Source: Diploscapter coronatus
Taxonomy: Eukaryota; Nematoda; Chromadorea; Rhabditida; Rhabditidae
Reading direction: 5' to 3'
DNA: 64,000 bases
Assembly: GCA_964036155.1 (NCBI GenBank)
Contig: OZ038422.1
Span: 22,777,201-22,841,200, forward strand
Shown: one piece after another, positions 1-64,000 of the stretch
How positions within the stretch are numbered: the first letter of the stretch is position 1
Layout of the letters: each line of letters begins with the position of its first letter
Position numbers and translations under genes: made by a program
The notes under the pieces: model-generated
The model's input: the letters and a program-made list of their open reading frames with translations, nothing else
What the model was told of the DNA's origin: nothing
The model's database searches: none

Positions 1-2979
1 GAACATGGTTGACGTAGAAGGGACGTCCTTTCTTGTCATAGGCCAAATCCCAACCGAAGGGCAGGGAGTTCAGATTGGAGCGAGACAACTGAAAAGTATC
101 ATTTTCGTAATTGAAATTGGATAAAGATTTCACGAAATTTCTTATTCTCTACCAGAAATCCTAGCGCAATATCACTGTAATAGCTTTCTGACTAACTTGG
201 AAGATTTTTGAAATGTGGAATGGTAAGCGCGATTTTGGAACGCAAGACTTTCAAAGCATATCGGTCATACTTATTTAGCACTAATCAGCCTGATGAAATT
301 TGGCAGGAAATATTGGGTGAGCTAAATTATGAAAAATCCAACCAAACTTTAGCCGGTTTGAATCAGCTAAAACTGAATAGGCCAGTAAACATGATCACAT
401 GTTACCAAACTTTGCTTGCCACTGTATAATATTTCTGTTTCAAATGAAAGATGATTTTTGAAGTATTTTTCATTTCTTCAAGTTCGTGAAAATTCTTACC
501 TCATTACTCTTGGGGAATTGCGCGTGATTGGAGCTGGAAGCAGATGAAGAGCTGTGCATAGATGAGCCAGATGTCGAGGCCGACATCGATGAAAGCATCG
601 CAGCCGAGCCGATATTGTCAAATTCTGCAAAAAAAAAAAAGCTTCAATAGTTTGAAGAAAAATGATGAAGCTTACCTTGACGAATCGGAACAATCGCCAC
701 TGAAAGCTGCACGATGAAGTCGCTCTTTCCGGAAACTGGCAGAGAAATATTCAGATCACTGAAAAGTCGCTTGTCAGAATGAAAAAATGATAAATGTTTG
801 GTATTGAAAAGAAGAAAATTCAAATAAATTGCGGTAAATGAAGGGTTCGTTTGAAGAAAGAGTTGGATAGTTTTGACTGTAATTCTAGTCCAGGAATTTT
901 TTTTAGAAGAAAAATCTTGAAAATTTTGCAAATGAAAATCCGTTGTTGTGCACATTCGCAGATGGAGATATAAGTGGATCGTGGGGATATTGACGCCTTG
1001 CTTTTTCCGAACATAAAAAACTAGAAATAGCAATAAATCGGGGGCAGAGCGATTGTCTAAAAGGGAACGAGGCAGCCCAAAATGGGGAAAGAAAAGGGGA
1101 AACTGACGAGAAATCTCAGGGGAAGGTGCAAAATGCGGGCAGATAACTAAGAGGGGACGCAAAAAATCACTGCTCAATACAAAAAAGACTAAAGTTTGTC
1201 CAGAAGAGCAGAAAGACAACTCAAGCAGCTTTCAAAAACTATGCTTCAATGTTGAAGTAGGCATTTTGAGATATATCCAGGAAAGGAAAATTTGATCTGT
1301 TCAATCTACGAGAAACGCCACAATCGAAGGAAATTGCTGATTTGGAATGGAAGAAGTCAAAAAGCAGCAGAAAATAAGGCAATTTGAAGAAAATGTGATA
1401 GCCGTGAGAGCTAAAAGTTGCATCGCAACATGCAAGTCAACTTGATGCATAGAGTAGAATGAGGAAAATGAATGATGAAAGCAAATTTATCATCGAGGAA
1501 AATAAATGACTAGAACTAGAGATATGAAAATGAAGATATCACACTTTAGAAGACAATTTTGAATCAACAAGTCATACAAAATAAGACAGAAATTCCAGGA
1601 ATAAGATTTTTCTTGCAGTATTCTGCAAAGCTAGAGCTTTTGAAATTCCATTTCTGGCGCATATGAATTGAAGGTAATTTGCTAGCGTATTTTTCAAAAA
1701 TGCAGATAAATAGGGGAATAAATTGCTCACCTCGTAAGACAGTGAATCTCTGAGACCGAAATGGACGAGCGCAAATTCCCGCAGGCAACTTCCAGAGTGT
1801 CGTTTTCACGAATCGGGAAGCGTATCTCCTGAAAAGGAATTGACATTTCGACATTCAACACTGCAGCAGATAATAATCAAATTATTGCAGACTAATCAAA
1901 TTGCATGAGCAATGCTCAAGACATTCTTCCGACAAAATACATTGATCCTTTAGAAAAAAGACATTTTTTGCTTTTAAGAAAGTTCTGAGAGTTCGAAGTT
2001 TAGGAGAGAACTTGATTTTTCAAGAAAAAGTCTTACCCTAATTCCAACGATAGAGCCATTCACCATCCGAATTTTCTCAGTTTTTCCACCACAATTGATC
2101 GTCAAAACAGCGGTAAGCTTGTTATCACAAGCAATTTCTGAAAACTATTTCATCTTTTTTTTTCGAGATTCATAAAAAATTAAAGCTTTTTCTCAAAATG
2201 AATAATGTTCAAAGTTGTTAAAGTTTGACCTTGAATGACCAGATCAGCTTTGTTGGTGACTTCAAGGCATGGCGATCGTAGCAGCATCAGACCTGTCATT
2301 CCATCGACGTATCTGAAATTGAGCTTTTCATGGGGTAAATTCACAAAACTCTACCCAAAGAATAGTCGCTTCGTATCACCGATGATTTGTGAAGACAGGG
2401 TCCAGCTGAGCACTCCTTTGTTCACCGAATCCTTCACGCCGCGATGGTCCAGAAATGGGACTGCGGGGGAGTCTGGGGAAAATAATTAAGAAATTCTCGA
2501 ATTAGAAGGAAAATTATAGGAAGGGGAGGGGATAGGCCACATTTCCTGCATAAAAAGACTGTATGAAAGTACAAATGTCGAAAAACAGCAAAAAATCCGA
2601 AATCGGAACCGAAATCGAAAATTTCGCACGACACTGCTGTATAATTGTAAATCTCAAGAAAATTTGGAAAGATTTGCGATTACGCATACATCAAATCTAT
2701 CTCTATAGATGAAAAATACCGTAATCGAAGAGTCCGACCCAATCGATAAGCGGATTCGAGCTGACCACATTCCATTCGAGTTCCAGGGTCTAGAAGTTGA
2801 GAATAAATGGAAAAATCGATAAAACTACAGTACCTGTCCAAAGCTGCTGCTACAGTAGACCACTTCATGCGACAAACTCAATAGGCCTTCAGAAGCCGCG
2901 TCATCCATTTCAGACACGTGCCTTGCGACGTGCTTCGCCTTCGACGTCCGTCGGATCACAAACATCTCGTCTTCGAGCT
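1..2979 (-). CDS. hecw-1: HECW-type HECT E3 ubiquitin ligase, N-terminal part (partial)
   Basis: The gene runs leftwards off the window, so the HECT domain is not visible. Exons read on the minus strand are 2834-2979, 2720-2789, 2355-2472, 2230-2312, 2037-2137, 1731-1828, 676-758, 500-624 and 1-88; all phases agree. The first exons encode the segments LELEWNVVSS, IDWVGLFDY, FLDHRGVKDS and KRLFFGYVDGMTG, which match the N-terminal domain that precedes the C2 domain in HECW1/HECW2 ligases. A C2-like beta-rich stretch, a serine-rich linker and the start of a WW domain (LPFGWDLAYDKKGRPFYVNH) follow. The family ubiquitinates substrates through a C-terminal HECT cysteine and binds PPxY motifs through WW domains. 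WWP1 or NEDD4 was considered, but those lack the pre-C2 domain. The start codon lies upstream of 2979 and was not found. Confidence 0.85.
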
Positions 2980-5814
2980 CTAAAACTCATGAATTCACGC
3001 TTTTTCCCGAGATTTATGTTTACTCTGAAAATTTCTCATTTTCCCTAGAATCATAAATTTCGAATTTGATTCCGAGAAATCGTGGCAATCTTTACAAATT
3101 CGCCTCTAGCGAGCGATATTTCGGTCTTCAATCACGAGGCGCAGAGCTACACGGGCATTTTTGGCAGCAATCGCAACCAAGTCCCAGGTGAATTTGCTCA
3201 CGAAAATATGCCTGGCAAAATGCGAGGCAGATGCGTTTTGTGGGAATAAATAGAAGACTAGAGATGAGCAATGCAGATGTTGGAATTATAGTAGATTTTT
3301 AGGGGGCAAAAAATCGCAGAATAGAGCTTATTCGTCTTTAAACTAAATAAATGCAAATAGCGCCTAGTTTGACGCTAAAAGATGATCCTTTATTTGTAAA
3401 GGATTGAATTTCAATCAAGCTTATTTAGGCTGAAAAACCAGACCTATTCAAAGCGCAATATCAGATGATGCAAATTTCAAGAAAAAAGTCATATCGCGAG
3501 AAAAAACATGCCGTCTGATCAAGTCTTTAATGCAGTTCATTAGGGAATGAATTAGTTCTTATTGGGCCAAAGCAAGAAAACATTGCTTTTGGCAGCTTTT
3601 ACTTGATTGTGAGTTTTCTGGATGAATAAAGTCGGCAGTCCAAATGCACCGAAAGTCCTTTTTAGACAAATAATAAGCAAAGATATTCACTGCATGAAAG
3701 CAGTCGTTTTATCAAGATCAAAATTTATGTGAGTCAGTAGTGAGATATTTCTTCAAAATATAGGATGCTTAACGAGTTTAGAGCTTGTTTTTTAGTTTTT
3801 TTTTTTTACGAATTAGCTGATCTTATAAAACTTTGAGATTATTTAAATGTGTTTTAGAAATCTTTGAAGAAGATTTTGAATGGATGAAATGGAGCAAAGA
3901 ATCGAAGCAAAATGCCAAACGAGTCAAATAAACAAAATGGGGAATTCAGACTGAAAAACCGCGTGAATTATTCAGTAAAAAATCTGTTCAAAGTGGGGTA
4001 GTTTGTCAAAGATTACACGGAATTCTTTGAGATTTAGGATAAAGATTTAGATGCTGCTACTTTTTGTTTTTCGAAAAAGAAAAAAGTTATTGATGATAAT
4101 CAATGAAGATCAGCTTTCGGTAATAGCTTCGAGAAAAAAAATCTAAATTTCAACAGAATGATTTGAACCCTACACATCTAATTGTGTGTTGCGTTCCAGC
4201 AATTTAGAAAAGTGTATCAGTCAAACGGAACTAGCAAAAGCAAGGCCGAGTTCAAGCAAAAGTTTGGCGAAGATAAGGGCATTTAGACATCCCGCCACTT
4301 CCTCTATGGATCTCTCTGTCAAGCAACTCTCAAACCCATATTTTTTGCCTTCTTGCCATCCATATCTCTTGCCTTCCCTCGTTTATCCTTTTTGTTATCC
4401 CCAAACCTCCCCGAATTCGACCCCGCAAAGCAGCGAACTCTGGGGATTTTCCCTTCGACTTTGCGGAATGTCGCCCTCTGCCAGAGGCAGTGTGACAAAC
4501 ACGATTGGGGCATTTGGGTCGCGATTTATGCCTTTATGCCTTTATTCCTTGTTCTGTATTTTGAGTTTGAGCAGAGGACTTTTGACTCTAACAAATTGAA
4601 GAACTCAATCTTGATTTGACATCGAATTCTTCAATAGAAAATTTCAGAAATTTGAAACTAGTATTCAATATCGATTTCGGTATTTTCCGTAGAATTAAAA
4701 AATTAAACTCATGCAATTATGCAATTGCAAATAATGATTTGTCTTTTCAACAATCTTTTAATCGAGGAATAAACATTACGGCATATTTGTCTTATTACGA
4801 GAAACATCATTTTCATGTAAACTTTCCAATTATTTCTTTGGTCACCATAAAATGAGGAACCATTTCCAACTGAATTGACTCAGTAGGAGGGCGGTCTTTA
4901 TTAAACAAAATCATTTTTATTTGTTAATATTAGCCAGAAATCGTACAAATATAAGTATTCAATGTGCTTCTAGATTACTGCATTTTCAACTTTCTTTGGT
5001 CTATTTTTGCATGCTATCTATCTTGCTACTCATTTCCTCATTAAAAATTATTTTTATTTCTTGTAGAAAAGCAGTTTTTTTTATTTATTTTTATTGCAAA
5101 AAGGAAGAGAAAGGGTAATTCGGGAATTTTGACAAAATCATCAAAAATGACAAAAAATTAATCATCTGAGTGACCAAATAAACTCACGAATTCGCACAAA
5201 AATAAACCCACTTCAAAAGTAAAGTAACACGGTAGGGGACTACACAAAAATGGAATAACGAAAATTCAAAAGTAATGAAATGTATAATAAAGAAAAAGCA
5301 AAGAAAAGTGAGAAAAAGAAAAATGCAAATGAAAAGAGCAAAAATATAGAAAAAAAAATAAAGAGGATTCAAAAATCGATTTAGATTAAACATGAACACT
5401 CCCTCATTGCCTCCAAATGTACTTCCACATCCTTGCACGTCGATATAAGTGCTTTTTTGATTTCTTATTGCCTTGGATCTTTCCATCTGTCCACAATCGA
5501 ACGAGTTAAATAACGAAAAAGCAAACTTATAACAATCGTAAAAGAGTTCGAATTCAAATTTCTTCACTAAATAAATAAAAAACGTCGACATTTTTCTCCA
5601 TCAAATTTTACTTCACTTATGCAAATATGCAATAAGAAAACTTGGCATGTTCTTTCGCGAGTACGGTCATTTTTTAATTCTTCCTAGTGATAAAAAGATA
5701 TAATTTGCTTTATCCTGAATTCTAATGACCACTCAGATAGGACCCGGTGTGTTTTCTGTCATATATCCATATTTTCCACACGGAAATTTGATGATCTTAA
5801 TATCAAAGTATTTT

Positions 5815-6504
5815 TGTTGAACAACACCACATCTAATTAATTTTGTTGGATAACGACCTGGACCCGATCCATTCAGTATGAGTGAATAAGTTAATTTTGA
5901 CCAAGAAAATACTTTATCATCATGAGTTATGACGGCATTATATGCGTTTACTAAATATAATCCATAAATATTATATTTTGAATATTAATGGCGACATTTT
6001 ATTAGTAAACTTGTAATATAATTCGATTTCATAATCGAAAACCATATTCGTTTTCTACTATCATATCTCTCATTATGATTTCTTTGTCTTCAATAGCGAA
6101 CTACCAAATTATGTACTTTAAGACTTATCTTCTTTTATAAAACCAAAAATTTTATTACCAATGACTCATTCTGGAAGGCTGAGAGTCTTTCCAGAGAAGC
6201 AGACGCCAAGATAGAATTATTAGAGGGCGGAGCCATATATAAAGCGATTCCCTTACTTGTCACTTCACTTCGTTTTATCTTTTATTGTATTCCAACCAAT
6301 TGAATAAACCTTTCCTATTTCGTGCAGTCCTATTTACCGTAGCCAAAGGACAATCTAAACCTAACCACCCTAAGTAGCCTGCATAAATTTTTTTATTTCT
6401 CTACAAAATATATCGAGCAAATTTATAATATGCTAAGCAATATAAATGTTTGAGTTAAAATTATAATATAAAATACAGGATGGTCATAAAGTCGAGCAAC
6501 AACA
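5815..6504. repeat. Possible solo LTR or relic promoter
   Basis: A GC box-like GGGCGGAG and a TATATAAAG box lie at about 6225-6244 and are followed by an AATAAA signal at 6303-6308. A TATA box placed a short distance before a polyadenylation signal is typical of a retroelement LTR. The block is bounded by TGTTG at 5815 and CAACA near 6500, the usual TG...CA ends, but I see no matching target-site duplication and no internal coding region. An isolated promoter is an equally good reading. Confidence 0.25.
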
Positions 6505-6743
6505 TATTCAAAATATTTTTTAAAATCAAATCTTTTCGCTATTTTAAAATATTTTTGCATAACCTTGTGAGATTTCTTACAAAAATACTTTATCAAAAAT
6601 AACTGATTTGATAATTTTTCAATCTTAAACCTTATTTGAATGTTCTCAGACGATATGGAAAATATTCAACGTTTAAGAGCCTGTGGTTTAAACTTTCTGT
6701 CATATATATTGGATAATGTTGAAATATTTTCACAAAAATCATC

Positions 6744-6849
6744 ATATCATCACAGAGAAAAGTTCACGCGTTCCTCCCGCATTCATCCCGAGTCGGGCCC
6801 GCAGCGGAGCCGACTCGGGAGGAACGCGGGAATTTCTCTCTGTGATATC
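6744..6849. mobile_element. Small fold-back (MITE-like) element
   Basis: The arms ATATCATCACAGAGAAA (left) and its near-complement TTTCTCTCTGTGATAT (right) enclose a GC-rich interior that also pairs with itself (CCGAGTCGG...CCGACTCGG, and TTCCTCCCG with CGGGAGGAA). The whole block could fold into one long hairpin. Its base composition is far from that of the surrounding AT-rich DNA. Confidence 0.7.
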
Positions 6850-7495
6850 ACTAATCAACGATTTTGATTGTTACGATAAAATTTATTAGGCATTCGGTGA
6901 TCATTTTCAAAATCAAAAATAGTTTATTTATCGTTTTTTGAAAAAAAAATGTGTGATAGCTTGCAAAAGATTGCCTATAATTTTATTTAGAATAGTAGAA
7001 ATAATGTGGACTTTAAGTAATAATTACCATTCGAAATGCTAGAACTAAGAAAATATAAAAATTCAAAATAAATTACTTTATGTCAATGCAGATACGAATT
7101 CCAAAATTTATTGCTCGAATTTAGTATCCCCTATCCATTTTTATTATAGCAATTTAGCAAGCTCACAAGAAATTATTCTAAAAATAAGTTGTAAAATTAT
7201 CTTGGAACACCTTGTAGTGTGAAAGGGAGCTCTTACGAGCTTACGAATTTTCTCGGTTGCCTCTTATAATATATTATAATCACTTCAGAGTTGGGATATC
7301 TCAAAAATCCTGGAAGAAATAATCAACATTCTCCGATTTTATCCGCATTTATTAGGATGTTAAAAAGAATACTAGGAGAAGGAGTTATAAAAGAGGTTTG
7401 TCAAACTTTTAACGATTTCAAGATAAGTTGAATGAAAATATGCTAATATTAAAATTCAAAATCCATTTTTAAGGATTTGAGGCGATTTTTTCATG

Positions 7496-7602
7496 GCCCC
7501 CTGTATTAGGCACCGCATAGGCACCGGCACCGGATTTTAGAGTGAGAGAGTGTAGACAAAGGTGAGAAATAAGAAAAAGAGCCGGTGCCTAATACAGGGG
7601 GC
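7496..7602. mobile_element. Fold-back MITE with GGCACCGG-type arms
   Basis: The left arm GCCCCCTGTATTAGGCACCG and the right arm CGGTGCCTAATACAGGGGGC are perfect complements. The interior, read on the minus strand, is pyrimidine-rich (CTTTTTCTTATTTCTC). The flanks are similar (TTTTTTCAT on the left, GATTTTCAT on the right), which could be an eroded 9-bp target duplication. Confidence 0.8.
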
Positions 7603-8324
7603 TGATTTTCATGAATCACTCTAACGGAGCAAAATGGCCATCATAATCAAATTGACAAAAATCATTTTTATGAAATTTTTCAAAATTCAATATTTGTTTT
7701 TATCAAAAATCCTTTTCAAGCAGCCCATACGAAGTTTTTCTTTCCCCACTCTGCAATGTGGGCGGTACTTACACTCCATAAAAGCTCGGCAGTATTTTTT
7801 CGTACCCTTTGCATATTGTGAGCGTAATTTCTTCTAACATTGTCACTAAAATCACTCCTTCAAGGGAACCACATATATGCGAATTCATTAATCTTGACGA
7901 AACTTGGAGGATAAGGGTAATTGAGGTTGCTGATCACGATTATTCAGTCAGAATCCGTCAAATCTCACTTGGGAAGCTACAATTTTTAGCTAGCCAATAA
8001 TATTTTCCTTTAATAAGCAAAAATTACAAAATTTGCACACGATGAAATTCGATTCGTTAATCAAAAACACTCATTTCTCGTGCAATATACACGTGAAAAT
8101 CGAAGTTTTCAGCTAAGAATTTTGGATTTCAGAGTGAAATTTGACACGTTTTGATTGAATAATCGTAATCAGTGACCTTAATTACTATTATCCACCAACT
8201 TTCGGCAAAATCTAAGAATTCACATGTGCATGGTTAAATTACCGTTACGTAATATTATTTCTGAAATTATAATTTTCTATCAACGAATAATGAGAATTTC
8301 TTTTAAAAAATAACTGTATACTGC

Positions 8325-8475
8325 ATTCCGCAAGCGATTGCCCTTCGCATAGGAAGAAATTTTAGGTCAAAAGAGCCTATTTCTCTCGCTTTTTCTATGC
8401 TATTTTCTTCCATTTTTTATTTCTTCCCCTTACCACGAGAGATTGCGAAGGGCAATCCACTGCGGAAAATCCGAT
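8325..8475. mobile_element. Fold-back MITE
   Basis: The left arm ATTCCGCAAGCGATTGCCCTTCGCA pairs with the right arm, which contains TGCGAAGGGCAATCC and TGCGGAA. The core has the pyrimidine-rich string TTTCTCTCGCTTTTTCTATG that recurs in other fold-back elements of this window. It sits just upstream of the IRE1-like gene. Confidence 0.75.
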
Positions 8476-8643
8476 AATATTCATATCTAAAATATATTCC
8501 ACATGCTTTTGAACCACTCATTTTTAGTAAAAGACAAATCTCGTATAAGAAATCATTGCGATTAATTCAATGAGAAGAATATCACACAAAAGTTTTTATA
8601 GGTTAATAGAACAACAGCACGTATTCTTGACGATAAGAATTGC

Positions 8644-9549
8644 ATGATATTTGTTTCAACTCGGTCGTTACGCCGAGCTCAATCTTTCGAAGATTTAACT
8701 CAAGAGTTTTCGGTAAACATTGATCGTTTCATATTCATAAGTAAAAGCTAAATTTAGAATGGTGACAGGGTGGTTTTTTCTGCAGATAAAAATGGCAGCT
8801 ATCTTGAAGCAATCAGTGTTGTGAAAAAAGAAAAACTGATAAATATCACTGCAAAAATAACTGAAAAGAAAAATGCTTATTGTATGGCTGAATCTACTAC
8901 CTCAAGCCGATATGGAAAGATATTTATTCCATATCAGAGTAGAGATGGGTTAAATTCTCCGTGGTGTGGAAATGGAGCTGAAATAGGAAAGTCGTGCCAA
9001 TTAAAGGTCAATCCATTTATTAAGAGTGAATGTTTGCACGAATTAAAGAGTAAGGATAAAGGAATTAACAGGGGTCCGTCGATAAGGCTGGATAAAATAT
9101 GCTATGCAGTTTTTCATGCCTGTTTAATTTTCGAAAAAAATGTGGACGAAGATATGCTAATTTCATGTTTTATTCTTCCTGACATTCGCTTAAAATTAAT
9201 AGTAATCTTGACGAAAATCTCAACAGAATACCAGTTTTAGTTGAAATGAATAGTGCAAATTTTATTTATTTTAGATCTTTCCTCAGTCACCTTATAATGG
9301 TTGTAATTATTTGGCTTATAAAATTGAATTGGATCGAAATGAGAATTCGGGAAGTGAAAATAATGCAGCCCAAATTCAAGAACTTATTCGAAAACTTGAA
9401 TCAGATAAACAGGTACATCCTAATATCCATATTATAAACTAATCTAATTTTTGCATAGTAAGTTTTTGTTAGTTATCTTGCGAAAGTACTTATATTTACT
9501 CAATATTATTTTATTTGCATTGTCAAAGATATTCACTTTAACATTGTCT

Positions 9550-9589
<40 letters not shown>

Positions 9590-12500
9590 TTTATGTTATA
9601 TAAATTTCAGATCGGTGTTATCGTTTCATATTCTGATCAAGGCGATGTCCTAGTATATTCTTCGGTTAGTTTATAATTCATTCAAGTTAACCCATATGTG
9701 ATTTATCAGAGAATTGGTCAAGGTCGTATTCCAGCAATTGACAGAAAAAGTTGGATGAAACTGGGAATATTTGTTAAATATGAAGTAATGGAGGATTATG
9801 TTCCAAAAAATACTACATGGACCATAAAAAACATTGAGGAAATTGGACAGGTTAGTCAATTTGAATATCACCAACCAAAAAAATTGAATAATTTCTACTC
9901 AAATTAAAAAAAAAAAATCATTCAATTACTCTATCTTCAAGTTAGCACATGTTATAATTTTACAATAATTGCCCTCTAAAATATCAATTTAGAATGTTAC
10001 AATTAAATATCGTTGAAATCATAGCTCAGATAATCATTTTTATTGAACCCGGATTAAACAAGATTCATTACTTTCATGAATTAAACATTTACACGAATAA
10101 TAGCTCGAAGAATATTTATTTAGAATTTACATAATGAATATTTCATTTGTCTTAAGATATCATTCATACCAATTCAAAGTCTTAAAATTATTTCAATTTT
10201 GAAATTCCTTACACCTTAACCATTTTATAACCCATTCTACTAATGGTTCGTTTGTGAAAGACAAAAGAAAATGAATGATGACATGATTTTTGAGATATAC
10301 AAATTTTATTATTCTTGAAAGCTGTCATCTTGTTGTTATTAAAGATGTGATTTTAAAAATATTCACTTTGAATTAATTTCTCTTCATTTAGTTATTTCCC
10401 ATTATTGATGATAATAACGACTCGGTTCTGCATTTGGAAGTCATTGCCGTTGTAAATCGAGTATCACATAGTTCTCATTCTGCATGGTTGTGGAACGACT
10501 TTATCGGTAAAGTTTTCAATTTTACATAATTTATTTTATTCACGTGTGTAAATTGTCTCAAAATACGCCATGAAGGCCGCATAATCAAGGAGCATACAGG
10601 TAATTTAAATTCTCGTGATTTCATGACATCGCGATGGAGAAATCACGTGAACTACTTCTGTGATTTTTTTGGCTCATTTCTGCTATCGTTAACGCTCAGA
10701 AAAATGAGCGTTTGAAATAAGCGATAATAGGAAGAAATGGCAGCCCTGCTCCAGTTCTCTTCACTTTGCATACTATTTTTGCGAGAAAATAGAAATGAAT
10801 CGATGCAAATTTTGCGCATTGAGATTCGAACGGTAAGTTTCTTGCGCATTGATAATAATCTTGAATATAGCTCATAACTTGTATCTGAAACGATTTCTAT
10901 CAAAGTTTGGATTCATGTTTGCACATACACTATCAATGCGCATATGTATTATACACTGGGAAACTGATCGAGTCGAAAAATTTCAACCCGATCCAATGCG
11001 ACCCGGAGCATTTTAAGAAATATCTTGCCGATCTGACTTACGATCAAAAACTTTTTCCCCCCTCAGATCGAATCGGTTTGGGCTTAATTTCTGATTATAT
11101 CTACATAAAGGATATAATCAAAACATTCTCAAATTACCTTCGATTTTAATATAAAGAGTGTGTCAGTACTATTTTTGAAGAGATTAATATTTTTTATTTA
11201 AAAATATATGTATTAGGCAATCAAAATCTCATTAAATTTAAGCTGTATGAAAATTCTTTTAGAGTTAATATATATGTTTATGACAGTATAAAAATCTTAT
11301 ATTTTAAGGTCGAATTTATGTTCCAGCAACCTGCTATCAAAATAATATGTCTGCATTTACAAATGTAAAAATAACTGTTGTATATATTGGAACATACAAA
11401 AATATAGCGTGGCATGCGCTACACATTCATGTATGAAAAATTGTTATAAGTATTAAAACAGAATCCATACAATTCTCGAAACTGCCTGGACCAGAGACTT
11501 CAAATTCGTTTCTGAAGGGGTATTTGGGTGTTTTCTATTTATATTCGACCTGGATAACACGATTTTGGGATTTTTTACCGAAGTTTTCAAGTCCACTTTC
11601 GGGTACCGGGATCCGGGGGTCAAATTTCAAAAGTCATCCTAACACCCCAAAACTTATATCAGATTGTTCAGCTCGATGAGCTGAGTCGAATGGTGCGAAC
11701 ATTTTTCGGATCCAACTTTTCTATCGTTCGAAATCAGTTAAAATAGTACTTGAAATGTATGTCAGCGACTAAATTGTAAATTTTACCTATTAAAAGAAAC
11801 CGCTCGTTCTCTTACCTAGCATCATTTTTTGCATATCAGTATGCACTGATATATTTTAAATTATATAGATTTTCAGATGTGCTCCTTTACCGAAAAATCG
11901 ATCCGAAGTTGACCCGTCAAAATTCGGGATTTATAAATTATGGTCGTAAACAATCAAAAGTATACAAATTGGTAAATTCATATGGGTAGTTACTCAGTAT
12001 GATCAACTATACCAATTGGCACTTTTTGATCGGTTTTGATCGATATTCGTAAATCCAGAATATTGACCGGTAAACTTCGGAAAATTACTCCAAAACCATG
12101 TTTTTAGGTCGAAAATACTCAGAAACAACAGCAAAAAACCCCGACCGATAACGATTTTGAAATCTCTGATAGGACCCTTTCTTTGAGATCGTCGAATATT
12201 ACAAATATTGTTTTAAGATGGGAAATTTGTGATAGGCTCTCTTGATAATTCTTTCTTTTTTACTTACAAAGCTAGCATAAAGTTATGAAATAATATAAAT
12301 TCTTGCATAAAGTTAATAATAAAATATTAGATACTGGAGGAAAATGATATATATCGCTCACAATGTGCCCAGCTATTACTTACTGATGACAATTGGAGGG
12401 TAAAAGCTAGAATTCTAACAATAAGAGAGCGTTCAGACATTTCTTGAGCTAATTCTAACAAATGAAAGTAGCGAGAAGAGACAGAGAGGTTTCTTTTCTC

Positions 12501-15500
12501 CCTTCTACTTCCACTTGTTCGAGCTAGCTCAAGTAAAGTCTGAATGCGCTCTAATAATCATAAAAAAGAGGAATGTCATATAAATCTGCTGATCTCGTTA
12601 ACTATTAATCGTCTAGGTGACTGCATTCCACGATATAAAAAATATAGGATTTATGAATAATCCAAATTACGGGTCGGCATTCTTTGCACGGGTGGATATA
12701 GCAGAAGACTGCATTACCCCGAAAGCTGGAGATTATTGCAGGTACTCTTCTAAAACATAAATTTGCACATTCCCATTCTATATCATTGAACCTGATCCGA
12801 TTCGATCGAACAAATCGGTTTGCCCATTTTATTGATAGCGTGTGATAAGATTGAGAATTTTAAGAATAACTTTTTTCAATATTTATTCTTAGAATAGTGA
12901 AAGTTTATTGTTAATTTTCTTGAGATGTTTTCTTTAGTAAATTATGATTAATAGCGACTACTTTCGTGATTTTTGTTCAAAAGATATTTGGAGCAATTTT
13001 ATAACATATTTTAAAAATGATTCAACTTTAGAGTATCAGCATATTACCAACATAAGCAGAGGAAGAATAAGTGGCGAGCTGTGTTAGTGACCCCATTGGA
13101 TAATAGTGAAGGATCGAATAAAAATAAACCGATGAAGCCGCACCCATTACATGAATCCAAAGGATTTCACCAAATTCCAGAAGTGCTGAATATGATTTTT
13201 ATATCATAATCATTTATGATCTTATATTATGAGAATTTGGTTGTGCAGTATCTGATTTTCAATTATATTTTATTGGTATCCTCTTTTTATTGAGTATGTA
13301 AAGCGTGTGTGTGTTGTATGTGTTAAGGCTTACAAGGAATGCTCAACATAAGATGCGCGAATTTTTGGACGAGATCCATACCATTTGAAAACTTGGCATA
13401 TGAGCAGCTTAACTATCCAAAAATTTTATTCAATGTGCGGGTTCACTATGTGAGTTTAGGTTAGAGGAACATATGTTTAGGCAAAGTAATTAGATTGGGT
13501 TGAGAAAAGTGGGATGGCTTTGGGTTAGGGAAGCAAATTGGTAATGGTGGGAGGATTGTGTTGGGTGAAGTGGGCAAGTTTGGGGTTGGAAAGATTGATT
13601 TAGATAAGGTGTTTAGGTTTGGATTAAGCAAATTATTTGATTTAAGTAAAATATTCCATTAAATATGCTAGATTTGAACTTGGAGTTCATGCGCAACAAA
13701 CCCCTAGACTCGGGTGGCCGCAAAGTGTCGCCGAGTCTAGTCTTATTATAATATTAGCACTACAGTACCGAACAAAAGATAATATACAGTTTCGCAAAGT
13801 GGTCAATTAAACCAATTAGCGTGAGGTAGTTAAGCCTAAATAATTTTTTATGAAAAGTAATTACTTTCATGTAGATAACTGTCAGATTTCAGTTAGATTG
13901 AATTTGAAATAAGAAAATAACGAATTGTTTTTCGAAGACCATTCTTATATAGAAAACAGCCTATTTTGATGTCGACACATCAGAAAACACGATGACGTAC
14001 ACAAATGGGTGAAGTTTGACCGCAAATAATTCCTGAGTTTACTTCTCCGATCAAGAATATCTGTTTTCCATAAAAATTATTTGGGTTTATACCTCACATT
14101 AATTTGTTTAATTGGTCACTTTGCGAAACTGTTTACTATCCTTTGTCCGGTACTGTATTTGAGAATGACTTATTTCGCCATTTTAATTACTCTATATTAT
14201 AGGAAGACGAAGAACCAGGTGATTGGATTAAAATCAAAAGTTTGCGTTATAATAAAAAGGCTCTTCTGGGAGACGGTTCTCGCGGAACAGCTGTTTATAA
14301 GTTAGTTAATAATTTATCATTTTACATTGAAACACTATTTGTAAACATCACGCTTATGCATAATCTACCTAAACTTTAAAAAATTGAATTAGTAATTTTT
14401 CCAAATTTGCATAAAAACCAATTATTTCCAATTTTATTGACACTACTGAACTGATAATGCTCCTAAATAAAATCATAACATTACATGACTCTCCTTTTCT
14501 CTTTTCTTATTTCCCTTCTCGCCTGTTGCATATAGCGTAAAAGGGGAAGAAAAGTACGTTGTGAAAATGTTTATGTAAGCGTATAATACCATATTCTCTA
14601 ATTGAAAGGCATCACTAATTGAAGGGTATATCTAAGAATTCATCCTCTAAAATGCCAGAACTATACACTCCCAACTCAGATCATCTGAAAAAAGCATCTT
14701 ATAATTTCATATAACGTGCAAATATTCAATATACTACTGATTTGATGTTATTATGATGATTAGAAGTGAGTTATGGGAAATTGAAAATTTAGCATTTTTA
14801 AGAACTAGAGTGATTGAAAATAGAAAGGCATGCTCTTCAGTTAGTGAGGATGCGGCAAAATGGTTTTTCGTTACTCATTTAAATTATAATGGAATCATTT
14901 AGGGGAAAATTTGGCAATCGAGTTGTTGCAATTAAAATGGTACCATCCAGGTTGAGTAATGCCTACCATATGTAAGTTTTGAAAAATTAATAAATCCAAT
15001 CTTTATTTAGGGTCAGGAGAGAGAAAACAAATCTGGAAATGGCAGATAGACATCCAAATATCATAAGATATTTTCATAAGGTATAGATAAAATATGATCT
15101 TAATTAGAGGTCGCAAATGAGAAAAAAAAAACCAAAGAAACAGTCTGTATGGTACGCTAAACATCTTCACTATGCACGCTATTTTCGCGAGTAAATGAAA
15201 AATATCTTTTACGCTAATTTATGTAAATTTTATTTTTAATTATCAGTTTTTTGCGCGTCAATGATTACATTTTCAGGAGGAAGATCATTCGTATTCTTAT
15301 CTAGCTTTGGAACTATGTGAGGGGTCATTGGAAAAATATGTTAAAGAAGAAGATTTTCGTGAAAGAATAAAAATTGGAGACGTCGAAATTCTCAAGCAGA
15401 CTACAGAAGGACTCAAGTATCTGCATTCAAAGAGCATTGGTAAATTTAATGAGAAAATCCTTTATAAGAATAAATGTTTGTAGAGATCAAACCATTAGAA

Positions 15501-18390
15501 AAGAGTGCGAAAGAGTGGTCCGCCGATCGTGTTGATTTTCATATAGCTCGTTCAGTTTTTGATGCTAATTCTCATGCAGTAGTTTGTTTTTCGAAAAAAA
15601 TGTCCCTGTGTGAGGCTACGGTAATTTTTAATCTTGGCAGACCCGATCCAGGCATGGACCTCAAAAATTCCTGAAGTGACATACCTGATTCCGAGATAAT
15701 GTCTAATAAAAAAAAAACTCATAAATATATTTCCTACGAATTTGTGCTATGGAAGAATTTTGTTTTCAATTGTTCGCTGATATCACACTTAAATGATTAA
15801 TATTTCAGCCCATCGAGACCTTAAGCCTCATAATATCCTGATCGCAGAGGATAATAATGAGCATCGTGTAGTGCTGGCTGATTTTGGAATAAGTAAATAT
15901 ATTAAACCGGATATAAATGCGACAGCCTCTGCTTTCACATTTAATCAAGTCGGAACTATGGGATGGTCAGCCCCAGAGGCTGCTGTACTATCATCTGAGA
16001 GAGAGGTAAGGATATATTTTCTTTATTTAACCGCAAAACGATATTTCGTTATGTCAAAAATCATTATTTTAGAATTTCCCCTTAGATATATTCCCGCTTG
16101 GTTGCCTATATTATTATGTTTTAACAAAAGGCAGTCACCCATTTGGAGATAAAAATTCATATACTAGAGTACGCAAGTACACATTATTTTCAAATACATT
16201 GTTGTTATGATGTTTATAATGACACATAGTTTATAATTTGAAGCTGTCATCAGACATGTTATGTCAAAATTAAAAAAAAATATTAATGTAATTTGGCAAG
16301 AATAATTAATATGCCATATACTTTTTCCTTAAAATAGTGATGCATCTTTTTTATTTATCAAACTTTTAATACCATTTATGGGCCAGCATATTTTCGTAAG
16401 ACATTTGCGGACATAAGTATTTATAGGTTGTAAATATTGACAAAGGAGACTATAACCTGGATATTAATGTACTACCAGGTAAGAATCTCTTGTTTTAGTG
16501 GCCACAAATGCATTGAAAATCTTGAATTTATTCATCGAACAGTTTTTCAGTATTACTTTCCAGCCAGCAAAATAAGCATTTTTCATCGAAATCGGGCGTA
16601 TTTTTGTCTGTGTCGCGGATAAAAAACGATCAATTTTTCTGATACTAATTTGAGATATTGCACTAAATAACTTGCATAATTAGGGTAATTATCTTTGAAA
16701 AGGATGATTCAATATGGGCGTCAATTGATAGAACATTTAATTTCTAGAAACTTTGTAGTTGATTCCTTTTCATGATGAGTATTAGTTTTCGCGTAAAAAT
16801 CGTTAAAGTGTATGAAGGAATGATATCGAGGCTTTGAAAATATTACGAAGTTGATAATATAATACAAACTATTAGAAGTTTTTAATTGTCTATCACTCAC
16901 GAATCAGCCATTTCACTTTCAATACTCACTTGCGGTCTCTAATTGTACCATTTATCTTCGTAAAAATAAAATTCTGATATGAATTCTTTTATAGTTTTAA
17001 TGAATTTTTAAATATTTCTAATAGAAAATATTGATATTATGATTTCTTATCATGATTGCTAAATTTTGATTAAGCAATTAAGGTAGGAAATTAATGATTA
17101 TTTTTGAAACAATATAATAGATAATTTTGATCTAATAATTTTTGACTAAAGAGAAGTGACCAATTCTTAACTTCGATTATGATACTGTAGAACATTCTAA
17201 GAATAACTATTTAATTTATGACAATTATAGTGATTTAGATGCGTATGTAGCAAAGCCATTAATTGAGAAAATGATATCTCATGATCCGAAAAATCGTTCC
17301 ACAATCGATGAAATTCATAAGCATCCACTTCTTTGGGATACGAAAAAACGAATGGAATTTATTCACGTAATTTTTAATAACTAGAGTATCCTAACAAATT
17401 CGTAAAGGATTTAAAGATACACTTTAGGCATGTCATAGTAAACTTCAACCACTGACAAATACTCACAAGCTTATTATCGATCTTGAGAATAATGGATCAA
17501 CTATTGTTACAAAGGATTGGTCGAATGAGTTGTCTGATGCACTTAAAAATGGTGCTTTATTCACTCTTTAATATGGTGTGGTGCAAAAATTTTTGGCGTG
17601 CCTTAACTTTTCTATTATCTAATCAATCCAATTGGGATTTTTAAAAATTTGCCGATTAACACTTCTGAAAGCTCGCTTGTAAATCGCTTTTTAAGAGATA
17701 TTCAATAGTAACCTTCATAATCTTTTTCGTACTACTTACTAAATTCTACTATTTTGAAGGGAAAAAAGTCTCAATCTTATTCCAATTATTTTAATAATCA
17801 TCACTGATTATTATTATTCAAACAATAATTTGTTGTCATATATGCCAATTATCGAACTTCAAAAACTATAAATGCCGTAGGGAAAGTTATGAATTAAATT
17901 TTATCATAAAAAACTTACGGAAACTCTAAAATATTAAATATTCCTTTAGATATTTCGTAAATTTCATTACGGTATTTTGTGGCTCCTAGAAAAAGACACC
18001 GGCTTTTTTCTTTTCCTATCTTGCCTCCCCATACTATTTCTTAGAAAACCCGGTGTCTTTTTCTATTAGCCGTATTTTGTATATTAGGCGACAAATTATA
18101 TCATACTTCATTACACCAGTTAAATATTTTCACGAATTATATTTTTAGATCCTGACTTTATTACAAAGAATAATAAAGGAATAAAAAAGAGTAAGAAAAG
18201 AATAGGTCCATATGATACTACATCTGTACGCGACTTGTTGCGACTTATTCGAAATTATAAACAACATTATAATCAATGCAGTAATGATCTAAAGAATGAA
18301 TTTGTTGGTCCTGATGCACCTGAATTCTTGGATTATTTTACATCCAGATTTCCTTTGGTAGATTCTTTAGGATATAATTCAGTAGAATAG
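8644..18390 (+). CDS. IRE1/RNase L-like kinase-endoribonuclease with unrecognised N-terminus
   Basis: Twenty exons join in phase: 8644-8712, 8758-9201, 9275-9412, 9611-9664, 9710-9850, 10392-10506, 11309-11430, 12617-12741, 13032-13182, 14203-14300, 14536-14574 or 14903-14950, 15011-15080, 15277-15439, 15809-16005, 16073-16168, 16427-16478, 17239-17366, 17428-17551 and 18149-18390. This gives about 858 aa. Residues 454 to about 740 form an IRE1-type kinase: glycine loop GDGSRG, VAIK lysine 497, HRDLKPHNIL (D583), ADFG (D604), GTMGWSAPE and KGSHPFG. The C-terminus is a KEN RNase with Y800, R813, N814 and H818 matching human IRE1 Y892, R905, N906 and H910. Residues 1-450 hold beta-rich segments and show no signal peptide, no membrane span and no luminal sensor, so a cytosolic enzyme is expected. 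Translation may start slightly upstream, since the frame is open back to an acceptor near 8592. Two donors are weak (GTGCTG, GTGCTT). Confidence 0.85.
9550..9592. repeat. ATT/AT microsatellite
   Basis: A run of TTA repeats passes directly into a run of TA repeats. It lies in an intron of the IRE1-like gene. Confidence 0.9.
10672..10742. repeat. Imperfect hairpin in an intron
   Basis: CATTTCTGCTATCG...AACGCTCA is followed after a few bases by TGAGCGTT...CGATAATAGGAAGAAATG. The arms pair with small gaps. It lies in intron 6 of the IRE1-like gene. Confidence 0.5.
11470..12190. repeat. Non-coding stretch, possibly a decayed repeat
   Basis: An intronic block is richer in GC than its surroundings and has recurring phrases such as GGTACCGGGATCC, GACCCGTCAAAATTCGGGA and CCCCGACCGAT. 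It has no open frame of note. I see no terminal repeats, so the class is unknown. Confidence 0.25.
12425..12553. mobile_element. Fold-back MITE in an intron
   Basis: The left arm GAGCGTTCAGAC...CTTGAGCTA pairs with the right arm TAGCTCAAG...GTCTGAATGCGCTC. The core between them is purine/pyrimidine-asymmetric (TTTCTTTTCTCCCTTCTACTTCC). Confidence 0.75.
13704..13740. repeat. Short perfect-stem hairpin
   Basis: CTAGACTCGG (13704-13713) and CCGAGTCTAG (13731-13740) form a 10-bp stem with a 17-nt loop, in intron 9 of the IRE1-like gene. It sits 20 bp before the Tc1/mariner-type element. Confidence 0.6.
13761..14157. mobile_element. Tc1/mariner-type non-autonomous element
   Basis: About 397 bp are bounded by long imperfect inverted repeats (roughly 75 bp). 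The left end starts TACAGTACCGAACAAAAG and the right end reads CTTTGTCCGGTACTGTA, each flanked by TA as expected for Tc1/mariner insertion. The arms continue with CAGTTTCGCAAAGTG on both sides. No transposase frame is present. It lies in the intron before the kinase part of the IRE1-like gene. Confidence 0.8.
14536..14574 (+). other. Kinase beta-3 exon, version A (39 nt)
   Basis: This short exon with phases 2/2 encodes VKGEEKYVVKMF, which carries a VVK lysine. It lies 329 bp before a second exon of the same phase that encodes the equivalent segment. If both were kept, the kinase glycine loop would be 13 residues too long compared with IRE1, so the pair looks mutually exclusive. Confidence 0.55.
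14903..14950 (+). other. Kinase beta-3 exon, version B (48 nt)
   Basis: Phases are 2/2. It encodes GKFGNRVVAIKMVPS, and joined directly to 14203-14300 it gives GTAVYKGKFGNRVVAIK, the best match to the IRE1 pattern GTxVYxGxFxxRxVAVK. This is the version I expect in the canonical protein. Confidence 0.7.
17981..18071. mobile_element. MITE with 9-bp target duplication
   Basis: The arms GGCTCCTAGAAAAAGACACCGG and CCGGTGTCTTTTTCTATTAGCC are complementary with two mismatches. The element is flanked on both sides by GTATTTTGT (17972-17980 and 18072-18080), a perfect 9-bp duplication. A 9-bp duplication is typical of Mutator-like elements. It lies in the last intron of the IRE1-like gene. Confidence 0.85.
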
Positions 18391-20026
18391 TAAATAATTT
18401 AATTTTAGCTTTTCATGCACGTATATAAGACGATGGAACCGTGTGCAAAGGACTCAGAATTCTCGAAATATTATTGATACGATAAATCTCCACTTCATTG
18501 TTTACATTATTTTTTCAATTAAAAACTGTCTTGTAGGAATATTCTTTTAAGCTAATTTCAAATATTCGCTTATTATTCAAATTATCGATCTTTAGCTTTT
18601 CACTAATCATTCAAGCTTTATTTTCTAAACATTTATACCAATTAAATGATTGTTATCAAATCTCATATACTCAAATAAATGGCAATTAAGAAAATCCATA
18701 CCTAAATGTAAAATCTGAAAATGTGCATATTTTAAGGAAAAATATCACTATTTTCTGACATAGAGTAAGTAAATTTGATATGAAAAACATTTTGGATAAC
18801 ACAATGCTCATAAGGATCGAGCAGATATTTATTCTACTTTTCATGATTTTTACAAAGATAGAAATGAATAATTAGCAATGAAATAATCAAATCATAGAGA
18901 AATAATAACAAATTTTCAGTTTAAATCGATTTATAAAGATAGAATATTTATTTGCAAAAAAACAAGAAACAATTTTCCAATAAATTGAAAATATCAAAAT
19001 TCAATTGGTTCATGAGAATCAATTATAAAAAAAAAATCAACAATTAACAACGGTATCGTTAAAAATGGCAATTCGGAAAGGTCGCAGCGTCGCAGCTTGG
19101 CGAGATAGGGCTAAGGATGAGGAGAGTAGAGAAACGTTCTCTCGCTTTTGCCTACTATCTCGTCAAGCTGCGACGTTGCGACCTTTCCGAATTGCCGTTA
19201 AAAATCTAAGCAAATTTCATTGGATGAAACAAAGAATTTCAAAAAGGGGTCAGCTTTAACCTGTATTTAATCTCAGGCGCCTCACATGCTTAAATGGGAT
19301 TGAATTTCTAGGCTCTGGATAGGTATAATGTCATAACTTGGAGTTTTCGGACCAATACCTCAGACTGATCTTCTTTAGCCTGTCTACATCTGTAAAATGA
19401 TGAGAAAATCAATAAATCAATATCGATTACGTTCTTTTTGAAATCTCCATTAATCAAGTTTCAAATATATGTATGGTCGTGCCATAAATGAAATTCAGAC
19501 TTTCTTCTTAATTCAAAATTTCCGAAATTTGAAATTTTGATAATTTTTGAAAATCGTTATTAGAAATGTGCAATTCAAGACAAGATTGGTGCGAAATAAT
19601 TCAAAAGGTGAGGATGAGTCAATCACTACAAATTCTATGCAATAAAAATATGAAAAAGCCATGCTTAGCCAGAATCAAAATTCTTCAATTTACAATAATT
19701 TTAAGATTTATTAAAATACGTCATCGATCTATGAACATTTTCAAGAAAATTTATGTATGATATGGCTTAAAACTTTGGAACGTAAATTGTCATCTTTGAA
19801 TACCAAATTTATGGACCTTTACCATGAATACATTTATCGAATTAGGAGGAGAAACTCGTACTGATTATGAATTTTTATCATCAACCAAATATTGACGATT
19901 GAAGTGACGAAATGCCTAATTACCCTACTCAAATGTCGTCAAATTTAAAATTATTTTTTAGGAAGTTTCGGATTTATACTACTTTGAACAGTTATATGGC
20001 TTTCTAGAAAGAAATGGAAATGGTGA
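18391..20026. other. Intergenic stretch between convergent genes
   Basis: This separates the 3' ends of the IRE1-like gene (+) and rpe-1 (-). Apart from the MITE at 19067-19196 it is plain AT-rich sequence. Short open frames near 19566 have no domain and no neighbouring exons that fit. Confidence 0.7.
19067..19196. mobile_element. MITE with 9-bp target duplication and long arms
   Basis: 130 bp with arms of about 42 bp: the left starts GGCAATTCGGAAAGGTCGCA and the right ends TGCGACCTTTCCGAATTGCC. GTTAAAAAT is duplicated exactly on both sides (19058-19066 and 19197-19205). The core holds TTCTCTCGCTTTTGCCTAC, related to the cores of the other fold-back elements here. The near-perfect arms suggest recent insertion. 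Confidence 0.9.
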
Positions 20027-21646
20027 TTACGTCTGGTTTTCGAAAGGCGGTTCAGGCCCGTGGTCGATGTGGTTGTTGACCGTGGCGCGCATCGAGGCGA
20101 TTGCGGCTTCTCGATTGTCAGCTCGGATGATGCCCGTTCCGGAGACGATCACATTCGCGCCTGCTCGAGCCGGGATCTGAAACTTCGATGAAACTGGTAT
20201 CTTTTTTTTTAAAAACAAAGCTTATTCGAAATAATGCTAGTTCTTTTGAATAAAGTAATTTTACGTAGGCTTCAAAACATGTAGCCTTTTGAATAAGCAT
20301 AAAATGCGTTAATTCAAATAGTGTTATTTGTTTTATTTTACCTCAACATTCTGCGGCGTCACGCCTCCATCGACTTGGATATTCAGTTCCGGATACTCCT
20401 GACGCAATCGCTTTACCTGGAAATCAATAAATTACATCTGTTCAAAGAAAATCCAACAATCCAACCTTCTCCATCATGCCATCCATGAATTTCTGCCCGC
20501 CAAATCCAGGTTCCACAGTCATAATTAGTGCGTGATCGATGTTGTTTGCATGTCTGAAAATTTAGTTAATTCTCTAGAAAGGAAGAAATTAGCATACTTC
20601 AACAGAGCATCGACAGGAGTCTTTGGTTTGATCGCCAAGCCAGCCTTCATGTTGTGATTGTGGATCTGAAAGTGGCATTTTCATTTTACCAACAAGCAAA
20701 ATCAATCATGATTCTTCCTAGAATTAATTAAACTTTCAATGAAACAAGAATTATTGCCAAGAAGTAGTAAAGAGAAGCTGGCTCAGTTAAGATTAAAAAA
20801 AAATTCTCTGAAATATTTTCCAAATTTTAGCGCATGTCAATAACAGAAGAAAGAATACTAAATTCTACTTTTTCGACGAGTTCTTTGACAGCCTCGTCGT
20901 TCGGCAGTGCTTCGTAGTGGAAAACGAACAGATTCACGCCAGCTTTTGCCATATTTTCCACCCAGAAACCGGGATCTGATACCTGCAAAATTAAAAGTCA
21001 TTTCAAAAGGGAAGAAACAGTCTCCTGTATTTATATATAGATGACAGGCACCGACAGCTGTATTTGTCAACGGCCTTTCCTTATTTCTCTGCTTTTTCTG
21101 CATTCCCTACCCCTACCTATCCTCATTGACAAATACAGCCGTCTGTAAATAAAGGTTGCCGAAAGAAAATATTACAAACCATGAGATGTGCATCGAAGTA
21201 GGGAGCCGATCCCAGGTCCTTCCTCAAGCATTCGATGACCGGGTGGCCGATTGTCAGGTTCGGCACGAAATGACCGTCCATCACGTCCAAATGCAGCCTG
21301 CAAGTTATTTTATAATGATTATCTTCTTGTTTCTTAGAAAGTCAAACTTTGTAAACGATCCACGGCATGAAACCGTGATTGTATGAATTTATTGAAACAT
21401 TCAAATAATTGTGAATTAGAAAATGAGTGATTTGAGAACAAATAATAGTAATTCTAGAATTGAAAAGTTCACACCACGAATATTTTGGAAAGCTCGTAGT
21501 TCATTAAAGGATTTCTTTTTTGTGAAAATTTTGTAACTTTCTCACCAATCAGCTCCAGCGTGGACCAACTGCTTGCATTCCGCGCCGAGCTGCGCCAAAT
21601 TGGAGTTCAAAATTGACGGGCAGATGATCGCTCGCACTGGGGGCAT
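20027..21646 (-). CDS. rpe-1: Ribulose-phosphate 3-epimerase
   Basis: The enzyme interconverts ribulose 5-phosphate and xylulose 5-phosphate in the non-oxidative pentose phosphate pathway in the cytosol. Seven exons agree in phase: 21546-21646, 21180-21297, 20869-20982, 20598-20665, 20466-20553, 20342-20416 and 20027-20176, giving 237 aa, a normal family length. Diagnostic TIM-barrel motifs are all present: [12 protein letters not shown] (metal-binding Asp and His), [24 protein letters not shown] and [10 protein letters not shown]. The start [16 protein letters not shown] lies about 30 nt after a TTTTTTTTCAG acceptor, as for a trans-spliced message. It follows gos-28 on the same strand; as I recall, the C. 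elegans orthologue F08F8.7 is likewise next to gos-28 (F08F8.8). One intron carries a fold-back element. Confidence 0.95.
21019..21170. mobile_element. Fold-back MITE in an rpe-1 intron
   Basis: The left arm contains CAGCTGTATTTGTCAACGG and the right arm CATTGACAAATACAGCCGTCTG; outer parts pair less well. The core TTATTTCTCTGCTTTTTCTG matches the cores of elements near 8380 and 19145. I see no clear target duplication. Confidence 0.7.
21334..21400 (-). promoter_or_regulatory. Candidate 21U-RNA locus (motif plus predicted RNA)
   Basis: ATGTTTCA on the minus strand (21393-21400) is followed, 36-39 nt downstream, by CGTT, a YRNT whose T at 21354 would be the 5' U. It lies in the first rpe-1 intron, on the coding strand. 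Confidence 0.4.
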
Positions 21647-22606
21647 TTTTGACGAGAATTCGATGCTTCAAATCTGAAAAAAAACAATCAAATTAGAAGA
21701 AAATCAATATTCCACCACCAAAATATTCATTGGGAAATGAACACCACATTGTTGTTACAATTTCAGATCGCTTCTCACCAAATATGCCCTTTATTCCGTA
21801 ATTCGATAACTCATTTTTGTGATAAAAAAAACCTGTTCTTCTACTGCAAAAAAATCATCGACTCCTTCCCAGGAAAACAAACGAATGAATAATAAATAAT
21901 CATGACATACAAATCGCGAAAAATACAAACAAAATCAGAAGATCAGAAGTAAGCATAATTTCAACACATTTTCGAAAAGCTATTTTTAGCTCACCTCTGA
22001 TAATGATTCAAATAGAAGGGAAATAGTTCGTTAGAAATCTTCGAATAAAATTCATCTTTCAGAAAATAAAATTATCGTAATATTTTGCTCATCAAAACCA
22101 CATGTAATACAAATAAATATCACAGAAGGAGTACAAGATAAATGATAATTGGAAGCGAAAGAATGAATGAAAAATTCAGAGAAAATAGTTACACAGTACA
22201 TTTAAAATTGAAACTACTGTAACCACTTTACAAAAATTCCTATATAGTAATGTTCGTCACAAATAACCCCGGATAGAATAAATAATTGCTACTGTAATTC
22301 TATATACACTTATGAATTTTTCGACTAATAAATTATGTTTCGATGCAAGTCACGAGAGAGTTTCAAAAATATGGAATCGCCGTTTGAAGATTCTTCAAAC
22401 AGAAATGAATGAATAAAATTGTGAATAGCTTGAATCTCACATTTCAAAAATGAGTGGATTCAAATATTCAAAAATGATCACGATACTGAAGTTTAAAAAT
22501 GATACGGAAAAGAGAATGCTGAATTTTAAATCCCAATATTTCTACTTACCGACCGAATGAATGTGAGGCAGAGTGATTGGCAGAGGGCTGAGCGAATGAG
22601 TCATTC

Positions 22607-24117
22607 TCAAGCAATGACATACCAAATGGTGAAGATGAGACAGGCAGAAATCACTCCGGCCATGATGATCGCGTCCTTGCGCTTCTTCGTTTGGATCTTC
22701 AGCATCAGATTGTTGATCATCGGGTATTTCTCTGCAAAAAAAAGCGCTTTAATAAAGAAATGCTCCAACGATATTTCTTCTTCAAAGTGGAAAACCCAAG
22801 AAAATTTAATAAGCATTTGTTGTGTTCATCCTTGAAAAAATAAATGAAATCGTAAGTGAATAAGACCTTTCATAAGAATATTCGGTATTTAAAATTCGAA
22901 AAAAAAACTCTTACTCGTCATTTGATCGAGTTTCTTGCTGATTCCCCGCATATTGTAGCCCTGTCGGGTGAGATTCTCCTTGGTGGACATGGCAATGCTG
23001 AAACATAGCCATAAAAATCGAATCTCCCGAATAAGCCCGCCTGATCTGTTCATCTAACAGCCTATCGCAACTGTTGATGTGATCGTTCTCCTTCAGATAC
23101 AGATCAGACGCCTTCGCGCGGTTGTTCAGACACGTCAGATTCTCCGAGGACTGGTTCCCATTGCTCGTGCTGCTCGTCGTCAGGAACTCTCTGAATTATA
23201 TTGCACCTTATTCATTTTGGATATGTTTCAAAACAATAGCTTAAAGTGAATGCATCAGAAGTTTTCCATTGGTTTGTAGATTTTTGTGTAAACCAAAAAA
23301 TCAATTTGTGTACCTGTCCAACTGAGCCTTGACGTTCTCCTTAGCTCGTCTGAATTCAGTGCCGTAATCTCTGAGAATGTCGCGATGGCGTCTGAGAGTA
23401 TGCTGCACGGCAGGATTCGAGGCCCACGACGAGGAGGAGGTGCCTGACGAGCCGACCACGTCCGACATCTAGCGATAAAAATTTATGTTAGAAGCTATCG
23501 ACGAAAATATTTAGGGATTTTATAAATTAAAAAATAAAGCATGGAAATAATAAGTTTCGTAGAACATTTGTGAAAAGTCTTGGAATCTGAAATTTCTTTC
23601 TTAAAAACGGAATAAAAATACCTCATCATTGATGTGAGTGAGTTTGGAGACGAGTTGCTCGATTTCAGAGGTCAGCGTCTCGTACATCGATTGACGAGCA
23701 GACAGGGAACGCTCCTCGCTGTCGAAACGGCCTGAAAATGAAATAATATATTTTGAGGTATTTGAGAATAGTGTCCGAGCTAAAATTCCTAATGGTTGAT
23801 ATAAACTCTACATACCAGATAATCTATTCACTTGAAATTTGTTAGTTTTGTATGTCGATTGACTTGATAAGCCTACAAAGTCTAGTAGTGATTTTCAAAA
23901 ATAGCCGTTTTTGTTCAGCCATTTCTCTAGCAAGCTGTTTGTTCGTCAAAAAATCTAAAAACGAAAAAAACTACCTGAAGAGTGAGAAATGAGTTTGTTG
24001 AGCGATACCAACTTTACGTCGATGCTGTTTTCCGCGGCACGAGCGCGTTTGCGTAGATCTGAAATGCTTTAATTTTTCAGCTAAAAATAGCTTCCTACCT
24101 TCCCACATGTCAGACAT
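22607..24117 (-). CDS. gos-28: Golgi Qb-SNARE GOS-28 (GOSR1)
   Basis: A tail-anchored SNARE for ER-Golgi and intra-Golgi vesicle fusion. Seven exons agree in phase: 24099-24117, 23975-24058, 23622-23731, 23314-23468, 23059-23190, 22915-22997 and 22607-22731, giving 235 aa against about 250 in the family. Recognisable features are the N-terminal DLRKRARAAEN, the LRRHRDILRDY segment typical of GOSR1, the SNARE-motif stretch IAMSTKENLTRQG...MRGISKKL, and a C-terminal anchor IIMAGVISACLIFTIWYVIA. A few residues normally found before IAMSTKEN appear to be missing at the 60-nt fifth intron. A TTTTTTTCAG acceptor lies about 28 nt before the ATG. It sits about 1 kb downstream of npp-10 and 1 kb upstream of rpe-1 on the same strand. 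Confidence 0.93.
23223..23290 (+). promoter_or_regulatory. Candidate 21U-RNA locus
   Basis: ATGTTTCA (23223-23230) is followed by CATT at 23267-23270, so the predicted 5' U is 40 nt after the motif. It is in a gos-28 intron, antisense to the gene. Confidence 0.4.
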
Positions 24118-25095
24118 CGTCGTGGATTGATTAAATTGTAATGTTTCTGAAAAAAATCATTTTCATTAAAAAACTAAAGAGTTCGAGATATTTTATGGTC
24201 TAAAACCATATTTCTGATTTTTTCTTCAAAACTAAAACTTCAACTTTATTGAACTCGCTGACTTTGAAATGGGAATTAGAGACATTCGGACCACGTTTTA
24301 AATCATAATATAGGGAATAGATACGCTACATAAGCATTACAAATAAAATAAAAGAATAGGGAATAATAGAGTATCGGAAAGTTTTCGAAAAATAAAGATG
24401 GCTTAGAAAACTGGGATGGAGAGGACCTGAAATTAAATAAGAAAAGAAACCCCAAGATTCCATGAAAATTGTTGATTGCTGATTTACAGAAAATTCAGAA
24501 GAAAAGCCAATAAGTTACCGGATTGAGGCGATTCAAAGAAATAACGAATTGATTGAATGAAAGTAATGGAGAACACGAAACGTCTAGAAATTACTCGCAA
24601 AAAGAAAAATATCAGGTTACCATTTTGCATACCGAAATCCATTTGTAAATGTATAAAAATCGAAACTGATTTTCGGTATGCAACATGATAAAACGATACA
24701 ATTCCTTCAGAAACATTACACGTCAGAGAGAGAGAGAGACATATCTAAAAATAAAGCGATTAAACTTAACCTAGCAAAGATTGATAAATTAACTCAACGA
24801 AAATTCGAAAAAAAAAACAGATAACGATAATGAAATAGCGAGGGAAAAAGACAAGAAAAGGCTGGCGAGTTTTGGAGATATAAAGGGAATTTAGAGAGGA
24901 AGATTCAAAAAAGTCGAATAGTTTAACTCTGATCATAATCCTTTTAAAGTATGTTTTAGTCTATTCAAAAAAGGAAGAAAAGGAATAAATAAAAGGGCAA
25001 CTAAATTGCCTGATTTCTGAAAATAACTAATGATCGAAGATAAACCATCCGTTAAAAATAAAAATTGATATCTACCGCAGTGTCCTTTTGGTAGA
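24118..25095. other. Spacer between npp-10 and gos-28
   Basis: Just under 1 kb of AT-rich sequence between the npp-10 stop and the gos-28 start, on a shared strand. It holds a hairpin (24625-24683) and a short GA run near 24727. The gap is longer than the usual 100 bp of a C. elegans operon but within the range seen in other worms. Confidence 0.6.
24625..24683. repeat. Hairpin in the npp-10/gos-28 spacer
   Basis: TTGCATACCGAAATC (24625-24639) and GATTTTCGGTATGCAA (24668-24683) are complementary apart from one extra base and enclose a loop of about 28 nt. It could be a small transposon or an RNA element in the intercistronic region. Confidence 0.65.
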
Positions 25096-28000
25096 TTAGT
25101 CAAAAAGAGCCTGGTCGGCCAATTTGCCCATGAGCATGAGGTTGGTTGCGGACTCGAAGGGCAGGGAGAAGTCGTGTTCGTCCAGCAGGGAGGCCTTGAT
25201 CTCGTACAGCTCGCGGCTGATCGTCGAAATGCAGTGTCTGAAAATGGAATAAATTGCTGAATTGGGAAGCACTTCAGATTGTTTAATTGATTTCGGAAGA
25301 TAATTTCCAAATTACCAATTTCTTGAAACATATTTTTCGAAGCATGGATAAAGTTTGTCAGATATAAAGTCATACTTTTGAATGGGCGACTTGAGCCACA
25401 CAGCCGAGCGGACTTTCGCATCGATCGAGCGAATCAAATAGAGAATGCGCTCTTCCTGAAACATACCAAATAAAAATCTCAAAAACCTGCATATTTTTTC
25501 CTAGCTTTCGCCAATGAATTTGTGAAACTCATGGAAAAATCGTCTCATCTCAATCTTTCCTAGAATTTGTTGAAAATAAATCAGGTACCAATAAAACATC
25601 TAAGATTTGAATTTAATACTCCATGTATAGACCCAGAAAACGTTTTTTGTCTTCAAAACTGTTTAAAGCCTACATCAATCATATTCTGATCCTGCTGTCC
25701 TTGTTCAGTCCCGTCCTGATTCAGCTCTTCTGGATGTGCAGCTGCCTTCAACTGGCTGTAGTCCACGAACAGTTGACCGTAGTCAGAGAAACCCTGAATA
25801 TGATCATTTGAAGGGATCATCCAATATTATCTTGATCAAACAGAAAGTTCTTTTTTTAATTGTGCACATCTTTTACTCAAATTTCTGTGAATATGCACGC
25901 CCAACGGTCATCAATTGTAAATAAAAATAAATGCGATATTTGACCGTTTTGCGCATGTCCGCAGACATTAGCATAAATGCCGCGCAATCTAACAAACGAA
26001 CTTTTTGTTTGACTAGGACAATGTGACAACATTACAACCTTTCAGCATGAGGAAATAGCATGCAGAGATATGAGAAGTTTGGGGAAGGATAAAAAAATTC
26101 CATTTTTGCATGCTACTTTTTCATGGTGTAAGATTGTAATGCAGTAGTAAAGTATCCAAGTTGATATTTTAAAGAATCAAAGGGATCCCTCGAAATACCT
26201 TGATTTTATCAGCGACATTCTCGATCATTCTCGAGTAGCGCTTCAACTCGGCTGCTTTCAAATAGAAAATGCAATCTGGAGCCACCTGAAATTCAAATTT
26301 TTTGCTAATGGCAAATTTCAAATGCAGTGAAATAGTCTGTAAAAGACAATGGAAAAGTACCTCCTTAACATAGAGCTCCCTCGCCAGTTCATAGTCCTCA
26401 GCTTGAATGGCATATTCAAAGGCTTTGGCTGATTCGCCTCTGAAACATATCTTATTTTTCTTCTTTCAAGAAAATAGAGCTGTGAGTACTTGTGTCCCAA
26501 ATGCTACTTTTAACTTTCTTTTCTCTTGTTTGAGACCAAAATACTCGCAGACAAAATAAAATTACCTCGCTCTAGCCACAATGCACCTTGCCTCAGCCAG
26601 CCAGGCAGGTCTTGCGTGGGGGCAGAATTTGTTGATTTCGTCTTCCAGCGACAGGTTCAGCTCGATCTCATAGGCTTGGCGCACGATCAGATCACGCATC
26701 GCTTTTTCTCGCCTGAAAAAAATGAGTGAAACTTAGATTTCCCTTGATTTTAATGCATTGAACAAATTTCAATAATTTCCTTGAGCTTAACGTTTGGGTA
26801 TTTAGATAAAAGTAGATAAAATGGGCATTAACTTTTCAAGATTTGATGATCATGTCACTTCAATTTCTAATAACGCCTTAGCATTTCTTATCACTCTTGT
26901 AATACAAATTGCAATTCATCTGAAAATGAAATAAGAAATGTATGTTTCAAAAGAACCATAATAAGAGATGTTTCAAACAAGTACCGTTGCGATATCCATA
27001 ACAATAGATCTTATAAAATATATTCGCAAGGAAAGTTTCTTCAGTAGTTTTATATAAATTCAGTCTATCCGAGACGAAATGATAATAACGCGGAGAAGAT
27101 CGGTCATCGAGAGCGAGAATGTTAGAGAAGGTAGAGAACTATTCATTAGGCACGTTATTTCGTCGAGAAAATTTCAAGCTCCTGAGTGCCCTTTTATGCT
27201 CGAATAATCGCTTCTTTGCGCGCTGATAATATCGTCCCAGATGTTTTCAACTATATCATAAAGCATGTGACTCACTGCAGATGATTGTCGAGATGACTGA
27301 GGACGAAGAGAGCGGGTCCGACTGCCTTATGGGACTCTAGTTGGACTGCGAACTGTCTGTGGAGTCTGTCGAGGTTCTCGGCAGCCATCGAGTTGTAGCC
27401 GTACGTCCGCAGCAGAGACCACACGAACCAGCTGCAAACAGAACGATCTCTACCTTCACATTGTAATGTTTACAAAAAAAAATCTGATAAACAAATCACG
27501 AGAATCGATCACCCAAAATGAATACATTTTTGCAAGAGAGCGGAGCCTGGAACTCGAAATAAAGCATCAATTTACCTCAAGCACAGATCATTGATAGAAT
27601 TGGACGATAGGTACATGAGCGCATCGAGGACAGTTTCGATTCTGTGTGCCGGATTGCAGGCCAAGTGGATCAGCTGGAAATATTGATTTTTTAAAATCAA
27701 TATTCTAGTTTTTCAGAAATTCTCTACCTCTTCATAGAAGTGTCCGTCGGAGTTGGCAGCCTGTCCAGCAGCCACTTCATTCCGATATCTCTCGTACGCA
27801 TCTTCCAGCGATCCTGCGCCACGCGTCCACCACAAATGGAGGCCGAGGCACTGAAAATAGAGATTTCATTTTCACTCAAAATAATTCCATGATTCATTTG
27901 ATATTCGATCAATATCAAAAGATAACTAAAATCAAGACTTTTCTCTGCAAAGAGGTAAGGAAAGAAACGGCAGAGTTGTTTGGAGAAAGAATGGCACATC

Positions 28001-31000
28001 TGGAATTTGAAGAATATTTTCATTTTAAAAAATTACCTGTTTCCAGTCGAGCCCCTCCATGCAATTGACGGTTTCCTTCTTACTCCTGACGGTCCTCTCC
28101 AAACTCGTTCTGCCGGCCAAAATCATGTAGACCTTCAGCACGTCCTTGTCCATGTACTGCAGAGTGTCAGACTTCGACCAGTGATCAAGCTGAAATTCGT
28201 TGAAAAAGCATTTTAGTGGGTCAACTTGTTCGAAATACAAGATTCAGTCCATCAGTAACTATTAAAAACTAGTTGATATTTTTACAAAAGTTGAAACATA
28301 TTTAGTTTTTTTTTTTCAATTTTCGAAACTTTATCAAAATCTGTATGTTTACTTGTGCCTGCATTTCCTTCCGATTGATGTCAGGACAGATGGGATAGGC
28401 AGCCAAGAAGGAGGCCAAATGAGTCAGTCTCTCCTCTTCAGCCTTTCTGATCGCCTCTTCCAAATCCCCAGAACACATCGCTTTCCAAACACTCGCTCCT
28501 GAAAATTCCGAAAGTTTAAGTTTATTCAGAAAATGAGGACAACTCAACGCTAATCGACAATTTTTAAACTAATTCTTCTTTTATGGAAAACTTGTAATAT
28601 AGCATCATTTTGTAAAATATTCTAGGAAATATTTATCTGAATCATTATTCAAGTTCAAAGTATCAACGATTTTAAGACATTTTGAAACATATTGCAAAAT
28701 CTTTAGTATATCTCTTGCAAAAATACCTCTAGCATTTGATTTTTCGATGCTGTGATTGAGCGTGGCATGTTGGATCTCCTGCCTCATCCAGTGGCCGAGA
28801 CGCTCTGCGCGAACACTCCTCCAGGGGCCTTTCTTGTCGAACGGAAGCAAGGCCGAGCACAACGAGAAAGTGCGCGAGTGCAGGGTCGAATTGTTGTCTG
28901 AAAATTAGCTTTCTTGAAACATAAAAGCTGTGTTCTAAAATTTTTGAGTTATTCGGAAAGTGATAGAGGAAGAATAACTATTTTATCAATGATATCGAAT
29001 TATAAGAATAGGAAAAATCTAATCCAATTGCATTGTAACATATTTCAACTTGTAAAACCTTCTACCTCTAGCAGTATTTGCGTATTCCTTGAGAAGAACG
29101 GAGAAGCAGTCCTGTTTGAAGACGGTCTGCGGTACGAAAGAGTGTTTCTCCATCGAGTTCTGAATCGGTCTGGCCGTAGTTTCTGTCGTGCGATTCCACG
29201 TCGAATTGGACAGCGCCTTCAGCATCATGTCGTACATCGCTGCCTAAACTTTCATTTTTCTTACTTGAAATCGACTTTTTACAATCGTTTTTGAAAATCA
29301 CATTGATAAGACTGAAAACAAGAATCGTATGTTTCAGTTTCCTATCAAATATAATTTCGATCTTATTGCAAGATGAGCGTTTTTTACTCACTTGCTGTAA
29401 AGAAAAATCCCCGAATTCGCAAGATTCGACTTGTATACTTGTATAAAAAAAGTGTATTTTCTAAGGAAGAAAAAAGATATGCTCTTTTCCTCTCTCAATA
29501 GAGAAGACATACTTTTTCTGCGGGTCGAATTTTGAGATGTCTAAAAATCGCCGACCTTGTTCGTATCGGAATTCATGTGAATGTGCCCGATGGCGACCTC
29601 GTTGCTGTCAGGCTGCCTGCTCACGACGAACCTCTGCCCGACCTGCACCCCAGCCACACTGCCCCACCCGATCCGGGCTGCGTTTCCCATCGCCACTCCG
29701 AAGTCCATTCGACGACTCGCGTTGTAGCTCACTGAGTTACGGGCCTGCAATTTGTTATTAGATTTTATAAGAAAATGTAGGTTTCTAATTTGTATGAAAA
29801 ACGGGATAGATGAGGTTTTGATACCATTTGATACCAACTTTTTCGAAGTGGAATTTTAGTCAAAAATCAAATTCGAAGCTCTTAAATCCTCTTATCAAAA
29901 GTAGAACACCTTTTCGACAAAACGAGCGAGAGAAGAATGAAGTAGCATTTGTTGAAAATTGCTGGTATTATATTCAGATGTTTTCTTCTCGCACTTTCAT
30001 ATTTTCTTCCAAACAAAAAATCGTTTCTTTACCATATATCCTCCAGTGAACTGATGGACGGGCGCGATCTGTTTCAGATTTCTTTCCTTCGAAATGGCCA
30101 ACTTCTGAGCGGCCATCGCATGCAGGAGAATTTCACTGAAAATTCAACAAATTTGTAGAATTTCCCAGAAATATTCTGATCTAGGCAGACTTTCAGTCAA
30201 ACTGAAGAAATATAGGGATGGAGATACCAAAAAAAAATGTTGGCCTAAGCGATGCCTAGGTCTGAAAGTAGTGCATACGTTTGTGTGTAGAGATCCTCGA
30301 TTTCCTCAAGTTTCGGTTTCTTTTCCTGGGGAGGAATGATGGCTTCGAGTTGCTTGAGGAAGTCATAGGATTTGGGAGCCGAGTTTGGGTCGACAGACAG
30401 GGGCTGGCGGTGACGGCCCAGGTCTTCCAGTTTGGCGAGACCGCGCTGTAAATTTGCAACTTAAAAATCAAATTCGTTCATTTTATTGGAACTCTGAAAA
30501 TTATTAGCTGGACTCATTGCAGTTGGCGATTTTTTCGATGGAATAAAACAGATAAGAGCATTCTTGAAACATGAGATTCAACTTTATGAAAATCTACCTT
30601 CATCTGATTTTCCATCAAAATCTCATCGTCCTGCCCGCTTTCCATCGGCTCGTTGTTCACCAGAGATTCCAGAACCTGCAAAATTGAAAATTTGTATCGA
30701 ATCAGGAAAAAACACGAACCATCAAATCGGCCCCTTCCCCGTCGGGAAAGTACTGCGCCTGCATCTGAAATTCCATCAGACAGTCCGCATTCGCGTCCTT
30801 TTTCGAGGTGATCTGCAAATTAAAAGAAAATGAAATTTTAGAAGAGGGTCAAACATAATTCGACAATCAAGCATTCCTAGACATTTTCATTGTCAAATAT
30901 CATCTATTTGAAGCATAGTTGGAAAATCAAATATTGCAATTTTTGAATATGTTTCAAACATTAGATATTTACTTGAGTGTTATCAATATTCCGGTTTATA

Positions 31001-34000
31001 TAAGTATTTTATAGACAAAAAGTGTACCTTAGCCCGTTGAACTTTGTTCTGAACTTCCCTCTCCTCGAAAGACTTCTCCAATTCATCAGTTGTAGGCACA
31101 TCTCCCTGTGCTCCATTCTGCGCAGCCAGAATTCGCCCCTTCTTCACGCGTCCCACCAGTTGATTCTCCACGTCTTCGTCGTCCTGAATTCCCAAATTCA
31201 GTAATTCAGTACTCGCTGCGCTATGTCCTTCTTTAACGTATGAAAATATTTTTAAATCTCACTTCTTCATGCTGTTTTCTATCTGAAAATAGCATAAAAT
31301 AGAGGAAAAGATTTTTGCAGTTAAAAGACAGGACGAAATGATACCGTAATTCAAGCACTTTGTAAATCACAGTATACAGATATTGGGGAATTGCGATTTG
31401 AGAAAAAACGTCGTATTGAAATTTAACTAATATCTCATAAGTTTCAACTATTCTAAATAAAAGATCGCCTCATAACATGTTATGTTAGTCCAGTTTCTAA
31501 TACGTAAAGCCCAAGCTCTTTAAAAAGTTGAACTAGATGCCTAATAAGTAATGAAGTGATGAGTCTCAATTAAAACTTTATTCTCAAAAAACCATGATTC
31601 TTAAACAAGGAAATATAATTCTTTAAAAATACTGATAAATTAGCATGAAAAGATACAACTGACGAAGAAAATCCCACAAGAAGTTTCAGAAGTGTCCACC
31701 TTCGATTTGGCTGATCTTTTCACCATAGGGGTATTTCAGTACGTAGATAACGGATCCGATATCAAAAAGTTCTGACATTGAGTCTTAGGCTCGAAACTTT
31801 GCTTGAAAATATGGCGAAATAGCGTGTGAAAATGCGAGTAAATGAAATGCCCAAATTTGAATACACTATTTGGCGGACGTTTCACTCCTCTTTTCTGCTA
31901 AGATGGCAGGTTTTGCATTGGATGGCCATTAAAAACCAAATACTAAACCTAGGGCTCAACATCAGCACTTTTTGACTTCGGATCAGCCATCTACGCACTG
32001 AAATACCCCTATAGTGAAGAAATCAGCAAAATCGGAGGAGGGCATCCTCCTGAAACTTCCTTTTGTCAGCATAAATGAGCTAAACTTAGAATGGGTAAAA
32101 TATAAATAGATCAAAAAAAAATATTAGTCGTTGAGATACAAAATTTCGTGAAACATAAGTAAATTTTGGTAAAAATTGAGCAAAAAATATTTTGTTTACT
32201 TTTGTAGCTCAAAGACGACAAAATAAATGGAATGAATTTAGAAAGTACAAGAATCAATGTCAACTTATTAATAAAAAATAAGTAAAAGAAACAAGAAAAG
32301 GGCTTGGGCTTCATACGTCACTTTCACTTTTTCGTTGTTTTATACGGTAATACGGTAGTTATCAGTTTGATGTTGTTGGGCTATTTTAGAAAATACATGA
32401 CATACTGACATGAAAAATAATGTAAGTATTTTGAAAGGAAAAAATCTCATCATGGCTTACATGTCAGCGTCATTGTATGTTATGTTTTCGGCTAACTGCA
32501 AACTTCACACATTCTTAACGGTATATTTTTGAAAAAAAAAATTAGTGTAGTTCAACCGAGCGAGGTTTACAATGAGCCAGTGTTTCCAAATAGCCTTTTG
32601 CTGATGTTGTTTATGGACTAACCGAGAGGCCGTATTTACTGAAGTGTTCGACGCGGAAGACCCACGAGCCAGTCAGCGGCCGGTAGTCCTTGAACTCTGC
32701 ACTCATCTTCGAGGTCTGACGCTCCAGGAACTCGCGCCATCCAATCTCTGTCAATTCGATCGGATCCTGAAGCCAAAGTTGGAATATTTCAATCAGAGAA
32801 TTTATTTTTAAATGAATATTTTGATACGTTTTACTGTTACTACAATCTAAAGAAATAGTATGCAGTGATGGTATTAGAGAAAAGAAATATATCTTTACAC
32901 ACTAAACACTATTCAGGTTTCAAAATTGAAACATGGTAAAATAGTTTGAAACCTAATATCTTAGTTTCCATCAAAATTTTCTCAATTTATATTATCAAGG
33001 TTCGACTTCAGTTGAAGAGCGTTGTTGAAATTCTTCATTTTATATAATTTCTCTGAAACCTATATCAAAAATCGGGTTTCTTATTTACCTTAACGTATTC
33101 CCCAGTGACCCTGTTCCTCTTCCAGACTCGTTCGAGAGTCACTTCCGCAGGCCGATTCAGACCCTCTCCCACAGGCGGCTTCTTCGCCTCGTCCGGATAC
33201 ACGGTCACTTCTTTGTGACGGAAAACGACCAGCTGAAAATATGAACGTTATTTCTTTTGGTCTTTGAAAAAGGGGTAACCTAGAAAAGTGTTAAGAAACA
33301 GTAAATCACAATCATTCTGAATTGAAGATGTTGTAATTCTCTTTAACCTTTCTCGTTTTTACAATGGAAAAGTAAAAACAAAAACTATGAAAAGAGAAAA
33401 TTTTGAATCTTCTTCAATTTAAAACTAAGGGAAAACATTGGATATTCTAAGAATAGCTGACCTCATCGAGAACGATGTCCTTGATTTGAATGGGTCCAGG
33501 CCAGTAGACAGTTCCATAGCTGGCTCTGCCGATGGTCAATCCGTCAGGCAGGGAGACAGCTCCGTTATGAATCATCGACTTCATCTGCTCGATCGACGGC
33601 TCGCAGAAGTAGTCCGGTTGCAGCAGGCGGACACCACAAGCCTGTGCGTCTTCTTAAAATATGTTTCATTTTATTCGGATAAAAAATCGCTAAATTTTGA
33701 TGTCATTCGAAGACAGACATTTTAGATAAGTTTCAAATTTCCCTATTAGAAATAAGGTTTCGCGCCGACTTGATAATCTTTAAAACAATTTATACTAGTT
33801 CAAAAAAGCAAAAATTTTGTTAAACTTCTTGAACCTTTTTAGCACGCGTCATCATCAAAAACATCGTATCAGGTAGGTTTCAAAGTTTCCCTATTAGAAA
33901 GCAAGCTTCGGAGGAAAACGATAATCTTTAAAACAATTTATAATAACGAGAAATTATGAATTTCTAAAGGCCCACCTCTTCTGATACTTCCTCCCAATAG

Positions 34001-37000
34001 ATTATCGTGCGAGATATGACTGTCCCTGCTGCTGGTGGTGCGTTCTGCAGAGGCATGTGACTGAGTGGACGCAGTGGACTCAGCATTGGCGGCAGGCGAT
34101 CTGCGCCCTGCCGACAGGGACGCAGAGGCCGAGGCCGAAGTGTCGTCCAGATTGAGGACGGGCGGCTCGGCATCGCGAAGGCGTTGGGCACGACGAATCG
34201 CATTCGATACGGGGGACAGCGTGTGGGGACTGGAAATTGTGAATTGTTATTATAAGTTTCAAAACTATCTCATTTATTAAAAAAACTACCATTTACAATA
34301 TTGTGCAAAGTGATGATTTAACATATCAAAAAATCGTAGAAAATAAGAAAGATAAATTCTACGATATTCCGATTCTTCTTCAACTAGTCACACAAATTGA
34401 TTCTTTGCATCAACTTCCTATTATTTTTGTCCAAAACTCGTGATTTCGGATAAGAAAGAATGATGATGAATGGTTGTTTGAAGAAGTTAAAATTTAATCA
34501 CATCTATGCCGAATTTCTATGTTTCAACTAATCTACAAACAAAATTACTTACACATCCTCTTGGATGTTGGATGGATTGTCGGTGTTGGGCCTGAGCGGC
34601 TGGATGGCATCTGGATCTGCCTGCTCGTCCGCCATCTGCCCAGTCTTTCTGCCCCTCGCTCCGCCGCCAGTCGAATTCATGCTAGAGTCCAGACCGTTCA
34701 GCACTGACAAATCCAGGTACTGAAATTAGAAAGATAAGTTTCAGATAAATTAGAAAAGGAGCAATTTATAAAGGATTTGATAAAACTTTTCTTTAGCTGT
34801 GACGAAAATAGTTGAAATAACTTCGAAATTTGAAAATAAAACGTAGGTGTATCAGGGGTCTGTGGAATTCCGGAATCTCTTTCCTTTCTCCATGAGCTCA
34901 CCCTCTAAACTCCGGCGAGACTTTTTTCTCAGAGATCTAGACTCGAAATTCCGTGTAAGGCGAGTAGAAAGGGAGAGAAATGGTGAATGAGCATGGAAAA
35001 AGGAAAGAAAAGTCCGAATTACCGGCTCTCAACTATGCACACTCCTACTAGATACTCTATGAATAGCTCAATTTTCCCAAGCATAAATTTAAATTGTCCA
35101 AATGGCTCAAGGTTGAAATATAAAAGAAGAAGAGGAGAATCAATGTTTACCTTGACATTGGTGGTAGTCTTCTTGAGTATGGAAGGGAGTTGATTGCCTC
35201 CCGGAGAGAGAGCGGTTGCCGAGCTGTTGAGCATGGATGCATCCTTGGAGGAGATGAAGGTGGTGGACTGCGGTCGAGTGCCGATGCCCTTGCCGAGGGT
35301 GGGTGGACGCACAATCGACGTGTATTTGAGGTCTTCGGCACTCCCCACAGGGATCACTGACGCCGCACGGAATGACTTCTCCATTATCTGAATTTTTAAA
35401 ACAATTTTATAATGCTACTGAGAAGTTCTAATATTAAGGATGCTCTTATTGAAATTTTAGATTAGCAAATATTCTGTCGTAAAGTATAGATATCGAATCT
35501 ATAGTTCGCAATCTCCGCCCACTTTGTGAAGCAAAAACCAGTTAAATCTATTGTTCTCGCTAATTAGGCAATTTTATGTTTTTTCTTCTACAAATACTCG
35601 AATGAATATCCTGGGAAGATAATTTTACCGAAAAATGGTGTGAAAAAAGTTACGGAATTGTTCTGGAACTGGTTCAAAATTAATCGTTAACGAAATTTCG
35701 AGAAAAATTAACTTCTGAAAGTGTACAGTTCTCAGGGCAGTCCTGATTCAATGGTGTAGGTTTTAAAACGCTATCCTCAATTTTGCCAAACCACTTGCGG
35801 GCTCTAATTGAATCCGTCAAATTTCATCAAAACCCATAAAACTTTTAAACATATGATTCAAGTTTCTAAAATGCCCTACCTTCGGTGGAAGGACGCCCAT
35901 GAATTGCGACTTGACGAGCTGGTTGCCGGACAGATTGGCGGCTCGTTTGTCCTGAAACATACCAAAATCAGTTATTTCTTCCAACAAAAAAAAGCTTACA
36001 TCAGCAGAATCGAGTCCATTCTTTGCTTTCGTTGGACTGAGAACTGCAGACATTAGGGGCGAGTTTTTCTCTGCTCCAGCAGCATTAGACACAGTCAGCG
36101 GTTTGTCTTTTTCCTCGGCCAGTCTGTTCATCTTCGATGCCATGAAACGCAGTTGACGCTGGGCACTGAAAATTCAATTTACTTTGAATTTAGAAGAATG
36201 TGTTATCTAAAATTAGTTTTCATTCCAACTTACTCGCAACTTCTTGAGTTTCGGCAATAGAATAGTTTATTAAAAAAGAAATAACAAAAACTCTGGAGCA
36301 TATATATTAGCAAGGAAAACCTATTCAAGTTTTTATTCTGTATAAAATTTTGACTAACCTAGCAGGATTAGGCTTTTCAGGAGTGTCATCTGCCGCGGAG
36401 ATGATCTTGAGCAGAGGCGAGTCTCCATAGGGGGAAGCGGCCAGCTGAGCCTCGATGAGCTTCATCTCCAACTGCGTCTGGTTGACATCCGATCCGAGGA
36501 TGATGGGCGTCTGCTGCGTGGCCACTTGGGCCGTCATTGGAATTGCGCCGAAACCTGAATTTCCAAAATTAAAACAATTATTTTGACAGGTTGCAGGGAA
36601 TTCATAAAAGAATGATGCTAAGATCGATGGATAATATTACAAGCTCAAAAGGTCAAATGAAACGAGTATTGAATTTAATGGCTTTATCTACTGAACTTAT
36701 GATAAAAACTTGTTATTTTTGCAATTAGAGGGAAGTGAAAAAAGGCCGCATTTATTATTTCTTCAAATCATCTCTAAAAAACCGACCAGACTGTGCCTGC
36801 TGTTGCTGCTGATTGACCCCCATTCCGGAGAATAGGCCTCCTCCCGTGCCCGTGTTCTGTGCGGGTTGAGTCGATCCGAACAGACCGCCGCCCGTCGATG
36901 GCTGATTCGAGCCAAACAGACCACCGCCTCCTGAAAATCGTCGCATACATATACGACAAATTCTCGAAAAACAAACCAGCAGTTCCAGTGTTGGATCCGA

Positions 37001-39678
37001 AAAATCCACCGCCAGCAGGCTTGGCTGCATTGCTTCCGAACAGGCCTCCTCCCGTGCTTGCAGCGGCGCCTAAAGATGTTGGTTTTTCAAAGTACTGGAA
37101 AAATTTCTTTAGAATTGTTTCATTATGGGTTCACAAAATTGATATTTTTCTTCTTACTTATGCGACAAATTTAGAAATTACGCGTCTCAACAAGTATAAT
37201 TTTGCGTTTTATCCACATATTTTTGAATTCCTCTCATTCTCCTTACCGAAGTTGGAATTAGTGTTGCTGCCAAAATTGAATGCAGATCCAGTGCTGGTGG
37301 CAGGCTTGCCGAATAGGCCACCCCCAGTGGATGCCTGATTCGAGCCGAACAGACCGCCTCCTGTCGTGTTCTGGGCAGGCTGGCCGAACGATGTCTGAAG
37401 TCGATACATTAAATCGTCTACTTTTCAAAAATGTAACGCTTTGAAGTCAAGTTCTAAAATTTAGAAATCTTCGTCGGTTTTCTTACTATCTGCATAAAAT
37501 TCGTCATGACCAGAACGCGAAGCTGTGAAAATACAATTCTCAAAACTCATGTTTAATCATTTGATGTATGTTTCTTTCCTAGATCATATTCTGCCAAACT
37601 CACTCCAGTGCTAGATCCGAAGAGTCCTCCAGTGGTTCCAGTCTGTGCAGGCTGCTGTCCAAATGACGTGTTGCTCTGGCCCATATTTCCGAACAGACCA
37701 CCGGACTGCTGCTGCTGTTGCTGCTGGGTCGTCTGAAAGAGAACATCCATTTTACTTCAAGAAGAATCTCTTACTCCGCTGCCTCCGAAAAGGCCTCCAC
37801 TTGGCTGTGCGGGAGTCGTTCCGAATGTGCTCGTGCCTGTTGAACCGAACAATCCGCCTCCTGAAAAGAAGCGCATTTTTTAAGTTGATGGTTTTCAGAA
37901 TTGATGCAGAATATGAATAAGCATGAAGAGGTGGTTTATGATATGTTTCATTCTGCAACTTCATCTCCCTTTCGTGATATTTTACCTGTAGCAGGTTTAG
38001 AAGCGAAGAGGGACGAGGTACCGGCAGTTGCATTGGTGGAAGAGCCGAAAATGGAGCCGGTCGTAGTGCTCGATGTCGCGCCGAAATTAGATGTTCCTGA
38101 AAGAAAAGATCCTTTTCGTTTTAGAATCAGCCCGTCAATCATCTATATTTTAACAATGATCATTTCACGCTCCCATATTCTTTTCAATAAATTAATTACG
38201 TTATTAATGCAGAGTGCACCTCTTCGTTCTGGCTTTACTTCTTTCTTTCGGAAAAAGAAAAGGAAAAGGAGAGAAGAGTAAAGCCAAGAAGAAAATGGTT
38301 ATATAATTTCTCCCAAAACACGATAAATAGTACATGGAAAAGAAAAAAAGCAAAAAAATAGCGTTTAAGGAAAGATTACGCAGTCGCGAAGAAATCTACT
38401 CTGCATAAATCGCGTTGTGGATTCCTTGAAGAGGATGGGAGAGTGCATTTCTGCATTTGGATGCATACCAGTGGATCCAAAGAGCGAGGATTTCTGCTGG
38501 GTGGAACCGAAGAGTCCACCCCCAGTCGTGCCAGCTGTCGTGCCGATTTGTGCAGAGGTCGAGCCGAACAGGCCGCCACCAGATGTCGAAGTGGGGGCTT
38601 TGCGACCTGCGATGTAGTCATCGATACGCAGCTCCTGAATTTGAAAAATTAGAATTTTTAGCCTGGCACTTTATTCATGAAGAGGAAAAGAGATTTCTCA
38701 ATTTTCAACCCATTTCACTAATAAATCCTGAAATGTCGGATGTTTCTCGTTCACCCACCTCGAGACTCTTGCCCTCGTACTGTTTCATGGCCGTGATGCA
38801 GATGTGTTTGGTGTTGATGTTCTGCGTAGTGCCGTTCTTGGCCATTGTGTCCGAGGCGATTACGGGGTCGAATTTGATGGTCGTTCCATTCGGGGCAGAG
38901 GCAGCAGACGAACCTGAAAAGAGTCATTTCCATTTGTATTTTCAGCTTCATATTCCTGTATACTAAGTTGCGAAGAATTTTTACAGAATTATATTATCTG
39001 ATAATTCTGTGTGATGAATTCCAATTTTCTTGTTAGCATTTTTATTTTCCATACCAAAAAGTCCCCCAGAAGAGGTAGCAGTGGACGAGCCGAACAGTCC
39101 GCCGCCTCCCGACGTGGCGACTCCCGAGGAGGTGCCGAATGCCGAGGACTGCTGCTGCGTGCTGCCGAACAGAGACGGACGATTCTGGCCGAACATCGAC
39201 GTGTTTGTCTGGTTCTGGGCTGCACCTGCAAAAATAAACATTATTTTTGAACAAAATATGAGGGCATCATTCCTCTTCGGTTAAACGAGAAAATGCAGGA
39301 AACGTGTGTTGAGACATGATGATAATTCGTGCAAGTTTCATAAAGAATCTAGTGGAAGAAACAGGAATGAGAATCTTTTTTCTCAAAGGATATATTCTTG
39401 TCCCATCTACTGTCAGAAGTTCTTTTTCTTCTGCACTGACCAAAGAGAGAGGAAGTCTGCTGCGGCTGTTGGGTGCTGCCGAAGAGAGAGGAAGTGGCAG
39501 GACGGCCGAAGACAGAAGAAGTCGACTGGCCGACTGCAGAGGACGTGGCTGGCTGCCCGAACACAGAGCCGCCGCTCTGCGTGTTCCCGAACAGACCCGT
39601 CCCCGTGCGACCCGCCCCGAATGCGCTCCCCGATGTGCCAGATGTCGAACCAAATGCTCCTGATGGCTTGCCGAACAT
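25096..39678 (-). CDS. npp-10: Nuclear pore protein Nup98-Nup96 precursor
   Basis: One 14.6-kb gene encodes the fused precursor that cuts itself into mobile Nup98 and the scaffold Nup96 of the Y-complex. The start MFGKPSGAFGSTSG opens a long FG/GLFG repeat region (39678 to about 36780). It is split by a GLEBS motif for Rae1 binding in exon 38759-38913 (GTTIKFDP, NTKHICITAMKQYEGKSLE), followed by ELRIDDYIAGRK. The autoproteolytic domain occupies exons 33462-33652, 33089-33232 and 32623-32766; the cleavage site HF/S is at 32638-32646, followed by KYGL. The Nup96 alpha-helical domain follows from 31184 down to the stop at 25096-25098 in about 20 short exons. The ATG directly abuts a CTTGTTCAG acceptor, as if trans-spliced. 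The introns hold transposons and the ATGTTTCA cluster. Confidence 0.95.
25266..25331 (-). promoter_or_regulatory. Candidate 21U-RNA locus
   Basis: Minus-strand ATGTTTCA (25324-25331) is followed by CAAT with its T at 25286, 38 nt downstream. It lies in the last npp-10 intron. Confidence 0.4.
26942..27008 (+). promoter_or_regulatory. Candidate 21U-RNA locus (paired motifs)
   Basis: ATGTTTCA at 26942-26949 is followed by CGTT with its T at 26988, 39 nt downstream. A second ATGTTTCA lies at 26968-26975 on the same strand. Both are in an npp-10 intron, antisense to the gene. Confidence 0.4.
27070..27170. mobile_element. Small fold-back element in an npp-10 intron
   Basis: GAGACGAAATGATAATAACG on the left pairs with CGTTATTTCGTCGAG on the right, apart from a short gap. 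The interior is purine-rich (GAGAGCGAGAATGTTAGAGAAGG in two parts), like the complement of the other element cores. Confidence 0.55.
28234..28299 (-). promoter_or_regulatory. Candidate 21U-RNA locus
   Basis: Minus-strand ATGTTTCA (28292-28299) is followed by TACT with its T at 28254, 38 nt downstream, in an npp-10 intron. Confidence 0.4.
28624..28690 (-). promoter_or_regulatory. Candidate 21U-RNA locus
   Basis: Minus-strand ATGTTTCA (28683-28690) is followed by TAAT with its T at 28644, 39 nt downstream, in an npp-10 intron. Confidence 0.4.
30949..31015 (+). promoter_or_regulatory. Candidate 21U-RNA locus
   Basis: ATATGTTTCA ends at 30956 and CGGT follows with its T at 30995, 39 nt downstream, in an npp-10 intron and antisense to the gene. 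Confidence 0.4.
31672..32070. mobile_element. Non-autonomous transposon with long inverted repeats
   Basis: About 400 bp within the npp-10 intron between the Nup98 and Nup96 parts. The arms exceed 100 bp: left GAAGTTTCAG...GATCTTTTCACCATAGGGG, continuing GTATTTCAGTACGTAGAT; right the diverged complement, including ATACCCCTATAGTGAAG and CTGAAACTTC. There is no coding frame. Inner TAGGGG...CCCCTA ends with TA on both sides suggest a Tc1/mariner-like unit, possibly nested in a longer element. Confidence 0.75.
33661..33727 (+). promoter_or_regulatory. Candidate 21U-RNA locus
   Basis: ATGTTTCA (33661-33668) is followed by CATT with its T at 33707, 39 nt downstream, just inside an npp-10 intron and antisense to the gene. 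Confidence 0.4.
33732..33947. repeat. Direct repeat of about 65 bp in an npp-10 intron
   Basis: Two copies, 33732-33799 and 33876-33947, share GTTTCAAA, TTTCCCTATTAGAAA and GATAATCTTTAAAACAATTT with a diverged middle. They are 144 bp apart and in the same orientation, so a local duplication is the simplest reading. Each copy carries a GTTTCAAA. Confidence 0.8.
37487..37522 (-). other. Possible 36-nt cassette exon in npp-10
   Basis: A TTTTCACAG acceptor and a GTAAGA donor flank 36 nt that read LRVLVMTNFMQI in the frame of the neighbouring exons (phase 0 on both sides). The peptide is hydrophobic and unlike the surrounding FG repeats. Alternatively it is chance. Confidence 0.35.
38207..38406. 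mobile_element. Fold-back element in an npp-10 intron
   Basis: The outer arms ATGCAGAGT...CTCTTCG and CGAAGAAATCTACTCTGCAT pair imperfectly. Inside them TTCTGGCTTTACTTCT pairs with AGAGTAAAGCCAAGAAG across a core of GGAAAAAGAAAAGGAAAAGG. No target duplication was identified. Confidence 0.6.
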
Positions 39679-40324
39679 CTGAACAAGGAAAATGAATTCG
39701 AAGAAAATTAGGAAATTCGCGAGGAAAAATACGAGTTCCAGAACAGCAAGACAAGATCTCTAGAATAAGGAATTTACGAACCGGAGAAAAATTGGGAAAA
39801 TTTAAAAAAAAAAAAAAAAATGTCAAGGGGAGGAAATCGTACAGAGAAAATTCAAAAGCCGTGGAGCAAAAGTAGAAAGTGTTAGGACTTTAGGTAGAAG
39901 ACGAGTGGGGTTTTTTTATGGTCAAAAATTCAAAAGTTTAAAGATTCCTGGCCAGATGCATCAATTCACCACGCAGAAGCAGAAATTCAAGTTTCCACGC
40001 CGAGAAAATCGATAAATTCGAAAATTGTGGGAAACGGGATTTCGAAATGTGACGGGTGGAATGTAATACCGGACTTTTATAGGAGAACGGTTTGCCGGGT
40101 CATGTGACGCGCATCACAGGCGTTTTTGCTAATCAGACGCGACAAAAATACGACAACATTCGAAAAATCCCACGGAAATACGTCACAAAAGAAAATGGTG
40201 CAACGCGACAACCACTGCACCAAATTGCGTAATGCAGGGCGTAGTGGGGAACGATGAAGCTGCTTTATTAGTATTTTTAGTTCTTTGGGTTTTCGGGATT
40301 TATTTTATTTTCGCGATTTCCAGA
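39679..40324. promoter_or_regulatory. Divergent promoter region of npp-10 and sqv-3
   Basis: The two genes are transcribed away from each other across about 650 bp. I see no TATA box. Both start codons lie at or within 2 nt of an acceptor-like CAG, so the true transcription starts may be further out. Confidence 0.5.
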
Positions 40325-43300
40325 ATGGGCATGGCCACATGCTGGTGGCGCCGTTTGCCGTGTCGGACCCGTCTCTGTCTGCGCCTCTACCTATCCATTA
40401 TAGCGGTCATTCTCTTATGCCTCGTCCTCTTCGCCTACACACTCATTTTCGATCCAGATGTCACTGATATCAAGTAAGTTCAGGAAAAACACAATTTTCA
40501 TCAAAGCATAAACGAAAAATATCTCTCGAGCTGAACAGTGAACTCAAGATTCCAATAAAGCCTATCGAAATTTTTCAAAATCGTGGAATTCGATTAAAAC
40601 GAATCAGAAAATGATAAATTTCGAGCTTCAACACTAAAACTCAACTTTCAGTCTGTCCGACGTTCAGCAACTCACGCCAAAGCCACACGAACTATGCGTG
40701 ATTGTGCCCTTTCGAGACAGGGAACCTGAACTTGCAGGTTATCTTTCGAGGAAAAGCTTTGACGAAAAAACTTTTGCAGAATTCGCCCCGCACATTCAGC
40801 AATTTCTGGACAATCAGAACGTGAACCACGTGATTCTGGTGATGAATCAGACCGATCAGTACAGGTTCAATCGAGCGTCGCTTATTAATGTGAGTTTGTT
40901 TGCAAGAAAATATCCTTCTTTGAAAGAACTTTCTCCAAATAAAGAATCTGGTGTATAGAGATTTCCGAACTTGAAATAAAAATTCGCAAGCGATTTCAAA
41001 CTACAGAAATTTCTCTAACATGGAAAATTATCAGTGTTACTCACAGATCTGCCTCATTGCTTCCAGTGTAAGTTGATTCGAACCTGCGGATAATGGATAT
41101 CAAATTAGCAAAAAATGCCCACCGCAGCATCCTGGTTACAGGATTTGGCTTTGAGTTTCCCCTCTTTAGATCCTTTGCCTCTGCAGCTAATGACGATATT
41201 GTCAGCGCTCTCAATAATGCATGTTAATTTTTACAATGCAGAGAAAGGAAGTAAACTTGGCACCAAATCCTATGATCAGGGTTACGGTGAGCATTTTATC
41301 CTGATATCCGTCATCAGCAGCTCCGAATTGACTTACCTTACAAATATGAGCTGATTTTAGGAGTAACACTGATAGTTTCCCTTATAAAGGGGTGTGAAGG
41401 ATTTTAAGGGAAAAAAGTAATTCTAAACGCTCTTTTCAATCTGACTTTTTACAGGTGGGCTGGCTCGAATCAGACCGCATTGGCTGCGACTACCTCGTGA
41501 TGCACGACGTCGATCTGCTGCCCGCCAACCCACAGATCGACTATTCCTTCCCTCAACTCGGATTCGTCAGGCACATCTCATCGCCGGAATATCATCCTAA
41601 GTAAGTGCTTTCGAATGTAGTGCCAATTTTTGAAAGAGAAATGATCTTGAAACTTGTGAAGACAAGAAACACATAGGAAAGTTAGCTCATTTTGGAGGCG
41701 AAATAGCGTTGGTGGAAAAGAAAAAAAGTGAAATTTTTACGAATTTTCTTCTTATATGTATAGGTACAATTACACGAAGTTCATCGGAGGCATTCTGATG
41801 CTGACGATGGCCGACTACAAGACAATCGACGGAATGTCGAACAAGTACTGGGGATGGGGCCTCGAGGACGACGAGTTCTATCTCAGAATTAGGTTAGCAG
41901 CTCATTTCGTATTTGAAATTCACTTTCAATGTTCATCATTACTCATCTTTTGCACTGCGTTTGTATTTGAAATTTTAAAGGAAATTTGATGGTACATACC
42001 GCTTGCCAGGCCGTGCGCATCAAACAACTTGTCAATATGCAGCATTCTGTTTTCTGTTTGAATAACTACGAGATGCTACTTTTCGACACGTTCAAAATTC
42101 TTGATCAGCCTCGATCTCAAAAGTCGCTCCTATCTCATGCTTCTTCATGTCTGTAGAACTACCCATTTTGGTACTCTTGTAGTTTTCCTACTTTCAGAAA
42201 ACAAGCCTCGCGGTTTGATACAATTTTTTTTTTTATATTTTTACCAGCGTGCGGGGGACTGGTGTATGAAGGCGTTGGGTCGGCAGAAAGGTGAAGAGAT
42301 GAGACAGAGAGCAGGCTGTGTTGCGCCCAAAATGTCAATGGGAGAATGAGGGAAGGAGAAGAGGAAAGGCGAATGCAGGGAAGCAGAAGGATGGAAATGG
42401 AAGCAGACAGCAGATTACGTGGCGGTGAGAGGGATGGTGACCGTGCCTGCAGGCGTCGCAGAGGCGAAAGCGGCCTGCGCGTCCGTCGCATCGGCAGGGG
42501 CCGGGGCGAAGTGCACCACCAACTTGTCCTCCCTCGGAGCACCCGCCTGCAAACATTCAAATCAGATCAGCTTCTGAAGTTCTAGTTCTAATTTATCACA
42601 AAAGCGATGCTTCAGATCGTGAAAAAGCAAACTCGATATGGAGAATGACATCTTGCTAGCAGATTTGACAGGAATCATCTACATTTGTCGCTCCAAACTC
42701 ACCAGACGCGTCACAGTCAGCTCAGCCGATCCGCTTGGGTCCACGAAGCCGAACACGGGCTTGATTCTGCAAATTTTAACGCGAGGTTTTACCTAACGCC
42801 GCCAATTCTACAAAAAACCAAGCGCGTGCTATCGTTTCAACTAGAAGATTAGAAATTCTTATTGAGGGTTGTGTAAATCTCATGAATCTTCAAAGTACAA
42901 GACGACAGGTCTTCAAATGGGAGACGATTTTAACTCTTCGCAAAAACGCAGCATGGAAAAATGACAGAGTTCGGAGGGCGTTAAAGAAAGCTCGAATTTG
43001 CACATTTTCTTCATGCTGCGTCATGTGAAGAATACAAGTTCTCCATGAGGCGCGCATCTCGATAGCACGACGTTTGGTTCTAATCTCCAGTTGACGAGTT
43101 CTCCGTACCTGTATTCGTTGTTGTTCGAGGATTTCACCTTGAACATCAACTTCTCAGCGCCGCTATTCACGAGCTTGTGGGTCGAGTTGCCGCCACCGGC
43201 CGAGATCTGCAAATCCATGTCCTTTTGTTTCTGGTTAAGAATGAGTTGGGTTTGATTTTTAGAACATTTTGGAGTCGGAATCAAAATTTTCGAAAGACTT

Positions 43301-44405
43301 TTCTGGTTGGTTCGACGATCTTCCATTAGTTGTTCGACTTTTGTTACTCGTTGAACATGATGGGATGAACATATTCGTCATTCTGTGCCAATTTTTCGAT
43401 GTCTGACGTACTTGAGCTGCGGGAGGGTCGACAGTGAGACTGGCCATGGTATGTTGTCGATGGAGTTGAAAGTGAGCAGAGAGAAGAGCTGGGCTTATTG
43501 GCTATTCACGATCAGACGAGATTCGATAATGAGGAATACCTCCTATTCATCACTACTTATAGCCTTCCCACGCGAACTTCCAGAACACAACTATCGTATC
43601 TAATAATGCAAGCTAATTTGCGCGAAACACTTGGGAATATTTAAAATTAGATTAGACTTTTTGGTTGTCTTTCTTTTTGATTAGTGAGTTTTCACATTAC
43701 GGGTCCTGATGAACTTTTCAAAGAAAAAGTTTTCTACAATTCCTTTTCCAAAAGCTGATCTTCATAAAAATGTATTTATTTGCAGAGACGGCAATCTGAA
43801 TCTGACTCGAGTGTCGAATTTAACGACGGACAGGACGAATTCGTTCCGACACATCCACGGGAAGGAGCGCAAGAGGGACTATGCTGTCGTGACCAAGACA
43901 CAACGAGAGATGAAGAGGAAGAGGGATAGGGTAAGAGAATTCTGATTCCTCGAATAACTAACTTTTTTAATTGAAGGTCGTAGAGTTTGGGAAAGAATTA
44001 AATTTTCAATTTATACATAGAAACTTCTAGATCTTGATGAAATTCCATGGGGGTTTTCGATTATTTATATTACGATTACGAAGCGAAAAGTCCAAATTAG
44101 AAGCCTGAAGACAAAAAAAATGAGCGTCGGTTTTCACTCCAATTTTTTGTGGCAAACGAGATGATTTGCTCTCGTAGGTTTCGCGGAACTTTCATAATTG
44201 GACGATTTCCACTCTTTGATTTTTTATTGAACTAAAGAAAAATGTTTCAATTGAATTGTGTTCTCAGATCTCCGGTCTGCATAACGTGCATTACGTGATA
44301 GCTGCTCGTCGTACTCTGCGTTTCAAGGATACCCCCGTACGGGTTGTGGACGTTCTGCTCGAATGCGACTTGAGTTGGACTCCTTATTGCGTCATGCCTA
44401 AATGA
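40325..44405 (+). CDS. sqv-3: Xylosylprotein beta-1,4-galactosyltransferase (B4GALT7)
   Basis: A type II Golgi enzyme that adds the first galactose to xylose in the proteoglycan linker for heparan and chondroitin. Seven exons agree in phase: 40325-40473, 40652-40737, 40780-40889, 41455-41600, 41764-41892, 43786-43930 and 44268-44405, giving 300 aa. It has a short basic N-terminus, a membrane anchor at about residues 15-40, VPFRDRE (69-75), FNRASLINVGWLE, the metal-binding MHDVDLLP (D133, D135), and the acceptor/catalytic WGWGLEDDEFY (193-203). The ending HVIAARRTL-type block, as HYVIAARRTL, and ECDLSWTPYC match B4GALT7 rather than other beta-4 galactosyltransferases. The second intron is only 42 nt. 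The fifth intron (1.9 kb) hosts an antisense sperm-protein gene. The ATG follows a TTTCCAG acceptor by 2 nt. Confidence 0.93.
41080..41350 (+). repeat. Diverged dispersed repeat, copy 1
   Basis: This stretch in a sqv-3 intron resembles 49250-49570. The shared pieces come in the same order: CCCACCGCAGCATCCTGGTT/ACAGGATT, AAGGAA, ATCAGG, and a closing ATCAGCA...TCGAATTGACTTA. Identity looks moderate, with indels, and the open frames of the two copies do not encode similar proteins. Confidence 0.5.
42415..43447 (-). CDS. ssp: Small MSP-domain sperm-specific protein (SSP family)
   Basis: Four exons agree in phase: 43412-43447, 43109-43206, 42703-42766 and 42415-42546, giving 109 aa, the usual size of C. 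elegans class P sperm-specific proteins. The chain reads MASLTVDPPAAQ, then GGGNSTHKLVNSGAEKLMFK, VKSSNNNEYR, KPVFGFVDPSGSAE and AGAPREDKLVVHFAPAPADA, and ends TVTIPLTAT, an immunoglobulin-like MSP fold. Such proteins are cytosolic sperm proteins related to major sperm protein. The whole gene lies inside a sqv-3 intron on the opposite strand, so male germline expression could be separate from that of its host. The family is clear, but which ssp gene is not. Confidence 0.9.
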
Positions 44406-45441
44406 TAAGTCACAGGCGAGATTTCTAGGTAAATTTTTGTTCATATTCTGCGGCATTTTTATCGAATTACACAAGTTAGAAACATACATTTTGATTCCTA
44501 TCGAACAATGATTATGATTCTAGAAGAATTAGAGTGCAAGATCACTACACGATTTAATGTGACCTCTGTAATCTGTAATTCGATATTGTGCATTCGAGAA
44601 ATTTCGCGATAGATCAGTTTCACTGGTATTTCGGCACTTATTTGCCAAAGTTTAAGATTCAAACAAACGTATATAGCATTTTATGGAACCTTTTTCTTTC
44701 ATTTTCGTTCGAGAGTTTTATGTGAAAATCTACTTATGGGATATTCTGACAACCAGGTCTGCTCAAATCTACTCTCTCCACTGGTGATGATTTCTTTCGC
44801 CCAGCCCAAAATATTGCTCTTCAAATCTAGTCACTCGGGTTTTTCTTTTAATTTTTTCTTCGATTTCAGCGATTCTTTCCTAGATTTATGGCACTATTTC
44901 TTCCAACAAAAAGATGCTAATACATTACGATTTTTATCTAAACGGGTAAAATAATAATATGTTCCGATGATAGTTAATAAGACATTTTATCTTGCCTTAT
45001 CTGGTATGGAAAATATTTTTTCGAGGTTCAGACTTTTTCCATGCCAGAATGAACCTAGTAATTTATTCACTTTTGCCGACATTTGCCCCATTTCTCTCTG
45101 GTATTTCAAATGATAAGCTCTGAATCTAAATGTGCCAAGCTTTCTTTACAACTACATTACATTCATATACTGTGATAAGACCAAAATGTGATTCTTTCAG
45201 GATAGTTTTAAAAGTATTGAACGACAAGAATAATTTACAATAAATTTTAGACGTACGAAATAATTTATTACATTATTACGTCACTTGTCTAATATCTAGG
45301 TTCAGAGAACCCTCGTCACATATATAAAATTTGGTACAAAGTAAGGATCACGACAAATTTGAACCGTAATTTGCAGCAACAGTTGAACTGTCGATTTTTA
45401 CAGATTAGTCGAATTAGATATTCCTAGGGATTGAAAACGTC
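44406..45441. other. Intergenic region between convergent genes
   Basis: About 1 kb of AT-rich sequence between the 3' ends of sqv-3 (+) and the UNC-93-like gene (-). No gene, repeat or structured RNA was recognised. Confidence 0.7.
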
Positions 45442-48044
45442 CTAAACCGCAGCTATTTTCTCATCACAGCCCAAAGGACTTATGTCAGCTCGCTTTATCG
45501 CTAGAACTTCTAAAAATGATACCTTGGCAAAGGACGAGATTAACTGGGAGAAAATATATACCTGAAAGAATCTTCTTATGGTCCTTCGAGATTTGTTTCG
45601 AAACGACCACGAAACAAGTGATAGAAACAACTTGAGCTACTGAAAAATATTCCTTTAGAAAATTAAAAGAAGCCGTTTTACTAGAAACTTACAGCAAAGT
45701 AAAAATATCCAACAGTTCAAAGTGAGGTATGGCGACAGGAAAAAGGCAACGCATGAGGCGAGGGACTAAAAAGTAATATACAAAAAATCTATTTTAAAAC
45801 TGTTCTTACCTGATACAACTTAGCAACCGAATAGGTTTGCAATTTCTTCTCGGGAATTACGAGTGTACAAACGATAACCCGCATTGGACACAAACAGCCA
45901 TCTGCCATTCCAAGGAGCATTCCGATTATCAGACACAAAAATGAGCTGAATTTGAAACTTCATTAGTAGTATTTGAAAAAAAAAAGTCATACGTAGGCTG
46001 AATCAGAAATGATTCTTCTGAAGTTGGTCGAATTGTGCTCAAATTAGGAATTGACACCCAAATCAGGAAATAAGTGATAAATGCTAAATGAGAAATTAAA
46101 AAAAAAAAAAAATCAAAGAAGAAAAATATACCTAAAATCGCTTGAGTTGCCATAGTTGGTATTAAGCCGAACAAAGGCCAGCGACGCGAGAAAATCGCGA
46201 TGTAAGCACCCACTAAATTTTTAATAGTTGATATTCTATGAGTGAGAAGATCAGAGCTTTATGAAAAAATTTTAAAAATCGAGTGAAGTTACTTCCGAGT
46301 AAAATTTGACTTCATAAAACTCAAATGAATATTTGAAGAAACTTACTGATAATATTTCCCAGCCCAATCGTGATGCTATAAGTGGCAGGCAGATTATGGT
46401 GAACCGATAGAGATTTCGTGAAACTGAAGGACGTCGGAAATGCGGAGAGCATGAAAGATACCTAAATTTTTCTTGGAAAACCTAGGACAAAAATAATTTT
46501 TCCAACCTGTAGGCCGTAACAAATGAAGAAAGACGCTAACAACAAAATACGAGGTTCGCAAATCGCCTCGGAAATTAGTCCTAGGAAAAATTTCGCAATC
46601 TTTGAAATGTAATAAAATCTTACGAAATTGCGATTTGATCGTTGGGGCTTCGACTTTTTCGCTTTGAGCAAGACTGTTGAATTGCCTAAAAATTCAATAA
46701 CTCTTTAACCGCTCTCAAATTCTCGTACCTTTGAGGCAACAGAATGAAGACCAGGTTGGCTAGAAGAGTGACGAACACAAATGATCCGTAAATGACTTGG
46801 ATTTCGAAGTTGGAAAAGTCCCTAAATCGTCGATTCTTCAAACCAAACAAAATATTACTGAAAACCTATATGACGACTGAAGTACATCTGCTTTTGTCAG
46901 TGTAACCACAGCAGTTTCGTTTTGATAAGTGTGATTATGATGTTCAGCCGAGTGCCGCATGGCTTGTTTCTCCGCATCTGTCGGTGCCAATGCGAACAGA
47001 ATGTAGAGCACGATGCCTCCCAGGCACATACCACCGTTGCCTATCGCTCCTGAATATACCTTATTGAGGCAAAAAAATAAAGTCCAGAGACATATTTCAA
47101 AGGGTCGCGGTATTTCTTCTCAAAATTATGCACATTTTGTGAATGATTATGGTCTAAAAGGTGGTTAGTCTTCAAAAATTCCTGAGAAGCCTCAAACTCC
47201 TTACCAACTATAGACGAATTTCTCGAAATCGTTTCCCGCGTTGAATGCTCAGCCATGTAAAGGCCTTGACCCGAATATAATACTGGAAAATTTGAGTCAA
47301 GCCAATATTTAAATTCTGCAATGAAACTCACAAGCAAATCCCATTCCCATGAGAATCTGCGACCCGTAATAATAGGTAGAGTTAAGTGAGAAGAATCCGA
47401 ACATGTAAATCGAAAATAGCAATGACCCGACAAATAGAGACCTGAATTTAAAAATATATATTTTTGTTTAATGTTTATGTTAAGCTTCGCATGACAATCT
47501 TTTGATCTAATTGGGTCTTCCTACACTCAAAGTGCACTTATACCTTATCACACAAAATGTATTAAAGTTGATTTCCTCGACCGTAAACGAGATTTCATAA
47601 GTTAAACTTTCTAAAGTGATTCATACCATTTCGATCCAAGTCTGTAGCAGATCCATGGTGAGATCAAAGTTGACAAAGCGTATGCAGCGTAAAGAGCCGC
47701 TTGTCTAGAAACAAAATAATGAAGTTTCAATTTCAATTTAAAATTTAGCAAATATCTTCAGAAAGAATGACAGATAAATTTTGAAGCCTAACGAACACTG
47801 ACGTAGAAAGTCAAATAATTTCATAGCCGAGCTTTTTTTCGAAAAATTTTGACTGAAACTTATATTTTGTAAACTTTTACCCGTAATATCCAGCATGTGA
47901 GTCGATGAGAGTGGGATCTCTCGTGTTGACGGAATGCAGCACTGACTCAACAATGAATGACTGTGTATCATAACCGGTCATCAGGAATAGAGTCCCAACC
48001 GATAGTATAATTGTCGAAAACAGCTCATGACTCTTTGGTTTCAT
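45442..48044 (-). CDS. UNC-93-like major facilitator family membrane protein
   Basis: Multi-exon gene for a polytopic membrane protein of the UNC-93/MFSD11 type; C. elegans UNC-93 regulates a two-pore potassium channel, and the substrate of most relatives is unknown. Exon 1 (47881-48044) starts MKPKSHELFSTIILSVGTLF and holds GYDTQSFIVESV and DSHAGYYG. Then come 47627-47704 (QAALYAAYALSTLISPWICY), 47332-47441, an exon with LLYSGQGLYMAEHS (the family's LWTGQGxYL signature), a hydrophilic loop rich in His and Asn, and about eight further helix-coding exons. The stop is at 45442-45444. The loop contains possible glycosylation sites (NHT, NET). An ATTACAG acceptor lies 3 nt before the ATG. Family membership is firm; orthology is not. 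Confidence 0.85.
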
Positions 48045-51000
48045 GACCTGTAATTTTTTATCCGAATAAACACTTTCATACATGAAAAATTTTGGTGGGA
48101 TGACTAATCTAAACCTTGATATCTTTTCTGACTCAAAATGGAAAATCCGAAGTGCTCGAAGCTTCAATTTTGAAAGATTAAGAGATTTAGCGTGTTTTCT
48201 AGATTTGAATAAAAATTTCGAACACCGCTAATGGAAGGATAATTTGAAAACTCTAAGAAAGAGTAAAAATTCATAATGCTAGAAAGTGGAAAAGGACCAA
48301 CTGCCAATCTAGCATACGTGAAAAAAGGAAATTGATTAGATGCAAAGTTGTATAATGCTCACTAGCCCAGTATTTGAGCAGTCCATTCAGTCAGTGGTCA
48401 ATCATAAATGCAAATGTATCGGTCAGACGTCAAAAATGGCAAGACAGGATGAATGGCTTATCTAATCTATTCCTTTCTCATTGTCACTCATGTGGGAAGG
48501 AAACTTGCACCGATCGAGTGCAGGAGCATCCTTACCTATAGTGCAAATATGATCATCAAAAAAGAGAATAATTAGAATGTACCAATTGATATTGATGTAT
48601 AAGAACTACATGGGAAAGAATATTTTGATAACATGAAAGGCACAAGCTTTAGAAAAAAAGACTGGATTTTAGCTCAATCGGTCAGTCACATTTCAGATGT
48701 CAATTTTGGTTCACAGCTTCTAATCTAATAAACAGATAAGTACTGATTATTTTCATCGTCTGGACAAGCTTGCGAATAAATAAAACGCGATCAAGCCCAA
48801 GAATATGATATCTGAATGAAAAAGCAGAAGTGATGACACGAGTGAAAATAAAAGTGATAAAGCCATGGTGACTTGACTAGCCAAGTTTATCTTCCATCTG
48901 TTTTTGCAAGGTTTCCATCCCCCAACCCAGCACCGAAAACGGCCCCTTCGAGACGCCTAATTTATGGACGCTTATTTGATATTAACCAGCAGCAGGAAAA
49001 ACTTGATTTCAGATCAGAAAAGTAAATTTGAAATGGGAAATATGATATGATATTTGCAGCAGAAATGTGAAAACTCGAACGCTCGATGAATAAGTGAAGA
49101 AATATGCGCCTGGAAACAATAACAAGGCAAACAGAGACGATGAAGGAAATAGTACAATTTTCAATTAAAAATGTTCATTCAGTCAAAAAATCAACTTGGC
49201 AGCGAGTTGAAATATTTTTATGGGAAAACTGGCAAGGAGCATAAACAATGTGGTAATTGCTGGGTAATTCAATTCGAGTACGCTGATAAGGAGTATCATG
49301 TTGAAAAGTCCCCATCGTACATCCTGTTTTCAGGATTCCCCATCAAAGTTTGCTTCTTTCTTTATCACTTTATAAAATTCGAATGCAAAATTAGCTTACG
49401 CCGCGAAGCGAATATATTGATATTATCATTATTCACTGTAGCAGCAAAGAGTAAAAAGGAAACCTCTGAAGTCTATTTCTGGAATCAGGATGCACGGTGG
49501 ACATCTTTCAACGCGATATTCGTAATCAGCATACTCGAATTGACTTATCTACCAATCTTGGGCGGAATCTGTGATTAACACACTGTTTGCGTTCCTTATG
49601 AGGTGTCTCTATAAGATAGTGTGAGAAAATACGAAATAATTATTTCAAAATAATTTAAAAAGACTAAGTTTTGACCTAGGAGTTTATCAGAAAATTTTGG
49701 TAGTTAAAATAGCGGTAAGATGACATTATTCCTCTAAAATATGAATATGAATGCACGATTTGATTTCTACAATGTTTTTGTTTTTCATAGAGGGATGCTG
49801 AAACAAATTTAAACAATATTTTCCTGGTTTGGAATTTGCTTTTGTTTGCAAACACAATAATTTAGGGATCAAAACATCTGAATACTCAAATGTAATTAAT
49901 CTGACCTCGCATGTCTTCCGAATGATAAGATATGCAAAGATACAAAAATGGAAAGACAAAGATGCAAAAGCGAAAGTGCACTCCGATCACTGACTAGTTT
50001 CAGGGACTATTCCGAGATAAAGATTTGAAAAAAGATCAGAACCTGGAAAGTCAGCCTGATAATTGTAACAGATTATTAGACAATGGCATATTTCTTCTCG
50101 GAATAAGTTCTACAAAGTTGGTTGAATTAAAATTGCATAAATAAATGCATTACAGGAATTCGTAGGGAAGAGTCTAATTTTCAATCGGGAAGAATTGACA
50201 TGAGCCAAAATTCAAAAGATTCAATGTTTACTACCATGTAATCAGCCGTACAAAAGGCGCATGAGTGAACTAAAATTATTTTATTTGGGAGAAGAATCTC
50301 ATATTTTTAAATTCAATTAACTGCAATTTCAAAACATTGAGTTGAAGTTGCATTTGAAAATTGCAAAATTCTCTGTAGAGTTGAAATAGTCATTTTAGTC
50401 AATGGAGGCTGATGAAGAATTCATTTTCTTCCGACTAAAGAATATACCGGCTAGGGATTTTCTGTGTTTGTGAAATGCACACAAGGGGCCGTGCGGGTGA
50501 CGGCGAATCGGAACGCGCCAAGCAGCCTGGCTGTTGCGATGACGACGGTTCGGATGATTCATTTCGAGGATTTCTTCCAATTTGACAGTAAATTATGGAA
50601 TCTGGGATATTTGCTAATCAAAACAAAATTAGAGGCAAAATGGAGTCAAATTTAGTGGAATGTAAATTTGTATGCATTTAAATAAACCTTAAAGCAATTG
50701 AATTATTCGAAATCGAGACAAAATTAACGTCAACCTAAAATTATTTGCTGAAGCTTTAATGGAAATAATAGAACATTTCGTTCCATTTTCTAAAATAGCT
50801 AAATTTCAGAAGAAAATTTGAGATGTTTTTCCAAATGAACGAACCAAGATTTGATGGGTTCAGCAAAGAATATATCAAGTTTTATGCTTCTTAAATTTAT
50901 AGAAACACTCTAAAGCTCAGAAAAATAAACGATTCAGGGTTTCATTTATGAAAATCCAGAATTTCAAATGAGAACATGTCACAAGGGGAGTGATGCAAAA

Positions 51001-54000
51001 CTGCAGGTAGGGTTACTTCCCGCTTGCTGCTCGATTGACACAAAATGGCTGCTAAAAAGGGCTGCAGGGACTCCGAAGCTGAGGCGCGACTTTCAGCCAA
51101 CTTACTCGGAGAGTTTTTCCCCATTACCTAGCAGACTTGCATTAGAAAGAGTAATATTTGCCCTAATGCTTTCTATTCGACTGGAGCGAAAAGCTGGGGT
51201 ATAAAAATAAAAAAGAAAATAAATAATTTTTCTAGAAGAGTTAGGATAGGTTTTGTTTGTTGAAACAAAGCAAGTCCAAAGGTTCAAAGCACTCGAATTT
51301 CGAGTTGGATGATCGATAGAATTGGATTGCAAATTGCAAAGAGTTCGCGGGATTGTTTGGGATTCCTGTCGGAATTCTAAAATTATATGCATGAGAATGA
51401 GAAAAGAGATCCATTCTTTTTGCTAGAATACAACATTGTGCAAAACACAAAAACGGTGTCTATCGAAAAGTCACTGCAGAAAGCGATAAGTTACAGGAAG
51501 TTTTAGGCTTCGTACGATAAATTTAAAATTTATGAATTAAAAAGGAGTTTTGAATCAATGAGCAGAAAAATTCTCGAGTTACCTCAAAATGAGAAGAGCC
51601 CAAGAGAATATGAGAATAGCATAATAAATTTCGAGATTTATTTACCGAAGCATAAGCAGAAGATTTCACATTGGTGTGCACTTTTGGTGAAGATCTCTCA
51701 ACTTTTATCATGAAATATTATTATTTTGCGTCACAAATTCATAAATACTACAAATTCAATTTGCGAGGACAAATGTCGATGCTGAAAGGCTTCAACTTTT
51801 ATCGTAATCAAGTGATAACAGCGATAATGAAAGTGCCACATTTATTACTCATGATAAGGGGAAAAATCCTTCGCGATAATTTTTTCCCTTCGATGATATT
51901 AGCGAGCAATGCGCGATGTTAAGTGACGTAGAAATCGAGGAACTAAATGACTAAAACTGAAAGAGAAGCTGATAGAAACAGCAGCATAAACGTAAATAAG
52001 CGAATCGAGCGGTCAAACGGACAAAACCAGCAGAATAAGCATAAAGCAGAAAGGCTGTGTAATTGGACACAACAGCATACGCAGAGAAAATCAAATAAAC
52101 TGAAGGAAATTATATGAGATGACGGTGATTCAGAGGAATTATGCTTGAATAAATGAGCAAAATTGTACTAATTTTGAAAAAAAATATAGAAGACATGAAT
52201 TTGGGAAAAAAGTTGCAAGATTCTTATGCTGAATCGGTGGTCTAATTCTGGAAAAATTTGCGAAAAATTATATTCAAGAAACATCGTTGGAAATAAGAAT
52301 GAATTTTTGAATATTTTTTCGTTACAAATAATCAAGAGTTTTTATGCTGAAATGATTTATCAAGTTTCGCTATCTAGGAAATCTATCAAAAAAGAAAACC
52401 TAATTTAGGTTTTATTTTAGAATTTCCTAAAATAAAATTTTCAGATGCAATATGATAAAAATCCTAACTTATCTCGGGTATTTTATATTTTAGAGAAAGG
52501 AGAAAATACTAGATTTCTTCCTGAAATTAATGAAATTGGATGGAAATATTTCGTATAATCATTGCAAAATCAGATTTCCACTTGAGTTATCTGCTTCTAT
52601 CAGTATTTCCGAGTGATAACAAACTAGTAAAAACTATGCTGTAATGTGAAAGAGAGGATAAAGAAAAGTCTTGAAAAACTAGGATAAGCTCCTCGTTCGA
52701 ATGACGTAATTGGATGTGATAAAAATATAACGAATTATTTGTTAGTCTGGGAAATGATAAAACGGATTTCTTTTGTTAATCGATCTCAAATCTTCAGAAA
52801 TTTCATTTTTATATGTAAATCCCCTAAAACGCTATCTATTCATATCTTACCATTTATTCTTTAGAAATTTACAATCCATGCTACACATTTGGGATTTGCT
52901 ATTCATTAAGGATCGCTGAATTTTCGGGAAATTCGAGTTATTTCATTCTTGTTTTTGAGAAGATTTCCCCATCGTGCAAAATATGCTTTGGTGCATTGCA
53001 CAATTTCTGACATGATAACATCTATTTTCAGATTTTTGTAATGGATTACTGGCTATCACTACATTGCCAAATAGCAATGAAGAAAAAGATTTGAAAACTT
53101 GCACTAATGAGCTAAAATGGACGACTAAATTTCCGAAGGAAGAAAGAGCAATGCGCGCTTTTGTCGCAGATATGAGATAATCTGTTGGAAATCCGAATTT
53201 TTACGCTTTCTTTCTTTCTTTCAGTTTTCGAATGTTTCTTGATTATTATGACCCCACTATCATAAGCAACTGATAATACTCTCTCTTTATCAAAGTCTTG
53301 ACCAAAACTTCACGGAAAAGCGAAATTTTTAGGATACGGAAGATTCTCCTTAACAAGACAGATAGATTACCTTTTCTTGATAAACAGCTCTTCGATACAT
53401 TTTCAGGAATACTTTTAGCAGTTACTATTCAAAATACACATTAGATTTAGAGAGAATGGATAAATTCCAAACTTGCAGTTCGCATTATCGGCATTTGAAA
53501 TCTCACAAATTATGGCTCTGAATCGAAACGCGAATGTCGCGTAACCTATCGCCAACCATAACACGTAATTAGTCCGACTAACTCAGTCAAACATTGTTAC
53601 GAGACAATTTTGGTCAATATAAAATTTATTTAGAAAGAAAATTAAAAGTAAATGTTCTAACAAATCAAATAAAAATGTAAGAAAAGACTAACCAATGAAA
53701 ATTCCAATTCGTTTCGTGCAGTGTCGTAAGGTCCATTACATGTTTATGAAGCAGGCAAAACGATCATGCTGTTACTTATTTGAAATCATAAAAAAATAGC
53801 TTATTACTACATAACAAACTAAAGACGTTGTTAGTTCAACATAAAGAAGCATATATTCCACAAAATTAAAACTTCGTGTTTTGAAATAATGAGTTTATTA
53901 TTTCGAATTTGTATCACAGGGACTATGCGCAAATCCTATGGAGTTAAAGTTATCATCATCATCAATGAAAAATATGCTATTTGCAGCATAGATTTGGGGG

Positions 54001-55780
54001 TAATTCATAATTCAATCGAAATAGCTCATTGGTTTAAATTTATCCATACGTACAAATAGAAAGCACAAGCGCCTTGTCGTTCCCCTCGCCATGACGAATT
54101 TTATCAGACAGCTAGGGAATAGTGTGCAAATACCATAATTCCCTGGAAGAGATAGTATTGGAGAGAGAAAAAGGGAAGGGGAACAAAAGGATAAAGTGAC
54201 AAGACATTTGTCGGTTCGATTTAAACCTTACATGAATTCCCCCCATAATGATCATAGCTAATTACACATTACACAAAACAAGAGAAAGATAAAACGGAGT
54301 GATGTTCGTTAAAGTTTTCTTAGGATCCATACAAAACATAATGATGAACTACGAAAAGGAAAATAGAGCTAGGTATACTTTTCATAAAACATGTTGTTAC
54401 TTTCGCAATAAATTTTCCGTGTCGTATGTCTAATTTTTGTCTTCTTTCTGTCAACTTTTCAAATGCTATCTCATCAAGATACTATATCCTTTGAGAAATA
54501 GCGTTGAGGAAATTGAAAGGAAAGCAAAATTGGACCCTTGACACGACAAACTTGCGTTTAAGATCACGCGAATTGGGGATAAAGATTCCGAGTAAAATAA
54601 AATTGACGAAAATTGCGCGGCACACGAAAATCAATCAAATACAGGATTATTGCTTGAAGTAGATCTCTATCAAATCTATCAGACTTCAAGAAACAGTTCT
54701 GCGCAAATTCAACGAATATTGGAATTGAAAGAGAAAGAAAGAGAATACACAGAAATGGAAGGAAATGAACAAAACGTCGGGGATTGTTGTGTTGTTAAAA
54801 TATCGGATATCTTCATCATAAGAACACGAAAAGACAAAACAAATCAAGATAAATCTAATACTCGAAAGATTAAAGAAAAAACGAGTAGAGGGTAGCTGCA
54901 AATGTGAAAATATCTATCAGAAATACACAGAATCAAAATAACTCTTTTCCGGAATGATGATACTGTGTACTTCAGAAATGGTCCGGAAATAAGATTTTTA
55001 CAAGAAAATTTATCCACATAGCTCACGATGGAAAAGTGTATGCAGACAATTCAAAATTCAGTGTGGAGTTTTATTTTTGTTGTAGATTTTCGAATTTTAT
55101 GAACGATGAGGGGACAAATTAGTGTAGATACTTTGGACCAGAAACGGGAAAACACATTCCCCTTAACTTAAACACGAAAATGAGAAGAAAACAACAAATA
55201 CGGTAAAAATCTAATATAAAAATAAGTAAATCGACAAAAATCAGGTTTATAAATATGTTATAGAGGAAATCGTATAGATAGTAGAAGATTTACGCATAGA
55301 ATTCAGAGAAAAGAAAGAATGAAAATATTTGAGAGTTGCAGCGGGATTGAACAGAAAGAGCCCATCATCAGAAGACGGACATAAGGACGCTCAAAATGTG
55401 CTACGAAAAATTAGGGTTAATTTCTAAAATTTTCACAAATTAGCATTTATCTTTCCAATTTTAGAAATCAGCATCAATGTTCATGGCATGTGATTTGTAG
55501 AATTATAGAAGTTGTCGTAAAAACTCGTTCACAAACAACACGCCTGAATCTTTTACACTACAGTATGATGAATGAATAAATAATGTGACAGAAGAGATGT
55601 AAAATGTACTACGCATCTAGCTTATGCGCGTCATTTCCGAAATGGGGGCTGTGTGTTTGGGGAGTTTTGCATTGAGAAGGGAAAATAGAGAAATACGAAA
55701 TAAAGTAGGAAGAATTGAAAATAGTTGCGGGGAAAAGTGGGAACAACAACTCATCCCTGTTTGGGGATGTGGCACGCGGC
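48045..55780. other. Long stretch without a recognised gene
   Basis: This 7.7-kb block lies between the start of the UNC-93-like gene and the end of gsp-2. It contains the second copy of a dispersed repeat (49250-49570) and modestly GC-richer islands at about 50450-50560 and 50980-51190. The islands might be exons of an unrecognised gene or 5' exons of the UNC-93-like gene. Open frames in both have no known domain. The rest is AT-rich. Confidence 0.5.
49250..49570 (+). repeat. Diverged dispersed repeat, copy 2
   Basis: Related in order and orientation to 41080-41350, with CCCATCGTACATCCTGTTTT/CAGGATT and a closing ATCAGCATACTCGAATTGAC/TTA. It overlaps the longest open frame of the region (49171-49578), which is therefore probably not a gene. 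Confidence 0.5.
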
Positions 55781-62401
<6,621 letters not shown>

Positions 62402-64000
62402 TGTCTGCTTGCGTGTCTTGTCTGTCTGTCGTTTCGTTTCTGCTGCCTGTTGAGTTGGAGCCGAGCTTCTCTTCTTCCAAGCAACTCAACTGAAATTGAC
62501 AAAAAATTTTCAAAATAATAATAATCAAAGGGTTATGAGCTTATCATAATTTTGACGAACAGATATGAGAAATCGCGGTCTATCCAATCGGAATAACAAA
62601 TCCAAAGTTAATCAAAGCGAGATGAGAAATGAAAATAGAAACAGCCTGTCTTAGTCTTAATTCACTGCTTCACACACACACACGGTCGTTTTTTCAGCAT
62701 GGGAATTCATGTTTTCAATTGCGATTAGCGGGCAAAAAAGCGTGAAATGCATAAATGAATTTCCCAGAATTTGACGCGCAATGTACCGAGAAAAAACGGC
62801 GATTTGATAAGGACGGAAAAGATAAGTAGAAAAGCGGCGAATTATTAACGAGTCGTAAAATCGAACAGAGCACAAAGAGTTGCCGAGGAAAGACATGCAG
62901 AAGCGAGAGGGAAGTCGTGGTAATAACGCAGAAGTAAATAAGACACGACAAATCATTCATTGGCACCAGGTAGACCAAATTCGGAAAATTTCAACTGGAA
63001 TTTTAGGTAAGAGCCAAAATTGGACGGGCGAGAAAGTATCGATCGATTGAAAAAGCGTAAATTCGAAAATGCCGTTCAACGCAAATCGATATGTAAAATC
63101 AGTGCGAATCGCCCAAATTTTGCGATAATTGCTCGCGAAAATTGGTATAATTTGGCCGACCTTTGGGGCAAAATCATTACGCGAAGCGGGGACGAAATAG
63201 AAGTGGCTGTGGAGAGGGAGAGGAGGAGAGAAGGAGAGGGAATGAGGAAGGGAAGAGGAGCTCTATGGGGCCGTCACAGAAATCTCACCCGAGCTGGGGG
63301 TTCGTAAACGACACCCCAAGTGCAGCACAGATTCGTCGATAAAATGTGGCGTGGTTTAGTGGGAGAGGGGAGGCGTTGTTTGCATTGGCTGGGAGACACG
63401 CAGCACGACCGCAACGCGCCGGAGCGCACTCGCTGCGTCTCAACGAGTCTCGCCGCGCGCGCAGACATACGGTCGCTCAGCTGATGCAGAGGCGCCTGAT
63501 GTGCTGCGTGTGGGACGAGGGAAGGAGGGAAATGGCGAGAGAGCGAGGGAGTTGAGAAGGTCAGAGAAGCAGCGAATGGACGAGGCAGTGAATGTGATCG
63601 ACACGGGAGGGGAGCATTGTCGCCCCAGTGCCATTGTTTGTGAGTTGTGGGAGCTTATGAAATGTACACCCGGTGTGAATCGGGAGTCTAATTTCCACCT
63701 GCTTGGACGCTATCGAGTTTTCCACTTCGGGTTCGGCCTCGTAGTTGTCGATCGCTTTTCTATCATTTTCTTCCGTAGTTTTTCGCCAGTTGATTTCCAG
63801 CGCCACTCTCCACCTTCCCTCTATCACGCGCTAATACAAAGAGTGACTGACACCACACAAACACGCAGACAATCACGCACGTCTAAGGCTATTTATGCCT
63901 CACACTATCTCGCTAATTACACAATTACCCATAATTACCCGACTAATTATGCTAATTATCTTTTGTCATTTTGATTTTTCTGTTGTTTGTCCGCTCTTTC
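62402..64000. promoter_or_regulatory. gsp-2 5' leader and upstream region
   Basis: The leader from about 62489 to 62402 contains AGTTGAGTTGC and its near-complement CAACTCAAC. Further upstream the DNA becomes GC-rich (63270-63640, including CGCCGCGCGCGCAGAC), unusual for this window and compatible with a CpG-rich promoter. A cluster of TAAT cores lies at 63908-63960. No gene was recognised; the open frames at 63501-63974 and on the opposite strand look like by-products of GC content. Confidence 0.45.

What the first reader, a model, noticed from the sequence alone, without database searches (positions are those of the whole stretch)
21393..37950. Cluster of 21U-RNA (piRNA) promoter-like motifs in the introns of rpe-1, gos-28 and npp-10
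Reading by eye, ATGTTTCA on either strand occurs about 20 times between 21.4 and 38 kb, none in the first 21 kb, and only two or three times after 38 kb. By base composition I would expect about one per 17 kb. It differs by one base from CTGTTTCA, the known upstream motif of C. elegans 21U-RNAs. Four copies are also splice acceptors; about 15 are not. Among those, a YRNT places a T 38-40 nt downstream in nine (for example 21354, 23270, 25286, 26988, 28254, 28644, 30995, 33707), whereas chance would give about a third of that. Both strands are used. piRNA genes inside introns of active genes have been described for Plectus, so this may be such a cluster.
Basis: partly seen in the sequence, partly recalled or inferred. 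Interest (0 to 1): 0.9.

Follow-up and report, generated by a model that had tools for sequence, protein, structure and literature searches.

The report
Likely intronic piRNA promoter cluster
In what appears to be an all-female, single-chromosome roundworm, the introns of a nuclear-pore gene and its neighbours hold a dense group of short signals that probably switch on tiny genome-guarding RNAs, and most of them carry a version of the signal that is not male-biased in C. elegans.

Summary
ATGTTTCA occurs 22 times in the window, 20 of them between 21,393 and 37,950. Four are splice acceptors; I judge the other 16 non-coding, eight per strand. Genome-wide it occurs 23,369 times against 7,064 for its reversed control. 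The C. elegans consensus CTGTTTCA is barely above control: 8,173 against 7,394.

Best reading: a cluster of dispersed, Pristionchus-type ("P-type") type-I piRNA promoters. A YRNT with T 46 nt from the motif's first base (motif G at -44, as in C. elegans) is the top offset of 85 in the window (6 of 17) and in held-out sequence (8 of 43, one tie). Of 16 non-acceptor motifs 13 are intact on the divergent homologue, against 58% of control octamers (P 0.048). A Piwi-clade gene is present.

The genome fits Diploscapter; D. pachys is already reported as P-type (PMC6436959), so the kind is known. Less expected: only A-started motif forms are enriched, not those with the C that marks male piRNAs in C. 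elegans. No small-RNA data were available, so expression is inferred. The downstream pausing signature was not established.

The parts
21393..21400 (-). Ruby-type core motif ATGTTTCA; YRNT at offset 46
   Evidence: intact on C2
21334..21354 (-). predicted 21U-RNA
   Evidence: YRNT at offset 46; expression not tested
23223..23230 (+). core motif; YRNT at offset 47 (T at 23270)
   Evidence: intact on C2
25324..25331 (-). core motif; YRNT at offset 45 (T at 25286)
   Evidence: intact on C2
26942..26949 (+). core motif; YRNT at offset 46
   Evidence: intact on C2
26988..27008 (+). predicted 21U-RNA
   Evidence: YRNT at offset 46
26968..26975 (+). core motif, no YRNT at offsets 45-47
   Evidence: intact on C2
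28292..28299 (-). core motif; YRNT at offset 45 (T at 28254)
   Evidence: intact on C2
28683..28690 (-). core motif; YRNT at offset 46; C2 allele reads ACGTTTCA
28624..28644 (-). predicted 21U-RNA
   Evidence: YRNT at offset 46
28915..28922 (-). core motif just upstream of a likely acceptor; YRNT at offset 45 (T at 28877); C2 allele reads ATATTTCA
29329..29336 (+). core motif, followed by G but antisense to the host gene; no YRNT at 45-47
30565..30572 (-). core motif, judged intronic (least certain); no YRNT at 45-47
30949..30956 (+). core motif; YRNT at offset 46
30995..31015 (+). predicted 21U-RNA
   Evidence: YRNT at offset 46
32090..32110 (-). predicted 21U-RNA
   Evidence: YRNT at offset 46
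32927..32934 (-). core motif; no YRNT at 45-47
33661..33668 (+). core motif; YRNT at offset 46; present on C2 after a 2-base shift
33707..33727 (+). predicted 21U-RNA
   Evidence: YRNT at offset 46
34519..34526 (+). core motif; no YRNT at 45-47; C2 allele reads ATGTTTAA
37943..37950 (+). core motif; no YRNT at 45-47; present on C2 after a 2-base shift
22999..23006 (-). octamer that is a splice acceptor of the gos-28-like gene, not counted as a promoter
25457..25464 (-). octamer that is a splice acceptor; differs on C2
26441..26448 (-). octamer that is a splice acceptor
35953..35960 (-). octamer that is a splice acceptor
24933..39760 (-). host gene: Nup98-96 (npp-10-like), GLFG repeats and autopeptidase domain; ends approximate
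   Evidence: Pfam PF04096 and PDB Nup98-96 matches to the frame at 32614-32901; open frames
22607..23807 (-). host gene: GOS-28-like SNARE exons; approximate
   Evidence: open frames; name from recall of GOSR1; the two pieces given to Pfam had no hit
21126..21341 (-). host gene: ribulose-phosphate 3-epimerase (rpe-1-like), part
   Evidence: Pfam PF00834

Best explanation
Most of the 16 non-acceptor ATGTTTCA copies are core (Ruby) motifs of type-I piRNA transcription units of the dispersed P-type, embedded on both strands in introns of a co-oriented gene group (npp-10-like, gos-28-like, rpe-1-like). In the model from C. elegans, SNPC-4 and its partners bind the motif, RNA polymerase II starts at a YR dinucleotide about 42 nt downstream, makes a short capped precursor, and the 21-nt RNA that begins with U two bases further in is loaded into PRG-1. 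Shown here: motif, spacing preference, location, enrichment and presence of a Piwi-clade gene. Inferred: SNAPc-type binding, transcription, 21U-RNAs and Piwi loading. Six of the 15 cluster sites not followed by G have the exact C. elegans spacing and are the likeliest active ones; others may use nearby offsets or be inactive.
For: 20 of 22 motif copies in the cluster; top octamers of the stretch; 3.3 times the reversed control genome-wide, and ATGTTTCAAA 5,574 against 970. YRNT with T at offset 46: 6 of 17 in the window (P 0.0013) and 8 of 43 outside it (P 0.009), rank 1 of 85 offsets in both (one tie in the second); 0 of 11 at copies followed by G. Offset 46 puts the motif G at -44, the commonest position in C. 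elegans (PMC3597512, passage). On the homologous chromosome 13 of 16 non-acceptor motifs are intact against 357 of 615 permuted octamers outside rough exons (P 0.048), while the predicted 21U stretch is no better conserved than the flanks (0.866). Piwi-clade Argonaute on C1, best PDB match Siwi at 6.9e-26. D. pachys is described as P-type (section 18 of PMC6436959).
Against: No small-RNA reads. The GC drop expected downstream is absent over 60 sites (0.333 in the 20 bases from the U, 0.327 in the next 10); the 14 sites with exact spacing show a small dip (0.300 to 0.250) that random draws of 14 from the 60 match 16.5% of the time. In the held-out set the wider 45-47 window is not outstanding (15 of 43; other triples mean 9.1, maximum 19), and 3 of 6 held-out copies followed by G have a YRNT there (mean 1.1, maximum 3). 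Over all 71 sites another offset reaches 13 against 14 at offset 46. The conservation test is marginal, motif identity (0.945) is only slightly above the spacer (0.924), and the C2 stretch has eight copies with no counterpart on C1, so turnover is high. Some neighbouring sites share overlapping contexts. The second cluster lies by a cadherin and a HECT gene; the cadherin is not an obvious germline gene.
Confidence: 0.85

Rival explanations
1. The octamer is an intronic splicing signal, an extended splice-acceptor sequence (TATGTTTCAG) that is simply common in introns.
For: Four of 20 copies are acceptors.
Against: Eight of the 16 other copies are antisense to the host genes; of the 20 cluster copies 12 are followed by A and 5 by G; ATGTTTCAAA, not followed by G, is more enriched genome-wide (5.7 times its control) than the octamer (3.3 times).
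Confidence: 0.04
2. The octamer is a binding site of another factor (for example a forkhead-type enhancer element) in the introns of npp-10.
For: Forkhead proteins bind a CTGTTTCA probe in vitro in C. elegans (work of Cecere et al. as told in PMC3597512, passage).
Against: The YRNT preference at one fixed offset and the about 8.8-fold local density spread over three genes are not expected of an enhancer element.
Confidence: 0.06
3. The motifs are a by-product of a dispersed repeat carrying the octamer.
For: A dispersed repeat lies at 29437-29548 in an npp-10 intron, with 38 other places found (40 of 203 candidates scored).
Against: Among the contexts of 71 sites the only long matches are three pairs of neighbouring sites whose contexts overlap on the same DNA; the rest are short matches of 17-23 bases. 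No motif lies inside that repeat.
Confidence: 0.02
4. Former piRNA loci now mostly decayed and silent.
For: Only 6 of 15 cluster sites not followed by G have exact spacing; in P. [quoted passage not shown]
Against: Motifs somewhat better kept between haplotypes than control octamers; a congener is reported with P-type piRNAs.
Confidence: 0.12

Closest known systems
P-type (Pristionchus-type) intronic piRNA loci, incl. Diploscapter pachys (Beltran et al. 2019, PMC6436959)
   Same: Ruby-type motif, dispersed through the genome, inside introns, about 42 nt upstream of a predicted 21U
   Different: Only A-started motif forms are enriched here; downstream pausing signature not established in this small sample; the paper's motif logos are figures that I could not see
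C. elegans type-I 21U-RNA genes (Ruby motif CTGTTTCA)
   Same: GTTTCA core, G at -44, YR start two bases before the U
   Different: C. elegans loci are clustered in H3K27me3 domains of chromosome IV and most male loci have a 5' C; here introns and 5' A
C. elegans oogenesis-type 21UR-2502 promoter (ATGTTTCA; Billi et al. 2013, PMC3597512, passage)
   Same: Identical octamer
   Different: C. elegans female loci as a class show no first-base bias (PMC7884074, passage); here A dominates

Membership tests
Type-I (Ruby-motif) piRNA genes | GTTTC-containing core motif enriched over background | tested here: met
Type-I (Ruby-motif) piRNA genes | YRNT with T at the C. elegans distance (motif G at -44) | tested here: met
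   14 of 60 sites not followed by G, top offset; 46 of 60 lack it at the exact offset
Type-I (Ruby-motif) piRNA genes | Piwi (PRG-1) in the genome | tested here: met
   Piwi-clade fragment; orthology to PRG-1 not tested by a tree
Type-I (Ruby-motif) piRNA genes | 21-nt 5'-U RNAs and capped precursors at the sites | not testable with these tools
   no small-RNA data
Type-I (Ruby-motif) piRNA genes | SNPC-4 / PRDE-1 binding | not testable with these tools
   no ChIP data; the genes themselves were not looked for
P-type organisation | Loci inside introns of protein-coding genes | tested here: met
   16 of 20 cluster copies judged non-coding, nearly all intronic, 8 per strand; gene limits set by hand; genome-wide fraction not tested
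P-type organisation | Host genes germline-expressed / H3K36me3 | not testable with these tools
   no expression or chromatin data; a cadherin gene lies at the second cluster
P-type organisation | High-then-low melting temperature downstream of the start (pausing signature) | tested here: inconclusive
   GC only, not Tm; no drop over 60 sites, small non-significant dip in 14
Diploscapter origin | One pair of divergent chromosomes, about 170 Mb diploid, clade V | tested here: met
   against PMC5483258 and PMC9071541 (passages); haplotypes differ more here (7-17% by block) than the 5.7% mean in print, and no named match to the species was found

The most novel reading that the evidence does not exclude
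In this all-female lineage the piRNA promoter repertoire has moved to a 5'-A motif (ANGTTTCA), free of the male bias that a 5' C gives in C. elegans, because selection for the male (SNPC-1.3-dependent) programme is gone. In the cluster A-started NNGTTTCA forms occur 32 times (acceptors included) and C-, G- and T-started forms 2, 3 and 3; genome-wide CTGTTTCA is barely above control.
Probability: 0.25. Interest if true: 0.7.

Novelty: new member of a known kind. Interest (0 to 1): 0.5.

Why it matters
It gives concrete, testable 21U positions in what is probably a parthenogenetic, single-chromosome nematode. It also offers a natural experiment: without males or sperm, does the motif base that marks male piRNAs in C. 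elegans disappear? The two divergent haplotypes allow selection on promoters and on piRNA sequences to be measured within one genome.

Tried and rejected
Splice-acceptor origin was rejected because half of the non-acceptor copies are antisense and the form not followed by G is the more enriched one. A repeat-borne origin was rejected by comparing 71 site contexts with each other. A GC-based pausing signature was looked for and not established. One-base variants: AAGTTTCA (7 seen, 1.7 expected), AGGTTTCA (4, 0.9) and ATGATTCA (5, 1.6) are enriched in the cluster. At offset 46, A[ACG]GTTTCA gives 9 of 54 (P 0.019, but only rank 5 of 85 offsets), ATGATTCA 1 of 15, CNGTTTCA 4 of 34 (P 0.23), T- and G-started forms 9 of 84 (P 0.11); TTGTTTCA alone gives 4 of 23, so a minor T form is not excluded. 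A protein search with the open frame at 24933-25421 (-) gave nothing. Rfam at gathering thresholds and ARAGORN found nothing in the window. Rows dropped: sites within 115 bases of a sequence end and duplicate contexts were left out of the spacing counts; L007 and L008 therefore added none.

It also said that GC does not fall in the 14 exact-spacing sites; there is a small dip. For these the confidence in the best explanation went from 0.86 to 0.85.

Full report
What is there. ATGTTTCA occurs 22 times on both strands of the 64-kb window, 20 of them between 21,393 and 37,950. A second-order model of the 21-38 kb stretch expects 1.5 (a fifth-order one 7.7), and TATGTTTC and ATGTTTCA are its two most over-represented octamers among those seen at least five times. 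The host genes are on the minus strand. A Nup98-96 gene was recognised by its autopeptidase domain (Pfam PF04096, E 1.2e-9; PDB Nup98-96, E 1.3e-11) and by GLFG repeats in the open frames. A ribulose-phosphate 3-epimerase was recognised by PF00834 (E 5.9e-12). A GOS-28-like SNARE lies between them and is named from recall; the two pieces given to Pfam had no hit. By my reading of frames and splice sites four octamers (22999, 25457, 26441, 35953) are splice acceptors and 16 are non-coding, eight per strand. Gene limits were set by hand; 21393 may lie between genes and 30565 is the least certain.

Which genome. The window lies on C1 (87.7 Mb) of an assembly with C2 (82.0 Mb) and a 13.4-kb third contig. 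The window aligns along nearly its whole length with C2, block by block at 83-93% identity. The 4,000 of 13,378 bases read from the third contig hold open frames that I recognise as mitochondrial; the COX3 search gave Cruznema tripartitum (86%) as the closest named entry, with two closer unnamed ones (120 of 7,370 hits listed, no Diploscapter name among the names shown). Diploscapter coronatus is described as 170 Mb diploid, 2n = 2, 5.7% heterozygous on average and parthenogenetic (PMC5483258, abstract and passages). A review names D. pachys, D. coronatus and Parascaris univalens as having a single chromosome pair (PMC9071541, passages). I infer Diploscapter, most likely coronatus; no direct name match proves it.

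Genome-wide counts. ATGTTTCA 23,369 against 7,064 for the pattern read backwards; ATGTTTCAAA 5,574 against 970; CTGTTTCA 8,173 against 7,394. The genome mean is one per 7.3 kb; the cluster has one per 0.83 kb. A second group lies within 20 kb left of the window, over stretches with cadherin and HECT domains.

Spacing. In C. elegans the motif G is commonest at -44 from the U (PMC3597512, passage), and Beltran et al. report a motif peak at 42 nt (PMC6436959, passage). I scored YRNT at each offset from the motif's first base. Of 71 distinct sites on C1 (window, 60 kb each side, and stretches chosen for ATGTTTCAAA), 60 are not followed by G; 14 of these have a YRNT with T at offset 46 against a background of 0.074 per offset (P 9e-5), the top of 80 offsets; the 11 followed by G have none. 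Over all 71 sites offset 46 still leads (14), with another offset at 13. In the held-out set the wider 45-47 window is not outstanding: 15 of 43 against a mean of 9.1 and a maximum of 19 for other triples, and 3 of 6 copies followed by G have a YRNT there. Offset 46 places the motif G at -44 exactly.

Allelic comparison. Of the 20 cluster copies a plain alignment finds 14 identical on C2; at two more (33661, 37943) the motif is present after a two-base shift. Among the 16 non-acceptor copies 13 are intact, against 357 of 615 permuted octamers outside rough exons (P 0.048). Identity is 0.945 in the motif (four of seven mismatches come from the two shifts), 0.924 in the spacer, 0.866 in the predicted 21U, 0.881 after it and 0.859 upstream. 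Both window copies outside the cluster are changed on C2; the 70-kb C2 stretch holds 24 copies, eight of them without a counterpart on C1. This fits mildly constrained promoters with freely evolving piRNA sequence and high turnover, but the test is marginal.

First base. In the cluster A-started NNGTTTCA forms number 32 (AT 20, AA 7, AG 4, AC 1; acceptors included), C forms 2, G forms 3, T forms 3; the rest of the window scaled to the same length gives about 3.2, 2.5, 2.2 and 4.7 (sums mine). In C. elegans canonical motifs with a 5' C precede 77% of male and 21% of female 21U-RNAs (PMC3597512, section 9), changing C to A sustains expression through oogenesis (passage), and female loci show no first-base bias (PMC7884074, passage). 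A motif with A only in an all-female lineage is what loss of the male class could leave. It could equally be an older trait of the lineage; no sexual relative could be examined here. Searches for Diploscapter with piRNA (6 of 6 papers listed), for piRNA, parthenogenetic, nematode, Ruby motif and SNPC-1.3 (20 of 78 listed) and for adenine, oogenesis and parthenogenesis terms (10 of 89 listed) showed no title or abstract start that makes this link. Figures, including the published motif logos, are not held.

Machinery. Five Argonaute-like stretches were fetched and two were compared with the PDB: one (C1:54142601-54143500) matches Piwi-clade structures first (Siwi 6.9e-26; Argonaute-1 only at 6.8e-6), and a piece of another matches Argonaute-2. 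PRG-1 orthology is likely, not proved. SNPC-4, PRDE-1 and SNPC-1.3 were not looked for.

Against. Over the 60 sites GC does not fall downstream (0.333 in the 20 bases from the U, 0.327 in the next 10); in the 14 with exact spacing it dips from 0.300 to 0.250, which random draws of 14 match in 16.5% of cases. P-type species are said to have the stronger pausing signals (PMC6436959, sections 13, part 1 of 2, and 18). With so few sites, and many possibly inactive (20% of motifs in predicted active domains gave 21U-RNAs in P. pacificus, passage), this does not decide. No small-RNA data were available.

Verdict. A real, non-random cluster, best read as P-type type-I piRNA loci, a kind already reported for a Diploscapter species. 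The new element is the first-base preference and its possible tie to the loss of males.

Noticed in passing
window 29437-29548: A short dispersed repeat in an npp-10 intron; 38 other distinct places on C1 and C2 among the 44 matches (40 of 203 candidates scored). Three of these places match on both strands, which suggests a palindromic, MITE-like element.
   Followed up: no
window 21000-38000: AAGTTTCA (7) and AGGTTTCA (4) are also enriched in the cluster, so the true motif may be ANGTTTCA.
   Followed up: partly
G000 C1:22757201-22777200 (L026, L027): Second group of ATGTTTCA over stretches with cadherin and HECT domains just left of the window.
   Followed up: partly
L024, about 6648 (+) and 6713 (-): Two motif copies facing each other 65 bases apart.
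   Followed up: no
window 21126-39760: npp-10-, gos-28- and rpe-1-like genes lie head to tail on one strand, as in a nematode operon; trans-splicing not examined.
   Followed up: no
window 18127-18390 (+) and 40638-40955 (+): Flanking genes: a Ribonuc_2-5A (KEN-type) domain and a glycosyltransferase 7 N-terminal domain.
   Followed up: no
C2 about 25918 of the joined stretch (L017): A motif copy on C2 in a stretch unaligned to the window, a haplotype-specific candidate.
   Followed up: no
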